Origin: Cupriavidus necator
GTDB taxonomy: Bacteria > Pseudomonadota > Gammaproteobacteria > Burkholderiales > Burkholderiaceae
Assembly: GCA_022041995.1 (NCBI GenBank)
Contig: CP074381.1
Coordinates: 186,001 to 250,000 of the forward strand
DNA: 64,000 nucleotides
Reading direction: 5' to 3'
Positions 1 to 64,000 of this stretch are shown here, one piece after another. The notes under the pieces are model-generated. The model was not told the DNA's origin, ran no database searches, and saw nothing but the letters and a program-made list of their open reading frames with translations. Position numbers and translations under genes: made by a program. Numbering within the stretch: the first letter of the stretch is position 1; every line of letters starts with the position of its first letter.

Positions 1-245
1 TTGAGGCCTATCGTCAAATCATGGCAGATGTTGAGTTGGCGAAGAGGTCCAACAAACTGCGCAAACGACGCTACGCCGCACAGATGGAGCTCGACAAGGA
101 CGGCCATCAGCGCCAATGCAAACCGGCTGCAAACGAATCACTACCTGCTGCTCAGTCCACCCTTTTTGATTTCGAGTCACCGCCGCCGCCGCCGCTCGAG
201 ATCCGGCCTCGGACCCTTCGCGCCATTCCAGGAGATCAATCATGA
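1..245 (+). CDS. tniA: C-terminal tail of TniA/TnsB-type DDE transposase (partial)
   Basis: The reading frame enters from the left edge (codons start at base 3) and ends at 245, giving about 80 residues. The fragment is basic and coiled early (AKRSNKLRKRRYAAQ) and ends in a proline-rich, unstructured tail. Such a tail fits the extreme C-terminus of TniA/TnsB transposases, which contacts the ATPase partner. The catalytic core is not in the window, so identity rests on the overlapping tniB start at 242 and the tni gene order. The stop overlaps the next start as ATGA, implying translational coupling. Confidence 0.7.
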   Translation, partial: EAYRQIMADVELAKRSNKLRKRRYAAQMELDKDGHQRQCKPAANESLPAAQSTLFDFESPPPPPLEIRPRTLRAIPGDQS

Positions 246-1174
246 ATGCATTGAGTGAATTCTCTCTTCGCCATCAGTTCATTAAGACGTCTCAAGTATC
301 TTGGGCTTTCGATCGGCTGAGTGAGGTGCATCACGATGTCCTTAGCTCGCGAAGCAGTCGAGGGCTTATGGTGCTTGGGCCAAGCGGGGCCGGCAAAACC
401 ACAACCGTAAGGGAGTACCTGAACACGGCATTTCCGCAGGTGTGTGTTCCCGGAAAATCATGTCGAGCGGTGCACGTGGAGATTCCGGCTTCGCCGACGC
501 AGAAATCTCTCGCGACGTCGATATTGATTGGTCTTGGCGATCCTTTCGCAACAGCTCAGAGGCACCCCGCAGAACTGAAGATGGCCCGCGTCGCGACGCT
601 TCTTCGGAATTTGCACACCGAAGTTTTAGTTCTCGACGAGGCGCAGCATCTTGTCGACTACAAGCGAAGCAGCACCTACGACGCCGCCGATTGGCTCAAG
701 AATCTGATGAATAGTTCCGAAGTCACCGTCGTTCTTGTTGGGCTGAAGCGTGCTCGTCAACTGCTTTGGGCTAACGAGCAGTTGCGAAGAAGGTTCTCTG
801 CCATCGTCGAACTTGAGCGATTCGGTTGGGCAACGATTGAGGACCAACGGCGATTTGCTTCCTTGGTATCCAGCATCGGGAGGATATTGCCCGTCCCAAC
901 CGTTGACCTCACAGAGGGTGATACGTTGCACCGTCTTTATCACGCCAGCTTTGGCTTAATGGACTACCTGATCAAAAGTCTGGATCGTGCTGTATGGGCT
1001 GTTCGGAGCGGCCACGCAAGGGGTATCGATCGCGCAGTTCTCGCGCGTGCGTTTCGCGACGAGGTTTGGGCTGACGTACCTAAGAATAGGAACCCGTTTG
1101 CCGAAGAGTTTACTTTCACTCCGTTGATCGGAATTCACGAGCCCTTCGAAAACTTCGATATCACTTTGCGCTAG
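242..1174 (+). CDS. tniB: TniB/TnsC-like AAA+ ATPase of the transposition module
   Basis: A 310-residue AAA+ ATPase. Walker A is GPSGAGKTTT near residues 46-55 and Walker B is EVLVLDEAQHL near 127-137. The sensor/arginine-finger region follows (NEQLRRRFSAIVEL). The length is normal for TniB proteins. In Tn5053/Tn7-type systems this ATPase assembles on target DNA, recruits the DDE transposase and answers to TniQ. Its start overlaps the transposase stop, and tniQ begins about 70 bp downstream, so the genes form one operon. ExeA-like ATPases are related, but the neighbours make TniB much more likely. Confidence 0.9.
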   Translation: MNALSEFSLRHQFIKTSQVSWAFDRLSEVHHDVLSSRSSRGLMVLGPSGAGKTTTVREYLNTAFPQVCVPGKSCRAVHVEIPASPTQKSLATSILIGLGDPFATAQRHPAELKMARVATLLRNLHTEVLVLDEAQHLVDYKRSSTYDAADWLKNLMNSSEVTVVLVGLKRARQLLWANEQLRRRFSAIVELERFGWATIEDQRRFASLVSSIGRILPVPTVDLTEGDTLHRLYHASFGLMDYLIKSLDRAVWAVRSGHARGIDRAVLARAFRDEVWADVPKNRNPFAEEFTFTPLIGIHEPFENFDITLR

Positions 1175-1242
1175 CCCGCGCGGCCCGGTGTAAGCGCTGG
1201 GCCGCATCTGCATACTACATCCCATGGAGAACAATTCATCTT

Positions 1243-2244
1243 ATGTTTTGCCTGACCAGAGCGAAGGGGACATCTCAGGTTCCGCAGCCCGACGCAACAC
1301 TAGCGGGTGGGCGCGACGTTCGTCAGTGGTCGACACCATCTGTACCTCCGCCCGTTCAAGTCTCTCCCTATCCCTACGAGAGCTTTGAGAGTCTTATGTT
1401 CCGGGTGGCGGAGTGCAACGCCTTGGGCTCTGCTAGAGGCGCGCTCCGAGCGCTTGGTGCGCAATTTCCGAGACCGTCGCGCTATTGCTATAAGTATCTT
1501 AGTCCGTTACTTGGTATTGAACCTGCCACGTTGGCAGCGATAGTACCCACAGCAGTTGATGGGGACCTTCATATCCTGGGGCACCAACTTCTGCGTGACC
1601 GCCACATTGTTCGTCACGCCAGTCGTTTTTGCCCGATGTGTGTCTCGGAGCGCGGTTATGGTGCACTGGAATGGGGCCTTGCTCCGTATGCTGTCTGTGC
1701 CGAGCACGGTATCTACCTGGTTGACCGCTGTGCCTGCAATCCGCGGAGGTCTCTGAACATGTTTTTTCGCCACAGATACTTCACATGTGTATGTGGGGCC
1801 GACCTTCGCAACGCCGCTGTGGTTCCTGCAAGCTCTGCCGCATGCAAACTTGCCAAGGAGATTCGGCGACGATTTCGGCAGGAACCGGATCAACAGTTGG
1901 ATAGCGTGTTCCCGATATTGAATACGTGGCCCGAAGACGCGCATTTTGGCGATTTTCTCGACTTGATGATATGCCTTGGCAGCCTCGCGCGCGAGTCTAG
2001 AGCGATTAGCTCTCACCTCAGACAGGCGGTGTATCGCTTGGACCGGGTCACAGTTCAGTTTGAGAACGCGGCCGATGTTCTTTCGAGCTGGCGAGGTGGT
2101 TTCGCGTCGGCCTTTCGCATTGCTAACCCCACCGTCTACGCGTCAAGGGGTACATCGGATAAGAAGTTCCGGTTGCTTCGGGCAAGGGCGAAACGGTATC
2201 TACCGCCATTGGTGTATCGATGGCTGGCCCTTCAGCGAATATAG
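1243..2244 (+). CDS. tniQ: Short TniQ-family target-selection protein
   Basis: A 333-residue protein with the TniQ layout. A helical segment (YPYESFESLMFRVAECN) is followed by zinc-binding clusters: CPMC near residue 129, then a C..H pair (CAEHGIYLVDRC) and CVCG. TniQ proteins bridge the ATPase complex and the target site. The first 40 or so residues before the TniQ fold look unconserved, so the true start may be a little downstream. The gene ends only 32 bp before a second, longer tniQ. A diverged copy of its last codons plus the intergenic stretch recurs near 30.2 kb. Confidence 0.88.
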   Translation: MFCLTRAKGTSQVPQPDATLAGGRDVRQWSTPSVPPPVQVSPYPYESFESLMFRVAECNALGSARGALRALGAQFPRPSRYCYKYLSPLLGIEPATLAAIVPTAVDGDLHILGHQLLRDRHIVRHASRFCPMCVSERGYGALEWGLAPYAVCAEHGIYLVDRCACNPRRSLNMFFRHRYFTCVCGADLRNAAVVPASSAACKLAKEIRRRFRQEPDQQLDSVFPILNTWPEDAHFGDFLDLMICLGSLARESRAISSHLRQAVYRLDRVTVQFENAADVLSSWRGGFASAFRIANPTVYASRGTSDKKFRLLRARAKRYLPPLVYRWLALQRI

Positions 2245-2276
2245 ATAGCAGCAGGCTCTTTTGAGCGAGGTCGAGC

Positions 2277-4097
2277 ATGCTGAATCTTCCTGTAGTCCCA
2301 GCTCCTTTCGAAGACGAAGACTTGCTCGGCTTCCTCGCCAGGTGCGCGAACTCTAACGCGCTTACAGTCGCCGAGCTTGTAAGAGCGTTTCGATCAGCCT
2401 CCCAGACTGCTATGAGGTCCCAGTTTCGGGAAGTGGAGCTCCCGTTGATTTGGGGTAACCAATTCGACGAACTCCTGCATCCGAGCACCCGTCCCGCAAG
2501 GGCCTGGACTCATCGGAACCGCAAGTTTTGTCCCCACTGCATGATTGAGGCCGGATACTGGCGAGCAAGTTGGTGTTTGATGCTTGCGACTTGTTGCCCT
2601 CGCCATGGCATTTGGCTTCAAGAGCGTTGCGGCAGCTGTGGCACAACTCTTAGCATCGAAGCAATGCGATGCTTCCGGTGTGACGCCTGCGGTAAGTCGC
2701 TTGTGGACGCTGACTCAGCCGTCCAGCCGGCTGGACGGGAAGCGCTCTGGATCGTCCAGCAACTCACCCTTCGGGTCGCTCGGTCAGGTGAGCGTAGCGA
2801 CCACATTACCGGTGACTTGACGTTGTCCGAGTTCCATGAACTCGCTTTGAGAGTTGGCGTTCGCGGGAGCATTGTCAACACCAACAAGCCTCTCAAATTG
2901 AAGGAGGCCGGCGCACTGACGGTTGCAATACCCATTGCCGAGGGGGCCGGCAGGGCGCTGATGAATTGGCCGTATGGGTTCGAGGACATGCTCGGTGCAA
3001 TACGCGAGAAGCGACGCAACGCTTCCAGCTGGAAGATGCGCGAAGCCATGGGGCCGATTTATTGGGATATCTATCACTATCTCAAAGGTCCACGCTTTGA
3101 ATTCGTACGGACGGCTTTCGAGTCATACGTCCGCGATCATTGGGAGGCACCGATAGCATGTCGCAATAGAAACATCGGGCTACCACTCGTTCGAAACCAC
3201 ACTTGGGTGGCCGTATGCGAAGCAGCCAAGAGAAGTGGTGTAGAACCAGCGCTGCTCAAGCGTATGGCAAAGGGGCGAGAGATACCGACACGCGAGCAAA
3301 CACACAAAAGCGGTAGATGTACTCGAATCGTGAATCTTGCCTCGGTGGGCGACTATGCCGGTCGAGTGCAACAGGCGATGTCCGCTGAGCAAGCTGCGAC
3401 ACATCTCGGAATCAGTCGCAAGCGCATTCGGCAACTTCTGGATGCTGGTTTGCTGGCTGTGCTTGGTGGTACTCCCAGGGCGGGGCAACGATGGTGGATT
3501 GATCCGAGATCCTTGGACCGATGTGCGCATTCTGGGCGGAAAATGGCAACTGAGCCGAAAAACTCGGTCTCAGTGACGCAGCTTGCGAAATACACCATCG
3601 CAAGCGCCGAGAGCTTTGTGTCGCTGATTAGTGCTATCCAGACTGGGGAGTTGCCCGTCTGGGTCCCTCCAGGTTCCAAGCAAGAAATAGGGAAATGGCG
3701 CCTCAGGAAGGACAACCTGGTGAAATGGCGAGCTGTTACGGAAGAAGTTCGTGCATCGAGGCTTTCCGTCGACGATGTAGCTGTGCAGCTTGGCGTAAAG
3801 CAGGAGGTCGCCTACGCGCTGGTCCGAGCGAAGCTCGTGCCAGCCACTATTGACAGCGCCGGTCGGCGTGTTGCCCAGTGGGTAGATATCCATGCACTGA
3901 GTGAGTTCCGGGAGCAATATATTCTGGGCACTGAGTTGGCCGCCCTGGCAAGAACGAGCCCGAAACAGATGGCCCAGCGGTTGAAGGCATGCGGTATTCA
4001 ACCTATCGCTGGGCCCGCCTCTGCGCCAATCTTTTGCCGGCAGTATGTTTGGCAGCGGACTCCAGGCGTTCTCTCTGCCGCCGTGGCGGAGACGTGA
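2277..4097 (+). CDS. Long TniQ/TnsD-like protein with C-terminal helix-turn-helix repeats
   Basis: A 606-residue protein. The first ~150 residues are TniQ-like, with zinc clusters CPHC (near residue 84), CPRHG, CGSCG and CDACG. The C-terminal half contains several excisionase/MerR-like winged HTH units, for example SAEQAATHLGISRKRIRQLL and LSVDDVAVQLGVKQEVAYAL. A TniQ domain followed by an array of DNA-binding units is how TnsD-type selectors read a fixed chromosomal attachment site. Pairing with a short TniQ recalls elements that use one TniQ for a safe site and another for mobile targets. The target sequence is not known. Confidence 0.85.
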   Translation: MLNLPVVPAPFEDEDLLGFLARCANSNALTVAELVRAFRSASQTAMRSQFREVELPLIWGNQFDELLHPSTRPARAWTHRNRKFCPHCMIEAGYWRASWCLMLATCCPRHGIWLQERCGSCGTTLSIEAMRCFRCDACGKSLVDADSAVQPAGREALWIVQQLTLRVARSGERSDHITGDLTLSEFHELALRVGVRGSIVNTNKPLKLKEAGALTVAIPIAEGAGRALMNWPYGFEDMLGAIREKRRNASSWKMREAMGPIYWDIYHYLKGPRFEFVRTAFESYVRDHWEAPIACRNRNIGLPLVRNHTWVAVCEAAKRSGVEPALLKRMAKGREIPTREQTHKSGRCTRIVNLASVGDYAGRVQQAMSAEQAATHLGISRKRIRQLLDAGLLAVLGGTPRAGQRWWIDPRSLDRCAHSGRKMATEPKNSVSVTQLAKYTIASAESFVSLISAIQTGELPVWVPPGSKQEIGKWRLRKDNLVKWRAVTEEVRASRLSVDDVAVQLGVKQEVAYALVRAKLVPATIDSAGRRVAQWVDIHALSEFREQYILGTELAALARTSPKQMAQRLKACGIQPIAGPASAPIFCRQYVWQRTPGVLSAAVAET

Positions 4098-4360
4098 TAT
4101 CGATGAGGAAACCCGCCCTTGCGTTCCAGCGATGGCTTCAGAAGGGCTTCCGAAGCGATTCAGATTGGCTCGCCTGACATATGAGGAGCTTGGGAGCGCC
4201 GCGCTATGGCGATGCTCGTCTCCATTGAAGCGCCGATCCGATCAAGACAAATCGATCTGTTTGCCGATACCTGGGCGCCACCACTCCGAAAATACCTGAT
4301 CCAGCGCATGCCGTTCACGTTCGTCCCCACAGCACGCCCTCGCAAGGCCGAACAAGTTTG

Positions 4361-5293
4361 TCATTCGGACCGTCCGTTCCTCAGTTGTCGGGGTGGCTCG
4401 AACCCGAACCTGCGCCGCCATGGCCTGATCCTTTGGCACAAAGGCATCGGTAGCCCCTCCGGGGACAAGGCAAATGCCATAGTTGGGTCACCATGCAAGA
4501 TAGGCGGAATGACCCGAGCAATCAGCCGATGCAATGCGCGATCCCCGGTCACGACCGCTGGGGTGCCCACAAAGCGATAGCCTTGCTGCCGCAGCAGGGG
4601 GAGGCCGAGCCACAGATTGAGGTCACCTGCACGGTTTCGCAGATAGGGAACATTGATGTGGTCTGTCTCGTCCTTCCGCCCAGGCTGGAAGGCAAGAAAC
4701 GAGTCGAGGTACGAAAATGCGGGCTTCAAGTCGTCAGCGAGTTTGAGGGACTGGCTACCCTTGAGCAAGGTCCCCAATGCCGTCAGCATCATGGCCGACG
4801 TGAATCGCGGGATATCGTGCTGCGCCATAGCTTCCAGTCGCAGCAACGCTTGTTGAGCGGGGAGTCTTTCCGTCAGCAGCGACTTCATAATCGCGATGTA
4901 GGGAATGATCAAGCTGAATTGCGTGCGCAATGCCTCATCGTTCCTGCGCAGCAAGCCCTCCTGCTGCTGCGCAAATTGAGCGCGGAACGGCGCTCCCAGC
5001 TTCGCCAGATTTTCGATCATGGCTTTGATGCGATCCGTAGTCGATTCCCGGAATTGCGGGTTAGAGAGCCACTGCTCCTGCAGCGCAGGCCAAGGGTTGA
5101 TCACGCACTTCGCTCGAATCTCCTCGGGCAACTGCACGAACCACTGCACGTTGCTGAGAGCGTTGGTGTCCAAGAAGAGTTCGTAAGGGCCGGCGCCTTT
5201 CTCGGCGTTCAAAAACGGCCACACGATGGCGGTACCGCTGCTGGTGCGAATACACCGCTCAGCGTAAGGCACCGGTTGGTTGAGGATTTGCAT
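4361..5293 (-). CDS. PIN-like domain protein, function unknown
   Basis: A 310-residue protein. The N-terminus has ELFLDTNALSN (residues ~40-50), the typical first acidic motif of PIN nucleases. A later TGDRALHRL resembles the second acidic patch, and an intervening Glu (PALQEQWL) could be the third ligand. PIN domains are metal-dependent RNases, but this protein is twice the size of a VapC toxin and no antitoxin is adjacent. It lies 85 bp downstream of the dioxygenase gene on the same strand, probably in one transcript. The start at 5293 follows an AT-rich leader with no clear Shine-Dalgarno. Confidence 0.6.
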   Translation of the reverse strand: MQILNQPVPYAERCIRTSSGTAIVWPFLNAEKGAGPYELFLDTNALSNVQWFVQLPEEIRAKCVINPWPALQEQWLSNPQFRESTTDRIKAMIENLAKLGAPFRAQFAQQQEGLLRRNDEALRTQFSLIIPYIAIMKSLLTERLPAQQALLRLEAMAQHDIPRFTSAMMLTALGTLLKGSQSLKLADDLKPAFSYLDSFLAFQPGRKDETDHINVPYLRNRAGDLNLWLGLPLLRQQGYRFVGTPAVVTGDRALHRLIARVIPPILHGDPTMAFALSPEGLPMPLCQRIRPWRRRFGFEPPRQLRNGRSE

Positions 5294-5378
5294 GCACAGT
5301 GTGTTTTTTATTTCTTAGGATAGTGATCTGACTGCGATGCTTTGGTCGCTCTGCTACCAGGTGTTCCCACGGGCAGTG

Positions 5379-6413
5379 CTACGGGAATAGGACGTGCGGC
5401 GGGGAACCACCGAGGTGGCGCTTGTGCACCGCAAGGTTTGAGGTGTCGAGGGCGTATGCGCGCAGGAGCCACCGTGACTGGCCTCCGACGTCCTCGCCAA
5501 CCTCTCCCCGGCCGTGTAGGCTCAGCCGGTTGTTGATGATGAGGATGTCGCCCGCCTGCACCACGACCGGCACGGCAATCTGGTTGCAAGCCGCCTCTAG
5601 ATTGTTGGAGGCCTGCTCTGCCAGTCCGCCGGGTTCGGACGGAACGACAGTGCTATGACTGTAGCGCACGTACGTGCCGCCGGCGACGTCCTTCAAAATC
5701 GGTTCATCGACGACCACCAGCTCTTTCCCCAAGATGCGCTTCATGCCCTGCACAAATGTCTTCTGGGAGCGAATCGAGTACTGCGGCTTCTTGAGTTCAT
5801 CAACGTCACCAAGCGGCAGGGTGGCAAGCGCGTCCGCCAGCGGCATCAATTTCGTCGGAACGTTCTTAGGGTTGCGCAGACCCACGAGAGTCACCAGGTC
5901 AGGCGAAGGGGCAATGCGCACGTCTTTGGCATCGTCTTCACCGTTCAACGGGAAACTCACGCCATCCGTGTGGCCGCGCATGCCTTTCTTGGATTTCTCA
6001 GCGAAGGCGCCATCCCCCGGCATTGCCACGAGGTTTACGAACTGGTTGCCGTCATTCTCAGTGGCGTAGGAGACCGTCTCCAGGTTCAGCACGCCATGCA
6101 CGGCGAGCACTGCCGCCCTGGCCGCCATCGTGCCCGCCGTGTCGGGCACGGGAAAGAATCCCAGGGGCGTATCGCCCAAGTCAGCGGCGTCGAAGACCTG
6201 CTGCAGATGACGATACGGGGCTTGACCCACGAATCCTCGGGCAACGGCCGATGTATGGCCACCGAGTACCAAATTGCACTGTACTGCCGCACCCAGCATC
6301 GCACTCAGGGTAGCGGGATTTGCCATCTCGGCTTTCCGCTGGTCCAGTTCGGTGGTCTGCATCCAGTGGTCGACCGCTGCCCTGACGGCCGTGGCGAGGT
6401 CCGTCTCCGTCAT
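5379..6413 (-). CDS. TauD/clavaminate-synthase-like 2OG-Fe(II) dioxygenase
   Basis: A 344-residue protein with the facial triad of 2-oxoglutarate/Fe(II) oxygenases. An HxD sits in RGHTDGVSF (near residue 148), and a distal His sits in NNRLSLHGRGEVG (near 298) with the nearby Arg expected to bind 2-oxoglutarate. The overall look is closest to TauD/L-asparagine oxygenase/clavaminate synthase proteins. The substrate cannot be told from sequence. A good ribosome site (GGAGGA) precedes the start at 6413. The gene is divergent from the RHH/ImmA-helicase pair across only 91 bp, so the two transcripts may share control. An oxygenase within defence-type cargo is unusual. Confidence 0.75.
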   Translation of the reverse strand: MTETDLATAVRAAVDHWMQTTELDQRKAEMANPATLSAMLGAAVQCNLVLGGHTSAVARGFVGQAPYRHLQQVFDAADLGDTPLGFFPVPDTAGTMAARAAVLAVHGVLNLETVSYATENDGNQFVNLVAMPGDGAFAEKSKKGMRGHTDGVSFPLNGEDDAKDVRIAPSPDLVTLVGLRNPKNVPTKLMPLADALATLPLGDVDELKKPQYSIRSQKTFVQGMKRILGKELVVVDEPILKDVAGGTYVRYSHSTVVPSEPGGLAEQASNNLEAACNQIAVPVVVQAGDILIINNRLSLHGRGEVGEDVGGQSRWLLRAYALDTSNLAVHKRHLGGSPPHVLFP

Positions 6414-6429
6414 AGGCTTCCTCCCGGGG

Positions 6430-6449
6430 TTGATATATTATTGATACAT
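6430..6449. promoter_or_regulatory. Tandem TTGATAYAT operator between divergent genes
   Basis: Two near-identical 9-mers, TTGATATAT (6430-6438) and TTGATACAT (6441-6449), lie 11 bp apart in the 91-bp divergent interval. One-turn spacing of direct half-sites is typical of ribbon-helix-helix repressors. The adjacent plus-strand gene encodes RHH-like segments, so autoregulation is a reasonable inference. The first repeat could also serve as a -35 hexamer. Confidence 0.4.
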
Positions 6450-6504
6450 GCCTACACTGATGTCAAGGGGCGACCATTCGCCCGCCATGCGATGGAGAGC
6501 GTCA

Positions 6505-7542
6505 ATGAATCCCGCTCACGACCCTGTCGGCCTTTCAGAGGGACGAGCACTGCTAGCCCGACTGCCAAACCTGTACCTTGCCGCCATTAAGAGTACCCAA
6601 CTTGAATATCGAGGTGGGAGCGAGGTGCGCTGCTCATTTGACCTCCCCTCGTTAGGCAAGCGGACTAAGTCAGCACCTACTGCAAGAGAAGCCATCCGCG
6701 CCATCCTCATTGAGCTCTCTGATGCTTTGACCCGTATGCCACTTCATGAATGGCCGAACGATTCGGGCCGACACTGCTGGTCTGCCACACCTCCGATGGA
6801 AAGTGCATCGGTGTTGGAAGGCGAGACGGCCGAGCGATTTCAGTCAAAGGCTCGCCAGTTCACCATCGGGGTCACGTTGCCAGTAACACTGAAGAAGTCT
6901 TTGAACGGACTGGCAGAGCAGCAAAGCACAAGCTTTGCGGACGTGGCTCGCCAATTGGTAGCTGTGGGGTATGACGACTTCGACGATAGGTCGTTCTCGG
7001 AAGGGTCGGCAGGACTGCTTTCCAAGTTTGTTTCCGAGGTTGAAAAATGGCTTCCCTCGGACACGGAGCAGGTAATGCTCAGGCTAGATCCATCCTTGGC
7101 AATACGCCTTCGTTCTAGCGCCAAGGAGTACAGGAAGTCTGCATCCGAATTTGGAGCAATGTGCTTGGCACACGGTCTTCTTCTGCAGACTCAGTTAGTT
7201 CAGCTCGAGCAGAAGATCGCAGCATATCGCGGTGCTGCTGTTCGCAAACTTGCTCCACAGGTGGGTCTCGGAACTCAGGCAGCTCTGCTTTCAGGAGTAC
7301 TTGCGGGTTCCATCCGTACACCAAAGAAGGTATTGAGTCGTCTCAGTGAAGTTTTTGAAGCTACAGAGCTTGCCTTGACTGAGTTCTTCAAGCGTTCCTT
7401 TGAGAGTCGCACTGTGCCAGCGTTCAAGGCCGAGAGGGGGAAGCCTTACGTTTCTCCCTCTGCGACATCTTGGGAGGACGCGGTCAAGTCGTTGAACTTG
7501 CCAGCGGATCAAGCCAGGGAACTTCTCCAGCTCGACGAGTAA
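6505..7542 (+). CDS. Ribbon-helix-helix / HTH regulator paired with the ImmA-helicase fusion
   Basis: The start at 6505 is preceded by GGAGAG at good spacing, giving 345 residues; upstream in-frame ATGs exist from 6448. Two segments look like ribbon-helix-helix units: FTIGVTLPVTLKKSLNGLA with the helix ending RQLVAVGYDDF, and VMLRLDPSLAIRLRSSAKEY. The C-terminal third (AALLSGVLAGSIRTPKKVLS onward) resembles DNA-binding partners seen before ImmA/IrrE peptidases. The next gene starts 4 bp after the stop, so the two are co-translated. By analogy with ImmR-ImmA pairs, this may be a repressor cleaved by the downstream peptidase; that is an inference. Confidence 0.6.
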   Translation: MNPAHDPVGLSEGRALLARLPNLYLAAIKSTQLEYRGGSEVRCSFDLPSLGKRTKSAPTAREAIRAILIELSDALTRMPLHEWPNDSGRHCWSATPPMESASVLEGETAERFQSKARQFTIGVTLPVTLKKSLNGLAEQQSTSFADVARQLVAVGYDDFDDRSFSEGSAGLLSKFVSEVEKWLPSDTEQVMLRLDPSLAIRLRSSAKEYRKSASEFGAMCLAHGLLLQTQLVQLEQKIAAYRGAAVRKLAPQVGLGTQAALLSGVLAGSIRTPKKVLSRLSEVFEATELALTEFFKRSFESRTVPAFKAERGKPYVSPSATSWEDAVKSLNLPADQARELLQLDE

Positions 7543-7546
7543 AGTC

Positions 7547-10500
7547 ATGAACCCATTCCAACGTGCGCGAGACGAAGCAAAAGCAACACGAGAAAAACTT
7601 GCCCCAGGAATGGCTGACACTGCCATTCCGGCAAAGAACCTTCTCGGTGCTGTCGAGGACGAGCTCGGCTTGGCTATCGAGCCCGTTGACCCGTCATACC
7701 CAGACCTCGGTGACGGTAGCGCAGTCCTGCAGCGTGAGCAGTTGTTCATTTATGTCAGCAACGAAATCCCGTTGTGGGGCGATATGTTCTGTGGCCTCGT
7801 TGCCCACGAACTCGGTCACTGGTTCCTTGACGCCACCAAAGCTCCATCGACGGTTGCTCATCTGAAGACTCTCTTTGGAAGTGACGGTTCGCCTGCCGTC
7901 ATGAAGGTGGAGGCGTACGGAGCCCGTGAGCGACAGGAGCTTCAAGCGAACGTCTACGCCAGAGAACTGCTGCTGCCACGCGACCTAGCGCGCAAGCTTG
8001 CGTTTAGTGGTGTGGGCCCAAGCAAGGTAGCTAAGGACCTTGGCATTCCACTGGAGTTTGCTCGTCAGCAGATGCTTGATGCGCTGCTGCTGCCAGACGC
8101 ACAGTCCACTACCAGCGTGCTGAATCCTCCGAGTCCCGACCAGCGCGCAGCCGCACGTGCCGAAGAGCGTGCTGCCAACGTAGTTGCCGGACCTGGAACA
8201 GGCAAGACGTCGACGCTCATCCACCGGGTCAAGTACCTCGTCGAAGAGAAGAAGGTCGAACCGAGCCAGATTCTCGTCCTGACGTTCACCAACAAAGCTG
8301 CTTTCGAACTCGTCGAGCGTCTGCGCGGCGCGGGCATCGACCGAGCGGCTGACATTTGGGCTGGCACTTTCCACGCATTCGGGCTTGAGTTCCTCCGCAA
8401 GTTCCACCAACGGTTCAAGCTGGAGCCCGACCTGCGAGTGGCCGATCGTCTAACGTCGATGACAATGCTCGCTGCGGGACTGCCGCAGCTGGATTTGAAC
8501 TACTACCTGCGGGTAGAGGACCCTTACGACTGGCTCAGCCCCGTCATCGAGGGTATCAAGCGCCTCAAAGAGGAGCTCGTTTCTCCTGACGCCTACCGCG
8601 AGTACGTCACAAAGCATCCGGCGGAGGATGCGGAGCTCCAACGCCGCCGAGAGGATGTGGCGACGCTCTATGAGGCGCATGAGGGGCTCCTGGCGCAGAG
8701 TCGGGCGGTTGACTTCGTTGATCTCATTTCAAAGCCGGCTCTGGCACTGAAGGCGGACCGCGCGCCGTTCACTGAGCTAGCCGATAGGTTTCAGTACATC
8801 CTTGTCGACGAGTATCAGGACGTCACCCAGGCAATGGTGGAGCTGTTGAGGCAGTTGGCGCAGAAAGCGAAGTCCATCTGGGTCGTGGGTGACGTTCGCC
8901 AAGCCATCCATCACTGGCGTGGCGCTTCGCTCAAGAGCTTGTTGAAGTTCGACGCCGAGTTCAAGGTGCACGCGGGTGGCACGAAGATTCAGCGCTACCC
9001 ACTCGACACCAACCGTCGCAGTGCCAAGGAAATTCTTGAGCTGGTGCAAGAGGTTGGTCGTCAGCACAAGCTCGAGGCCAGCATGCCGCTTGACAAGATG
9101 TCAGCGGCCAAAAGTGCCTGCGGCGAATTGCCCAAGGTCGTTACCTGCGCCAAGCGGGACGAACTCCTAAGCGCGGTCGTCGACAATATCGTCGCTCTGC
9201 AAAGAGCTGAGGTCCATTTCGGCCGCCAAGCTGTCTTGTGCAGAAACGGCAGCGATGTTCAGCAAGCGGCGGAGGTGCTCGCCTCCCGAGGGATTCCCGT
9301 CATCTACATTGGAGAGTTAGCTCAGCGGCCAGAGGTCAAGCGCCTACTTTGCTTGATGCAGCTTCTTGTGGAACGGCAGCCTCGAGCACTGTTGGGCCTG
9401 GTGGATGTTGCTGGATACGCGATGCCGGTGGCCGACATTCAGCGACTGCTGGAGGCAGCGAACGACGACGTGGCGTACCAGCGAGGTAGGTGGCTGGATG
9501 ACCCGCCACCGGGCCTTTCCGCGCCGGGCATGGGTGTCATCGCTAAGCTGAGTGAGCTGCTGAACGGGCGTCGCCACAGCTCCAACCCCTGGGCCTTCGT
9601 TTGCGACTTGCTGCTGGAGCATCACTTCTGCCGGCCAGCTTATGCAGACAAGTCCGTGAGCGCATGGGTGCAGCGCATCGCGCTGTGGCAATTTGCGTAC
9701 GCCGTTCGCAATGGGGACGGCGAAATGAAGGAGGCACGCCTATCGCGGTTCCTTATGCGTCAGCGCTTGCGGCAGCGCATCGGTGAAAGCTTCGTCGACC
9801 GCGAGCTACCACCCGAAGCCGGTGCTCTCGATGGCGTCCGACTTCTAACGGTGCATGGAAGCAAGGGGCTTGAGTTCGACGCGGTCCATGTGGCCTACGT
9901 CAACGCAAGCAGCTACGGCGCACAAGCGCCCACGTGGGTGCCACCGGAAAACGTGCTGGACATCGTTCCTCCGGAAGCGCTTGGCAGCAGCCAGGACGAG
10001 TACGACGTTGAATCTGCGGTCGAGCGAAACAATTTGCTGTACGTCGCGGTCTCGCGAGCCAGGCGCCATCTCTACATCTATCAGGAGAACGAGTTCGGCG
10101 ACGACACGCTCGCCCCGCAGCTCCAGCACTTCCCTCGCAAGTTCACCCCGGTTCGGTACAGCGGCTCGGCTATCAGGGTGGCTGCCGTGGCACCACACCG
10201 GGCATTCACGCCGCCAGGCGTCGTGAAGTTTGAGCACTTCGACACCTATGCGATGTGCTCGCTTCAGTATTGGTACTCGCAGGTCATGGGGCTCACGAGC
10301 GAAGCTGACATCGACATTTCCCTGCGAGCGCGTTGGGCAGTCATGAGCGCCTTGAAGGCGGTGGCCTCAGGCGAGCCCGGTGCGCCGGACGCGCAACTGC
10401 TTTCGGCGTGGGCAGAGCAAAAGCTTCCGTCCGACATTGCGGACCCTTCCCTTTGGCGAGACGCGACCTTCGCGTTCTCGCGAGGCCTTGACCTCATGCG

Positions 10501-10897
10501 CATGATTCTTGAAGAAGGCGGCCTATTTGCCGAACCCACCGCCGTCGTCGGCGGGGTAACCGTTCAGATGCCATGGGGCTTTGTCATCAAGGGGCCCTAC
10601 GCCACCGAGTTCGCGATGATGCGGTTCACACGTCGCCGCGTGTCGGATATGAAGACAGTGTTGAAGCCCATAATTCCCGGTCTAGACCTTCCCGGAACGA
10701 AGAAGCTGACTCTCAACCATGTGCTCTCCGACAAGGTCGACGACGTGCCAGGTGGGAAGAGGTTAGAGGCGACCAAGTCGTTCAAGGCAGCTGTCCGAAT
10801 GCTCGCGGGCGACACCCGACCTACGAAAGGTCGACACTGCGGCCGATGCGCCTACATGACCATCTGCCCGTCGGCACCGAGCTTGTCGCAATGCTGA
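7547..10897 (+). CDS. ImmA/IrrE peptidase - UvrD helicase - AddB-like nuclease fusion
   Basis: 1116 residues. Residues 1-150 are an ImmA/IrrE-type zinc peptidase: HELGH at 87-91, with the third-ligand region QELQANVYARELLLP near 130-144. An SF1A UvrD/PcrA helicase follows, with Walker A GPGTGKT (215-221), LVDEYQD, LDTNRRSAKEIL, VHGSKGLEFDAVH and YVAVSRARRH. The end resembles the AddB/Cas4-type PD-(D/E)XK domain with an iron-sulphur cluster: one Cys in YAMCSLQYW plus the terminal CGRCAYMTIC. I cannot find a clear nuclease acidic/Lys centre, so that part may be structural. The fusion suggests an enzyme that senses DNA ends and activates proteolysis, or the reverse. It is a strong defence candidate. 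Confidence 0.85.
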   Translation: MNPFQRARDEAKATREKLAPGMADTAIPAKNLLGAVEDELGLAIEPVDPSYPDLGDGSAVLQREQLFIYVSNEIPLWGDMFCGLVAHELGHWFLDATKAPSTVAHLKTLFGSDGSPAVMKVEAYGARERQELQANVYARELLLPRDLARKLAFSGVGPSKVAKDLGIPLEFARQQMLDALLLPDAQSTTSVLNPPSPDQRAAARAEERAANVVAGPGTGKTSTLIHRVKYLVEEKKVEPSQILVLTFTNKAAFELVERLRGAGIDRAADIWAGTFHAFGLEFLRKFHQRFKLEPDLRVADRLTSMTMLAAGLPQLDLNYYLRVEDPYDWLSPVIEGIKRLKEELVSPDAYREYVTKHPAEDAELQRRREDVATLYEAHEGLLAQSRAVDFVDLISKPALALKADRAPFTELADRFQYILVDEYQDVTQAMVELLRQLAQKAKSIWVVGDVRQAIHHWRGASLKSLLKFDAEFKVHAGGTKIQRYPLDTNRRSAKEILELVQEVGRQHKLEASMPLDKMSAAKSACGELPKVVTCAKRDELLSAVVDNIVALQRAEVHFGRQAVLCRNGSDVQQAAEVLASRGIPVIYIGELAQRPEVKRLLCLMQLLVERQPRALLGLVDVAGYAMPVADIQRLLEAANDDVAYQRGRWLDDPPPGLSAPGMGVIAKLSELLNGRRHSSNPWAFVCDLLLEHHFCRPAYADKSVSAWVQRIALWQFAYAVRNGDGEMKEARLSRFLMRQRLRQRIGESFVDRELPPEAGALDGVRLLTVHGSKGLEFDAVHVAYVNASSYGAQAPTWVPPENVLDIVPPEALGSSQDEYDVESAVERNNLLYVAVSRARRHLYIYQENEFGDDTLAPQLQHFPRKFTPVRYSGSAIRVAAVAPHRAFTPPGVVKFEHFDTYAMCSLQYWYSQVMGLTSEADIDISLRARWAVMSALKAVASGEPGAPDAQLLSAWAEQKLPSDIADPSLWRDATFAFSRGLDLMRMILEEGGLFAEPTAVVGGVTVQMPWGFVIKGPYATEFAMMRFTRRRVSDMKTVLKPIIPGLDLPGTKKLTLNHVLSDKVDDVPGGKRLEATKSFKAAVRMLAGDTRPTKGRHCGRCAYMTICPSAPSLSQC

Positions 10898-11537
10898 AAA
10901 GAGAACCACCACTCGTTCGCCCCGACACCTTTCTCACGGCAGCGACCACGCGGCGCCGTGGCTGAGTACACTTACCTTGCGGCTTCAAGGAAAAGAACCG
11001 CCTCAAAGCCCTCAGCGGTCGCAGGACCCCGGAGCGGGTCACCGGTACGTCCCATAGGCCTAGACTTGACGCCGTTCGCGACCTGGGTGCCCGCAGGCGT
11101 CGAAGGTGCCGATTTTGGCTGACTCCACCTCGTCGGACGCCCACTCCTCCTCCCACGAACTCGCGACTCAGGTCAAAGGTATACCGCTTTCCCGACTGCT
11201 CACAGGCGTTGTCGCCGCTGTCGCGCGAGCCTTCTCCGAGGGCATCAGTGGGAGCATTCCGGCGGCGGCCGCTGTCTGTTTTTGTTTGCTGTTGCGCAGG
11301 ACGAAAAGGGCGGATGTATTCAAGCAGAGTCACGATAAGTTGGCCTGACGGACAAAGTGTGAGATCCGACTTGTCCTGTAGGACTGCTGGGAAGTGGTAC
11401 ACGCGCGAGAACTACCATCGCATTTGAGCATTGGCAGCCACCGACTGGCATCGTTCCCATCGACCCCCCACTTCAAAAGGATTGACTGGAAGCGGACTTT
11501 GGCGCGAACTTCCGGTAGTCCGCCCAAAATCACCTCT
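10898..11537. other. Gene-free interval between the ImmA-helicase gene and the DUF6236 gene
   Basis: About 640 bp with open frames on both strands, but they are arginine- and serine-rich translations of no family I know. I see no tRNA, clear terminator hairpin or repeat. It may hold the promoter for the downstream gene. Confidence 0.5.
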
Positions 11538-12593
11538 ATGGCACAAGCACTCCACTACCCGACTATTGAATTCCACGACGTGGATGCACTCAAGCGATCG
11601 CTCTTGATTTGGGATCGTGTTTTCCGAATCGTGCCGCAAAGTTACAAACCGACAGACCAAGCGGAAGTGCGTGTAGCAGTCTCGTCTGGCGCCGTTCAAA
11701 ACCTGCTGGTAGATGAGCAGGAAAAGGCTGAGGCTGCTAGGAGGTTTCTCGACTTTTATGCGGTGCGAGACAAGCCTACGACGCGGCTTGTCTGGCCAGC
11801 GGGTTTCTCCTCCGAGACATTCACGCGGATCAACCCCGAGAAGATTGACGCCAAGCTAGTGCCACTTTTCGAACAGCTCGCACACCGCCTCACGTCAGAT
11901 GGCTTTCTTGAAGTTCCTCACGAAATGGCTGGCGGCTACATGTTCTACTTGGCCGCATCCGTGGCAAACCGACGGGCGCTCGACTTGTCCACCGACACGT
12001 CGGACTACTGGGCCGTTGGCAGCTTTTTTGCCGCCAATGGAAACTTCACTGAACAAGTGTACGCTGAATCGGCAGATGCATATCTTGCCAATCTCGCGAT
12101 CGACGATCTATTGCCGAACTCTCTTGAAGGGGTCTCCATCGACGAGGTACTTCGCTTTCGTGAGGACTTCGCCGAACTGCGACATGACTTTCAGGCTGAG
12201 CTGAATAAGTTGAAAGGGGAGATAACTCGCTGCAACAACAAGAAGCACGCTAGGTACATCGTCGAGGACTTCATCAAACGATTCGAGAAGTCTAAAGACG
12301 AGTACCGGAAATCGCTGGATTTCTTCCGAAAGAGTGATATTTGCAGCCTTGTCTCCGTTGGGCTTCCGGTTGCCGCTTCGTTCTTGGCGCTTCCAATTTC
12401 GGCAGGCGCGGACCCGTACGCGCCGGTTCGTCTTGGCATGGGGCTGCTCTTCGGTGCGGTGTCTGCACTCGCAGCAAGGGAGATGATCAACAAGCAGCGA
12501 ACGGTCGCGTCATATCTCGTCGATGCGGAGCGGCTGACGCGTACGCCCTCCTGGTTACTCCACAGGAAGTTCGAAGAGTTCATTAACGACTAG
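11538..12593 (+). CDS. DUF6236-like protein with C-terminal membrane segments
   Basis: Taking the ATG at 11538 (MAQALHYPTIEFHDVD) gives 351 residues. The upstream extension to 11394 is basic and unlike a protein start. The N-terminal part (ALKRSLLIWDRVFRIVPQ) matches the opening I associate with DUF6236 proteins, which occur in defence and mobile regions. A charged helical stretch near residues 220-270 is probably coiled coil. Two hydrophobic segments follow (VSVGLPVAASFLALPIS and VRLGMGLLFGAVSALAA), so the C-terminus is probably membrane-anchored. Function is unknown; it stands alone on the plus strand, facing the McrA-like gene. Confidence 0.65.
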   Translation: MAQALHYPTIEFHDVDALKRSLLIWDRVFRIVPQSYKPTDQAEVRVAVSSGAVQNLLVDEQEKAEAARRFLDFYAVRDKPTTRLVWPAGFSSETFTRINPEKIDAKLVPLFEQLAHRLTSDGFLEVPHEMAGGYMFYLAASVANRRALDLSTDTSDYWAVGSFFAANGNFTEQVYAESADAYLANLAIDDLLPNSLEGVSIDEVLRFREDFAELRHDFQAELNKLKGEITRCNNKKHARYIVEDFIKRFEKSKDEYRKSLDFFRKSDICSLVSVGLPVAASFLALPISAGADPYAPVRLGMGLLFGAVSALAAREMINKQRTVASYLVDAERLTRTPSWLLHRKFEEFIND

Positions 12594-13343
12594 TCGACTG
12601 TGAGGCAACGGTGAGTCAGGATACTCACTACATGTACTACGTCCACTCAATTAATTATGGCAGCCCGGCTGCGAGCTCCCCTAAGAGCAGATGGCCTTGA
12701 GACGTGCTCTGTAGTCCATCGGTTCAAGTAGCAAGTTTGAGGATAGGCCGCCGCGTAGGATGAAAAGCTTTGGCAACGATGCGAAGTGGAAAACGCGATA
12801 CAGACAGAAGGCGTCCCCGGTTTCGTCTGAGAAGTCTTTCTCGTTGCGACTTACAACGAAAGGCGTGAGTGGTCCTCCGTTGGTCGTCTTGACCTCGATG
12901 AACCTCGCAAGCTCCGATGATTCGAAGGACAGGATGTCGTAGCCAGTGCCGTCTCCAAGCCGTTCGGATAGCCAGTCGATCTTTGTCGCGAGATCCGGCC
13001 TCTGTTCTTTCTCCAACCGCTCTCGTTCAAATCCGACCACCCACGCTTCGCCGCTGTGACCGAGCTTCCGATTGCGTTCGTCACGGGCCGCATAGTCATA
13101 CTTTCTTGGCAGGCGCGCGCTCTTCGGTGTTGGCTGCAGGACTTCGACGACAGGGGGTGTCACCAGTACGCTTGTGAAGAGTTGGTCGCCGGGATCCGTA
13201 GTTGACTCCAGATTATCCAAGACCGTCGACATGGGACCATCATTTGACGATATAAACTCAATGACAACCTGGCGTAACAGCTCCTGAAGATTCGTACGCG
13301 GCTTATATCTGAATCACCCCGGGAATCGAGGAGGCTGTTTTGT

Positions 13344-14198
13344 TTAAGTTGATGCCGGGGCCGCAGCGGTATCGCTGAGTTGCCGATAGTAGTTTGCCTC
13401 AGCTTCAGCCGGCGGGATATAGCCGAGGTATTCCATCAGGCGGTGGTTGTTGAACCAGGCCACCCATTCCAAGGTTGCAAGCTCCACGGCCTCGCGGGAT
13501 TTCCAGGGGCCACGCCTGTGGATCAGTTCGGCCTTGTACAGGCCATTGATGGTCTCAGCCAGTGCGTTGTCGTAGGAGTCACCGCGGCTGCCCACCGACG
13601 GCTCAATGCCGGCTTCAGAAAGCCTCTCGGTATAGCGAATGCTGACGTATTGCGATCCCCTGTCAGAATGGTGAATGAGCGTCCCGTCGTTGTCGGGATG
13701 GCGCGCGTAGAGCGCCTGCTCCAAGGCATCCAGAACGAAGTCCGTGGTCATCGAAGTGCTGACGCGCCAGCCAACAATACAGCGGGCGAACACGTCGATC
13801 ACGAAGGCCACGTACAGCCAGCCCTGCCAAGTCGAAACGTAGGTGAAATCACTCACCCACAGTTGGTTGGGCCGTGTGGCGTGGAACTGGCGCTTGACGC
13901 GATCCAGAGGGCACGGCACCGAGTCGTCGGCCACTGTGGTGCGCTTCTTCTTGCCCCGGCGCACCCCCGCCAGGCCAAGCTGCTTCATCAGCCGTTCGAC
14001 CGTGCAGCGCGCCACCGCCATGCCTTCCCGATTCATCTGTTTCCAGACTTTGTCCGCACCATAGACCTGCATATTGTCCTCCCAGACCCGCTTGATCGCA
14101 GGCCGCAGACGCTCATCGCGAATTGCACGGGCGCTACGTCGCGACGGATCACGAAGCCGTGCGGCATGGCGTCGGTAACACGACGGGGCAATCTGCAA
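13344..14198 (-). CDS. IS3-family transposase OrfB (DDE integrase core)
   Basis: 284 residues counted from the first ATG; coding actually continues upstream toward the frameshift zone near 14265. The HTH_21-like part (MQVYGADKVWKQMNREG) precedes an rve core. The DDE residues are seen in WVSDFTYVSTW, HHSDRGSQYVS and DSYDNALAETINGLYKAELI. It catalyses strand transfer as the OrfAB fusion. It looks intact, so the element may still be active. Confidence 0.92.
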   Translation of the reverse strand: MQIAPSCYRRHAARLRDPSRRSARAIRDERLRPAIKRVWEDNMQVYGADKVWKQMNREGMAVARCTVERLMKQLGLAGVRRGKKKRTTVADDSVPCPLDRVKRQFHATRPNQLWVSDFTYVSTWQGWLYVAFVIDVFARCIVGWRVSTSMTTDFVLDALEQALYARHPDNDGTLIHHSDRGSQYVSIRYTERLSEAGIEPSVGSRGDSYDNALAETINGLYKAELIHRRGPWKSREAVELATLEWVAWFNNHRLMEYLGYIPPAEAEANYYRQLSDTAAAPAST

Positions 14199-14254
14199 GA
14201 CTTTGCAGATCGGCTCGACCCCGAAGGCATCTCGATGCTCATCGACGAAGGCCT

Positions 14255-14578
14255 TCAGGACTTGAGCCGGCGGTCGAGCTCCGCCTGGGCGAAAAACGCA
14301 CTGGCCAGCTTCAAAATCTCATTGGCCCGGCGCAATTCCTTGACTTCACGCTCCAGCGCCTTGATGCGCTCTCGCTCTGCCGTCGTGACGCCGTCGCGTT
14401 CGCCGCTATCCACCTGGTCACGCTTGACCCATTTCAACAATGTATGGGCCGAGCACCCAATCTTTGGGGCGATGGCCTGGACCGCCGCCCATAGCGAAGG
14501 ATGCTCGCCGAGTTGCTCTCGCACCAGGCGAACAGCCCGATCTTGGACTTCGGGGGAATGCTTGATCTGCTTGTTCAT
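14255..14578 (-). CDS. IS3-family transposase OrfA
   Basis: 107 residues with an N-terminal helix-turn-helix ([15 protein letters not shown], then [15 protein letters not shown]) and a C-terminal leucine-zipper helix ([19 protein letters not shown]). OrfA binds the inverted repeats and, by -1 frameshifting, is normally joined to OrfB. A T-rich slippery run (GCGTTTTTCGCC on the minus strand) lies shortly before its stop. After it, the other frame continues as [15 protein letters not shown] into OrfB. Confidence 0.92.
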
Positions 14579-15300
14579 GGCTCCATTCTCGCAAGAGTTG
14601 GAGCCTCCTCAAAACCCGGGGCGATTCATATCCTTGAATGTAGGGAAGCCCCAACTGATGCAGGACCGCGGAGATGTTCTGGTGCTTAAGTTCGACGGCA
14701 CCCTTGCTTCGAATCTTGAGTAGTGACCGAAGGCGAGCGTTATGCTCGCTCTTGCTATACGGCAGCTGCTGGGATTCAGAAGACAGCATCTGGAAGTAGT
14801 CGCGCACCGTGGCCTCCACCTCTGCTCTGCTCCATTCCTGGCCAACACGCACCACCTCAAAGCCAAGGTCTGTGAGCACGCGTTCCACGGTTGCTTCGCC
14901 GCCGGAAAAGACGTCAGCGCTCAGTGGTCCTTCGTCAGGAAACGCATACCCGTAGGCAGCTCCCACAATCGCCTTCGAATCGTAGAGATCCCCTGTAAGG
15001 GGATCTCTGAGCATGTACTCCCGTGCCCTGCCGAACCCATATTTGTCCAGGAATGCTGTCCGCCCGAGCTGCATAAACTCTTCAAGTGCCAGCTTGACAG
15101 CATCAGGATCTTTCAGCTTATGAATGCTCATGGCTCCAAGAGGCCCATTTCCTCGGTGAGGGAGTTTCGATTATTGCGTGCAGGCAGTTTGTCGTCCATC
15201 CGAGTCCGCAAGGCGGCGATCTCTACTGAAGAGTGGTCGCTGCGCTGCCGATCCAGATGCTCGATGGTCGTACTCGTGCGCGATGTTCGTTTTCATCGAC

Positions 15301-18300
15301 CTACGACTCGAATATCAACTCCGGCAAGACGACTTCCCACTGCGCAGAACGAACAGCCCGCCTGAATCCTTCATCTTCATCATCCAATCTACGGATGATG
15401 ATGGCATGCACGCGCGCAGAGACACGGGCCAATCCCAGCGGCGGGGTGTAGCCACGCGACAATCGCCCGACCACGAGTTTGGATGACGAATCCATTAATT
15501 CCCATCGGTCGGTGTCGCGCCGTACCTCGAGCGTGCTACCGGGACGCAATGCTGAGATCGCTTGATGTATGGAATGGCTTGGAGCGAGGCGACCGGAGAA
15601 GCCGAGGTCCACGTCAGCTGGGGTGAGGCGCTGATATCGTCGAGAAAGCGCAGGCATCGGTTCTGGCAGAGCCACCGGTGAGCGCTGCATTATCGCGCTC
15701 GTAGCCGGAAGCGCATCGATCAGTTTGTTGCCGCCAGCTAAGCGGCAGAGTACGAGGAGGCTTTTTGCCCTCGTTACGGCGACGTAGTACAGTCGGCGGG
15801 GCGCGTCCTGGTCCTCGTTCTTTCCAACTCTTTCCCATCCGCCGTCGAGCACCACAACATAGTCGAATTCGAGGCCTTTTGAGCTGTGCGCGGTCAAAAG
15901 GAGAAGGCCGCTCTGGCGGCGTCTGGCTTCGCGGCCCCATTCTGCCAGCCACTCAATGAAGTGGCCAGCGGGCAACTCAACTCCTGTCGTCTCCAGTTCG
16001 TACGCGTGCGCCGCCTCGCGCAGCAATTCCCACCACGGGCCGTCGGCTTGCGTGTCCAGCCAGAGGTTGATTGCATGACTGTCAATGAGCTTCCGCTCGC
16101 TGCTGCGCAGCCACGCCAGAAGGGCCTGCGTTTCACGCAACTGCCAAAACTTTGTTGCCTCGTTGTCTGCCATCTGGACTGGAATGCCGAGGTGTTCGCA
16201 GTAAGCGCGAACCGGTTCCAGGTGCCGCCATTCGCGCGCGACCACCGCGCAGTTGCTCCATTTCCAGTCAGCGTCGAGCGCGGCCAGACGTTGTAGCTCA
16301 GTGATCGCCGCCAGTGCCTGCCGAGCTGTGGACTCACCCGCAGGCAGCACCTGGACCCGGCCCTGCGCGACTGGGTCGCGTACTTCCCAGGCGTCGCCTG
16401 CCGGCAGCCGCCGCCTGGCACGGTCGATGGTAATCGGATGTTCAGCCTTCATGCGTTCGGAAGCCGGTTGGATGAGGGCGTTTGCTACATCAATGATGTT
16501 GGCGCTCGAACGGTAGTTCTCGATCAAAAACTGCGGCTTGGCCTGGTAGTCGTCTGTAAAGCGGCGAATGAATTCCACCGATGCGCCATCGAAGCTGTAG
16601 ATGTTCTGGTCGTCATCGCCTACCGCGAAGAGGGTGAGCTTGTTTTCTTCATCTTGCAAAGTACGCCCTGCAAGCGCGGAGATCAACCGGTACTGCGCTG
16701 GGCCGATGTCCTGGTACTCGTCTACGAGAATCCAGCGAAAGCCCGCCAACAGTCGCTGGCGCTGCTCGTCCGCTTCCTCCGGCGCGAGGTCGGTACCGTC
16801 AAGCAGTTTGATAGCTTGCTCCAGCACTTCCTTGAATCGGTCGTCATTGACCTTGTCGGCCTGCCCGGCAAAGCTAACGCCCGCCAGACGCATGGCCAAC
16901 GAATGGCACGTCAGAACGGTGACACCCTTAGCATCGTCACCGATTAGGCCGGCAAGACGTCGGCGTATCTCCACGGCCGCATGACGGTTATAGGCGAGAG
17001 CCAGGATACCGTTTGGATTCTCGCGCCGCACGCGGACTAGATAGGCAATGCGGTGCACCAGAACGCGCGTCTTGCCAGATCCTGGGCCGGCAAGCACCAG
17101 CACATTGGTCTGCTCCCGGTCGTCGGTGACGATTTGCTTCTGTGCCGGATTGTTGAGCGCGTCCACGATCCGCTGCCAAGAATCCGGTGTGGTCTGTCGA
17201 GATAGCTCCTTTTCCCGATTGGGCAGCCAACGCAGAAGAAAGGCGTCCCGTGTTAAGCGGAAGTAGTCGTTGGCTAGCTCATAGGCCTCCGGCATGGCGT
17301 GGAGACCGCGCTGCGCGTACTCTCCCATCACATGGATCTGCGTGACCTGTTCGTCGTAGTGCAACTGCAGAGGCGTAAAGTCTGCTTTCAGGAAGCCGCG
17401 TTTGTCCGGTTCGAGCCGGATCGTCATCGCGGGCCGGAAGACCGCCAAGCCTTTGTTCAGGCGGATGACTTCCTGCTCGTGCAGCCACAGCAGAGCGCGG
17501 TCGAGTAGCTTGGCAGGTTCCTTGACCTGTCCACACAACGCCGGGTCGGCTTCCAATGCCGACAGAAGTTTGCCCAGCGTTGTCTCTGCCAGCAGGTCTG
17601 TGCCGCGGGCTGTAGGTGACAGGCAGGAGAGAAGATGCGCAAGTAAATGTCTCGCTGCGGCCCGGCGTAGATTCGCGGTTGAGGCTAGCTTGTCCCAAGG
17701 ACGTTGGAGCTGTATCTGGATGCTCTCTGCGTCCAGCCGCCGGATACGCATGCTGCCGACGCCGTTGTCTTCCGTGCGACCGTCATTGGAGATGCTGCGC
17801 ACGAGGCGCCAGATCTTTTCCGGCAGGGCATTGGGGTGTCCTTCGTCTTTCAAATGCTGAGCCGCGCGCCTCAAATGAAGCACGGAGGGCTCGTCCTTAT
17901 GAAGGTCTGGAGCCGCTTCTTGCAGCATTTGGATCAGAGTCTGCTCCATGGACTCCGTCTCCTCCAACCGCTTTGACGAGGAGCGTTCCACGGCAGTGTG
18001 GACGAAGGCGGTCAAAGCAGTGTCATTACTGGCAATGCCCAGACGCTCGAGGTCAAAGAGGGCGCCGCGGATCTTTTCGGCGCTGAGGCCAGAAATCCCC
18101 ATCAACTCGTCTGTGGAAATGCCCGCGTCGGCGCTGGCATCCAGCAATGCCCCCACCAGGGCCATCAGCTGCTGGCGATAGGCATCGGCCAGCGGTGTTC
18201 CAGCTAGTTTCTTCGTGGCTTCGTCGAGCGAGTTCACACGCAAAGACGAGGGAAAGATTTGAACCTGGTTTTCCTCGCGGGTTAGGAGGATGGCCTCCTC

Positions 18301-20433
18301 CAGCCAGGAAATGGCGGTGCGCACGCGTGTGTCGTCAGTGGCAGAGTCGCGCTCGAAGTTCCCTTCCTGGTCTTCCGCTAGGATCTCCCCTGGCGTGGCG
18401 ACTACTTCTCCGTCGAGCCGCTTCTTGCGGTCCAGGCTGCGCAGCGAACGTAGGACGGTTTGTATTTCTACGCGTGTCAGGCGCGAACGTGCGGACATGC
18501 CAAACTGCCTCTCGACGTCGTCCACCGTGTACAGCAGCACGCAGCGAGCTGGATTGCGGTCGCGTCCCGCTCGGCCAGCTTCCTGCAAGTAGTTCTCCAG
18601 GGAGCCGGGGATGTCCGCGTGCACTACCAGTCGGACATCGGGCTTGTCGATGCCCATGCCAAAGGCATTGGTTGCAGCGATTACCCGTAGCGCGCCGTTG
18701 ATGAAGCGCTCCTGAACACTCTTCTTCGTTTCCGGCGAAAGTCCGGCATGAAAATGTTCGGCATGGATGCCTTTCTCGCGCAGGACAGCAGCCACCTCCT
18801 CCGTCTTCTTGCGCGTCGCACAGTAGACGATTGCGCCATCCTTACCGTGCGAGGGGAGAGCAGCTGCAAGTACCTTCGAGATGTGCTCGAACTTTGCCTC
18901 CGCTGTGGTGGGCACCACCGAGAAATCGAGATTAGTGCGATTAGCCCCACCGTTGAATGGCTTGAGTTCGACGCCGACCTTGTCGCGGAAGTGCCCAATG
19001 ATGTCGTCAACGACATCCGGCTTGGCGGTGGCTGTTAGGCAGAGTACCGCGGGAACGGGCCCCTGGCCGGCCTTTTCCTTAATGAAACGGCCGACGTAGC
19101 GGTAGTCCGGCCGGAAGTCATGGCCCCACTTGGAAAGGCAGTGCGCTTCGTCGAGAACCCATGCTCCAATCTCACGCTGCGCGAGTGTCTTGCGCAAGGC
19201 CCGGTTGCGCAATTGTTCGGGCGAGATGATCAAGATGCCGATGTCGCCCAGCCGGACGCGGTCCAGAACGTCGGCCCGCTCGGGCATTGAGAGAAGGCCG
19301 TTGACCGCTGCACAGCAAGTAATTCCCTTCGCTTCGAGGCCGGACACCTGATCAGCCATCAGTGCCACCAAGGGCGAGATGACTATTGTCAGCGCCCCAG
19401 TTTTGTTGAAGCGCGACAGCGCTGGGATCTGGTAGCAGATTGACTTGCCCGTGCCAGTGGGCAGGATGCCGAGTGCATGTTCGCCACGCATTGCGGCCTC
19501 GACGATGCCCCGTTGCAGTGGATTGCCGTCTTCATCGACTGGCTCCGGTCGGAATCCGGGTAATGACGGGAACCAGCGGACGAGTTCCTTGTCTGCGTTA
19601 TGGCGTAGCTGACACCATGTGCAGTCAGGGGCGTTACAGGGCGTGTCCCTAAGCAACTTGACCAGCCTACCGGCCTCCGGGAATTGGCTACGCACCCAGG
19701 GCGGCATCACGGAGTTGCCTCCTGCTACGGAAAGCCAGGCGATGGCATAAGCGAGCCCCCAACCTTCGCGCTTGGCATCTGCCACGATGCGGCTGCGATG
19801 CGTGGCGCAGCTTTCCTCCGCCAACAGACGATCGATAGCAGCAGTGGCTTCTTCGTCCGTCGGTCGAAGCGCGCGGCGTATCGAGGCAAAGAAAGCATTC
19901 AGCCCAGAACCCGGTTCGTCGGCGGTGGTGAGCCAATGCCACGCGACAAGATAGTCGGGATTGGCACTGTTAAGCTGCTGCATGGCCTGACGCTGGTCGC
20001 GGAACACCTCCAGGGTCAGCCGGGCATCCAGTTCGGGATCGTTGAGACGGCCACGTTTGAGCTGGCCATCCTGGTAATGCTTGACAAGATGGTGGTAGGG
20101 ATTGCGCGGGAAAGCCAGGGGATTGAGCCGCAATGTGTCGACCGCGGGCATGCCAAGCAGACGCAGGTTTGCGTTCGCCGCCGCCAGATGAGGGAGGTCG
20201 AACGCTATCAGGTTATGCCCGAGGAGAAACGCGCAGGTCTGCGAAAATGTATCGAGCTTTTCCAGCGCCGCCGCAAGATCCCCACGGCGATGGACTAGGA
20301 CCTCGCCCGTGTCGCCGCGGACTGCCGCAAACTGGTGAATGCGCTTATCTTCGATCCCTACTTCGAGATCGATTGATGCGCACCGTGGTGAGAAGCTGTT
20401 TTCCACTTCCGTCCTGGCTTCGTCGTCCCTCAT
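15301..20433 (-). CDS. DEDD exonuclease - RecQ-like helicase - UvrD helicase fusion
   Basis: With the ATG at 20433 (GAAGG nine bases upstream) the protein has 1710 residues. Residues ~15-200 are a DnaQ-like 3'-5' exonuclease: SIDLEVG, GHNLIAFDLPHL and LNDPELDARLTLEVF carry the acidic residues. A RecQ-type SF2 helicase follows (PTGTGKS ~327, DEAHCLSKWGHDFRPDYR ~429, YLQEAGRAGRD). From ~1100 there is an SF1 UvrD helicase (AGPGSGKTR ~1113, VDEYQDIGPAQ ~1237, HSSKGLEFDYVVV ~1517). Both helicases keep their motifs. The three-enzyme fusion would unwind and degrade DNA ends. It lies between a NYN nuclease gene and an McrA-like nuclease gene, so an anti-phage or anti-plasmid role is likely but inferred. 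Confidence 0.88.
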   Translation of the reverse strand: MRDDEARTEVENSFSPRCASIDLEVGIEDKRIHQFAAVRGDTGEVLVHRRGDLAAALEKLDTFSQTCAFLLGHNLIAFDLPHLAAANANLRLLGMPAVDTLRLNPLAFPRNPYHHLVKHYQDGQLKRGRLNDPELDARLTLEVFRDQRQAMQQLNSANPDYLVAWHWLTTADEPGSGLNAFFASIRRALRPTDEEATAAIDRLLAEESCATHRSRIVADAKREGWGLAYAIAWLSVAGGNSVMPPWVRSQFPEAGRLVKLLRDTPCNAPDCTWCQLRHNADKELVRWFPSLPGFRPEPVDEDGNPLQRGIVEAAMRGEHALGILPTGTGKSICYQIPALSRFNKTGALTIVISPLVALMADQVSGLEAKGITCCAAVNGLLSMPERADVLDRVRLGDIGILIISPEQLRNRALRKTLAQREIGAWVLDEAHCLSKWGHDFRPDYRYVGRFIKEKAGQGPVPAVLCLTATAKPDVVDDIIGHFRDKVGVELKPFNGGANRTNLDFSVVPTTAEAKFEHISKVLAAALPSHGKDGAIVYCATRKKTEEVAAVLREKGIHAEHFHAGLSPETKKSVQERFINGALRVIAATNAFGMGIDKPDVRLVVHADIPGSLENYLQEAGRAGRDRNPARCVLLYTVDDVERQFGMSARSRLTRVEIQTVLRSLRSLDRKKRLDGEVVATPGEILAEDQEGNFERDSATDDTRVRTAISWLEEAILLTREENQVQIFPSSLRVNSLDEATKKLAGTPLADAYRQQLMALVGALLDASADAGISTDELMGISGLSAEKIRGALFDLERLGIASNDTALTAFVHTAVERSSSKRLEETESMEQTLIQMLQEAAPDLHKDEPSVLHLRRAAQHLKDEGHPNALPEKIWRLVRSISNDGRTEDNGVGSMRIRRLDAESIQIQLQRPWDKLASTANLRRAAARHLLAHLLSCLSPTARGTDLLAETTLGKLLSALEADPALCGQVKEPAKLLDRALLWLHEQEVIRLNKGLAVFRPAMTIRLEPDKRGFLKADFTPLQLHYDEQVTQIHVMGEYAQRGLHAMPEAYELANDYFRLTRDAFLLRWLPNREKELSRQTTPDSWQRIVDALNNPAQKQIVTDDREQTNVLVLAGPGSGKTRVLVHRIAYLVRVRRENPNGILALAYNRHAAVEIRRRLAGLIGDDAKGVTVLTCHSLAMRLAGVSFAGQADKVNDDRFKEVLEQAIKLLDGTDLAPEEADEQRQRLLAGFRWILVDEYQDIGPAQYRLISALAGRTLQDEENKLTLFAVGDDDQNIYSFDGASVEFIRRFTDDYQAKPQFLIENYRSSANIIDVANALIQPASERMKAEHPITIDRARRRLPAGDAWEVRDPVAQGRVQVLPAGESTARQALAAITELQRLAALDADWKWSNCAVVAREWRHLEPVRAYCEHLGIPVQMADNEATKFWQLRETQALLAWLRSSERKLIDSHAINLWLDTQADGPWWELLREAAHAYELETTGVELPAGHFIEWLAEWGREARRRQSGLLLLTAHSSKGLEFDYVVVLDGGWERVGKNEDQDAPRRLYYVAVTRAKSLLVLCRLAGGNKLIDALPATSAIMQRSPVALPEPMPALSRRYQRLTPADVDLGFSGRLAPSHSIHQAISALRPGSTLEVRRDTDRWELMDSSSKLVVGRLSRGYTPPLGLARVSARVHAIIIRRLDDEDEGFRRAVRSAQWEVVLPELIFES

Positions 20434-20486
20434 AGAATTTGACCTTCGTTCGTTCTTATTTTTGCCAATTCCGGCGAATTTTCCCG

Positions 20487-21974
20487 CTACGAGGGCCTGC
20501 CGCCAAGCCAAGACTCGATTGCAGCGACCGTTACATCGTCAAGCTCCATTTGTTCACGAAGACAGAGCGATTTCACGTTGTCGACCAGCTTCCTACCGAG
20601 AATCGGAGCGTCATTTGGCCCGGCGTCGAACGAGTGGCCGCGGAATAGGAGGCCGCGCAAGACATGGTTGATGTCGGATCGACTGATGGGCGTCTCAGCC
20701 GCCTTACAAAGATCGCGAACACGCTTTGCGGTTTCCATCAGGTGGAATGGATGGGCGACGGAGTCAGCCTCGATGAATCCAAATAGAACTTGATACTTCG
20801 TTGGGGAAAGCAGGGGCGTTCCGGTGACCTCGTGAATCATCCTTGCGGCCGAGTAAAGTTGCCGCGCCTCGCCCCAATCCTCTGGCGATTGCTGCGCTAG
20901 GGTTACTCTCGCCGGATCGGAGGCCAATCCGCCGGAAACCGACCAGTCAAACACGACGGGACGGACATCTAGGGATTCAGCGAACTTGCGGAACGTGCCC
21001 TTGCCATTCCAGTCCGCGGCAAGCTGCGGATGCCGTTGTATTATCAAGTTCGCCAGGGTTCCGCATTGAATTGGCTGCCTAGCCTTGGCCACCTCAGATT
21101 TCACCAAGTTAGTCGCCGCGTTGACGAGCGTGTCGCCGTCAGCTCCATTCTGGCGGCCCGCCGGGGCAGGAGCGGCATGTCGCTTGGGGTCGCGGACGTA
21201 ACCACCGCCCTCCCAACAAACCTCAAGGGGAAGCACGCCCTTGGACTCGAGCAGGCCCCTGAAACTGCCGAACCCCGCCCAAGATGAGGCGTCGATGCCG
21301 TCGACCTTCGAAAGGATGAGCGACGCTAGGCGAGACAGGGGCACCGGCCCCTGGGACTCGGCCACCGTCTGGCGCAGCATTCTGAATGCACTTTCCGCTG
21401 CATCCGTAGGGGATGTTCTTAATTCAGGGGGAGCAGGTCGCACCTCTGCATCGTCGTAATTTGCAAGGGCATTGCGGACGAAGTCATCCTGATCGATCAG
21501 GAGATCGGCAGATGCGCGGTACGCGGCCGACGGAAAGCCGATGGCAAGAACTGTCGTACGACGGTCCCAGCGGCGTAGCTTCCGCAGGACTGGCGTGAAG
21601 TCTGCGTCGGCAGAGAAAACGATGAACTCGTCGTATCCCGCCTCATGCTGCAGCAGCTCGACAATGTCCAGCACCATGTGGATGTCGGTGCTAGTCTTCC
21701 CCTCACTTGTCAGTGCCGGGCAATCGACGATCTCAAATCCGGAGAGGTTAAAGGCCGGGCGGAACCGTTGGTACGCCTGTGGATTGAGATAGCAACGGCG
21801 GACAAGGACGCGGCGCCTTGCCCCCTCTGGTGTGTGATCCGGCAACTTTAGCGACCCAATCAGCCATTCCATCCACTGTGCAGGGTGGCGGGCGAAGCGG
21901 TCAGCACAGGCGGGGTCAAGTCGCCTGAGACCGGAATAGACGTTGTCGAAGTCGACAAAAAGCGCGCTCTTCAT
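20487..21974 (-). CDS. NYN (PIN-like) nuclease with OST-HTH/LOTUS domains
   Basis: The ATG at 21974 follows an AAGG ribosome site and gives 495 residues. The N-terminus is a NYN domain: FVDFDNVYSGL (Asp8, Asp10), STDIHMVLDI and FSADADFTPVL supply the acidic centre. Two LOTUS/OST-HTH-like units follow, around RMLRQTVAESQGPVPLSRLA and IQCGTLANLIIQRHPQLAAD, then a helical tail. NYN-LOTUS proteins are usually RNA-directed; LOTUS binds RNA or G-quadruplexes. The giant helicase starts 54 bp after this gene, so they are probably co-transcribed. Confidence 0.83.
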   Translation of the reverse strand: MKSALFVDFDNVYSGLRRLDPACADRFARHPAQWMEWLIGSLKLPDHTPEGARRRVLVRRCYLNPQAYQRFRPAFNLSGFEIVDCPALTSEGKTSTDIHMVLDIVELLQHEAGYDEFIVFSADADFTPVLRKLRRWDRRTTVLAIGFPSAAYRASADLLIDQDDFVRNALANYDDAEVRPAPPELRTSPTDAAESAFRMLRQTVAESQGPVPLSRLASLILSKVDGIDASSWAGFGSFRGLLESKGVLPLEVCWEGGGYVRDPKRHAAPAPAGRQNGADGDTLVNAATNLVKSEVAKARQPIQCGTLANLIIQRHPQLAADWNGKGTFRKFAESLDVRPVVFDWSVSGGLASDPARVTLAQQSPEDWGEARQLYSAARMIHEVTGTPLLSPTKYQVLFGFIEADSVAHPFHLMETAKRVRDLCKAAETPISRSDINHVLRGLLFRGHSFDAGPNDAPILGRKLVDNVKSLCLREQMELDDVTVAAIESWLGGRPS

Positions 21975-22444
21975 TTTACCTTTTCTCGGTCGCAACGCGG
22001 CCCGTTGCATACGCTTGGCAAGCAGCCGCGTAAATGGGAGAGGTGACTTCGGAGTATGTAGTCATGAGTCTTATCTTGCAGCCCTCGAATATTAACCCGC
22101 CTGAGATTTCGGGGCCAATTGAGGCGATGGCAGCCAAGTCGCCCGGACTGGCCTAAAGACCAGCGGCATGCTGCCCGACGCCGTGTCTACTTAACGCTCG
22201 AACCCCATCGGACACAGGAAATCGAATCGCGCCGATTCGTCACTACCATTCTCTGAAGAAAACCATATTTCGATGTTGCGGATCACGACCTGCACCATCT
22301 CATCGCTCATGGCTGTGCCTGAGAGTGTATGCCTTAAGGCTGCGCCGATGCAGTGATCACTCACGCCCAGCAAGGCGCATAAATACAATTGATGCGACGC
22401 ACATGTGTATCTATCATTAGGTTAGATTTAGGATGGGGCATGCC
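21975..22444. other. Gene-free interval between divergent NYN and DUF29 genes
   Basis: About 470 bp with no supported gene. It must hold the promoter of the minus-strand NYN/helicase/McrA operon and of the plus-strand DUF29 gene. I saw no strong palindrome or repeat. The last 60 bases before the DUF29 gene are AT-rich (TAGGTTAGATTTAGGA). Confidence 0.5.
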
Positions 22445-22882
22445 ATGGGCACGAGCTACGAGACGGATGTGGTAGCGTGGGCACGCGAGCAAGCTGCCTT
22501 GCTGCGCGCAGGCAAGCTGTCGGCCATCGACGCCTTGCACATCGCGGACGAGATTGAGGACGTGGGAAAAAGCGAGCAGCGCGAATTCACGAGCCGGATG
22601 GCAGTTCTTTTGGCTCATCTTTTGAAGTGGCAGTTTGAGCCGTCAAGGCGAAGCAAGAGTCGGCAGTTCACCATTGGCACGCAGCGCAAGGAAGTTGCCT
22701 ATATCCTGAATGAAGCTCCAAGCCTTGGCGCCAAGTTCAATGACGATGCATGGCTGGATATTGTCTGGTCAAAGGCTCGTGGCATCGCGAATAACGAAGC
22801 CGGCCTTGACCTCGACGTGCTCCCGGAGGCGCTGCCGTGGACAGTCGATAACGTACTGTCGCAGGAGTTTCATCCTGAGTAA
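22445..22882 (+). CDS. DUF29 family protein
   Basis: The second ATG (22445) has GGATGGGG at ribosome-site distance, and the product MGTSYETDVVAWAREQAALL matches the usual DUF29 opening (YetDf-aWa-eQa-lLR). With 145 residues it has normal family length. DUF29 proteins are small, helical and of unknown function, common in cyanobacteria and proteobacteria and often near mobile DNA. It stands alone on the plus strand and is more AT-rich than the downstream region. Confidence 0.82.
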   Translation: MGTSYETDVVAWAREQAALLRAGKLSAIDALHIADEIEDVGKSEQREFTSRMAVLLAHLLKWQFEPSRRSKSRQFTIGTQRKEVAYILNEAPSLGAKFNDDAWLDIVWSKARGIANNEAGLDLDVLPEALPWTVDNVLSQEFHPE

Positions 22883-23068
22883 GGAATTACGGGGCAAGCT
22901 AGGCCTCCAATAGCCTGCGGTGGTACTACCCAAACGATTTCAACCTTCATATATTCCTCATTCGCTCCCAAAATTGGCAATGTACACAGTCGGAAGTTAG
23001 GCTTTGCTACCCTCGATTGTCTAGCGTCCCGAGTATCCCCTCCGACCCCGCGAAAGTAGGGAAGGCGC

Positions 23069-23203
23069 CTAACAGCACCTTGCTGCGGACGTACGATCGC
23101 TGTTGATAAGCGGTTCAAAGGCACCAATGTTTTCGGTCAGCTTGCCTTCATCGTGCATGAAGACCACGAGACCGGGCACGCAGGTTCGAATCTTGACGTT
23201 CAT
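23069..23203 (-). CDS. Small ORF, 44 residues, unknown
   Basis: An ATG at 23203 is preceded by AGGAG at seven bases. The frame runs MNVKIRTCVPGLVVFMHDEG and on to a stop at 23069. The good ribosome site and sensible composition support it, but it is short and lies beside gene debris. It may be a truncated N-terminus rather than a complete gene. Confidence 0.35.
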   Translation of the reverse strand: MNVKIRTCVPGLVVFMHDEGKLTENIGAFEPLINSDRTSAARCC

Positions 23204-23241
23204 TTACGACTCCTGGTCGAAACCGTTGATATTCGTCGCTT

Positions 23242-23380
23242 ACGTATTTGCAGACGTTGCCGGTGGACACGTTGAAGGTGGATCGGTCGTTTCTTGCTGG
23301 GATCGATGCGCACCGGCGGGACAGTGCCATCCTGCGGGCGATTGTTGCGATGGCGCGGTCGGCTTTGGCTAGGTTTTGGG
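23242..23380 (+). pseudogene. Fragment of an EAL-domain phosphodiesterase
   Basis: The translation LPVDTLKVDRSFLAGIDAHR, continuing DSAILRAIVAMARS, matches the beta-strand/helix of EAL domains that carries the Asp of the 'IDxSF' motif (here VDRSF). Nothing of the rest of the domain is present on either side. The scrap is a remnant, perhaps of a gene cut when the recombinase/ParB cassette or another element inserted. Confidence 0.7.
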
Positions 23381-23517
23381 TTAGTTGGGCTTTGGTGGGT
23401 TGTATTACGAACCTCCTTGCATCGGTAAGAAAGGCCCGCTGTCCTTTGTCAATCGGATGGGCACGAAGGAGGGTTGACAGACCGCTGCCATACCAGGTTC
23501 CAGTAGGTGAACTCGCC

Positions 23518-24399
23518 TTACTGATCGAGCGACGTAATTTCCAGAATCAATTGAAATTCCCGAAGAAGGTCTGGCTGGTGACTGCTCAAGTACTTAAGTA
23601 TGAAATCGTTTTCGAGGAGCTTCGACAAAAATCCTCGAGCGAGAACGAGGTTTAATACGTCTTGCCCATAGGTTTGCTCCACAAGCTTATACTGTTCCTG
23701 CAGGTTACTCATCTCGTGCTCCATCTTTGCCATCTGTTCTTGGGTCACGCCGGTGAGCCTCTTCGGCTTTTTGCCGTCGACGAGTCGAACAGCAGGCGTC
23801 GCGACCAATAGCGCTTCCGCATAGGCGACGGAGACATTATTTGCAGCGACCATCAGTTCCACGCACTCTACTTGGCGGGTTGGCTTCATCTTTTTGATGG
23901 CTCTTGTGACCTCTGGCGAGAACTGCCGATCTTTCAGCAGTTCGACTGCTTCGGGACAGATGCCATCGAGCAGATTGACCTTCTTTATTATTTGGCTAAC
24001 GTCGACTGAGAGCGCCTTTGCCAGTCGCTCCGGCGAGACACCTCGATCGATCGCACGGCGAATCATGTAGTGCTCCTGGACTGTAGCCAGGCGATTGATA
24101 CGGTTGTTGTATGTGTATGCCTCGTCATCGGTTGCAACGAGACATGGCGCTTCAACAATGCCAAGCTCTCGTAGAACCATCAGCCGGATATGGCCGTCGA
24201 GCAGCAGATGATGGCCGGACTGGTGGTCGACTGCGGTTACGGAAAGGGGTTCTATTAGACCAACTTCCTCGATTGAGGACCGGATTTGTTTGAACTTTCG
24301 TGTGTTGGCGATTCCGGCCGGTGTTCTGCGCGAAGGCAGAATGCAAATTACCGGTACGGAGAGGGATTCTGGCACGAAGCCAAGTGTTACGCCGGTCAT
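23518..24399 (-). CDS. ParB/RepB-like protein (second of pair)
   Basis: 293 residues with a ParB N-terminal (Noc-like) domain: IRSSIEEVGLIEPLSVTAVD and LLLDGHIRLMVLRELG, the region that binds CTP in true ParB proteins. A RepB-type central HTH region follows (ERLAKALSVDVSQIIKKVN) and then a long charged helix. The usual GERR box is replaced by DGHIR, so CTPase activity is doubtful. It starts two bases after the stop of the partner ParB. Two different ParB paralogues in a row suggest a heteromer. Confidence 0.82.
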   Translation of the reverse strand: MTGVTLGFVPESLSVPVICILPSRRTPAGIANTRKFKQIRSSIEEVGLIEPLSVTAVDHQSGHHLLLDGHIRLMVLRELGIVEAPCLVATDDEAYTYNNRINRLATVQEHYMIRRAIDRGVSPERLAKALSVDVSQIIKKVNLLDGICPEAVELLKDRQFSPEVTRAIKKMKPTRQVECVELMVAANNVSVAYAEALLVATPAVRLVDGKKPKRLTGVTQEQMAKMEHEMSNLQEQYKLVEQTYGQDVLNLVLARGFLSKLLENDFILKYLSSHQPDLLREFQLILEITSLDQ

Positions 24400-24401
24400 G
24401 G

Positions 24402-25298
24402 CTAACCCCCGGTTGGCCAGACTCGATCGGCAAGGTATTGAGGCAATGTGGACAGTGATTCAGCGCGCAAGAGGTTCACGAAATTTTCGTCGGCGAATAG
24501 CTGACGAAAGGCGCCAACGACGAACAGCAAGCGCTGCTGCGTGAACTCGGCCTTTCGAACCATGGCCTTCTGTCGTTCCACCTCACTCTCGTACGTGCGA
24601 ACTAGGCTGGACGTCGTGACGTCGGCTTTTTTTAATGTCATGTATCTGGCAGCCGACCTTCCCAATGTCTGCCGACGTTCGATGATGCGCCGGGCGGTCA
24701 TCAGCTGTTTGCCACGTAGCTTTCCCGACTCGTAAGCCTCCTGCAGTGCCGCCTGAATCGCCTTGTCGTCATCGCCGGCTCCAGCGATAGAAAGTGCCGC
24801 AGTCAGCGGGATTTTGCCCTTCTCGACAGCGATGAGAAGACGCTCCTCTCCATGCTGTAGCAGCATCAATATGCCTTGGACATACGTCTGCGTCAGGCCG
24901 GTCTTCTCAGCAATGGTTTTGGGGGAGTACCCTTGGTCTTGCAGTTGCCGAATGCCAGCGAGCAACTCCAACGGGCGGCATTGCCGTCGAGCGATGTTTT
25001 CAGCGAGGCTCATAATGAACGCGTCCTCGTCGCTGACATGAACTACCATCGCCGGAATGGTTGTCTCACCGAGCGAGCGAAATGCCTTTAGACGACCCTC
25101 ACCGCAAACGAGAAGGTACCTTTCCGTGCCGTTAGAGCCAGCTCGAGGCGTTACAGTGATCGGCTTTTTGAGCCCGATCGTTTTGATGTTTCCAACGATC
25201 TCATCAAAGACCCGACTATTACGTTCTCGTGGATTGATCACCTCGATTTGATCAATCGGGATCATGCGGATTTCCCCCGCCTGTTGCTTCATGGTCAT
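24402..25298 (-). CDS. ParB/RepB/Spo0J-like protein (first of pair)
   Basis: 298 residues with a ParB N-terminal domain: IDQIEVINPRERNSRVFDEI, GLKKPITVTP, and CGEGRLKAFRSLG in place of the GERR box. Then MSLAENIARRQCRPLELLAG and the HTH TIAEKTGLTQTYVQGIL. The C-terminal half looks RepB-like and helical. No ParA is present, so this is not a standard partition system. The start overlaps the recombinase stop by four bases. Confidence 0.85.
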   Translation of the reverse strand: MTMKQQAGEIRMIPIDQIEVINPRERNSRVFDEIVGNIKTIGLKKPITVTPRAGSNGTERYLLVCGEGRLKAFRSLGETTIPAMVVHVSDEDAFIMSLAENIARRQCRPLELLAGIRQLQDQGYSPKTIAEKTGLTQTYVQGILMLLQHGEERLLIAVEKGKIPLTAALSIAGAGDDDKAIQAALQEAYESGKLRGKQLMTARRIIERRQTLGRSAARYMTLKKADVTTSSLVRTYESEVERQKAMVRKAEFTQQRLLFVVGAFRQLFADENFVNLLRAESLSTLPQYLADRVWPTGG

Positions 25299-26860
25299 GC
25301 TGCCCTCCGCAGCTTGGCGCGCTCTGCCATGTGATAGAGGTAGTCCAGCGTGTCGAAGCGATAGCTCTCATACTCGATTGAGTTTCGCTCCGCCAAGCGA
25401 ATGCCAGGCTGCGCGAAATCTAGCCGCGGCAGGAGGTAGTAGTCGAGCGGCACATCGTTCAGCTCGTTTAGTCGAACAGCTACCGTGATGTCCGGCAGCA
25501 AGCTTGTATCGAATCGCACTTTCCAATGATTTCGACCGTTCTCATGTGGCTGGCATCGTGACAAGACGAGCGAGACGGTGAACTCACGATTGACATCCAG
25601 GATGTCGGTGGCAGGATCTCGGACGACGGAGCCGCCAAGATCGGCAATGGCCTGCTCTGTCTGGGTAACGATGGTGGGGTGCAGATGGCGCAGGAATCGA
25701 TTGACCTCGAGGTAGTGGTAGTCTCTATCCGGTGTAAAGCCAACAGTCTGGTAGGCTCGAATCAAGCTGCCAAAGCGGTATGCATAGACAGCAGATGATG
25801 GCATGCCCTCTGTTTCGTCAATAATCAGCCCTGACAGGAAGCCACGGTTCCTGTAGAGATTTCGAAGCCGTTGTATCAATTCCTCGCAACTGTATCGGCG
25901 TGCGCGGACACGTATGATGCCTTGCGCGGTGTAGAAGACATCAGGAGGGACGATCGGTTTGAACGCACCATCCTTTCGAATCCACATATCTGGCGAGTTA
26001 AGCACGCGCGCCTTTTTGAGTTTGAAGGAAACGCGGTTGTAGACATTGTTGCCAATGTACTTTTCGTTGGTTAGAACCTCCCTAACGGTTGCACGCGTCC
26101 ATTCGCGATCCAGATCCGTACGCACCCTCATTCCATTTAGGCGCGCTGCAATTTCGTACTCATTCAGCGATTCATCGATAAACCAGTTGTAGATTAAGTT
26201 GACGATCCGGACCTCATTGTCCGGTCCAGGCATTAGAATGACGCGGTCGGTTTGCAGGCTCTTATGCTCTCCTCGGCTAAGTTCAGCCTTCATCAGGCCA
26301 TGCTCGTCTACCAGGACCCGCCGCAAAGCGTAACCAGCGGGACCGCCTTGCCGAAATCCGAGTTCGATCAGTCGGCACTGTCCCGCGAACACCTTGGCTG
26401 AAAGCTCGCGGCTGTATTCGCCGGCCATTGCGCGCTTGACTCCTTTGACGATAGTTGATACAGGCGAACCATCGTTCTCGAATTGTTCTGCGCAATATTC
26501 GACCTGAATACCGGCGCGCCGGCAGATGTACTCGTAGTACGCACTCTCATCAGCGTCCTGAAACCGGCCCCAGCGGCTGACGTCATAGACGAGAATCACT
26601 TGGAAGTCGACGTTGCCGCCAGTGACGTCTTGGATCAGGCGTTGCAGTGCTTGGCGGCCGTCGATTCTCAACCCGCTTTTGCCTTCGTCAGCGTATGTGC
26701 GGACGATCTCTAGGCCCCGCTTGTTGGCGTACTCGCGGATCTTCTCGTGCTGATTCTCCGTCGAGTACTGCTGATGTTCTGTGGACATCCGAACGTATTC
26801 GACGGCGCGCAGCGCTACGTCCCTTGCCGGCGCAGCTTCGGTGAATTGATCGACTGTCAT
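25295..26860 (-). CDS. Large serine recombinase
   Basis: Start chosen at 26860 (MTVDQFTEAAPARDVALRAV), giving 521 residues; the longer frame adds unlikely residues. The resolvase domain has YVRMSTEHQQYS with catalytic Ser26, and the later RMA-type core AGEYSRELSAKV. A pfam07508-type recombinase domain follows (WTRATVREVLTNEKYIGNNV). The family integrates or inverts DNA between short att sites. The ribosome site is weak. The two ParB-like genes follow without a gap. Confidence 0.9.
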   Translation of the reverse strand: MTVDQFTEAAPARDVALRAVEYVRMSTEHQQYSTENQHEKIREYANKRGLEIVRTYADEGKSGLRIDGRQALQRLIQDVTGGNVDFQVILVYDVSRWGRFQDADESAYYEYICRRAGIQVEYCAEQFENDGSPVSTIVKGVKRAMAGEYSRELSAKVFAGQCRLIELGFRQGGPAGYALRRVLVDEHGLMKAELSRGEHKSLQTDRVILMPGPDNEVRIVNLIYNWFIDESLNEYEIAARLNGMRVRTDLDREWTRATVREVLTNEKYIGNNVYNRVSFKLKKARVLNSPDMWIRKDGAFKPIVPPDVFYTAQGIIRVRARRYSCEELIQRLRNLYRNRGFLSGLIIDETEGMPSSAVYAYRFGSLIRAYQTVGFTPDRDYHYLEVNRFLRHLHPTIVTQTEQAIADLGGSVVRDPATDILDVNREFTVSLVLSRCQPHENGRNHWKVRFDTSLLPDITVAVRLNELNDVPLDYYLLPRLDFAQPGIRLAERNSIEYESYRFDTLDYLYHMAERAKLRRAA

Positions 26861-27038
26861 GATGACCACGAGCCAATGTGCGAACCCGCTCTCACGCTCC
26901 TGGAGCCACTTTTTCCGGTGCGATGCCCGATACCAGTGGACCATATGGAGGTGCGGATGTCTTCCTCTGGAAGTCGTTCGCTGCCCTGGGAGAGCGCACG
27001 GATCCACAGTAGCAGGCCGTGCACCAACATGCCTCACG

Positions 27039-27491
27039 TCATCTCTTTGCAATCATGGGCAGGAGAGGGCCGCCCCGCGGCAGTACAACGATCTCCACGG
27101 TCCACGCGTCCATCTTTGCAATGCCAGCAGACGTCTGTCGCTGCAGGGTGTAAATGCCCGATGGCAGCGGGCTTCGGGCGCATGACACATCCATCTTTGC
27201 AATCGATCGACGTCGAAGGTTTCTGGAACGCTGCAGCGTCCGATTGCGCTCAACATACGCAGGATGCGCAGTTCGATAGTGGGACCAGTAGTCTTTGTGG
27301 TGCATAAGCCAGCTGCTTCGCGCTCGGGCTTGGTTGTCGCGATAGTCTGGATCGCCTCGCATGCGCTGCTTTTGCCAGCGGCGCCGACGTTCGCGCTGGC
27401 AGGCGGCGTCCGAGCAATAGCACTGCTTCGGTACCTGGGGACGCGGCAGGAAGGATTGGCCGCAGGCGGCGCACCGTCGCATAGCTTTCAT
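27039..27491 (-). CDS. Small Cys-rich zinc-finger-like protein of the recombinase cassette
   Basis: 150 residues. The start MKAMRRCAACGQSFLPRPQ and the next Cys pair (CYCSDAACQRERRRRW) form a four-Cys zinc site followed by basic helices (YRDNQARARSSW, HYRTAHPAYVERNR). The C-terminal part contains IAKMD twice and a third partial copy. I recall homologous proteins preceding the recombinase/ParB set elsewhere. DNA or RNA binding is likely; the exact role is unknown. Confidence 0.65.
   Translation of the reverse strand: MKAMRRCAACGQSFLPRPQVPKQCYCSDAACQRERRRRWQKQRMRGDPDYRDNQARARSSWLMHHKDYWSHYRTAHPAYVERNRTLQRSRNLRRRSIAKMDVSCARSPLPSGIYTLQRQTSAGIAKMDAWTVEIVVLPRGGPLLPMIAKR
27041..27203. repeat. Three copies of CATCTTTGCAAT inside the zinc-finger gene
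   Basis: Copies lie at 27041-27053 (as ATCTCTTTGCAAT), 27110-27121 and 27191-27203, all in one orientation. On the minus strand they encode the recurring IAKMD peptide or its variant. The repeat may be a protein repeat only, or a binding or recombination site embedded in the gene. Confidence 0.45.
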
Positions 27492-27623
27492 GATTCGCTC
27501 CAGTGAAGGAAACGAGTATGCGGCGAGGTGGCGGGGGCTTATTCAGCAACCGCTGAAAAACTAGCCCAGGGAGAAGGACAGTGCCTAAGAGTTTTCGTTG
27601 AAGGATCGTCCGACGGGTGACAC

Positions 27624-27800
27624 CACTTATTCTGTGATGTCAGTAGGAAATTTCCACTTTTTTTGAAAATAGTGGAAGACGTGCTTCACAGAAAAGATGG
27701 GTAAGTCCATGATTTGTAAGGTGCCGTTTGCCAATTATTTTGTGAGACGACACTTATTGTAGGATCTCAGAAAAGTTGATGTTTTTCACAAATAAGTGAA
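27624..27800. promoter_or_regulatory. Cluster of CAC...GTG dyads upstream of the recombinase cassette
   Basis: This AT-rich gap contains CACTTATTCTGTGA (27624-27637), TTCCAC/GTGGAA (27652-27677), AATTATTTTGTGA (27733-27745), CACTTATTG (27751-27759) and TTCACAAATAAGTGAA (27785-27800). All share CAC/GTG half-sites around an AT-rich centre, and the last is the reverse of the first. Such clustering suggests parS-like, iteron or operator sites for the cassette's own ParB or zinc-finger proteins. That link is inferred. Confidence 0.5.
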
Positions 27801-27863
27801 GCGATCTGGGCTGGTGGGTTGCTGTGGGTTGTCAGATCGACTTCCTTAACATTTCGCACGACT

Positions 27864-27903
27864 GCAGAAAGGCCGCGTCCCTCATGGGGCGCGGCCTTTC
27901 TGC
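27864..27903. terminator. Strong 14-bp hairpin, bidirectional terminator-like
   Basis: GCAGAAAGGCCGCG (27864-27877) pairs perfectly with CGCGGCCTTTCTGC (27890-27903) across a 12-base loop. TTTC within the arm and TTT after it give U-rich ends on both strands. It separates the recombinase cassette from the retron region. Confidence 0.7.
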
Positions 27904-28430
27904 TTTGAAAATCGAAGAACGCGCGGTGCAGGGGTGTGTCAACCCGATTTGGTTTGTGAAGCCTTTTCCCGGCAATAGCCCAGCACCATCGTACGGCTCC
28001 CTCGCTTGGACACCGGGGCCGGGAGAGGTGGCGTACTCATCGATGCTCTGAAGCCATCCATTGGACCCGTCGACAAACTTCAATAGGGCGCGCTGATTAG
28101 TGCAGTGCCGTTGCCGCACTTGTGTCACAGCGGGGGTGAGTGTGGACGGGATATCCCCAACTGCTTCCGAGGCAGCAATGCTGGCTCCCAAAATTGTCGA
28201 TGCCGCTTACTCCTTCGCCGAGCTGACGGCAGACCATAGGTTCTCACGGGGGTGCATAGAAGGTCGTCAACTCCAATGCCACGATATATTCACTACAGCT
28301 AAGGACGCCTTGCGATGCGGATTGCGATAGGCAAGTTGTCCAAATAGTTCAACTCGCAATTTAATTGCAACCCTACCTACGAGGTAGAGAAAAAATAGAT
28401 ACAAATTGATGTTGCGCTTTCCAATCCCCG
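27904..28430. other. Gene-free AT-rich interval before the retron
   Basis: About 530 bp without a convincing gene; the short frames here have no recognisable composition. A small hairpin CTACCT/AGGTAG lies near 28373. Base composition falls toward the retron. Confidence 0.45.
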
Positions 28431-28459
28431 TTCACGGCACTTTGGAATTTCGCTACACT
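28431..28459 (+). promoter_or_regulatory. Predicted sigma70-type promoter of the retron
   Basis: TTCACG (28431-28436) and TACACT (28454-28459) are separated by exactly 17 bases, a good -35/-10 pair. Transcription would begin near 28466, at the first base of the structured region, as expected for a retron non-coding RNA. Confidence 0.4.
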
Positions 28460-28740
28460 TTGCCAATCAGGTGGATGCCTGAGGGTTGAGTTGATGGTGG
28501 TTGCTTAGGTCGAGAGAGATCCTCGCTTATCTGCGAAGGTAAGCGATTACATGTAAATGTAATCACGACCGGGGCGTTGGTGGCGAACGCTTGGGAAACC
28601 GAGATCGCTCCTGGCGCGTACGGGTGCCAATCTGAGGTGTACATCAGGTAGGCGTGAAAGCGTGGGGAGTTGCCGGCGCGGGTTATTTGCTCTCTTTCGT
28701 GACTCGTTTAGGTGTAGGCGGATTTGCTTGCAAATCTATA
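28460..28740 (+). ncRNA. Candidate retron msr-msd RNA region
   Basis: This untranslated stretch sits where retron RNA usually lies and is rich in hairpins. GATTACAT/ATGTAATC with a GTAA loop is at 28545-28564 and CGCTTA/TAAGCG at 28524-28545; both can be enclosed by GGTCG/CGACC (28508-28570). GCGTT/AACGC is at 28574-28590, CTTGG-GAAA-CCGAG at about 28590-28603 and GATTTGC/GCAAATC at 28721-28736. I could not find a convincing long a1/a2 outer pair or fix the branching G, so the limits are approximate. Confidence 0.5.
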
Positions 28741-28759
28741 ACCGAAAACGAGGTATCAC

Positions 28760-28954
28760 ATGACAAATATTGTTGTAAACGTAACCACTATTGTTGTTCA
28801 GAACTCAGTTGTGAGTGGTCGGGAGGCCGCCATTCGCAATGATAAGCCCGCCAGCGTCGGCAACGGCAGAGATTTTTGGCAGAAGTATGAACGGCTGATT
28901 TTCTTTGCTGCTAGTTGTGTATTTCAGCTCGTGCTGAGGTATTACTTCTGGTAA
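28760..28954 (+). CDS. Small one-TM protein between retron RNA and RT, possible effector
   Basis: 64 residues, with ribosome site CGAGGT six bases before the ATG. The N-terminal half is Val/Thr/Asn-rich (MTNIVVNVTTIVVQNSVV). The C-terminus is one hydrophobic segment ending the protein (LIFFAASCVFQLVLRYYFW). It ends 32 bp before the RT start and lies in the slot where many retrons encode their toxic partner. Membrane effectors are known for some retrons, but I do not recognise this family. It could instead be part of the RNA and not translated. Confidence 0.5.
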   Translation: MTNIVVNVTTIVVQNSVVSGREAAIRNDKPASVGNGRDFWQKYERLIFFAASCVFQLVLRYYFW

Positions 28955-28986
28955 TCCCCACTTCTTTCCCCTTTTGGTCTTCTCGT

Positions 28987-30171
28987 ATGGCCACGTACGA
29001 TAAAATATATTACGAGAGCAATCCCATAGGTTCCGTAGCGGCGCTTGCTAAATCTCTAGATGTAGCAGAGTCGCGCTTGCTTCAAGTCGCAGCCGATATT
29101 CAGTCTTTTTACCATATCTTTGAAAAGACGGTAGGTAAAAAAACGCGGCAACTTTGCAACCCAAACGATGAGTTAAAGCGACTTCAAAAGAAAGTCGTCT
29201 CCCGCATCTTTGCGCATCTCGTCTTTCCGCCTTACCTTCACGGTGGAATCAAAGCAGAGGATCCGCGTGATTTCCTGTCAAATGCGGGCGTTCATGTCGG
29301 TGCGCACGTCGCTATTGCGATAGATGTAAAGGATTTCTTTCCTTCCATTTCGGAACAATCGATTGCACAGGCTTTTAAGCTGTTATTTCGCTTTCCCAAA
29401 GAAGTTGCTGAAATCCTGGCAAAGCTAACGACCTTAAATGGCTTCGTACCTCAAGGTGCGCCGACCAGTACCTATTTGTCGAATGTCGTAATGTTTGACA
29501 AAGAATATAGGCTCGTCGCCCGCCTCAGGGCGAAGGGGCTTCGGTATTCCCGTCTGATTGATGACATAACGATAAGCTCCGAGAAGTCAATGATGCCGTC
29601 TGAGATTGATAGGGTGACGACGGATGTCATTAAAATGCTCCGCGCATATAATTTCTACCACCACGAAGCTAAATATAGAATTCTCACGAGAAGCAACCCA
29701 AAGGACCTGATGATGGTCACCGGGCTATGGCTTAATCGAGGGGCTCCGAGGGTAGCAAGGAAGAAGCGAGAGGATATAGCAGCGCACGTGGTGCAACTAA
29801 GTAAGCGAGCGCTAGAAAATCACGCGCGAGAGGATGAATCTTATCATCAGGAATTTCACGCCTTGTCAGGAAAAGTGGCTTTACTCCAACGAGTGGGGCA
29901 TCGGGAAGCGTCTCGGTTGCGCTCAATCTTGAGAGAAATAAAGCCGATCTATGGCGAGCAAGAGTTAAGAAGACTTCGAAAGATTATTCCTGCCTTCTGC
30001 GAGAAGGTCATCGACCGTTCCAAGCTGGGATATATTAAGAAATTTTATAGATTCCAGTATTGTGTTGGAATAGTCAGAAACAGCCATCCAAAGCTTGCGG
30101 CAACTCTGCAGGCGAGTCTAAATAGTGTTAGGCCGACGAAAACCTTGAGGGAGCTTGATGAACATGAATAG
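28987..30171 (+). CDS. Retron-type reverse transcriptase
   Basis: Start taken at 28987 (MATYDKIYYESNPIG), 394 residues; an earlier in-frame ATG at 28915 overlaps the small ORF. RT motifs are IDVKDFFPSI (~112), GFVPQGAPTSTYLSNVV (~152) and the catalytic LIDD in RYSRLIDDITIS (~191). VTGLWLN (~243) is the retron signature VTG. The usual Tyr/Phe of the YxDD box is Leu here, an uncommon change beside intact aspartates. The thumb region continues to ~390. The gene is AT-richer than its surroundings, a sign of separate acquisition. Retron RTs copy the adjacent RNA into msDNA for phage sensing. Confidence 0.9.
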   Translation: MATYDKIYYESNPIGSVAALAKSLDVAESRLLQVAADIQSFYHIFEKTVGKKTRQLCNPNDELKRLQKKVVSRIFAHLVFPPYLHGGIKAEDPRDFLSNAGVHVGAHVAIAIDVKDFFPSISEQSIAQAFKLLFRFPKEVAEILAKLTTLNGFVPQGAPTSTYLSNVVMFDKEYRLVARLRAKGLRYSRLIDDITISSEKSMMPSEIDRVTTDVIKMLRAYNFYHHEAKYRILTRSNPKDLMMVTGLWLNRGAPRVARKKREDIAAHVVQLSKRALENHAREDESYHQEFHALSGKVALLQRVGHREASRLRSILREIKPIYGEQELRRLRKIIPAFCEKVIDRSKLGYIKKFYRFQYCVGIVRNSHPKLAATLQASLNSVRPTKTLRELDEHE

Positions 30172-30189
30172 GAAGGTTGGGCGACTTAA

Positions 30190-30258
30190 GGTATATGATC
30201 CGGTGGCTGGCTCTTCAGCGCTCATAGATAGCAGGCGCTTTTGAGCGAGGTCGCCCAC
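30190..30258 (+). repeat. Diverged copy of the tniQ tail and tniQ-tniQ spacer
   Basis: This stretch aligns with 2211-2273. It can be read as RWLALQR then stop, like the last codons of the short tniQ, followed by the shared ATAGATAGCAG and CTTTTGAGCGAGGTCG. About six substitutions and a three-base gap separate the copies. No other part of tniQ is present, so this is the remnant edge of a related transposon, in the same orientation as the intact module 28 kb away. Confidence 0.75.
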
Positions 30259-30309
30259 CCCGGTTGACAGCGGACAGCGGGCCTCTATCCCACATATACG
30301 GAGGTCGCA

Positions 30310-30639
30310 ATGACTAGCACCACCCCAGCTCCCCAAGAGCCCACCCTCGCCCAAAAGCAAGCCCAACTATCCGAAAACCTGGCCAAAGCCGACCGCGCTC
30401 AGTTCCGCCGCCAAGCCAAAGCCGCCCCGCCCCCACCCAGCAACGCCGTCACCCTTGAGGACCACATCCTCGAAGTCACTGACGACATCCTGCGCGTCAG
30501 CGCCGGCCTTCAGTCCGCCCTGACCTTGCTGGATCTGCAGAGCGACAGCATCCCCGAATGCATCGGCCTCCACGCCCTGCTTTTGCCGCTCAGGCAACAG
30601 CTCATCGAAAGCGCCGACCGCCTGCAGGCACTTATCTGA
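30310..30639 (+). CDS. Hypothetical protein, 109 residues
   Basis: A good ribosome site (GGAGGTCGCAATG) supports the start. The N-terminus is Ala/Gln/Pro-rich and charged. The C-terminal 60 residues are helical (LEDHILEVTDDILRVSAGLQ and a leucine-rich stretch to the end). I do not recognise the family. It follows the tniQ remnant directly and may belong to the element that remnant came from. A GC hairpin, GGCCCGC/GCGGGCC, lies just after the stop. Confidence 0.55.
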   Translation: MTSTTPAPQEPTLAQKQAQLSENLAKADRAQFRRQAKAAPPPPSNAVTLEDHILEVTDDILRVSAGLQSALTLLDLQSDSIPECIGLHALLLPLRQQLIESADRLQALI

Positions 30640-30811
30640 CGAAGGGCAGGCCCGCGCAATGCGGGCCTGAAAGCAAAACGGCGCGGGCCAATTGGTCTCG
30701 CGCCGCTTTGGTAGTGCTGCAAGTTGATGCTTCAATGTCCGTCAAGATCAAGCCGTTGATCACTGAGACCTACTCAGGCAGGTGCATTTCAATTGCGGCG
30801 GAGGCTGCGGC

Positions 30812-31030
30812 CTATCCCTTGTAGCCGTACAAGCCCCCGGCCAAAAGGCGTGCACATGCCCACGTTGCAATCATGCAGAGAATGGCTTCCCACCCTCGTC
30901 CGGTGACCATCAGCCAGCCGGTCCAGAGAAAGCCGGCGAGACCCAGCACCAAAGCGCAAAGGATGCGGGCAAGTGCAATGCGCCAGCGCCATGGGAGCGG
31001 GGCCGTCTTTTTGTCCTCGTGGTCAGTCAT
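30812..31030 (-). CDS. Small two-TM membrane protein, unknown
   Basis: 72 residues, with GAGGG six bases upstream of the start. A short charged N-terminus (MTDHEDKKTAP) is followed by two hydrophobic segments (ALARILCALVLGLAGFLWTG and AILCMIATWACARLLAGGL). No family recognised. Its high-GC codon use resembles the chromosomal genes to its right more than the retron. Confidence 0.5.
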   Translation of the reverse strand: MTDHEDKKTAPLPWRWRIALARILCALVLGLAGFLWTGWLMVTGRGWEAILCMIATWACARLLAGGLYGYKG

Positions 31031-31163
31031 TGCGTCCCTCTCTGCTGGATTGAAGCCCTGTCTTCGAGCACATTCATTTGCGCTGACACAATTAAGCTAT
31101 GTCGTTCTGTTCGCTCCTTCGGTGCGCGTGGACACGTTCGGGGATTCATTCCAAGTAGTGACT

Positions 31164-32052
31164 TCAATGTCCGCCGATTGGACTCAACTCATCCAGCTCC
31201 GCAAGAACGGCATCCGTCAACACAATCTCCCCGCCTTCAGGTTCTCCCTCAAATGCCCCACCGACGAAGTCCCCGGAATCAGCAACACATTCGGCGCCCG
31301 GTGCAGCAACCAGGCCAGCGCCACCTGCATCGCCGTCGCCCCGATCCCTTCCGCCACCTTTGACAACCCCGCCGACTGAATCGGCGTGAACCCGCCAAGC
31401 GGAAAGAACGGCACGAACGCAATCCCCTGCTCCGCCAGTTCATCCACCAGCGCATCATCGCCACGCTGCACCAGGTTGTACTGGTTCTGCACACAGACAA
31501 CCGGCGCAATCTTCTGCGCCTGCGCCACCTGCGCCGATGTCACGTTGCTCAGTCCGATGTGGCGGACCAGCCCCTGCGTTTGCAGCTCGGCCAGCGCAGT
31601 GACTTCCCTTTCGATCGAGCCTTCCGTCGGCGCATGGATATCCCCATGAGCCGCAGGTTGACGACGTCCAGCACCTCCACACCCAGATTGCGCAGGTTGT
31701 CATGGACCGCTTGCCGGATGGCCTCCGGCTCAAGCGCCGGCAGCCATGAGGCGTCTTCGCCGCGGCGGGCGCCTACCTTGGTGACGATCACCAGGTTATC
31801 CGGGTAAGGATGGAGGGCTTCGCGGATGAGCTGGTTGGTGATGTGCGGGCCGTAGAAATCACTCGTATCGATGTGGTTGACGCCGGACGCGACGGCTTCG
31901 CGCAGCACGGCGATGGCTGCGTCACGATCCTTCGGCGGGCCGAACACGCCGGGCCCGGCGAGCTGCATGGCGCCGTAGCCCATGCGGTTCACGGTGCGGC
32001 CGGCAAGCGTGTAGGTGGTGGCTGGGCGGCGAGGTTGGGACGTGGTGGACAT
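31164..32052 (-). pseudogene. Aldo/keto reductase broken by two single-base frameshifts
   Basis: The frame from 32052 gives an NADPH aldo/keto reductase start (RMGYGAMQLAG, DTSDFYGPHITNQLIREAL) but shifts after NLRLMG. The right product resumes in another frame (VTSAQVAQAQKIAPVVCVQ, ending NLKAG) and shifts again before EIVLTDAVLAELDEL. Both breaks need one extra base in a four-base C run of the plus strand (31642-31645 and 31229-31232). Either the gene is dead or the sequence lost a base twice. It is divergent from a LysR gene, the usual regulator arrangement. Confidence 0.8.
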
Positions 32053-32165
32053 GGCGCTCTCCTTGATTCGGTTTGGCTGAACAGGTGGCGCCAGTATGGT
32101 TGGCGTTGCAGTGTTTGATAATCCGGCCTAGATTGAATGGGCTGTTTCAAAATTTGAACAATGGT

Positions 32166-33065
32166 ATGGAATTCAACGATCTGGCCGCGTTCGTGTCGGT
32201 GGCCCGCGCCGGCTGCTTTCGGGATGCGGCGCGGATCAGCGGCGTGTCGGCGTCAAGCCTCAGCATCGCCGTGCGCCGCCTGGAGGCGAAGCTGGGCCTG
32301 CGCCTGCTCAACCGCACCACACGCAGCGTCGCCCCGACCGAAGCGGGGCTGCGCCTGCTCGAGCGGCTCACGCCGCTGTTCAGCGAGATGGAGTCCGCGC
32401 TGGACGTCCTGAACGCCTTCCGTGACAAGCCCTCCGGCACGCTCAGGCTGAATGTGCCATCGAGCGCCGCGTGGACGGTGTTGCCAGCCATCCTCCCGCC
32501 GTTCCTGGAGGCCTACCCCGACATCCGCGTAGAGCTCGTGGTCGAGGATGGATTCGTCGATGTGCTGGCCATCGGCTGCGACGCAGGCATCCGCTACGAG
32601 GAGCGGCTTGAGCAGGACATGGTCGCCGTCCCGATCGGGCCGCGCGTGCAATGCTTCGCGACGGCGGCAACGCCTGGCTATCTCGACCGGCACGGCAGGC
32701 CGGAGCATCCACGCGATTTGTTTTCGCACGTCTGCCTGCGCGGGCAGTTCGCCAGTGGCGCCACGCCACCGTGGGTGTTCGAGCGGGATGGGAAGGCGTT
32801 GCGGCTGGATCCGCCGCACCGGTTGCTGATCCGGCCTGCTGCGTCGATCGACTTGGCGATCAGTACGGCGCTGGCTGGCGTTGGGGTAATCCACATCTTC
32901 GAGGGCAAGCTGAGGCCGTATCTCGAAAGCGGGGCGCTGGAGCCGATTCTTGAGCCTTGGTGGCAGAAGTTCTCAGGGCCGTTTCTTTACTATCCGGGAC
33001 GAAGGCACTTGCCGGCGCCGTTGCGGGCGTTTGTGGACTTCTTGAAGGCGAGCGGAGAGGCATAG
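32166..33065 (+). CDS. LysR-family transcriptional regulator
   Basis: Start chosen at 32166 (MEFNDLAAFVSVARAGCFRD), giving 299 residues, the standard LysR length; the longer frame adds unrelated residues. The winged HTH covers residues ~1-60 (GVSASSLSIAVRRLEAKLG). The substrate domain follows (GTLRLNVPSSAAWTVLPAIL). It is divergent from the aldo/keto reductase with about 110 bp between, so it probably controls that gene. Confidence 0.9.
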   Translation: MEFNDLAAFVSVARAGCFRDAARISGVSASSLSIAVRRLEAKLGLRLLNRTTRSVAPTEAGLRLLERLTPLFSEMESALDVLNAFRDKPSGTLRLNVPSSAAWTVLPAILPPFLEAYPDIRVELVVEDGFVDVLAIGCDAGIRYEERLEQDMVAVPIGPRVQCFATAATPGYLDRHGRPEHPRDLFSHVCLRGQFASGATPPWVFERDGKALRLDPPHRLLIRPAASIDLAISTALAGVGVIHIFEGKLRPYLESGALEPILEPWWQKFSGPFLYYPGRRHLPAPLRAFVDFLKASGEA

Positions 33066-33233
33066 CACGTCCAAAGGCTATCCTCATTCCTTTGCAAGGC
33101 CGCCAACGGCTCTCCCATCTTCCACGTCGCCTGACAGCATGCGAGAGAAGCGCAGGGACTAAGCGCGGGAACTAAGCGCAAGGACGAAGCCCAGACGAGC
33201 CCCCGACCAAGGCACCGAAGGACGCCGCTCGCC

Positions 33234-35876
33234 TCAAGTCACGGCGCTCACGAAGGCCTCGAACGCGCTGGCCTCCACCGGCGGACAGAAGAAGTGGCCT
33301 TGCCCGTAGTCGCAGCCGGCAGCCAGCAGGATGTCGCGCTGCGACTCGGTCTCGACGCCCTCGGCAATCACGCGGATGCGCAGTGCATGCGCCATGCTGA
33401 TGATGGCGTGGCACAAGGCCACGTCGTCCGGGCCCCGCGTCAGCGAGCGGATGAAGGACTGGTCGATCTTGATGTAGTCGATGTCCAGGCGCCGCAGGTA
33501 CGACAAGGACGAGTAGCCGGTGCCGAAGTCGTCGAGCGCGATCTCGATGCCGGACGCCTGGAAGCGGGAGAGCTGGTCCATGACATCGGCGTTCTGCTCC
33601 ATCAGCGAGCCTTCGGTGATCTCGATGACGAGGCTGCCCACCGGCACGTTCCTGCGCTCGATCATGCTGGACCAGGACTCGGGCCCGCTTGCAGGCGCGC
33701 AGAACTCCACTGGTGATTTGTTGACCGAGATCTGGAAGCCCTTGCCCAGCAGCACCTGCCAGCGCGCAAGCTGGTCCAGCGCTTCCGTCAGCACCCAGCG
33801 GCCGATGTCGATGATGAGGCCGGATTCCTCCGCAACGGCAATGAAATCGGCCGGGTGGATCGGCCCGCGCACCGGATGGTTCCAGCGAATCAGGGCCTCG
33901 GCCTTGCAGACCTTGCCCGTGCGCAGATTGACAATGGGCTGGTAGTGCAGCACGAACTGCCCGGACGCCAGCGCCGTGCGCAGGTCCTGCGTGATGCGCA
34001 GGCGCTCCCTCTCCGCCTGCAGCAGCGCCTGGGTGAAGACCTTCCAGCGATTGCGGCCCTCATCCTTGGCGGCAAACATCGCGTGGTCGGCGCACACCAG
34101 CAGGGCCTCGGCGTTGTCGGCGTCCTTGGGCCAGGTGGCCACGCCGATGCTGGCCGACACCACCACCAGCTCGCCGGCCAGGCGGTAAGGCGCGGCAATC
34201 CGCTCCAGGATCGCCTGGGCAATGTCCTCGGCAACGCCGGCATCGCCCACCGCGGGCAGGATCACGGTGAACTCGTCGCCGGCCAGCCGCGCCACGGTAT
34301 CCGACGCGCGCACCGATGCCGAAATGCGCCGCACCGCCTCCAGCAGCAACAGGTCACCCTGGTCGTGGCCGAGGGTATCGTTCACTTCCTTGAAGCGATC
34401 CAGGTCGATGAACAGCAGCGCCAGCACATCCGGCGTGCCGCGCGAACGCTCAATCTCCTGCTCCAGCCGGTCGAAGAACAGGCGGCGGTTGGGCAGATCC
34501 GTGAGCGCATCGAAATTCGCCTGGTGCCGGATGACTTCCTCCGCCTGGCGCTTCTCGGTCATGTCATGGATCAGCGCAACGCGGCGGCGCTCGCCGTACG
34601 CGTGGGCCAGGTAGGTATCCACAGTCAGGTAGGCGGGAAACTCGCTGCCGTCCTTGCGGCGGATCGAGAATTCGCCGCTCCATTTGCCCTTGGCTGCCAC
34701 GGTGGCCCGCAGGCGTTCGACCAGCCCTGCCGCATTGCCTGCCCCGCTGATGCTATAGCCCGAGCGGCCCTTGATCTCCGCGGGTGTATAGCCGGTGGCG
34801 GCGGCAAAGGCCGGATTCACGTCAATGATGGTGCCATCAAGCGACGTCACCACCATGGCCTCGCTGCTGGACGAATAGACCAGCGAAGCCAGCCGCATCT
34901 CCTCCATATGGCGCCGTCGCTCCGCTATGGAGCGGCGCAGGCTGTAGTACAACAGGCCAAGCAGCAGCGTGGAAGCAATGGCGCCGGCCAAGGTAACGCG
35001 GCGATAAACCTCGTAGGGCGCCAGCACCAGGCCGACCGACTCGCCCACCACGAAATTGAGCCCGAACTCCGGCGCACGGTAGTAGCCGAAGACCCGCTCC
35101 ACGCCTTCGGACCCCGACACTGCCCGATAACTACCAGACTGGGGCGAGTCGCTGGCGAGGTACGGCCTGTTGCTGACCGCCCTGGCCAGCGTGCCCTCCA
35201 GGGCCGGCACGCGCGCAATGACCTGGCCGGAAGTCTTGATGACCGAGGCCACTTCGCCATCGCGGTTAGTGAACGCCTGCGCAAAGCTGGCGAACTGCTC
35301 CGGACTGACCGAGACCACGATGACCCCATCGAAGCTGCCCGCGCGCAGGATGGGGCGCGTGAACTGGATCGACCATTTGCGCGAGACCTTGCCCTTCACC
35401 GGGTCGCTGATGAACAGCATGTCGCGCCCGTTCGCGTTCTGATGGACTCGGAAATGCTCGCGCCCGCTCAGGTCGATCTTCTCGCCGGGTGCGGGCGGGG
35501 CGATGGACGAGTAGATGAGCAGGCCATGCTTGTCGATCACTGACACCTGAAACGACAGGTCTACCACCAGGTTCTCACGCTCACGCACCATGTCGATGAA
35601 CCCCGGCTCGCTGACCAGCCAACTGGCCCGCAGGTCGAGGAGGAACTCGGACAGCCGCAGGATGTTGGATTTCGAGTATGCGGCGAACGCCCGGGCCTCC
35701 GCCTGGGTACGCTGCGCGGCGTCGTGCAGCAAGCGATCCCGCTCGCTCACGAGCTGAAACGCAGCGAACGCCCATGTTGCAATCAGCCACGCCGCCGCCC
35801 CCAGGTTCAACGGGGAAAAGACCTGGCGCAGGCGCTGCAGCGCCTTGCCATATCGGGTGGTCGAGCGTTCTGGCAT
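33234..35876 (-). CDS. Membrane GGDEF-EAL protein with sensory and PAS domains
   Basis: 880 residues. Two TM segments (~25-45 and ~290-310) bracket a periplasmic dCache/CHASE-like sensor. A PAS domain (~330-440), a GGDEF domain and an EAL domain follow. The GGDEF motif reads AGDEF (~533), so the first Gly is Ala; cyclase activity is uncertain. The EAL side looks intact (EALIRW ~660, DDFGTGYSSLSYLRRL, EGVETESQ). It would make or break c-di-GMP in response to an external signal. It has no operon partner. Confidence 0.92.
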   Translation of the reverse strand: MPERSTTRYGKALQRLRQVFSPLNLGAAAWLIATWAFAAFQLVSERDRLLHDAAQRTQAEARAFAAYSKSNILRLSEFLLDLRASWLVSEPGFIDMVRERENLVVDLSFQVSVIDKHGLLIYSSIAPPAPGEKIDLSGREHFRVHQNANGRDMLFISDPVKGKVSRKWSIQFTRPILRAGSFDGVIVVSVSPEQFASFAQAFTNRDGEVASVIKTSGQVIARVPALEGTLARAVSNRPYLASDSPQSGSYRAVSGSEGVERVFGYYRAPEFGLNFVVGESVGLVLAPYEVYRRVTLAGAIASTLLLGLLYYSLRRSIAERRRHMEEMRLASLVYSSSSEAMVVTSLDGTIIDVNPAFAAATGYTPAEIKGRSGYSISGAGNAAGLVERLRATVAAKGKWSGEFSIRRKDGSEFPAYLTVDTYLAHAYGERRRVALIHDMTEKRQAEEVIRHQANFDALTDLPNRRLFFDRLEQEIERSRGTPDVLALLFIDLDRFKEVNDTLGHDQGDLLLLEAVRRISASVRASDTVARLAGDEFTVILPAVGDAGVAEDIAQAILERIAAPYRLAGELVVVSASIGVATWPKDADNAEALLVCADHAMFAAKDEGRNRWKVFTQALLQAERERLRITQDLRTALASGQFVLHYQPIVNLRTGKVCKAEALIRWNHPVRGPIHPADFIAVAEESGLIIDIGRWVLTEALDQLARWQVLLGKGFQISVNKSPVEFCAPASGPESWSSMIERRNVPVGSLVIEITEGSLMEQNADVMDQLSRFQASGIEIALDDFGTGYSSLSYLRRLDIDYIKIDQSFIRSLTRGPDDVALCHAIISMAHALRIRVIAEGVETESQRDILLAAGCDYGQGHFFCPPVEASAFEAFVSAVT

Positions 35877-36325
35877 CAGGGTATCGCAGCGCAGCGAAGA
35901 ATCGACATCGATAGCAGGCTAGTCGAGGTCAGCGAACCAGACAAGCAGCACGCACTCTAGTCCCGTGCTCACCGCGTGGAGCCGGGCCGGTGTGCGCCGA
36001 AAGCGTCACGTCGTGATCATGCCCCGCTGGACTCGTGGGCACGTGGGCCTCGTTACCGGACATGGCCCGCCTCATGCGAAGTAAGCCTTCGTATATCGGC
36101 GACCACGCGAATGTGCAAAGGCTGGCCGGCATGGATTATGGCAACTATGTGCCATTCCGGCCTGATTGACGCCCCCAAAAGGGGGCTAAGGCATTTTCGC
36201 CACAGACATTGCGGCGCCGCTGTCTTGAGACCTGCCCATTACTACGCGCTGACGACAAGGATGGAGTCCTGCCAAATTGGCGAGGCTCTCATTGTCGCGG
36301 CTAGTAATGGAGGTGCGGGCGGGAT
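35877..36325. other. Gene-free interval between GGDEF-EAL and YdcF genes
   Basis: About 450 bp with no supported gene. It contains the GGDEF-EAL promoter region and a small GC hairpin at 36171-36186. Confidence 0.5.
36171..36186. terminator. Short GC hairpin, possible terminator
   Basis: GCCCCC (36171-36176) and GGGGGC (36181-36186) flank AAAA. The stem is only six pairs and the T-tract after it (TAAGGCATTTTC) is weak, so termination is a guess. Confidence 0.35.
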
Positions 36326-37186
36326 TCAATACTCCTGCAATACCCACCCACTGATCGCCGCGAAGTATTCGCGGAGCCAGGCGTTATATCGAAGATAGAG
36401 CGGCGTCGCGGCCCCTACCCCAACCACCGCTCCAAATCCCGCCTTCCGCGCAATCCGCACCGCACGGCGCACGTGGAAATCGCTCGTCACCACTACAACC
36501 GGCTCTGCGGCCGCAACGCCCTGCGCTTCAAGCAGCCGCCGGCTGAACACCATGTTCTCCTCTGTACTGGTACTCCGTCCCTCGCGGATGACCCGGTCCG
36601 GCGCCAACCCGCGCGCGATCAGGTAGTCGGCCATGATGTCGGCCTCGCGGCAGCGCAGGCCAAAGTCTTGACCGCCGCTTACCACGACCTTGCCCTGCGG
36701 CCAGCGGCGTGCTTGTGCCAGCCCCTGGTCCAGCCGCGCCATCAGCGTGGCTGAGGCCTGACAGTTCGGCGTGCCGGAACCGAGCACGATGATGGCTGCC
36801 GGCGGCGGTCCGCTGAACCTGGCGGCATCCGTGCCGCTGTGGATGCCATAGAAGAACAGTGCCACCGTGACCAGCCACGCGACAAACGCTGTCCAGCCTG
36901 CCGCCCATATCCGCCGGTGCCGCCGGCTCGCCGCGCGCCAACGCGCCACGGCGTGCCAGCGCCATGACAGGGCGAGAAAGGCAGCGCCGATCGCCAGGGG
37001 CAGGACAACGCCAAAGTTGAACAGGCCCATCAGCATCAGCACGATGGCGTCGCCAGCCAGCAATGCGCCAGCCAATGCCAGGCCGATGCGCCACCATGGG
37101 GAGCCTGCCTTCGTCATGCCCTGCGTTGTTGTGCGTGCCAAGATCGTCCTGTGCGTTGAACTCAGAGGCGTGAAGCATACCGTCAT
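36326..37186 (-). CDS. YdcF/SanA-family (DUF218) membrane protein
   Basis: Up to 286 residues; an internal ATG at 37117 (MTKAGSPWWRIGLALAG) may be the real start. There are three or four hydrophobic segments early. The DUF218 fold follows: IIVLGSGTPNCQAS, VVVSGGQDFG, EADIMADYLIARG, STSTEENMVFSRRLL and VVVTSDFHVRRA. This family includes SanA and YdcF, linked to envelope integrity. The active chemistry is not settled. A shorter broken copy of the DUF218 region lies at 48.4 kb. Confidence 0.85.
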   Translation of the reverse strand: MTVCFTPLSSTHRTILARTTTQGMTKAGSPWWRIGLALAGALLAGDAIVLMLMGLFNFGVVLPLAIGAAFLALSWRWHAVARWRAASRRHRRIWAAGWTAFVAWLVTVALFFYGIHSGTDAARFSGPPPAAIIVLGSGTPNCQASATLMARLDQGLAQARRWPQGKVVVSGGQDFGLRCREADIMADYLIARGLAPDRVIREGRSTSTEENMVFSRRLLEAQGVAAAEPVVVVTSDFHVRRAVRIARKAGFGAVVGVGAATPLYLRYNAWLREYFAAISGWVLQEY

Positions 37187-37220
37187 CGGTCTGGCGCATC
37201 GAGCGCGGCCATCGCCACGG

Positions 37221-37556
37221 TCACTCAGGCTCGATGTCCGCCGTCCTGGTCCATGCAGCCCGACGCTCCCGATACGCCAGCCTGTGCGCGCGCAAGACCG
37301 CCGGCGCCATGGTCTGCGGCGTCATCCCCTGTCGCGCCAGCGCCTGGCGGACGGTGGGGTCGGTGACGGCATCGTTCACCAGTGCGCGCATCCGTTTGAC
37401 CACCGCCGGAGCCGCCGGCAGCGAGTCCAAGAAGGCGAGCAGGATCTGGCCGCCGATCAACGGGCTGCTCTGCGGCACCAGCAGGATCGTTGCGAAGGTT
37501 CCGAATATGCCGGTCCAGACGAAATCCCGCACGGGACCCCAGCGGGCGCCTGGCAT
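37221..37556 (-). CDS. Hypothetical protein, possibly a TctC/Bug-like remnant
   Basis: 111 residues. The C-terminal half (AVTDPTVRQALARQGMTPQT) resembles the end of TctC/Bug tricarboxylate-binding proteins, but the N-terminal part (VWTGIFGTFATILLVPQ) is not a normal Bug core. It may be a degraded gene. The ribosome site is too close to the ATG. Low certainty. Confidence 0.35.
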   Translation of the reverse strand: MPGARWGPVRDFVWTGIFGTFATILLVPQSSPLIGGQILLAFLDSLPAAPAVVKRMRALVNDAVTDPTVRQALARQGMTPQTMAPAVLRAHRLAYRERRAAWTRTADIEPE

Positions 37557-37840
37557 CCTGCGCTGGCGTGACCCTCGCTCAGCCCGGCGGCCATCAGCAT
37601 CGAAAGAATGCTGACGAGGCTAGGCGTCAGAGATTGTGGGGTAGCGATATGTCGACGGCATCAACGAGATACCCTGCCTGCAGCGCTTCCGGAGGGTCCG
37701 CAGCCCCGTCGCCAAGGAAACGAAAGGCTTGCTCGGGACTACGAAAGGCGCCCCGGATGTCTCTGAAGGCATGGCCTACATCGCCCTGGGCGGCCCGCTT
37801 CTACGCAAGGTCGCCCATCCGGAATGCTTCAACCAGCCGC

Positions 37841-38190
37841 TTAGTCGTGGTCGTGATCCCCGTGGTGACCGTGGTGACCGTTGTGATGATGCTTGTCGTA
37901 ATGCGGGTGATGGTGGTGGTTCCACTCGTCGCGGCCCCACCAGCGGCGGCCGTCCCAATAGCGGTCGCCATGCCAGCCGATCACGATGACGGCCGGCCCG
38001 GCCACGACGGCGGGAGCCGGCTGATAGACCACCGGCGGCGGCTGATAAATCACCGGCGGCGGCGGGGCCGGCGCCACGTAGACCGGGGCGGGGCCACGTT
38101 CACGTCAACGTCCACGCGCGCCGCCGCGGCCGTAGAGACCGCCACGGCGAGCGCGCCGAGAGTGAGGCAAGCAGCGTAGCGTCGGGGCAT
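37841..38190 (-). CDS. His-rich secreted protein, frameshifted as read
   Basis: An ATG at 38190 with AGAGGA upstream begins a signal peptide (MPRRYAACLTLGALAVAVST). The frame is then lost near 38085-38093, where two G4 runs lie. One extra base there joins it to the rest: VYVAPAPPPPVIYQPPPVV, then GDRYWDGRRWWGRDEW and a His-rich tail (HHHHPHYDKHHHNGHHG). The whole resembles small YXWGXW/PXPV-repeat envelope proteins. The His tail may bind metals. The break is probably a sequencing error. Confidence 0.6.
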
Positions 38191-38361
38191 GATCATCCTC
38201 TTTGGAGAACCAGTACCTTTTCAATCTACGACGGAAACCTCGTGCGCCATGTGTGCATAAGCAGCTTTCGTGATGCCGATAGCGCGGGGATTTGAGCAAG
38301 AACGGTGATGGACGCTAGAGGGGTTCCCTCAGGGAGCGTGCGCGCACGCGCCTGAGGGAAG

Positions 38362-38961
38362 ATGTCGCCTTTATTGTGTCGAGCAATGAAGGAGACCTCA
38401 GCAGTGTGCCATGCCTTGCTACAAACGCCGGCGTTTTTTGCCCTGTTACGCCGGATCGACGAAGACCTGATGACGGTGGCGCGGGACAGGGGCTGCTGCC
38501 ATTGCAGCTCTGTGCTGCACAGTGCCAACTATCCGCGTAAGCCACGCGGATGCCCACCGGCAGCACACCCGGACTGCGCTACGCGCCTGAGCCTGTGCTG
38601 TGCCGGATGCCGCAAACGCATGACGCCCGATTCGGTGCGTTTCCTCGGCCGGCGCGTCTGGCTGACCATTATCCTGGTACTGCGATCGAGTCGTGCCCAT
38701 GGCGCCTGCCTGGACGGCCTGCCCGCGATCAGTTGGACTACGCTCAAGCGCTGGCGTCAGTGGTGGACCGAGACCTTCCCAAAGACCCCCGCCGGCCGGT
38801 GGCTGCGTGGTCTCATCCCGCCAACGCCCGAGCCGTTCATCTATCCCGACCGCCTGCTGCAATCGGTCGAGCACAACAGCGAGGAGGAGCGCCTGGCCGC
38901 GGTATTGCGCTTGCTGCTCGGGCCCGGCCTGACCACGCAGGCTGAGGGATGCGCCAGATAG
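38362..38961 (+). CDS. Cys-rich accessory protein of the DDE transposon
   Basis: 199 residues. A zinc-ribbon-like set of Cys residues (GCCHCSSVLHSANY, then CCAGCRKRMTPDSV) is followed by a basic aromatic region (TTLKRWRQWWTETF). GAGGG lies just before the ATG at 38362; an ATG at 38386 is an alternative. Position directly before a transposase suggests a DNA-binding helper. An inverted repeat CCCTCAGG/CCTGAGGG overlaps the upstream region (38329-38356). Confidence 0.6.
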   Translation: MSPLLCRAMKETSAVCHALLQTPAFFALLRRIDEDLMTVARDRGCCHCSSVLHSANYPRKPRGCPPAAHPDCATRLSLCCAGCRKRMTPDSVRFLGRRVWLTIILVLRSSRAHGACLDGLPAISWTTLKRWRQWWTETFPKTPAGRWLRGLIPPTPEPFIYPDRLLQSVEHNSEEERLAAVLRLLLGPGLTTQAEGCAR

Positions 38962-39045
38962 GAGCTTCTCCCGCAGAACATGTCGATGGCGGGTCACTCG
39001 CACTGCCCGTAGCCTGCTCCCGTTATCCACCCCAATGGGAGAGTC

Positions 39046-40488
39046 ATGTCACTATCGATCGATCATCGCAACCGATGGGCGCGCTTGCGCTTCTCGGTCA
39101 TTGGCCCTTTGCTGGCTTCGCCGCCCGGCAAAGGCGAATTGCAGCAAGCGTTCCAGGTTCTGGCCGCCAAGGTCTGGCGGCACCCCATCACTGGCGCCGA
39201 CGTTCAGTTCGGCGCGTCCTCCATCGAACGCTGGTACTACCGGGCCCGTCATGTCCAGGACCCGGTCGATCAGCTCAAGAACCGCCTGCGCGACGATTGC
39301 GGCCACTTCGTCAGCCTGAGCCCGACCATCATCGAGGCGCTGGTGGAACAGTACCGGCAGCATCCCGGTTGGACCATGCAGTTGCATTACGACAACCTGC
39401 GCGTCGCGACCAAGGATGGTCCGGACACGCTGCCGTCCTACACCACGGTGTGTCGGTATCTGAAGGCGCATGGTCTGGTGCGCAAACCAACGCCGCGCTC
39501 GAGCACCGATGGCGCCATTGCAGCGGCGGCTCGCCGCGAGGCACGCGAGGTGCGCAGCTACGAAGTCGACCACGTGGCCGCCCTCTGGCATCTGGACTTC
39601 CACCATGGTTCACGCAAGGTGCTCACCCCTGATGGGCAATGGCACAAGCCGCTGCTGCTCTGCATTATGGACGACCATTCCCGGCTGGTCTGCCACCTGC
39701 AGTGGTTCCTTGATGAGACCACCGCGTCGCTGGTGCACGGCGTCTCGCAGGCCATCATGAAGCGGGGCCTGCCGCGGGCGATCATGACCGACAACGGCGC
39801 GGCCATGATCGCCGACGAGTTCGTCGAGGGGCTGGCCAGCCTGGGCATCCTGCACCAAACCACCTTGCCGTATAGCCCATACCAGAATGCCAAGCAGGAG
39901 CGCTTCTGGGGGCAGCTCGAATCGCGGCTGATGGCCATGCTCGAAGGCGAATCGCACCTGACCCTGGAGCAGTTGAACCTCGCCACGCAGGCCTGGGTCG
40001 AGCAGGAATACCACCACAAGGAACATGCCGAGCTCGAAGCGACGCCCCTGCAGCGCTACCTGTCCTGTGCCGACGTCTCGCGCCCCAGTCCCGAGGCGCT
40101 GGCCTTGCGTCGCGCCTTCCGTATCCGCAAGCATCGCATGCAGCGCAGAACCGATGGCACCTGTACGCTGGACAGCGTGCGCTTCGAGCTCCCCGGCGCT
40201 TACCGCCACCTCGAGCAAGTCTGCTTGAGCTACGCGCGCTGGGATCTCTCTCAGGTCGACCTGATCAATGCGCGCACCGGCGCGATCCTGGCCGCCGTGT
40301 TCCCGCTGGACAAGTCGGCCAATGCCGACGCACGGCGCGCGCAGCTCACGTCAAAGGGAGCGGCGCCCGCTAACGAGCAACCTGCTCAGACTGGCACTGC
40401 ACCGCTGCTGCGTCAGTTGCTTGCCGAACACGCTGCCACCGGCCTGCCGCCGGCCTATCTCCCACCCGCTGCACCCACCAAGCCATGA
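39046..40488 (+). CDS. DDE transposase with rve core and Mu-type C-terminus
   Basis: 480 residues. An N-terminal HTH region (SIERWYYRARHVQDPVDQLK) precedes the integrase core. The acidic triad is visible in LWHLDFHHGSR, AIMTDNGAAMI and PYQNAKQERFWGQ. A C-terminal beta-barrel like that of Mu/TniA transposases follows (GTCTLDSVRFELPGAY). Its stop overlaps the ATPase start (ATGA). Transposase plus ATPase resembles a reduced Tn7/IS21-like logic. Confidence 0.87.
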   Translation: MSLSIDHRNRWARLRFSVIGPLLASPPGKGELQQAFQVLAAKVWRHPITGADVQFGASSIERWYYRARHVQDPVDQLKNRLRDDCGHFVSLSPTIIEALVEQYRQHPGWTMQLHYDNLRVATKDGPDTLPSYTTVCRYLKAHGLVRKPTPRSSTDGAIAAAARREAREVRSYEVDHVAALWHLDFHHGSRKVLTPDGQWHKPLLLCIMDDHSRLVCHLQWFLDETTASLVHGVSQAIMKRGLPRAIMTDNGAAMIADEFVEGLASLGILHQTTLPYSPYQNAKQERFWGQLESRLMAMLEGESHLTLEQLNLATQAWVEQEYHHKEHAELEATPLQRYLSCADVSRPSPEALALRRAFRIRKHRMQRRTDGTCTLDSVRFELPGAYRHLEQVCLSYARWDLSQVDLINARTGAILAAVFPLDKSANADARRAQLTSKGAAPANEQPAQTGTAPLLRQLLAEHAATGLPPAYLPPAAPTKP

Positions 40489-41028
40489 TGCAACCCAACC
40501 TGCTGGCCTTGTACGGCCTGAAGTTCAACCCCTTCGCCCAGGACATCCCCGTCGAGGCCGTGTTCGTACCACCTAAGCTCGATCACTTCTGCTGGCGCAT
40601 CGAGAACGGTATGGCCCGCGAAGGCGGCTTCGCCATGGTGCATGGCGACCCTGGCTGCGGCAAGAGCGTCACGCTGCGCCTGCTTCATCAGCGCCTCATG
40701 CGCGTCCCCGATCTGATGGTCGGCTCGATCGCCCACCCGCAGAGCAATCTGGCGGACTTCTACCGCGAGCTCAGCGACATCTTTACCGTACCGCTCAAGC
40801 CCCACAACCGATGGGGTGGCTTCAAGGCGCTGCGCGAGCGCTGGCTCGCCCACATGGAGGCCAGCCGCCGTCGCTGCGTGCTGCTCATTGACTAATGTGG
40901 AGCACTCCGATATGTGGAGTGTCCTGATTCTGTCCCGCAGTTGGAAGCGATTGCACGGCCCCTACTCAACATAACTCGGCCATACGGCGTATGGTGGGAT
41001 CTCCATTTAGACCTTGATGGAGGCCATG

Positions 41029-42270
41029 ATGCTAGAGCAAATCTTTCCCAGAGGTCACCGGTCTTACCTCCAGTCACCCGTCGCCAACCTGCTTGAGGAC
41101 TTCGCCCGATGGCTTGTCGACGAGGGCTATATGGGCAGGACACTTCACGGCCATCTTTTTCGTCTGAAGCAGACACTTGAGGGTGCTGGGAACATAACTG
41201 CAGAATCGAAGTTCTCGGCTGCGGACCTTGGCGCGTTGTTCGCAATGCCATCCGCAGAACTGCGGGTACAGAAGCCATACCGACACACGCAGCACCGCTT
41301 CGAGCGTTTCCTTTTGATGCGAGGTGACTTGTTGCCCTCTTCTCGCACTGGGCGCTTCGACACAGTACTCGATGCATACCGCGACTCGCTGGTCGATCAA
41401 CGCGGCATGTCGGCTTCGACCGTCCGCAACCACATGCGTACGGCCATGGCCTTTTTGCACGACGCGGTTGCCCCGGAGACTCCTCTTGCGGGAATGTCGA
41501 TGCAAACCGTGGATCGCTTTGTGGCGGTTTCGGGTGAGCACATGAGCAGGCAGAGCTTGCAACATGTGGTCGCGCATCTACGGTCGTTCCTCTTGTTCTT
41601 GTACACCCGTGGCTATATCCACGAGCGCATCGGAACGATCGACACCCCGCGTGCGTATCGCGACGAATTGCCACCACGCGCACTCCCTTGGAACGACGTT
41701 CTCGCGCTACTTCGTTCCATCGATCGGTCAAGCATGATTGGCTGCCGCGACCATGCGATTCTCTATCTGATGGCGCACTACGGCTTGCGGCCTGTGGAGA
41801 TCGCCGCATTGCAGCTGGACTCGATCGACTGGACGCAAAGGACTTTGCGCGTGCAGCAACGCAAGACTCGTTCGGAGCTTCTCCTTCCGTTGTCCATTCA
41901 GGCCACCCGCGTACTCAAACGTTATCTGAAGGTCGGCAGGCCAGTTGCCCGCGGTCGAACGGATTTGTTTCTGCGGGCGCATCGGCCAGCAACTGCATTG
42001 TGCCCCACGGCGGTCAACGAGATATATCAGAGTTGCACGCGCGCGAGCGGACTGCCTCTACAAGGAAGCTCCGCCTATAGCCTGCGCCACGCCTTCGCAA
42101 TGCGGCTATTGAACCGTGGCGTCGGCCTCAAGGCAATAGGCGACCTGCTGGGCCATCGATCCCTGGAAAGCACATGCGTTTATCTTCGTCTGCAAACGGA
42201 GGTTTTAAGAGAGGTCGGCCTTTCGCTACCGCCAGCAATCACGAACACTCTGCCGCGGAGGTTGTCATGA
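41029..42270 (+). CDS. ritA: RIT tyrosine recombinase A
   Basis: Start taken at 41029, with GGAGG five bases upstream (MLEQIFPRGHRSYLQSPVAN), 413 residues. The catalytic domain shows MAHYGLRPVEIAAL with the first Arg, SAYSLRHAFAMRLL (HxxR-type box II in order RH) and LGHRSLESTCVYLR with the final Tyr. The N-terminal SAM-like domain binds the core sites. The stop overlaps the next gene as ATGA. Confidence 0.88.
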   Translation: MLEQIFPRGHRSYLQSPVANLLEDFARWLVDEGYMGRTLHGHLFRLKQTLEGAGNITAESKFSAADLGALFAMPSAELRVQKPYRHTQHRFERFLLMRGDLLPSSRTGRFDTVLDAYRDSLVDQRGMSASTVRNHMRTAMAFLHDAVAPETPLAGMSMQTVDRFVAVSGEHMSRQSLQHVVAHLRSFLLFLYTRGYIHERIGTIDTPRAYRDELPPRALPWNDVLALLRSIDRSSMIGCRDHAILYLMAHYGLRPVEIAALQLDSIDWTQRTLRVQQRKTRSELLLPLSIQATRVLKRYLKVGRPVARGRTDLFLRAHRPATALCPTAVNEIYQSCTRASGLPLQGSSAYSLRHAFAMRLLNRGVGLKAIGDLLGHRSLESTCVYLRLQTEVLREVGLSLPPAITNTLPRRLS

Positions 42271-43238
42271 ACCAACCTCAGACCCCGCTCGATCTTGCTA
42301 TCGAGCGCTATCTTCTGCACTGGCGAGCGCTGGGCCGCCGCTACGTCAGGGAAGAGCACACCCTCAGGTCGTTGAGTCGATTCCTTAACGAGCATGGTTT
42401 CAGCGATCTAACCCAGCACGGCTTCGAGACGTGGTGCCAGGCATTCTCCTCCTTGCGAGGTATCACGCAACGGAACCAGCAACTGATTGTGTGTAAGCTG
42501 TGTCGCTTCCGGCAGCGCACCGAGCCAGACTGTTTCGTACCGGATCGACGCCGGTTTAGGCGTAGCAGTCCCCATGATCCTCCTGTTATCGTCTCCGGAA
42601 CGGAGATCGCCCGCATGCTGGATGCTTGCGATCGACTTCGCGCCACATGGCAATCCCCGCTTCGACCAGCACTATGTCGAGTGGCGGTGGTTTTGCTGTA
42701 TAGCGCCGGGCTCCGCCGTGGCGAACTCGTACGGTTGACCCTGGCCGATGTGAACGAGGCGCAAGGAGTGCTGCATATCCGTGAGTCGAAGTGTCATAAA
42801 TCACGCTTTTTGCCATTGTCGGAGGATGCGCGCGCAGAAGTTCGCCGTTATTTGCGCAAGCGACTGCAGGCGCAGTTCGACTGCGGGCTCGATGCGCCGC
42901 TGTTATGCCACTGCGTGGCAGGGTTCCACGGCTATAGCGGCGGCGGATTTCAGCACTTGTTCACGCAGGTGATGAGCTCGGCCCAGATTCAGGGTGCTGA
43001 CGGGCGCCAACCTCGCATCCTGGATCTTCGGCACAGCTTCGCCATTGGCGCTTTGCTGCGCTGGTATAAAGACGGCGCGGACGTTCAGGTCAAGCTACCC
43101 AAGCTTTCGATGTACATGGGCCACGTATCAATCCTTTCAACTGCCCACTATCTTCGGTGGACGCCCGCGCTCGCGCAAGCCGCCAGCGAACAGTTCGAAG
43201 TCGGTTTTGGCAGTCTGATCGATGGAGGTACATCATGA
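42267..43238 (+). CDS. ritB: RIT tyrosine recombinase B
   Basis: Start at 42267 within the ATGA overlap gives 323 residues (MNQPQTPLDLAIERYLLHWR). Catalytic residues are seen in YSAGLRRGELVRLTLADV, ILDLRHSFAIGALLRWY and MGHVSILSTAHYLRWT with the nucleophile Tyr. The three RIT recombinases are thought to act as one complex. Its stop overlaps the third gene (ATGA). Confidence 0.88.
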   Translation: MNQPQTPLDLAIERYLLHWRALGRRYVREEHTLRSLSRFLNEHGFSDLTQHGFETWCQAFSSLRGITQRNQQLIVCKLCRFRQRTEPDCFVPDRRRFRRSSPHDPPVIVSGTEIARMLDACDRLRATWQSPLRPALCRVAVVLLYSAGLRRGELVRLTLADVNEAQGVLHIRESKCHKSRFLPLSEDARAEVRRYLRKRLQAQFDCGLDAPLLCHCVAGFHGYSGGGFQHLFTQVMSSAQIQGADGRQPRILDLRHSFAIGALLRWYKDGADVQVKLPKLSMYMGHVSILSTAHYLRWTPALAQAASEQFEVGFGSLIDGGTS

Positions 43239-44260
43239 AGCGCGATCGGCCCAATACACTTGGCAAGGCGCTCCTTCGGTTCTTCCAGGAGTATCTGCCG
43301 AACCTGCGGGGAATGAGCCTTCACACGATACACGGCTATCGCGATGCCATTGTTCTATTCTTGCGCTTCGCTTCCGAACAGGCCGGGCGGCCTGTGGAGA
43401 ACCTGGATATGGCGGATTTCAATGCCGACCAGGTGATCGCATTTCTCGACTTCCTGGAACGCGAACGCGGTAATGGCATCTCGACTCGCAACGCCCGCCT
43501 CGCGGCACTGCACTGCCTGGCCCATTTCCTCGCCGGTGAGCATCCGGAACGCTTCGGTGAGTTACAACGCGTTCTCGGTGTTCCGTTCAAACGCGGCGCA
43601 ACGCAACATATGATCGAGTATCTGGAGGCCAACGAGGTCAAGGCGCTATTGAGCCAGATCGACCGTTCAACGCGCTCGGGCCAACGCGACTACGCGTTAT
43701 TCGCATTGATGTTCAACACCGGCGCACGCGTCCAGGAAGTGCTAGATCTGCGCCGATGCGATGTCCGGACGGAACCACCGTATCAGGTGAGGCTGCTGGG
43801 CAAGGGCGGAAAAGTCAGAATCTGCCCGATCTGGGCTAACACCGCCTCGCTATTGCGCAATCTGTCGCAGGCACTGCCGGATATCCAGGACAGCCAGGCC
43901 ACGCTGTTTCGCAATGAACGAGGAGCAAAACTGACGCGCTTTGGAGTCCGATATCTTCTCCGCAAGTATGTCGCGAGAGCAGCCACGACTGTTGGCACCT
44001 TGCCCAGCAAGCACATTCATCCTCATTCGGTGCGGCATAGTACTGCTGTCGCGCTTCTGAAGGCTGGCGTTGACTTTGCCACCATCAGCCAATGGCTCGG
44101 GCATGCGAGCCTGAACACTACCATGGTGTACGCGCGGGCCGACCTCGACCTCAAGCGACAAGCGTTGACGCAGGTTTTTCCGGATGTCCTGGCAGAGCAG
44201 GCACCGGGACGTCTTGTGCTCGGATCTGCCGATCTCCTCGGATGGCTGCGTCGTCTTTGA
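43235..44260 (+). CDS. ritC: RIT tyrosine recombinase C
   Basis: 341 residues from ATG 43235 (MKRDRPNTLGKALLRFFQEY). Box I is FNTGARVQEVLDLRRCDV; the second conserved region is HPHSVRHSTAVALLKAGV; the end is WLGHASLNTTMVYARADLDL with the nucleophile Tyr. It looks intact, so the whole trio may be functional. The preceding ribosome site GGAGG lies inside ritB. Confidence 0.9.
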   Translation: MKRDRPNTLGKALLRFFQEYLPNLRGMSLHTIHGYRDAIVLFLRFASEQAGRPVENLDMADFNADQVIAFLDFLERERGNGISTRNARLAALHCLAHFLAGEHPERFGELQRVLGVPFKRGATQHMIEYLEANEVKALLSQIDRSTRSGQRDYALFALMFNTGARVQEVLDLRRCDVRTEPPYQVRLLGKGGKVRICPIWANTASLLRNLSQALPDIQDSQATLFRNERGAKLTRFGVRYLLRKYVARAATTVGTLPSKHIHPHSVRHSTAVALLKAGVDFATISQWLGHASLNTTMVYARADLDLKRQALTQVFPDVLAEQAPGRLVLGSADLLGWLRRL

Positions 44261-44350
44261 GGATTTTGTTATGTGAAGCGCGAAGCGGCTGATCCCAATC
44301 TCCACTGGACTCGAGCTTCGTAGCTTCACATATCGGAGTGCTTCACATTA

Positions 44351-44382
44351 GTCAATTAACGTTGCGCATAACGTTAATTGAC
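44351..44382. repeat. Perfect palindrome at the right end of the RIT element
   Basis: GTCAATTAACGTT (44351-44363) and AACGTTAATTGAC (44370-44382) are exact inverses around GCGCAT. It sits outside the terminal inverted repeat at one end only and ends in the ATTGAC also found left of the element. It may be a recombination or hairpin-forming site of the trio. Confidence 0.8.
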
Positions 44383-44861
44383 GAAGCCCAGGAGATGGCT
44401 GTGCCGGCCCTCTCGGAGCTGCGCCTGCTCGCGCAGGCACGCTTCGACTCGCAATTGCTGCTGTGCGTGGTGCTTGCCGGCGACGCCCGCCTGCCGGAGA
44501 AGTTCAGCCGCGAGGACCTGATCCCGCTGGGCAGCCGCATCCGATGCCGCCTGGCGCTGGAGAGCGCAAGCATCGACGAGCTGCAGGCTTGCCTGGACCA
44601 CCTGCTGGCCGCCGCTGGCAACGCCACGCTGATGACCACACCATTACGCCAGACCCTGTGCGAACACGCCGCCGGCAATTACCGCATCCTGATGAATCTG
44701 GCCGGCGAGCTTCTGGCCCAAGCCGCGCAGCGGGAGCTGCCGCAGATCGACGAGAAGCTCTATCTGGAGATCTACAGCGCAACCCAGAGCCGCCGTGCCA
44801 GGCGGTGAGTGGCGTCGTTGGCCATCACCGCCACGTTCATCAATACGACCAAGACATCAGC

Positions 44862-45077
44862 ATGACCTTCCACCAGCCATCCGGCATCACCCAGGGATTG
44901 CCCCTGTTCATCGACGCCAACTGGACGCCCGCGCAGGCCTGGGCTGTGATCGAACTGCTCGACGATCTGCGCGACCGTCTGCTTGCACACTATCAATTGG
45001 CTTTGGCCGAGTGGCTGGCCGAAGATCGGCAGGAGCGTCCTGATGGCCTTGGCGATCTCGCCGATAACGACTTCTGA
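44862..45077 (+). CDS. Small accessory protein of the DDE transposon
   Basis: 71 residues from ATG 44862 (MTFHQPSGITQGLPLFIDAN), helical and acidic at the end (WLAEDRQERPDGLGDLADND). It follows the ATPase by 53 bp and precedes a terminator, so it is the last gene of the transposon. Function unknown. Confidence 0.6.
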   Translation: MTFHQPSGITQGLPLFIDANWTPAQAWAVIELLDDLRDRLLAHYQLALAEWLAEDRQERPDGLGDLADNDF

Positions 45078-45083
45078 TCCAGC

Positions 45084-45110
45084 AACAAGGGGCCCGTCGG
45101 GCCCCTTGTT
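45084..45110 (+). terminator. 12-bp hairpin terminator after the transposon operon
   Basis: AACAAGGGGCCC (45084-45095) and GGGCCCCTTGTT (45099-45110) pair fully around GTC, seven bases after the last stop codon. The 3' arm ends CTTGTT, giving a short U-rich tail. Confidence 0.75.
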
Positions 45111-45477
45111 CCATCAATGCCGTCGCTCCACATCTGAACCTCCGCGTTTGATCGCCACGTCCATCAGCATCACCCGACGACCTGCAACATTGGCGATGGA
45201 CCAGACCGCAGCCACCCATCATTTACCGTGCCCGTGCGCCCATCGAATCCCGTGCTCACGCACACATGTGCCGCAAAGGCTGAAAGGAATGTCGGCGCTT
45301 GTCCGATATGGCGGCCATGGTGAGGTGTCTGGGGCGCATTTCATGTATTGGGTGACATACACCGGTTGTGTACGGAACAACCACATGGGTAACAACCGAG
45401 TTCACTCACATGGGTAACCCTTTGAGACTTAGATAGCGCTTACGCATCTGCGATCAGGTCGCCCCGTTGGCTCGCCC

Positions 45478-45640
45478 CTACGCATCAAGCTCTTCAGGCG
45501 CTGCATCCGTCAGCACGATTCGCGCTGCCTTCATGTTTCCCCGCAGATGGTGGACGGCGGCAAGAACGGCACGTACGCGATGCGCGTACCGGCCAGCTCT
45601 TCCGTCAGCGCATCGACCGGTGTCGTGGCATTCCGCTCGT
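45478..45640 (-). pseudogene. Internally deleted aldo/keto reductase fragment
   Basis: On the minus strand VDALTEELAGTRIAYVPF is followed closely by HLRGNMKAARIVLTDAAPEE. In intact reductases these segments are some 50 residues apart, so the middle is missing. It is related to the reductase at 31.2-32.0 kb but differs in sequence. It sits right beside the transposon end. Confidence 0.65.
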
Positions 45641-45829
45641 CTGGAGCCGGCGCAAATTCTAACGGCCTCTGAGTTCGAAAGAAGGAACAAATTTAAGGAT
45701 CGGCCTATGGATGCACCAACTAACGTTGGGTACATCTTGGCATTGGCAAGCGCGGTCTTAGCGATGGGAGCGGATTGAAGCCCAAGGTAGAGCGAGTCAC
45801 CGCGGCCACGGTGCCTTTGGCGTCTGCAT

Positions 45830-46300
45830 ATGCATGGTGCACGCAGGGGCGGATTCGGACTCAATTCAGTTGTTAGAGGTGAACAGTTGAGCAGCTCTCA
45901 TTCGCGCCTGCGGTCTTGCGGGCACGTTCTCCATACCTCGCCGGACCTTTACATCCTCGTTCGCTATCAGCCAAAGACAGATACGCCGAACTACTGCCGC
46001 GTGTCATGTGAATACATAGACCACGAGAACCCGGGCGAGGGAAATGGCATGTCTGTCTATCTCTCTCCATTCGATGCCTACATCGCTGCCGCGTTCCTCT
46101 CCAAACCGGGCGAGCAGTATCACGCCATTCCTGCTTATGAGTTTGACCCGCGAGAGCTCATTGGGGACAACGGCGGCAGGCTGCATTACTTCCTGCATTG
46201 CGGATGGGGGCGAGTGACCGGAAACTGGTTACTCGGCGAAAGGGAGGCCTTGTTGGCTTATACGGCATGGATACAGTCAGGGTATCACCTGAAGCCGTGA
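45830..46300 (+). CDS. Hypothetical protein of the PAAR/effector module
   Basis: Up to 156 residues; the first 40 look unconserved and the start is unsure. The core (MSVYLSPFDAYIAAAFLSKP, YHAIPAYEFDPRELI, LHYFLHCGWG) resembles small proteins I associate with PAAR-linked effector loci. It overlaps the next gene by 34 bases. An adaptor or immunity-like role is possible. Confidence 0.55.
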   Translation: MHGARRGGFGLNSVVRGEQLSSSHSRLRSCGHVLHTSPDLYILVRYQPKTDTPNYCRVSCEYIDHENPGEGNGMSVYLSPFDAYIAAAFLSKPGEQYHAIPAYEFDPRELIGDNGGRLHYFLHCGWGRVTGNWLLGEREALLAYTAWIQSGYHLKP

Positions 46301-46581
46301 ATGCCGTCGACTTGAATATCAACGGCAAGGACCTCGCGCACTATGGCCGGATGCGAGAAAGGGCGGGGCTGTTTGCGCACTCCGAATGCCATGGCCGGGT
46401 ATTGGCTCTTGACGAGCGACAACGCATGCAGCATGTTGCGCAGGCCATCGAATCGATGCCCGGCACGATCCCGGTGGGCTGCGATATCAACCAGATGGCG
46501 ATGTACGATTTCGATGCTGCGCAATGGCATTTCGTCCCCATTGAAGTCTTCACTTCCACCACGGACAGCATGGAGCCGTAA
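46267..46581 (+). CDS. Hypothetical protein upstream of PAAR gene
   Basis: 104 residues from ATG 46267 (MDTVRVSPEAVNAVDLNING). Mixed alpha/beta look, no signal peptide and no known motif. It overlaps the preceding gene, and its stop overlaps the PAAR start (TAATG), so all are translationally coupled. Confidence 0.55.
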   Translation: MDTVRVSPEAVNAVDLNINGKDLAHYGRMRERAGLFAHSECHGRVLALDERQRMQHVAQAIESMPGTIPVGCDINQMAMYDFDAAQWHFVPIEVFTSTTDSMEP

Positions 46582-47141
46582 TGCCCGATATTCGCTACGC
46601 ACTTCGAAATGGGGACAAGACCAGTACAGGAGGAACGCTTATCGCCACCGGCCATAGCATGTTTCATCATGGTGTGACCATAGGTGTGGAAGGCGACTAT
46701 GCGACCTGTCCGGCCTGCAAGGCTGGCGGGCCTGTGATGAACGACTGCGACCCATCGTTCAACATACACGGGAAGCCGCTTCTGGTAAGCGGTGCCCGTG
46801 TCTCTTGCAAGTGCGCTACGCGGCCGCTGGTCATACACTCGCAATCCGATTTCAGGATCGAAGTGAACCGAGTAGGTCAGTACGCGTCGCCGCCAAACTC
46901 GGCAGGGTTGAGTTCTGGCGTAGCTGCGGCTAGTCACGACACGCAAATCATTGAGCAGTACTACGAGCTTGTTGATGCCGACACGGGACAGCCTGAGTCC
47001 GGCTATCGATATGACCTGTTCATTGAGCATCAGTTGGTTACCCGGAATGCCGGACTTGCCGGGACAACCGCAACAGTGCGCGGCGATGTCGAGGTGCGCA
47101 TCGTCATGTGGCTGGATAAGACTGGCGAAGCACGAGCATGA
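46581..47141 (+). CDS. PAAR-domain protein (type VI secretion spike tip)
   Basis: 186 residues. The PAAR part (NGDKTSTGGTLIATG, HGVTIGVEGDYATCPACKAG, PLLVSGARVSCKCAT) holds the Cys/His residues that bind zinc at the spike tip. A ~90-residue C-terminal extension (QIIEQYYELVDADTGQPESG) resembles the TTR-like extension that carries effectors. Its stop overlaps the effector start by four bases. No other T6SS gene is in the window. Confidence 0.87.
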   Translation: MPDIRYALRNGDKTSTGGTLIATGHSMFHHGVTIGVEGDYATCPACKAGGPVMNDCDPSFNIHGKPLLVSGARVSCKCATRPLVIHSQSDFRIEVNRVGQYASPPNSAGLSSGVAAASHDTQIIEQYYELVDADTGQPESGYRYDLFIEHQLVTRNAGLAGTTATVRGDVEVRIVMWLDKTGEARA

Positions 47142-47757
47142 CAGATTCTTCCAAGCTTACTTCGGAGGAGCGCTTGCTGGCAGCCATTGCCTATGGCGAG
47201 TCCTCAACGCGCGACCAATATGAAGAGATGGCGGCGCTGGCAAGCGTTATGGTTCGTCAAATGAAGGCGCGCGGTTATTCATCTATTGATGCCTTCACAT
47301 CAAAGGATAAGAACTTCTCCTTTGTGAGAACAGATGGCAACGCGCGCTATGCCAAGTTGATGAAGTCCTCGGAAAAGGATGTTGAGAAGAGTTCAGCCAT
47401 GTCGGATGCGGTTAAGGCAGCGAGAAATGCTCTTTCGGGAGGCGTGGACTACTCGAACGGCGCGTACTTTTGGGACGGAGCAGACATCAAGTCAAACTAC
47501 AAGAATCATGCGAAGGTGAAGTCGGGCATTCACATCACAGATCCCTCTCACAATATCTACGGAATCAGTGGGTCAGAGAAGACGAAAATTCTGTATAAGG
47601 CCGTTAAGAAGAAGGTCAACGGACAAGTCAAGACTGTAAGGGAGGAGGTGGGGCGCTACTCCTGGGTCTATGAGTCTACCGCCGGTGTGGGGGAACGATC
47701 TTTTGGCGCTATGGCCAAGACTGGGTCGCTGTCACTCGCGCCAGGGAATACAAATGA
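47138..47757 (+). CDS. Probable cell-wall-hydrolase-type T6SS effector, frameshifted as read
   Basis: The N-terminal part (EERLLAAIAYGESSTRDQYE, SIDAFTSKDKNFSFVRTDGN) resembles SleB/muramidase-like hydrolases with an early Glu. As read, the frame runs to 47866, far into the next gene. One extra base in the G5 run at 47689-47693 instead gives a natural end, FWRYGQDWVAVTRAREYK, whose stop overlaps the next ATG. That 206-residue form is much more likely. It sits between PAAR and a secreted immunity candidate. Confidence 0.65.
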
Positions 47758-48305
47758 TACGAACGGCTCTCATGCTTCTTCTCCTCGCGCTTTCGGTTTC
47801 CGCTCACGCGGAACAGGTGCCCGAGGACATCATCGACAGTTGCCTACTATTCGACAGATCGTCTGACTCTTCGATCTCGATCAGCCCAATTGAAGGGGAT
47901 GCGAATCTGATGGACGAGGTTACTATGGCCGGCTACCAGCTGTTTATCCCTGGCGGTGACAGCAACAAGCTCCGGATTGGCTATGCAACCAGTAAGCGCG
48001 GGAACAATGACTATATTTTCGTCGGGGCGCGTCGCGGATTCATCATGCGAGCGGTCGCCGTGGGAAAGCCTCAGCCCTCAAGAGTTGAGGAACCGAGCCT
48101 TGCCGCCTACGCTGTGCTGCGCCAGCGTGGGCAGCGATATGTGTGTGTGATGGAAAGCAGCGGAAACGGCAGCGCCGCTTTCGTGAGGTCAGCCTTCGTG
48201 GGGCGAATCCCGCGGTCGAAGAACGCTACGTTGAAGCTCTTTTACAAGGTTGCAGACGTGAAGAAGTTCAAGGCATTCAATGAGGGGCCGAAACAGATGC
48301 CTTGA
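47754..48305 (+). CDS. Secreted protein, probable periplasmic immunity protein
   Basis: Start at 47754, with AGGGA upstream, gives 183 residues beginning with a clear signal peptide (MIRTALMLLLLALSVSAHA). The mature part is not a family I know (GYQLFIPGGDSNKLRIGYAT). Its position right after a wall-targeting effector, and export to the periplasm, fit an immunity role. This is inferred from context only. Confidence 0.65.
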   Translation: MIRTALMLLLLALSVSAHAEQVPEDIIDSCLLFDRSSDSSISISPIEGDANLMDEVTMAGYQLFIPGGDSNKLRIGYATSKRGNNDYIFVGARRGFIMRAVAVGKPQPSRVEEPSLAAYAVLRQRGQRYVCVMESSGNGSAAFVRSAFVGRIPRSKNATLKLFYKVADVKKFKAFNEGPKQMP

Positions 48306-48356
48306 ATTTTCGGATGCTGTTCACGGCGGCGCCGGCCGTTGCCTGCCGAGCCCGCA

Positions 48357-48553
48357 TCAAGCTCCCGTGATCTCCCCGAATCCTACCTTCCGGGCAGTCC
48401 TCACCGCCCGCCGTACATGGAAATCGCTGGTCGTCGCCACAATGGGATCGGTGGCGGCCACGCCCTGCTCTTCAAGCAACCGCTGGCTGAACACCAGGTT
48501 TTTCTCCGTGCTGGCACTACGCCCTTCCCGGATCACCCTGCCTGCTGCGACCC
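48357..48553 (-). pseudogene. C-terminal fragment of a YdcF/DUF218 protein
   Basis: On the minus strand GRVIREGRSASTEKNLVFSQ is followed by RLLEEQGVAATDPIVATTS and DFHVRRAVRTARKVGFGE. This matches the core of the YdcF-family protein at 36.3-37.2 kb, about 65 residues only. The rest of the gene is absent, so it is a partial duplication remnant. Confidence 0.75.
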
Positions 48554-48611
48554 GCGGTGCAGATTGCTCGATTCAGTGTAAGAAAGGTTCGACAGCGAGC
48601 GGCATTGGACC

Positions 48612-49058
48612 CTACCCCATCGCATATGTCACCAGGTAGAGCGATGCCGTGCCTACAACGAGTAAGGCCAGCAATTGGGCGAGGCGCCTCGACGAAGCGT
48701 CACAAGTTCTCCAGCCCACCGCCGCGAACACAATGGATGGCCCCAGAAAGTAGAGGTAGAGCAAGAGTGTGTACCAGGCAGGCACAGTACAAACGCCCAC
48801 CTCCCAGCAACCCTCCAGGTTTTGAAAACCCCAGCCGAGACCGAGTCGAAAGCTCATTCGACTTCCGATCCAGCAGGCGGCCCAAGTGGTCGCCGCACCC
48901 GCTAGGCAGAACGCAGCGACAGTGTAGGCGCGTCTCATTTGATTTCCCAAAACAGGATCGGTAGCTCTCCCCAGATCAGAGTAGAAGGGAGACGAGTTGA
49001 TTCCGAAAATAAAGCACCCGACATTTGCGGCCATCCCTGCTGCGCCACTGACAGTCAT
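48612..49058 (-). CDS. Multi-pass membrane protein, unknown
   Basis: 148 residues with about four hydrophobic segments (AAGMAANVGCFIFGI, YTVAAFCLAGAATTWAACWI, LLLYLYFLGPSIVFAAVGW, LLALLVVGTASLYLVTYAMG). No family recognised and no clear ribosome site. The membrane pattern is regular enough to favour a real gene. Confidence 0.5.
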   Translation of the reverse strand: MTVSGAAGMAANVGCFIFGINSSPFYSDLGRATDPVLGNQMRRAYTVAAFCLAGAATTWAACWIGSRMSFRLGLGWGFQNLEGCWEVGVCTVPAWYTLLLYLYFLGPSIVFAAVGWRTCDASSRRLAQLLALLVVGTASLYLVTYAMG

Positions 49059-49196
49059 CCTCGACCCGTTCCAGAGGTTGATATGGCCGCTATGGTCGGT
49101 CCAACTTCTCGATCCACGGCGGTTGGGTACCCGGATCCATCGGCTGTATCGATTTGACGAGTTCGATGGATAGCTTCATCGGTGAGTTTATCTCCT

Positions 49197-49532
49197 ATGC
49201 AAAGGACATGGACGTCGCGGTCACGTATTAAGTGGGTGGCGACCGGCGTGCTTCTCGCGACGATGGCAATCGTCGCGATTGACGCCTGGCAGGCATGACA
49301 TTCACCGCAGCACTATCCATTTGGCGCAGAAGGGCCTGTGGCAAATCTCTGGGCGTACCAGTCGCAGCCACACTACCTGATTGCATCCGGGCTCGCGCTC
49401 GCCGCCTGCGGCATCGCGATGATGGGAATCTGGTTACGCCACGCACCGAGACGGCTTCGTTGGCTCTGTGTTGCGCCGCTTCTCGCCATGGTGGTGCTTA
49501 CGGTCTATGAGTGGCTCATCGCGTTCGAATGA
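49197..49532 (+). pseudogene. Small membrane protein gene with an in-frame TGA
   Basis: From ATG 49197 the frame reads MQRTWTSRSRIKWVATGVLL and AIVAIDAWQA, hits TGA at 49296-49298, then continues in the same frame as HSPQHYPFGAEGPVANLWAY and two more hydrophobic segments to 49532. Reading the TGA as Trp restores a 111-residue three-TM protein. Either a nonsense change has broken it or only the 3' part (GTG at 49338) is used. Confidence 0.5.
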
Positions 49533-49849
49533 AAACGCAACTCGACACCACCAACCCGTTCGATGTCGCGCTGTGGTACCTCGCTCGCCTTTCGGGCGCG
49601 ATCGGCGGGGATTTGTCCATCATGTGGAAAATGCGAAAAATGAAACAATTATTATGATCGCTTGATATGGAAGAAGAAATGGACTACTTACGAAGGTACG
49701 TCCCGCCTGGGCTGCTCTGCAGCGGCACCGTGGGAGAGAGCGACGTGCGAGGGTGCTCATAGGGAGAGGCCTCTCATGCACGGACCATCTTGTTAGCGTC
49801 GCCGGAACGCTATTAGCCGGTTTCATTCAACAGTGGGAGGCTATTGAAT

Positions 49850-50416
49850 ATGTCATCTTTCTCGCGCGTCTTCGTCGTGCTTCTTGGTGCGGCTGGACTT
49901 CTTTCCGCCTGCGGAAAATCTGATCAGGCTAAATCCCCGCCTGTGGCGCCGGCGGTGAGTACTTCGCAGGAACCAGCCGCTGACAGTGGTGTGAAACGCG
50001 TTGAGGTGCGTCCCACAGATCCGTCACCGGCCCAGGCCGCACCGCAACGGGCTGCTATTCAGACCCAACCGGGGCCAAAGGGCTCTCAGGTGGCCCTCAA
50101 CAAGGTCGCTGTGACTGGCGATATCATGACCGTCCAGCTCACCTTCACGGCCGACAAGGGCGGGACGGAATACGTTCCACTGAATGAAGTCAGCGTGATC
50201 GACGACGCCACCGCGCAGCAGATCGGTGTGCTCAGGGACAATGCGGGTAACTGGCTGGCCTCCCCGCTCCAGGGCAAGGATCGTGTGAACATCAACCTGT
50301 ACAGTTCGCCCGCGATCGTGTGGTTTAAATTTCCCGCGCCGCCCGCCACGACCAAAACAGTGTCGATCAATATCCCGACCGTGGGGCCGTTCGATGGCGT
50401 ACCGGTGACGCGATGA
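49850..50416 (+). CDS. Lipoprotein, unknown function
   Basis: The ATG at 49850 has GGGAGG nine bases upstream and gives 188 residues. The lipobox is in LLGAAGLLSACGK. A Pro/Ala/Gln-rich linker is followed by a beta-rich domain (VALNKVAVTGDIMTVQLTFT). It is outer- or inner-membrane anchored. It precedes an OmpA-like gene by 25 bp, probably one operon. Confidence 0.75.
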   Translation: MSSFSRVFVVLLGAAGLLSACGKSDQAKSPPVAPAVSTSQEPAADSGVKRVEVRPTDPSPAQAAPQRAAIQTQPGPKGSQVALNKVAVTGDIMTVQLTFTADKGGTEYVPLNEVSVIDDATAQQIGVLRDNAGNWLASPLQGKDRVNINLYSSPAIVWFKFPAPPATTKTVSINIPTVGPFDGVPVTR

Positions 50417-50441
50417 CGCTCGCGATGGCATCGCCACCCTG

Positions 50442-50978
50442 TTGGTCAGGCGCCGGTCCTTGGGGGCCGCACTTCTTGTGGCGGCTATCACCGTCTCCTC
50501 GCCGGCGACGGCGGCTCCGGATCAGCTTCCGGCGCCAGGGAAGCTTTCCGCCAACGTCAGCGGCCTGAACGCGACCCGAAGCGATCTGGTTGTACGCGTC
50601 ACCGATACTGCAACTGTCGTCGACCTGCAGGCGGACACCCTCTTTGCATTCGATAGTGCGGACCTGGATCCCAAGGCGGCTGACAATCTCCGCAAAGTTG
50701 CTGATTTGGTCCGCGCGGGCGGACAAGGTGCGGTGGAAGTGATCGGTCACACGGATGCTAAAGGGACCGATACCTATAACCAGGCGCTGTCAAAACGACG
50801 CGCCGAAGCGGTGGCGGCGTGGATGCGCAAGCAGGTCGGCGTGGGGCAGCGTGAGTTCGTCGCTTCGGGCAAGGGGGCGGCGGCCCCGGTCGCGCCCAAC
50901 GTCCGCCCTGATGGCAGCGATGATCCTGCTGGTCGCGCTAAAAATCGGCGTGTTGAAGTGATTATCCCCCGCACCTGA
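50442..50978 (+). CDS. OmpA-family peptidoglycan-binding protein
   Basis: 178 residues. A signal peptide (LGAALLVAAITVSSPATAAP) precedes a short linker and a C-terminal OmpA domain: LFAFDSADLDPKAADNLRKV, VEVIGHTDAKGTDTYNQALS and RRAEAVAAWM. The Asp and Arg that bind diaminopimelate are present. As read the start is TTG 50442. An ATG at 50413 overlapping the lipoprotein stop would be in frame if one base is missing in between. Confidence 0.85.
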   Translation: MVRRRSLGAALLVAAITVSSPATAAPDQLPAPGKLSANVSGLNATRSDLVVRVTDTATVVDLQADTLFAFDSADLDPKAADNLRKVADLVRAGGQGAVEVIGHTDAKGTDTYNQALSKRRAEAVAAWMRKQVGVGQREFVASGKGAAAPVAPNVRPDGSDDPAGRAKNRRVEVIIPRT

Positions 50979-51208
50979 AGCCTGCCGCCGGCCTGGCCTG
51001 GCCAGATGCGTCCGGCAGCGGCCACCCTGAACCCGCGCTACACGGGCGCAGCGTTCGAGCGCCTGTGCGACAGTGGCCGTGATGAAGCGACGCATCCCTT
51101 CATGATGCTGCCGTTCAAGGCGGCGCCGGCCGTTGCCTGCCGAGCGCCGCGCTTGAATGAGAGCCAGCACCACTTCGTGCGACGGCAGTGTTCTCGCCTT
51201 ACAGCCCT

Positions 51209-52531
51209 TCAGCGCTCCTGCCCCTGGCGCAGAAACGGTGCCACGGCGCAGGCGATCAGCAGCAGTCCCGCCATGATGACCAGTCCGTTGCGCGTACTGC
51301 CGGTCGCCTGTTCGATGATGCCCATCACCGACGGTCCGATGAATCCGCCCACCAGCCCGCAGGTATTGATGAGGGCCAGTCCCCCCGCCAGCGCCACCCC
51401 CTTCAGGCGGGACGACGGGAACAGGAACACGATCGACTGCACCACGAAAAACATCAGCGCGGTCAGCGAGAAGCCGACGAGCGCCATCACCGGCCCTGTG
51501 AAGGCGGCAATCAGCAGGCCGCCTGCCATCACCACCAGCCCCAGGCAGAGCAGGCGGCGTCCGCGCTGTGGGGTGTTGGCATGTCGGGGCAGCCATGCGG
51601 CGCCGATGGCGGCGGCAATCCAGGGCAGGGAATTGAGCAGCCCGATTTCCACGGGCGTGAGCTTGCCGTACGTGCCGATGATGCCCGGCAGGAAGAAGAT
51701 CACCGTGTAGATCGAGATCTGATGGCAGAAGTAGATAAAGATCGCCAGCCAGACCTGCGGATCACGCATGGCGCCCAGGAACGAGTGGCCACCCTTGCCG
51801 ACGCTGGCATCGGCGGCTTCCGCGGCCAGCCGGCTGCGGACTTCCTGCGCCTGGGCTGGCGTCAGCCATGGCGCGCTGTCCGGACCGTCGGGCAGCTTCT
51901 TCCAGACCACCGCGGCCAGGAACACCGCAGGCAGGCCTTCCAGCACGAACATCCATTGCCAGCCCTTGAAGCCCCAGATGCCGTCCATGCCCAGCAGGGC
52001 GCCGCCCAGCGGGCCGCTGACGATGTTGGCAATGCAGACGCCGAGCAGGAAGTAGCCCACCGCCCGCGCGCGTTCCTCGCGGCCGAACCAGTACGTGAGA
52101 TAGAGCATCACGCCGGGAAACAGCCCCGCCTCGGCCACGCCGAGCAGCACGCGCATGATGTAGAAGGAGGTCTCGCCCTGGACAAAGGCCATCGCCGCGG
52201 ACAGCAGGCCCCACGTCACCATGATGCGAGTGATCCAGAAGCGCGCCCCGACCCGATGCATGATCAGGTTGCTCGGGATCTCCAGCAAGGCATAGCTGAG
52301 AAAAAACAGACCCGCGCCCAGGCCGTAGGCCGCGGCCGAGATGTTCAGGTCGACAGCGATGTGGGTCTTGGCCAGTGCAATGTTCGTGCGATCGAGAAAG
52401 CTGATCACATAGGACAGCACCAGCAAGGGCATGAGCTTGCGGAACAGCAGTGCGGTCAGCGGGCGGTCTGTCGGCGCGGCCAGCGGCGGCGCGCCTGAGG
52501 CGGGTACGGTCTGCATGAGCGTAGTCTCCAT
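51209..52531 (-). CDS. MFS transporter, anion:cation symporter type
   Basis: 440 residues with about 12 TM segments and the family signatures SYVISFLDRTNIALAKTHI and YGLGAGLFFLSYALLEIPSN. These are typical of the ACS group that takes up phthalate, tartrate, galactonate and similar acids. It is the last gene of a minus-strand set with the keto-acid cleavage enzyme and the dehydrogenase, so it probably imports their substrate. Confidence 0.9.
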   Translation of the reverse strand: METTLMQTVPASGAPPLAAPTDRPLTALLFRKLMPLLVLSYVISFLDRTNIALAKTHIAVDLNISAAAYGLGAGLFFLSYALLEIPSNLIMHRVGARFWITRIMVTWGLLSAAMAFVQGETSFYIMRVLLGVAEAGLFPGVMLYLTYWFGREERARAVGYFLLGVCIANIVSGPLGGALLGMDGIWGFKGWQWMFVLEGLPAVFLAAVVWKKLPDGPDSAPWLTPAQAQEVRSRLAAEAADASVGKGGHSFLGAMRDPQVWLAIFIYFCHQISIYTVIFFLPGIIGTYGKLTPVEIGLLNSLPWIAAAIGAAWLPRHANTPQRGRRLLCLGLVVMAGGLLIAAFTGPVMALVGFSLTALMFFVVQSIVFLFPSSRLKGVALAGGLALINTCGLVGGFIGPSVMGIIEQATGSTRNGLVIMAGLLLIACAVAPFLRQGQER

Positions 52532-52639
52532 CGGCGGATATGGCGCCGCGCCCTGGGGCCGCGCGTCAGCCGTTCCGCCTGGTTGATGTCTTCAGTGTTC
52601 GATGGTCGGGCGAGGCCGGGCCGTGGCGGCCCCGCCGGT

Positions 52640-53572
52640 TCAGAACGCGGTGCCTGCCGCGCCCTTCAGGGCGAGAATGTCGCGGGCTTCGCCCGGCGTG
52701 GCCACGTCGATGTTCAGGGCTTCCAGCACGGTCCGGATGCGCGTGACCTGCTCGGCGCTAGATGCAGCCAGCTGGCCCGGACCGATCCAGAGTGAGTCCT
52801 CCAGGCCAACGCGCACGTTGGCGCCCATTGCCGCGCCGATGGTCGCCAGCGGAAGCTGGCCTCGGCCGGCGCCAAGGATCGACCAACGGAACTGGTCGCC
52901 GAACAGGCGCCTGGCGGTGCGGTGCATGTGCATCAGGTCTTCGGGATCGGGGCCAATGCCGCCCAGGATGCCGAACACGGATTGGATGAACACCGGGCCA
53001 CTGACCAGGCCACGGTCAAGGAAGTGCCGCAGGTTGTACAGATGGCTGATGTCATAGCACTCGAATTCGAACCGCGTGCCGTTGGCATTGCCGATGCGCA
53101 GGATGTTCTCGATGTCCTGATAGGTGTTCTTGAAGATCAGGTTGCGGCTGTTCTCCAGGTGTTCGCGCTCCCAGTCGTGTTGGAATTCCTTGAAGCGGTC
53201 GAGCATCGGGAACAGGCCGAAGTTCATCGAGCCCATGTTCAGCGAGGCCAGCTCCGGCTTGAAGGTGGTGGCCGGCAACATGCGTTCTTCCACCGTCATG
53301 TGCGGGCTGCCGCCGGTGGTGATATTGATCACTGCGTTGGTCTCGGCGCTGATCCTGGCCAGGAACGGCCGGAACAGCTCCGGGTCCTGCGACGGGCGTC
53401 CGTCCTTGGGGTCGCGGGCGTGCAGGTGCAGGATGGCGGCCCCTGCGCGCGCCGCGTCGATGGCGGCTTGTGCGATCTCGTCGGCAGTCACCGGCAGGTG
53501 GGGCGACATGCTGGGCGTGTGGATGGCGCCGGTCGGGGCGCAGGTGATGATGGCTTTGGCTCGCTTGGCCAT
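52640..53572 (-). CDS. BKACE-family beta-keto acid cleavage enzyme (DUF849)
   Basis: 310 residues, full family length. Zinc ligands are visible in AILHLHARDPKDGRPSQDP, with the TGGS and SLNMGSMNFG strands of the TIM barrel and GANVRVGLEDSLW near the end. The family condenses a beta-keto acid with acetyl-CoA to give acetoacetate and a new CoA ester. The exact substrate group cannot be read. The neighbouring SDR could make the keto acid from a hydroxy acid. Confidence 0.9.
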   Translation of the reverse strand: MAKRAKAIITCAPTGAIHTPSMSPHLPVTADEIAQAAIDAARAGAAILHLHARDPKDGRPSQDPELFRPFLARISAETNAVINITTGGSPHMTVEERMLPATTFKPELASLNMGSMNFGLFPMLDRFKEFQHDWEREHLENSRNLIFKNTYQDIENILRIGNANGTRFEFECYDISHLYNLRHFLDRGLVSGPVFIQSVFGILGGIGPDPEDLMHMHRTARRLFGDQFRWSILGAGRGQLPLATIGAAMGANVRVGLEDSLWIGPGQLAASSAEQVTRIRTVLEALNIDVATPGEARDILALKGAAGTAF

Positions 53573-53666
53573 GGTGATTCCTTGGTTGGGCTTGGTCGGG
53601 GCTTGGTTGGGTTTGTCGGACTGCGGGCCGCGGATATCCGGCGGCCCCAGGAATGTGCCGGGCGCG

Positions 53667-54449
53667 CTAGCTGAGCGCCTGGGTCAGACCGTCCACGACC
53701 ATTTCCTGGCCGTGCACATTGGCCGCCTGGTCGCTGCAGAGGAAGCGCACCATGTTGGCGATGTCGCGCATCGTCACCATGCGCTGCAGTGCCGCCTGCG
53801 ACGTGTAGCTGCGCGTGACTTCCTCAAGCGGCTTGCCCAGCGACTCAGCCTTCGCGGCAATGACGGCGCGGATACGCGGGCCGTCGACCGCACCGGGCAG
53901 CACCGTGTTCACACGGATGCCATCCGCTCCCAGTTCAAGCGCCAGCGATTTGGTAAAGCCCACCACGGCCCATTTCGACGCGGAGTAGGCGGCACGGCCC
54001 GGCATGCCGAGATGCCCGGCAGCGGAAGAGAGGTTGACGATCGACGGCGAGCGCCCCTGCCGCAGGCGCGGCACCGCGGCGCGGGCGCACAGGAACTGGC
54101 CGGTGATGTTGACGGCAAGCGTGCGCTCCCAGTCGGCCAGCGACAGGGTTTCAACACCGCCAGTCGGGCCGGCAACCCCGGCATTGTTGACCAGCACGTC
54201 CAGGCCGCCAAAGGCGCCATCGACCGCCTGGAACAGCGCCTCGACGTCGCTTTCCTTCGACACATCGGCCCTGACTGCCACCACGCCGGGCAACTCGGCA
54301 CAGACCCGTTCGAGACTGTCGCCAGCCACGTCGCAAACCGCAACGCGGGCGCCCGCCTCCACAAAGGCCCGTGTGATCTCCAGGCCAATGCCGTCCGCGC
54401 CGGCGGTCACCAGTACGCGCTTGCCGGCGAGCGATTCATCCTTCCACAT
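53667..54449 (-). CDS. SDR-family oxidoreductase
   Basis: 260 residues from ATG 54449 (AGGAGG upstream). The NAD(P) motif is TAGADGIG, then NNAGVAGP, the catalytic Ser in VNLSSAAGH and YSASK. In the cluster it likely oxidises a beta-hydroxy acid to the beta-keto acid used by the BKACE enzyme. Specificity is inferred from context. Confidence 0.9.
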   Translation of the reverse strand: MWKDESLAGKRVLVTAGADGIGLEITRAFVEAGARVAVCDVAGDSLERVCAELPGVVAVRADVSKESDVEALFQAVDGAFGGLDVLVNNAGVAGPTGGVETLSLADWERTLAVNITGQFLCARAAVPRLRQGRSPSIVNLSSAAGHLGMPGRAAYSASKWAVVGFTKSLALELGADGIRVNTVLPGAVDGPRIRAVIAAKAESLGKPLEEVTRSYTSQAALQRMVTMRDIANMVRFLCSDQAANVHGQEMVVDGLTQALS

Positions 54450-54504
54450 GATTCCAATCCTCCTGGGAACAGGCGGCTGCCTGCCTTCCGGACGAAGAGT
54501 AAAA

Positions 54505-54516
54505 CTGTGATCACAG
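54505..54516. promoter_or_regulatory. Palindromic operator CTGTGATCACAG
   Basis: A perfect 12-base palindrome lies between the divergent SDR and GntR genes. FadR/FCD-type GntR regulators bind short dyads of this kind, so the adjacent regulator probably acts here and controls both directions. Confidence 0.6.
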
Positions 54517-54545
54517 ATCAAATATAGAGAATAACCCTATGTGCT

Positions 54546-55328
54546 ATGCTTCGCGGCATGCCCCTGAATGACCTTGTGACGCCCCTTGTCCGCCAGACGC
54601 TCAGCCGCGACGTCTACACACAGCTGCGCGACCTGCTGGTCAGCGGCCAGATGATGCCGGGCGAGCAGATTTCGCTGCGCAGCATCGCCGCCGCACTGGG
54701 CGTCAGCGTCATGCCGGTGCGCGAAGCGGTGCATCGCCTGGTTGCCGAGCAGGCGCTCGAACTCACGCCGAACCGCGCGCTGCGCGTGCCGCGCATGAGC
54801 GTCAGCCAGTTCGACGAAATCACGAAAATCCGGATCGAGCTCGAAGGGCTCGCCACCGCGACCGCGGCAGAGCGCATCACCGATGAGGAGCTGAAGCAGG
54901 TACAGGCACTGCACCGCCGGTTTGCCGACGAGATGGCCAAGCGCAGCCCAAACGGCGCGGATGTCATCGCCGCGAACCAGGCCCTCCACTTTGCCGTCTA
55001 CGCGGCGGCGCGCATGCCGATCCTGTTGCAGATGATCGAGTCTACGTGGCTGCGCATCGGCCCGATTCTTAACCACGACCTCCGCTCCGGATCGCGTCGT
55101 GTGGAAGAGCGCGTCGCGGTCAAGCATCACGACAACCTGATCGCAGCGCTGCGCAAGCATGACAGCGCGGCGGCATGTGCGGCGCTGCGCGGGGATATCG
55201 AGAGCGCGGCGGCCTATATTGTCTCGGCGGGGGTGCTGGTCAATACGGACAGGCCGGAGGATGCGGCGGCCACGCTGGTGCCCGTGAAGCGGGCTGCGAA
55301 GGCCGGGCGTGCGGCGGTGAAGCGCTGA
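54546..55328 (+). CDS. GntR-family regulator, FadR/FCD type
   Basis: 260 residues. The N-terminal winged HTH has ISLRSIAAALGVSVMPVREA; the FCD effector domain follows (QFDEITKIRIELEGLATATA, NQALHFAVYAAARMPILLQM with the His residues that bind metal). It is divergent from the SDR/BKACE/MFS set, with a palindrome between, so it likely represses that set until an acid ligand binds. A second ATG at 54558 may be the true start. Confidence 0.9.
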   Translation: MLRGMPLNDLVTPLVRQTLSRDVYTQLRDLLVSGQMMPGEQISLRSIAAALGVSVMPVREAVHRLVAEQALELTPNRALRVPRMSVSQFDEITKIRIELEGLATATAAERITDEELKQVQALHRRFADEMAKRSPNGADVIAANQALHFAVYAAARMPILLQMIESTWLRIGPILNHDLRSGSRRVEERVAVKHHDNLIAALRKHDSAAACAALRGDIESAAAYIVSAGVLVNTDRPEDAAATLVPVKRAAKAGRAAVKR

Positions 55329-55395
55329 TCAGCGCCGTGGACGTGAAGAGGTTCAAGGCGCGCCAGCACCCAATCGCGTCTGGTTCCGGCTATCG

Positions 55396-56520
55396 CTATC
55401 GCTCAGGACGATTCTGCGACAACACCCAAAGCATGGCACCGACAGCCTCCGTCTGCGTCCGCGTGCGGGTCTTCTCGTAAATCGCCCGCAACTGGGTGCG
55501 AACCGTAGCCACCGAAACCCCGGCACTGCTGGCGTAGGCCTCAGCCGTCTTGCCTGAAACCAGCGCTTCAGCAACCGCCGCTTCCGCCGCAGACAATGCG
55601 AACGCTTGCCGCAACTGCCGCGCCGTCACCAGGGCGGTGGTGCCGCGCTGCCTGGCTGTGATCAGCATGGTGGCATTGCCAAACACCGCACGCGTGTCCT
55701 TGCCGGGGAGCGCGGTGATGCTGAGGAAGATGTCCGGCGGTGCGCCCGATGTGGCTGGCAGCGCCAGGCTCTCGCCCTGGCGGGTTTTTGCCACGCGCCC
55801 GATGGCCGCTTGCAGGCCGACGTTATCGGCTGCCGTGGATGCAACCAGGCGCCCGTGTTCGAGTTTCAGGCTGGTGGTGGCGCGCAACGCGGATTCGGCC
55901 GCCGCATTGACAAAGACCACGCGTGAATGCCGGTCCAGCGCGAACACGGCCAGGCCTAGTTGTTCCATCAGTTCCGTGCCAAGCGCGGCATCGCGATGCA
56001 GGACCCTGGCGTCCTGCCAGAGATTGATGGCGCGCTGCAGGTGGCCGGCCATGCCTGCAGCTGCCGCGCGTTCTGCCTGTGTATAAGGCGACCTGTCCCG
56101 CGCCCGCAACAGGCCAAGTAAGATCTCGTCGCTGTTCGGCCGAGCCAGCCGCACACCCATCAGGTAGCGGAATCCCGCCGGAATCTGGAAATCCTGGAAG
56201 AACTCGCTGCGTGAAACGTCCTGCTCGCTTAGGTGGTCATCGCAGTTGACGAACTGGCCGATGCGGGCCTGCTCCACAAAGCGGCGCCGGGGATCGAAGG
56301 CGCCATAGAACTGGTCATAACGCGCGATGACCTCATCCCATCTTACGTCCGGCGTATAGATGGAGAGATGCGGTGCATTACGCACGGCATCCCAGCTGAA
56401 CATGTGGAAGACGTTGGCGCCCAATACCTCGGTGACGGTCTGGAACGTGTCCAGAAAGCCGTCTTGCCGGACCGCCGCCTCATAGAGGTCACCGATGAGC
56501 TGATCTCTTGGCAATTCCAT
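55396..56520 (-). CDS. LuxR-type regulator
   Basis: 374 residues. The last ~65 residues form a LuxR/GerE HTH (ALSAAEAAVAEALVSGKTAE, GVSVATVRTQLRAIYEKT). The long N-terminal region looks PAS-like in its middle (FALDRHSRVVFVNAAAESAL). No receiver Asp is evident. Target and signal are unknown; no partner gene is adjacent. Confidence 0.85.
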   Translation of the reverse strand: MELPRDQLIGDLYEAAVRQDGFLDTFQTVTEVLGANVFHMFSWDAVRNAPHLSIYTPDVRWDEVIARYDQFYGAFDPRRRFVEQARIGQFVNCDDHLSEQDVSRSEFFQDFQIPAGFRYLMGVRLARPNSDEILLGLLRARDRSPYTQAERAAAAGMAGHLQRAINLWQDARVLHRDAALGTELMEQLGLAVFALDRHSRVVFVNAAAESALRATTSLKLEHGRLVASTAADNVGLQAAIGRVAKTRQGESLALPATSGAPPDIFLSITALPGKDTRAVFGNATMLITARQRGTTALVTARQLRQAFALSAAEAAVAEALVSGKTAEAYASSAGVSVATVRTQLRAIYEKTRTRTQTEAVGAMLWVLSQNRPER

Positions 56521-56907
56521 TCCTCCCCAGGCGCCGGTGTCCGGGCATCGTGCGTGCCCTCTGGCCGGCTCCCCCTCTTTTTATTCAATGCATTGTCTTG
56601 CGCGGGTTATCACTGCCGCTCTGCAAGCCGCACTGCGATTTTTTTTCTGGCTTTCATCAATTTGAATGATGCCAGCCAGTACGCGTTTTTGCAGAATTCC
56701 GCGAAAGTCCGACGGCTTCAAATCCAGTTGCCAGGTCAAGAAAATGAAGCCCGGATTAACAAAAATCACAACGGGGTGTGCTCAATATGAATTATTGAGC
56801 GCTTTCAAAGGGGTCCATTGACGTAGCCAGTCAAGCTTGACCCTCCCTCAGAGGGGAGGTGGCTGCGTTTGCGGTGTTGTCTCTTTTACAACGGTACGGG
56901 GAAGGAA
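56521..56907. other. Gene-free AT-rich promoter interval
   Basis: About 390 bp between divergent genes, noticeably AT-richer than its flanks. It holds no supported gene. The promoter of the large lipoprotein gene should lie here. Confidence 0.5.
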
Positions 56908-59012
56908 ATGAAACTCACACCTATTGCACTCAGCATTGCAGTGCTCGCCTTGTCGGCGTGCGGCGGCGGCGGAGATTCTTCAACGGGAGGCACCACCACC
57001 ACCTCTACGCCTCCCGAGGTTTCTGTGCCTGCCAAGCAGACTGTCAGCGGCGTAGCCGCGACCGGCGCAGCCATGCAGGGCGCGACGGTGACGCTGATGG
57101 ACGCGGCCGGCAAGTCGGCCAGTTGCCCGGCTGACGCCACCACGGGCTCTTTCCAGTGCGACGTGACCGGCCTGACCGCGCCGTTCGTGCTGGCCGCCAC
57201 CGGCAACGTCTCTGATTCCCAGGCAACGCTGATCAGCCTGAGCGCCACCGCGGGCACCCAGACCATCAACATCACGCCGTTGACCAATGCCATTGCCGCG
57301 ACCATCATCGGCGACAACCCGACCAAGCTGCTGGCCGACAGCAGCCTGCTGCAGTCCAAAGTCACATCATCGGCGATCAGCACCACGGTGAAAGCGTACT
57401 CGGATGCGCTGGCCGATCTGCTGAGCGCCACGGGCAACACCGGCGTCGACCTGATCTCAGGCCCGCTCACGGCCGGTGCGCCGGGGCTGGACCGCCTGCT
57501 GGACCAAGTGAAGATCAACGTGCTGCCAGACGGCGGCGTGCAGCTGTCGTCCGTGGCCGGCGCTTCGAGCGATACGCCAGTGGTGCTGCAATTGGCACCG
57601 GGCGTGGCCCCACGGCCAGCGACACGGCCAGCCTGCCTAGCGTTGCCACGATCGGCGGCGCGCCGGTGACCAACCTGCCCAGCGCCAGTGACCTGGCTGG
57701 GCTGCAGGCCGCTTTCAACCAGTGCTTCGGTGGATCATCGACGGGCAACGCGCGCATGGAGGGCAATGTTGCCGCGTGCAGCCAGATCTTTGTTGACGAA
57801 GTGGCCTCCGGCAACCTGCAAGCGGGCGTTCCCGCGGCGTATTTGAGCAATGGCGCCAGCGCCGAGCAGGAATTCGGACCGGGCCCGAGCGGCAGCGCCC
57901 CCGGCATCTTTGCGGACGACGAGATGAACGGCGCTGTATTCAGCCTGCCGGAAATCATCCGGGTGCAGGCGGCTGACAAGGTCTGGATGAAGCTGTCGTG
58001 GACGCGCACCGATGGCATCCGCGATGGCGTGCAGCTGATTGCGCAGGTCGCCCTGCAGCCCGCGGCGCGCACCAGCAGTGATAACGGCTGGCGCCTGGTG
58101 GGCAACCAGCGGCATATGGTGACCAAGGTCAATGGCAGCGCGCAGCGCTGGGACTGGCTGAATCCGGCCAAGCCGATGACCGGCACCAACGCCTATATCA
58201 GCTCGCTGACGCTGCAGGTCGGCATCACGGACGACCAGAATGTGCCGGTGGATTTTGCGATCGTGAAGGGGCCGGGGCTGCGCAATGGTGTCCTGCTCAA
58301 TCGCAGCAATGGCGTGTGCGGCACGCTCAATATCGCGGCCCAGCTGACGCCTTCGCAAACACCGGCCCAGGCAGCGGCGCTGCCAAGACTGAATTCCTGC
58401 CGCAACAACTTCCGGCTCGCCGGCGTGGCGCAGGATGCATCGGCCCAGGCGCTGTTCACCTGGCCGGGCGCCACCAACAAGGCGTTTGCCGATCCGCAGC
58501 TGAGCACCACGGAGCTGGAAGGGGTCACGCCGTTCAGCGCCTACACCTTCGACATCTATCAGAACGGCAACACGGCTGCGCCGGCCTACTCGTACACCGT
58601 GCGCCTGCGCACCCCGCCGCCGGCGCCGGTGACGCTGCGCCAGTATGCCTGGCAGGATGTCAGCAAGGCCGCGCGTGACCAGCTGACGCCGGGTTCCGGC
58701 ACCACGTTCACCGGCGGCAGCACGTTCCCGATGAGCTGGACCTCGGCTGCGAACGTGCCGTTCGTGAAGCGGAGCAATGTGCAGATCCGCTCGACCATCG
58801 GCGCAACGCCGGCGGTGTTCGTGAGCGGCAACGGACGTGCGCGCCCGGCGGCGCCCAATACGGTGGTCAGCCTGAATGTGTTAGGAGACCTGGGTGCGTC
58901 GTTCCCGTCGGTGGCGGGGGCGACTGGCGGGGGCGATATGTCGTTTGCCAACCTGAACTGGACAGATCCGTTTGACCTGAACTTCAGCACCAGCGTGGAG
59001 TATGACCACTAA
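56908..59012 (+). CDS. Large surface lipoprotein, frameshifted as read
   Basis: ATG 56908 follows GGAAGG. A lipobox (LSIAVLALSACGGGGDSS) begins the protein, then a carboxypeptidase-like/Big-type repeat (GVAATGAAMQGATVTLMDAA). The frame breaks at a C4 run (57608-57611). With one more C it continues TASDTASLPSVATIGGAPVT into the second half to 59012, giving about 700 residues. The second half has no family I know. The break is probably a sequencing error. A strong terminator follows. Confidence 0.7.
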
Positions 59013-59095
59013 GGCGATGGTGTGATCCGCTGCGCGGCGGGCTGCCTGACACGCAGCCAGGCCGCGGGCGGCTGATGCTTGTTTTGCTCGCTTCC

Positions 59096-59128
59096 AGGCC
59101 AGGGTGATTTGCTCTGGCCTCTTTTTTT
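59096..59128 (+). terminator. Intrinsic terminator after the large lipoprotein gene
   Basis: AGGCCAG (59096-59102) pairs with CTGGCCT (59114-59120), followed by C and a run of seven T, the classic form. Confidence 0.88.
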
Positions 59129-59279
59129 GGTTGCGTGGTTGGTGGTCATAGGCGCCGCAGATCCGAGCGGTCAGGCATCTGTCCAATTAACATAAAAGCC
59201 TTCGTCGACGTGGGGATCGGTCCCCGGCGGTTGGCAGCCGCCGCGCGCGGCGCTAGCGGTGGAAGGCGTGACCTGTCCG

Positions 59280-60230
59280 TCAGCCGAGCAACCGCCAGGC
59301 CAGCCGCGCAGCCACGCGCGCGCCCTGGTGGTCGCGGTCGTACTGCGGGTTGTACTCCGCCAGGTCGGCCACGCGCAGCTTGCCGCTGCGGCGGACAAGC
59401 AGGGCCACTTCCTCCACCACCGGCAACGGCACGCCATAGGCGGCGGGTGCCGACACGCCCGGCATCACGGCCGCGGGCAGCGCGTCGAGGTCGATGGTCA
59501 GGTACACGTGGTCCGCGGCATCGATGCACGACGCCAGTTCCGTGAGGCGCGTTTCCAGGTGGCGCTCCTGCATGTCCAGGTCTTCCACGTAGCTGACGCA
59601 CAGCGCGTCCGCGCGGTTGAACAGCGCCGGTGTATTGCTGAGGCGGCTTACGCCCAGGCAGACATAGTCGAACGGCTGCCCGCGCTCGGCGCAGGCGTTG
59701 GCGATCTGGTCGAACGGCGTGCCGGAGCTTGCCGGCCGGCTGGTGCGCAGGTCGAAGTGGGCGTCGATATTGATGATCAGCACGCGTCCGGCATCGTCCT
59801 GCGCATCCAGGTGCGCGCGCAGGCCTTGCCACGTGCCCCAGGCTACTTCATGGCCGCCGCCCAGCACCAGCGGGAAGCCGCCGCGCGCCAGCACGTCGCG
59901 CACGGCACCCGCCAGCGCGAACTGGGCCGACTCCAGGTCGGCGTCTTCACAGCTGATATTGCCAGCGTCGTACAACGCAGGCAGGCCATGCGCCGGCACG
60001 TTGGCCAGCGCCTGGCGGATGGCGTCGGGGCCATGGGCGGCGCCGGGGCGGCCCTGGTTGCGCAGCACGCCGGCATCGCAGCGGAAGCCGAGCAATACCG
60101 GTGCGTTGCCCAGGGGCGTGAGGTCTGACGTCTCCAGCGCATGCACGATGCGGAACAGGCGCGTGGTGTCGCCATCCTCGCCGTTGTCGACACGGCCCTG
60201 CCAGGGGTTCTGGGTCACTGCCATCCTCAT
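59280..60230 (-). CDS. hutG: Formimidoylglutamase/arginase-family ureohydrolase
   Basis: 316 residues. The binuclear manganese site is seen in [23 protein letters not shown] and [11 protein letters not shown]. Overall similarity is to formimidoylglutamase, which splits N-formimidoyl-glutamate to glutamate and formamide in histidine breakdown. No other hut gene is nearby. The start overlaps the ABC ATPase stop as ATGA, so it is the last gene of the transporter operon. Agmatinase or guanidinobutyrase activity is an alternative. Confidence 0.8.
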
Positions 60231-60988
60231 GAGCGCGTCAGCACGGCCTGCAGGAAGCCACGCGTGCGTTCCTGCGTCGGTGCGGAGAAGATGACCGACG
60301 GCGGCCCGGCCTCGATGATGCCGCCGCCATCCATGACCACCACCACATCGGCCACTTCACGGGCAAAGCCCATTTCATGGGTGACCACGACCATGGTCAT
60401 GCCTTCGGCGGCCAGCACCTTCATCACTTGCAGCACTTCGCCCACCAGCTCGGGGTCCAGCGCGGAGGTCGGCTCGTCGAACAACATCACGCGCGGCTCC
60501 ATGGCCAGCGCGCGGGCAATGGCCACGCGCTGCTTCTGGCCGCCCGACAGGCTGGCGGGCATGGCGTGGGCCTTGTGCGCCAGGCCGACTTTCTCAAGCA
60601 GGCTCATCGCCTTGCGCTCGGCGTCCTCGCGCGAGGCGCCGCGCAGCATGCGGGGGCCCACCGTGACGTTGTGCAGCACTGACAGGTGCGGGAACAGGTT
60701 GAACGACTGGAACACCATGCCCACTTCCGTGCGCAGTTGGTTCAGCTCATGCTCGCCGATCAGCTGGCCTTCAGTCACCAGCCGCTTGCCGACGATGTCG
60801 ATGGTGCCGGCCTCGGGTTGTTCCAGGCCATTGCAGCAGCGCAGGAAGGTGCTCTTGCCCGAGCCGCTGGGGCCGATCACGACCACCACCTGCGACGGCT
60901 CTACATCGAAGTCGATGCCGCGCAAGACCGTGTGGCTGCCGAACGATTTACCCAGGTTCCGGATCCGGATGATTGCGGAATCGCTCAT
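60227..60988 (-). CDS. Polar amino-acid ABC transporter ATPase
   Basis: 253 residues with [13 protein letters not shown] (Walker A), [16 protein letters not shown] (signature), [14 protein letters not shown] (Walker B) and the H-loop VVTHEM. It is of GlnQ/HisP type. It overlaps the permease stop and the ureohydrolase start, so the set is translationally coupled. Confidence 0.95.
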
Positions 60989-61653
60989 TGCACCATGCCT
61001 CCCATGCGCAGCCGTTGTTCGGCGCGCCGCAGGATCAGCCCGGCCGCGCTCGTCAGGATCAGATAAACCAGCGCGATCGCCAGGTAGACTTCCAGCGACC
61101 GGTACGACACGCTGATGATCTTCTGGCCCTCATGCATCAGGTCGGCAATTGTCAGCAGCGACACCAGCGCCGAGTTCTTGATCAGGGCGATGAACTCGTT
61201 GCCCAGCGGCGGGATCATCCGCACGATGGCCTGCGGCAGGATGATTGCGCGCATGGCCTGGCCGGAAGACATGCCGATCGAACGGGCCGCTTCCATCTGG
61301 CCCTTGTCCACCGACTGGATCGCGCCGCGCACGATTTCCGACACATAGGCGCCGGAATAGATGCCCAGCCCGATCACGCCGCATACAAAGGCCGGCAGCA
61401 GGATGTTGAACTGCGGCAGACCGAAGAACAGCAGGAACAGCTGCACCAGCAGCGGCGTGCCGCGGATAAAGGTCACATAGGCCGTGCAGAGGCTATAGAT
61501 GACGCGGCGATTCGGGTCCAGCCGGCCAATGCCGACCAGCAGGCCCATGACGCAGCCCAGCACCAGCGCGCAGGCCGTCACCTCCACGGTGATGACGGCG
61601 CCGTGGAGGATGTCAGGCCAGCCGGCGAAGACGGGAGAAAAATCCAGTTCCAT
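60985..61653 (-). CDS. Polar amino-acid ABC transporter permease
   Basis: 222 residues, His/Glu/Gln/Arg/opine family permease. About five TM segments; the ATPase-contact loop reads [20 protein letters not shown]. Only one permease gene is present, so it probably works as a homodimer. It starts 18 bp after the binding-protein stop. Confidence 0.93.
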
Positions 61654-61671
61654 GATGTCGGTCCGCGCGGC

Positions 61672-62436
61672 TTACTTGGCGGCCGCGCCGAACCATTTCT
61701 GGGTCAGCCTGGCGTAGGTGCCATCGGCCTTCACCTTGGCCAGCGCGGCATTGAGGGCGCGGGTCAGCTCGGGCGTGTCCTTGCGCACGGCCATGCCGTA
61801 TTCCTCGGTGGTCAGCGGCTGCTCCACCACGCGCAGGCCGCCGCGGGTCTTGACGTACTGCATCGCGGCCGGCTTGCCGGTCACGGCGGCATCGGCGCGG
61901 CCGATCTCGACCAGGTTGAACATTTCCTGGTTCTTCTCCACTTCCACGCGCTGCACCTGCGGGTACGTGTCGCGCAGGAAGCTGACGGACTTGGTGCCCA
62001 CCTGCACGCTGACCTTCTTGCCGTTCAGGTCGGCCGGGGCGTGGATGGCGGTGTTGCCGCTCTTGACCAGCGCCACCAGGCCGCCGGTGTAGTACGGCTC
62101 AGTGAAGTCCACCACCTTGCGGCGCTCGGGGGTGATGTAGATGCCGGACACGGCCATGTCGAAGCGGCGCGAGACCAGCCCCGGGATCAGGCCCTTGAAG
62201 TCGATGTCGGTCCATTCCACCCGCTTGCCCATCGTCTTGGCCATGGCCTCCACCAGTTCCACGTCAAAGCCGGTGCGCTTGCCGTTCTCGGTGAATTCCA
62301 TCGGCGGGAAGGTGGCGTCGGTGGCCACGCGCAGCACGGCGCTGTCCTGCGCGTGCGCGACGGTGCCGAAGGTCAGGGCGGTCAGGGTTGCCAGGCCGGC
62401 GAGGCTGACCATCAGGCATTTGCGGCGAAGGTTCAT
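61672..62436 (-). CDS. Periplasmic amino-acid-binding protein
   Basis: 254 residues with a signal peptide (GLATLTALTFGTVAHAQ) and the family-3 solute-binding pattern (LRVATDATFPPMEFTENGKR, GFDVELVEAMAK, GRADAAVTGKPAA). First gene of the transporter/ureohydrolase operon. The ligand is probably histidine or a related amino acid, judged only from the hutG-like neighbour. Confidence 0.93.
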   Translation of the reverse strand: MNLRRKCLMVSLAGLATLTALTFGTVAHAQDSAVLRVATDATFPPMEFTENGKRTGFDVELVEAMAKTMGKRVEWTDIDFKGLIPGLVSRRFDMAVSGIYITPERRKVVDFTEPYYTGGLVALVKSGNTAIHAPADLNGKKVSVQVGTKSVSFLRDTYPQVQRVEVEKNQEMFNLVEIGRADAAVTGKPAAMQYVKTRGGLRVVEQPLTTEEYGMAVRKDTPELTRALNAALAKVKADGTYARLTQKWFGAAAK

Positions 62437-62524
62437 GGAAGTCTCCTATTCTCGGGAACGAGGGATCTGCCGTCGCATGGGTCTGCCGACGGCGGCGGTA
62501 ATGATTGGCTTGGTAGCCTGGTAT

Positions 62525-63319
62525 TCAGTAAGACTGCAGCCGCGCGGAAATCCGCATCGCCGCTGCCACGGTCATGTCGATCAGCGCGCTCTCGCGCCCT
62601 TGCCGCCGCGTGGCCGGCACCATCAGCGTGATGGAACCCAGCGCATCGGCCTTGCTGCGCCGCGAGAACAGCGGCGCGCTCACGCCCCACACGCCCGGAT
62701 CCACCTCGCCCTCGCTGACCGCGTAACCGGTCTCGCGAATGGCGGCCAGCTCGGCCAGCAGCCGTTCGGCTTCGCCTGGCTCGCACTGGGCACGGACCAG
62801 GCGCTCGCGCGCTTCGTCGCGCATGAACGCCAGCAGCGACTTGGCCGACGCACCGGCGCGCAGCGGCACGCCGCGGCCCTTCTCGAACGAGCAGCGCAGC
62901 GACTGGCGGCTCTCCACCATCTCCAGGCACACCACGTGATCCTTGACGGCCACGACCAGACCCACGCTTTCATCGGACTGCTGCGCCAGCAGCTGCATGT
63001 CGGGCAAGGCTTCGCGCGCCAGGTGCGAGGCCATGTCAAAGCCGAGCGCCAGTTGCAGGCTGATCGGGCCCGGCGCGTATTCGCCGTCGGACTCCAGCAC
63101 AAAGCCCCAGCGCTTGAGCATCATCAGCTGCCGGTAGAGCGTGCTCTTGGGCAGGCCGGTCTTGGCAACCAGCTCGCGCACCGTGATCGGCGCGCCGTGT
63201 TGCGCCAGCGTTGCCAGCACGAACAGCACGCGATCGGCTCCGCCCGCGGGCTGGCCGGGTTCGGCAGGCGTGGGCGTCGCGGGCTTCACGGAGGGAGGGT
63301 TGTCGACGGCATTCAACAT
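62525..63319 (-). CDS. IclR-family regulator
   Basis: ATG 63319 (MLNAVDNPPSVKPATP) gives 264 residues, normal for the family. The winged HTH covers ITVRELVAKTGLPKSTLYRQ; the effector domain follows (LVVAVKDHVVCLEMVESRQS). It lies just upstream of the binding-protein gene on the same strand, 88 bp away, and probably controls the transporter operon. Confidence 0.9.
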   Translation of the reverse strand: MLNAVDNPPSVKPATPTPAEPGQPAGGADRVLFVLATLAQHGAPITVRELVAKTGLPKSTLYRQLMMLKRWGFVLESDGEYAPGPISLQLALGFDMASHLAREALPDMQLLAQQSDESVGLVVAVKDHVVCLEMVESRQSLRCSFEKGRGVPLRAGASAKSLLAFMRDEARERLVRAQCEPGEAERLLAELAAIRETGYAVSEGEVDPGVWGVSAPLFSRRSKADALGSITLMVPATRRQGRESALIDMTVAAAMRISARLQSY

Positions 63320-63452
63320 AGGGCCCAAGAATAGGACCTGATTCCCGGAAATCAAAACCGTGAGTCCCGGAAAATGGGAATGATCGACTAGGGATAACCC
63401 TTGATGATTGGCAGATTGATTGCCAAGTGCGCGGGGCGCCGCTGCGTCGCGA

Positions 63453-63655
63453 TCAGTAGATACCGGGGAGCAGCCGCCACGTCCTGTCGCAGTACGACGC
63501 ATATTCAACGCCGGACTGGTCGCGCAGCAGCGCTTCTTCGGCCCGGATGCGCGCCAGCAGCGCGGGCACCATCAGCAGCGTCAGCACCACGCCCACGCCG
63601 GAGCGAAAGGTCAGTACCCATCCCAGCGAACTGATCAGGAAAAGCAGCGCTCAGC
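63453..63655 (-). pseudogene. C-terminal fragment of an isoprenylcysteine-methyltransferase-like protein
   Basis: Minus-strand translation FLISSLGWVLTFRSGVGVVL is followed by VPALLARIRAEEALLR and a VEYASYCDRTWRLLPGIY end, typical of ICMT/PEMT-type membrane methyltransferases. The N-terminal two-thirds are absent, so only a stub remains between the IclR gene and the aldolase. Confidence 0.65.
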
Positions 63656-63684
63656 GCGGGGTTCGAGGCAAAGAGCGCAAGATG

Positions 63685-64000
63685 TCAACGCCGATAGCCA
63701 GCCACCAGCTGCTTCATGGCCCGGAAGGCCGTGGCGCGGTCGTCGCCGAGCAGGAAGGCGTGCACGCCTTGTTCGCGCCAGTGCTCGCACTGTCCGGCCG
63801 CACGCGGAATCGCGCAGAACGGCACGCCACGTGCCTGGCAGGCCTGCGCAATGCGGCGGATTGCCGCCTGCACGGAAGGATGCTGTGCGTCAGCTGGCAC
63901 GCCAAGGCTTTGCGACAAGTCGATCGCACCTTCCAGCACCATGTCGATGCCCGGCACGGCGACGATCTCTTCGATGGCATCGACGCCCTCCCGGTCTTCG
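63685..64000 (-). CDS. HpcH/HpaI-family aldolase, C-terminal part (runs off the window)
   Basis: About 105 residues are visible, in frame to the window edge. VPGIDMVLEGAIDLSQSLGV has the Asp-Leu-Ser motif of the metal-dependent aldolase barrel, and the end HAFLLGDDRATAFRAMKQLV is typical. The metal-binding Glu lies outside. It probably cleaves a hydroxy-oxo-acid to pyruvate and an aldehyde. Confidence 0.82.
   Translation of the reverse strand, partial: EDREGVDAIEEIVAVPGIDMVLEGAIDLSQSLGVPADAQHPSVQAAIRRIAQACQARGVPFCAIPRAAGQCEHWREQGVHAFLLGDDRATAFRAMKQLVAGYRR

What the first reader, a model, noticed from the sequence alone, without database searches (positions are those of the whole stretch)
6430..10897. 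ImmA peptidase fused to a UvrD helicase and AddB-like nuclease, with a regulator partner
One 1116-residue protein joins a zinc peptidase (HELGH, 87-91), a complete SF1A helicase and an AddB-like iron-sulphur domain. A two-RHH regulator precedes it by 4 bp. ImmA peptidases normally cleave a paired repressor when DNA damage or conjugation is sensed. Building that peptidase into a DNA-end-processing helicase suggests a switch in which DNA engagement triggers proteolysis. I know no named defence system with this exact architecture.
Basis: partly seen in the sequence, partly recalled or inferred. Interest (0 to 1): 0.8.

Follow-up and report, generated by a model that had tools for sequence, protein, structure and literature searches.

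The report
Helicase-coupled protease alarm driving an oxygenase
A conserved three-gene bacterial cassette, found here beside Tn7-like transposon genes, holds a peptidase domain fused to a DNA helicase that is predicted to sense damaged or foreign DNA and cut a neighbouring repressor, which would switch on a predicted iron-dependent oxygenase; relatives of the fusion also sit in bacterial ubiquitin-like operons, so it is likely an alarm module that can be plugged into different responses.

Summary
In detail: one intact 1116-residue protein joins an ImmA-type (M78) peptidase, an SF1A helicase and an AddB/Cas4-like iron-sulphur domain, 4 bp after a predicted two-RHH protein. Peptidase and helicase catalytic residues are invariant in 117 aligned sequences; nuclease residues are not uniformly kept. 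Distant relatives of the fusion head ubiquitin-like (Bub) operons (17 of 18 read), beside a small regulator whose C-terminus is homologous to that of the window's repressor (E 1.1e-10; five control alignments negative). Regulator head and output differ between the contexts; fusion and tail stay. Best explanation: DNA engagement activates the ImmA domain, which cuts the repressor and turns on the oxygenase, as CapP does to CapH and PprI to DdrO. Cleavage, trigger and substrate are inferred. No named system with these genes turned up in PADLOC, NCBIfam or the open-licence literature searches made. New variant of a known kind.

The parts
5379..6413 (-). Divergent 2-oxoglutarate/Fe(II) oxygenase, 344 aa (TauD / arginine-hydroxylase / clavaminate-synthase-like); likely output gene
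   Evidence: Pfam TauD 2.1e-6, 28.3 bits against cut-off 27; PDB L-arginine hydroxylases 6e-13 to 6e-10; H148-x-D150 (E in L038), H300, R318 kept in 10 aligned sequences; present in 8 of 8 genome loci and L038
6437..6466 (-). Promoter-like site for the oxygenase, TTGACA-18-AATAAT (11 of 12)
   Evidence: 2 sites found in 6330-6600, shuffle mean 0.1
6430..6458 (+). Promoter-like site for the repressor-fusion operon, TTGATA-17-TACACT (9 of 12)
6430..6446 (.). Candidate operator: direct repeat TTGATA at 11-bp spacing overlapping both promoter-like sites
   Evidence: Pattern once in the window at up to 1 mismatch, 0 of 100 shuffles; exact in L001-L008, L038 and the loci that overlap the window or L038, in none of the other 30 of 42 loci held then
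6505..7542 (+). Predicted repressor, 345 aa: N-terminal domain, tandem RHH (119-239), C-terminal module (about 230-345)
7192..7539 (+). C-terminal module of the repressor, shared with the small regulator of Bub operons; conserved FKx(2-4)KP motif in the loop at about 7405-7470 as candidate cleavage region
   Evidence: hhalign prob 97.0, E 1.1e-10, five control alignments prob 0.4 or less; reverse profile hit 1.6e-9; motif in 110 of 112 homologs
7547..10897 (+). ImmA-UvrD-FeS fusion, 1116 aa; predicted DNA-sensing protease
7547..8095 (+). ImmA/M78 peptidase domain, residues 1-183 (HELGH at 7805-7819; likely third ligand E131)
   Evidence: H87, E88, H91, E131 in 117 of 117 rows and in 7 of 7 distant relatives
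8120..10174 (+). SF1A helicase core, residues 192-876
10220..10870 (+). AddB/Cas4-like PD-(D/E)XK-type domain with four conserved Cys (904, 1098, 1101, 1107), residues 892-1108; active-site residues not uniformly kept
242..4097 (+). Tn7-like transposition genes tniB/tnsC, tniQ, tniQ-HTH next to the cassette (tnsA-like and tnsB-like genes begin upstream of the window)

Best explanation
The locus is a three-gene cassette in which an ImmA peptidase domain fused to a UvrD-like helicase likely senses damaged or invading DNA and then would cut the neighbouring predicted ribbon-helix-helix repressor, which would switch on a divergently encoded, predicted 2-oxoglutarate/Fe(II) oxygenase. Shown here: the three genes and their co-inheritance; invariant peptidase and helicase catalytic residues; a conserved direct repeat over both promoter-like sites; and homology of the repressor's C-terminal module to a regulator beside the same kind of fusion in Bub operons. 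Inferred: the repressor sits on the TTGATA repeats and silences both promoters; DNA ends or single strands engage the helicase and the iron-sulphur domain; this frees the ImmA active site to cut the conserved C-terminal loop of the repressor; the oxygenase is the output. The oxygenase's substrate, and whether the outcome is defence or repair, are open; flanking defence genes favour defence.
For: Cassette: oxygenase-repressor-fusion in 8 of 8 full-length genome loci, other neighbours differing, plus L038. Pairwise distances of the three proteins correlate at r 0.97-0.98 over 45 pairs. 62 of 110 fusion contigs of 6 kb or more have the exact length of a contig listed for repressor or oxygenase, against means of 0.3 and 0.2 in offset controls; the lists stop at 120, so this is a lower bound. 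Among 399 genomes of the order the oxygenase profile (E 1e-25) hits two, the two with the oxygenase-type fusion. Operator. Repressor: tandem RHH. Shared C-terminal module: hhalign E 1.1e-10; five unrelated alignments prob 0.4 or less; direct profile hits in 4 of 18 small regulators and, in reverse, in 3 of 10 repressors including the window's, 1.6e-9. Fusion: catalytic residues 117 of 117. Context swap: of 28 fusion loci read, 10 are oxygenase-type, 17 Bub-type, 1 neither; oxygenase-type fusions form one side of a branch at 100/100. In L014-L016 a motif CGATT-N12-TGCGACT lies only before the sigma-4-like gene and before the output genes. Precedent: ssDNA activates PprI to cut DdrO and CapP to cut CapH (PMC10904395, PMC13373217, passages); GajB, UvrD-like, binds DNA termini (PMC10952713, passages).
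Confidence: 0.53

Rival explanations
1. The fusion is itself the defence effector: a helicase, perhaps still a nuclease, that attacks or remodels invading DNA; the peptidase and RHH protein only tune its own expression and the oxygenase is an accessory.
For: Intact helicase motor; best PADLOC matches are GajB helicases, 4.3e-56, over residues 196-785 only; a possible E1021...D1034-x-K1036 set in the window and in 27 other rows of 117; defence-type neighbours.
Against: The lysine is missing in 88 of 117 rows and the residues are not kept in 7 distant relatives; the weak alignment to a solved Cas4 puts its E-x-K on R-F-x-R; the fusion stays while output genes change; the repeat lies on the oxygenase promoter in the window, L001-L008 and L038.
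Confidence: 0.19
2. The oxygenase is a sensor or modifier, not the output: it hydroxylates the repressor or the fusion (oxygen, iron or 2-oxoglutarate sensing) and so licenses or blocks cleavage.
For: It is always beside the pair and under the same repeat in the loci read; only about residues 171-331 align with arginine hydroxylases, poorly at 235-262, so its substrate is open and could be a protein.
Against: Bub-type loci use the same kind of fusion and C-terminal module without it: the oxygenase profile finds no match in the five other order genomes that carry Bub-type fusions.
Confidence: 0.15
3. Toxin-antitoxin-like unit: the oxygenase is toxic, the RHH protein an antitoxin that binds it as well as DNA, and the fusion destroys the antitoxin on DNA damage.
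Against: No sign of toxicity or of complex formation; the HicB match is within background.
Confidence: 0.1

Closest known systems
CapH+CapP, PprI(IrrE)-DdrO and ImmA-ImmR protease-repressor pairs
   Same: M78 HExxH peptidase beside a DNA-binding repressor that controls nearby genes; ssDNA is the trigger for CapP and PprI (passages)
   Different: Here the peptidase is fused to an SF1A helicase and an iron-sulphur nuclease-like domain, the repressor is tandem RHH, and the likely output is one oxygenase
Bub (bacterial ubiquitination-like) operons
   Same: Distant relatives of the fusion (28-37% in the 30 plasmid hits listed) and of the repressor's C-terminal module sit at their head
   Different: No E1, ubiquitin-like, DUF6527 or sigma-4-like profile match in the window or L001-L008 and L038. 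I do not know whether the Bub papers (Gong 2025, Ye 2026; not held) already describe the helicase fusion, perhaps counted as CapP
AdnAB / AddAB / RecBCD helicase-nucleases
   Same: Helicase core (AdnB 4.0 A over 643 residues) and four-Cys nuclease-like C-terminus
   Different: N-terminal peptidase; nuclease residues not uniformly kept; no second subunit among the conserved neighbours
Gabija (GajA+GajB)
   Same: GajB is a UvrD-like protein reported to bind DNA termini (passages)
   Different: No GajA-type match among the neighbours scanned; ImmA domain and oxygenase instead
VioC / OrfP / clavaminate-synthase-like oxygenases
   Same: Family and iron / 2OG residues
   Different: Part of a regulated cassette; substrate unknown

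Membership tests
ImmA/IrrE (M78) peptidase-repressor pair (CapP/CapH, PprI/DdrO) | M78 domain with HExxH and third metal ligand | tested here: met
   Pfam 23.9 bits, cut-off 22; H87, E88, H91, E131 in 117 of 117 rows and 7 of 7 distant relatives
ImmA/IrrE (M78) peptidase-repressor pair (CapP/CapH, PprI/DdrO) | Adjacent DNA-binding repressor with a site on the output promoter | tested here: inconclusive
   Tandem RHH predicted and repeat conserved on the promoter-like sites; binding not shown
ImmA/IrrE (M78) peptidase-repressor pair (CapP/CapH, PprI/DdrO) | Repressor of the XRE (HTH) type | tested here: inconclusive
   [not shown]
ImmA/IrrE (M78) peptidase-repressor pair (CapP/CapH, PprI/DdrO) | DNA-activated cleavage of the repressor | not testable with these tools
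   Needs biochemistry
ImmA/IrrE (M78) peptidase-repressor pair (CapP/CapH, PprI/DdrO) | Peptidase not joined to a motor enzyme | tested here: not met
   One 1116-aa open frame, full-length alignment with 116 relatives
Bub operon | E1 (ThiF) and ubiquitin-like genes beside the fusion | tested here: not met
   E1 and BUB profiles give no hit at 1e-4 among 1645 ORFs of the window, L001-L008 and L038
AddAB/AdnAB helicase-nuclease | SF1A helicase core | tested here: met
AddAB/AdnAB helicase-nuclease | Nuclease D-(D/E)xK active site | tested here: inconclusive
   (D/E)1034-x-K1036 in 29 of 117 rows, the window among them, 28 of these with an acid at 1021; lysine otherwise mostly S or T; not kept in 7 distant relatives; weak Cas4 alignment maps the motif elsewhere, onto R-F-x-R
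AddAB/AdnAB helicase-nuclease | Four-Cys iron-sulphur signature | tested here: met
   C904, C1098, C1101, C1107 in 117 of 117 rows and 7 of 7 distant relatives; cluster itself not shown
Gabija | GajA (OLD nuclease) gene adjacent | tested here: not met
   Neighbours scanned with PADLOC give no GajA; conserved neighbours are oxygenase and RHH protein
2OG/Fe(II) oxygenase (TauD/VioC-like) | HxD/E...H iron triad and 2OG-binding Arg | tested here: met
   H148, D150 (E in L038), H300, R318 in 10 aligned sequences
2OG/Fe(II) oxygenase (TauD/VioC-like) | L-arginine as substrate | not testable with these tools
   Alignment to arginine hydroxylases covers only about 171-331

The most novel reading that the evidence does not exclude
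A transferable 'unwind-and-cut' alarm module: a helicase motor reads DNA damage or foreign DNA and couples it to an ImmA protease in the same polypeptide. The module accepts different cleavable regulators that share one docking/cleavage tail (the partner of a sigma-4-like regulator in Bub operons, a tandem-RHH repressor here) and so drives unrelated outputs: ubiquitin-like conjugation or oxygenase chemistry. The oxygenase would then be a hydroxylation-based effector of bacterial immunity.
Probability: 0.35. Interest if true: 0.86.

Novelty: new variant of a known kind. Interest (0 to 1): 0.7.

Why it matters
CapP and PprI bind ssDNA that other enzymes make. Here a DNA motor and the peptidase are one protein, so 'how is DNA damage converted into proteolysis' becomes testable with single-residue knock-outs in helicase and peptidase. 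The same kind of sensor in front of Bub operons, which PMC13373217 says have not been shown to protect against phage (passages), gives a handle on when those ubiquitin-like systems fire. An oxygenase as output would add a chemistry for which the window's enzyme has no PADLOC model and which one literature search did not turn up.

Tried and rejected
Rejected: assembly artefact (116 full-length relatives). Rejected: membership in Gabija, although GajB models score best in PADLOC, because only the helicase is shared. Set aside, not excluded: an active nuclease (profile A7 of the oxygenase-type C-termini found no nuclease in the PDB). No repressor match in 50,697 phage or 72,556 plasmid records at 1e-3; 70 viral-contig candidates, none a relative. 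Oxygenase relatives at about 26% on a Klebsiella and a Vibrio plasmid, the two read, sit beside TSUP transporters and were set aside as another context. L009-L012 are partial UvrD matches (25-39%) and were dropped before counting; L009 and L012 showed no such fusion, L010 and L011 were not looked at further. L020 (fusion in pieces) was left out of the tree; L015 (sigma-4-like gene, small regulator, fusion, no E1 in the stretch) counts as neither type; L045 (broken) is outside the 28. Foldseek gave no match at E 0.001 or better for the repressor; the whole-model structural search of the fusion barely tests its ImmA and C-terminal ends. The shared-promoter test failed in 12 of 15 Bub loci. The flank survey has no background set. 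Tree warnings: midpoint root for drawing only, and the program warned of long branches that meet.

Literature: searches returned no paper; some searches returned listings (often part of the papers found), and no listed title or abstract start describes this fusion; I opened only five relevant papers, as passages: PMC1779556, PMC13373217, PMC10904395, PMC8649781, PMC10952713. The library holds open-licence papers only. From memory and unchecked: earlier comparative-genomic work on prokaryotic ubiquitin-like operons may already list a helicase with a peptidase domain; the relaxosome chains matched are TraY; ImmA cuts ImmR after a phenylalanine; the metal-ligand and 2OG-ligand roles given to residues.
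Full report
Observation. The partner gene stops 4 bp upstream. Its likely start is 6505, not 6448: the earlier ATG lies inside the promoter-like site, a GGAG precedes 6505, and most full-length database entries are about 340-349 aa. PADLOC and NCBIfam give only general UvrD-family matches for the fusion (best PADLOC match GajB, 4.3e-56, residues 196-785) and nothing for the partner.

The unit has three genes. Of 12 genome loci fetched by protein similarity, eight are full-length relatives (59-90% identity by tblastn); the other four are partial UvrD matches and were dropped. In 8 of 8 the same three genes occur: a divergent 344-361-aa oxygenase, the partner and the fusion, while the other neighbours differ from locus to locus. 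The three proteins evolve together: over 45 pairs of 10 loci, distance correlations are 0.97, 0.97 and 0.98. On a wider sample, 62 of 110 fusion contigs of 6 kb or more have the exact length of a contig listed for the partner or the oxygenase, against 0.3 and 0.2 on average when lengths are offset (each list stops at 120 entries). Among 399 genomes of the order (same draw by its handles), the oxygenase profile at 1e-25 hits two, the two with this type of fusion.

The shared control region. Between oxygenase and partner, the window, L001-L008 and L038 all carry TTGATAYATTNTTGATA, a direct repeat at 11-bp spacing. It occurs once in the window, even with one mismatch allowed, and in none of 100 shuffles; none of the 30 other loci of the 42 then held has it, apart from loci that overlap the window or L038. 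It overlaps the -10 of a promoter-like site for the oxygenase (TTGACA-18-AATAAT, 11 of 12) and the -35 of one for the partner operon (9 of 12). A protein on these repeats would shut both promoters. Six of the loci (L002-L004, L006-L008) are close to one another, so the cases are not independent, but L005, at 59% identity to the window, has the motif too. The broken relative L045 does not.

The fusion. In 117 aligned rows (the window and 116 relatives), H87, E88, H91, E131 and the Walker lysine are invariant, as are C904, C1098, C1101 and C1107. The nuclease is another matter. If the motif is read at D1034-x-K1036, an acid stands at 1034 in 111 and at 1021 in 101 of 117 rows, but the lysine in only 29, of which the window is one (S in 53, T in 14). 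In seven distant relatives these residues are not kept. A profile of C-termini from both contexts has only weak PDB hits (E 0.1 to 0.6), but all three are Cas4 or AdnA-type nucleases, and the alignment to one Cas4 puts its E-x-K on R-F-x-R instead; a profile of the oxygenase-type C-termini alone finds no nuclease. So motor and peptidase are kept throughout, while nuclease activity is not a conserved property, though it is not excluded for the window's own protein. The helicase core fits UvrD best by Z (36.0) and AdnB with 4.0 A over 643 residues.

Where else the fusion lives. A profile of the ImmA part finds 6 of 398 genomes of the phylum and 7 of 399 of the order at 1e-25, and 2 of 369 of the class at 1e-12, the window's own genome included each time; at most 8 candidates a genome were scored. 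I read 18 further loci: 8 of the 30 plasmid hits listed (87 records in all) and the 10 non-oxygenase loci from whole genomes. Seventeen carry an E1 (ThiF) gene, with a ubiquitin-like gene annotated or matched by profile in 14 of these: a regulator gene, a small regulator, the fusion, then the Bub genes. One (L015) has the first three genes without E1. The first regulator has a sigma-4/LuxR-type HTH above Pfam cut-off in two of three tested. With the 10 oxygenase-type loci that makes 28.

One module, two contexts. The small Bub regulator's C-terminus aligns with about residues 230-345 of the window's partner: hhalign probability 97.0, E 1.1e-10, against 0.4 or less for five unrelated alignments. 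Direct profile hits are seen in 4 of 18 small regulators (L014-L016 and L042), and the reverse profile hits the partners of the window (1.6e-9), L001 and L005, 3 of 10. The N-terminal halves differ. The constant pair across contexts is the fusion plus this tail, which is what one expects if the tail is what the protease binds and cuts. In the tree of 27 fusions the 10 oxygenase-type proteins lie on one side of a branch at 100/100, and with the midpoint root their neighbours are L014-L016 (100/100); the program warned of long branches, so the neighbour is less sure than the group. In L014-L016 the motif CGATT-N12-TGCGACT occurs seven times, only upstream of the sigma-4-like gene and in the gap before the output genes; a shuffle of two of these loci gives 0.02 on average (largest 2), and a loose form of the pattern also turns up once inside a gene of another locus, L042. 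The motif was defined on these loci, so the shuffle is no independent test. Against this, 12 of 15 Bub loci tested gave no shared promoter pair.

Mechanism. ssDNA activates PprI to cut DdrO, and CapP to cut CapH, releasing downstream genes (passages). The reading that fits best is that this fusion does the same job with its own motor: DNA engagement by the helicase and iron-sulphur domain activates the ImmA domain, the repressor tail is cut, and the oxygenase and the sensor operon are switched on. Trigger, binding and cleavage are inferred; gene order, conservation, the repeat and the shared tail are shown.

Output. The oxygenase belongs with the L-arginine hydroxylase and clavaminate-synthase-like enzymes, with the iron and 2OG residues kept (roles recalled). 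Only about residues 171-331 align with the solved arginine hydroxylases, poorly at 235-262, so I do not assign arginine. JGI calls some relatives L-asparagine oxygenase.

Setting. Just upstream of the window lie tnsA-like and tnsB-like genes, then tniB and two tniQ genes in the window, so the cassette is probably Tn7-like cargo; the transposon ends were not sought. Models matched in the flanks of the relatives include restriction-modification, DrmD, Qat, BrxH, RT, Avs2 and Hma (66 ORFs scanned, the 25 top families seen, no background). A survey of Tn7-like cargo lists ImmA among toxin-antitoxin genes (295) and names UvrD with Gabija (PMC8649781, passages).

Verdict. A real, conserved three-gene cassette, unnamed as far as PADLOC, NCBIfam and the literature searches can tell: a helicase-coupled variant of the ImmA protease-repressor switch, with an oxygenase as likely output.

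Noticed in passing
L014 4551, 9334; L015 4554, 9347; L016 4326, 4379, 9299: Shared promoter-like motif CGATT-N12-TGCGACT only before the sigma-4-like gene and before the genes after the fusion; suggests that the regulator drives itself and the output.
   Followed up: partly
L015 (Aquincola plasmid) 4647-9324: Sigma-4-like gene, small regulator and fusion without an E1 gene in the stretch; the motif precedes small unknown genes, a possible third output.
   Followed up: no
L045 (Roseomonas plasmid) 3205-7737: Broken alphaproteobacterial relative with oxygenase and fusion pieces (30-42% identity), no detectable repressor and no operator repeat.
   Followed up: partly
window 15301-22010 (-): 1736-aa protein joining RecQ-like and UvrD-like helicase parts, overlapping a 507-aa NYN-domain gene.
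   Followed up: no
window 12681-13232 (-): NOV_C protein that matches the C-terminal part (110-279 of 280) of the PADLOC candidate PDC-S36 at 3e-59.
   Followed up: no
window 28915-30171 (+): Reverse transcriptase, RVT_1 7.4e-14, in the same stretch.
   Followed up: no
window 4361-5293 (-): 310-aa protein of no Pfam family between tniQ and the oxygenase; not part of the conserved cassette.
   Followed up: no
window 41014-44260 (+): Three consecutive ORFs that look like tyrosine recombinases (by eye, not searched), as in recombinase-trio elements.
   Followed up: no
[not shown]
   Followed up: no
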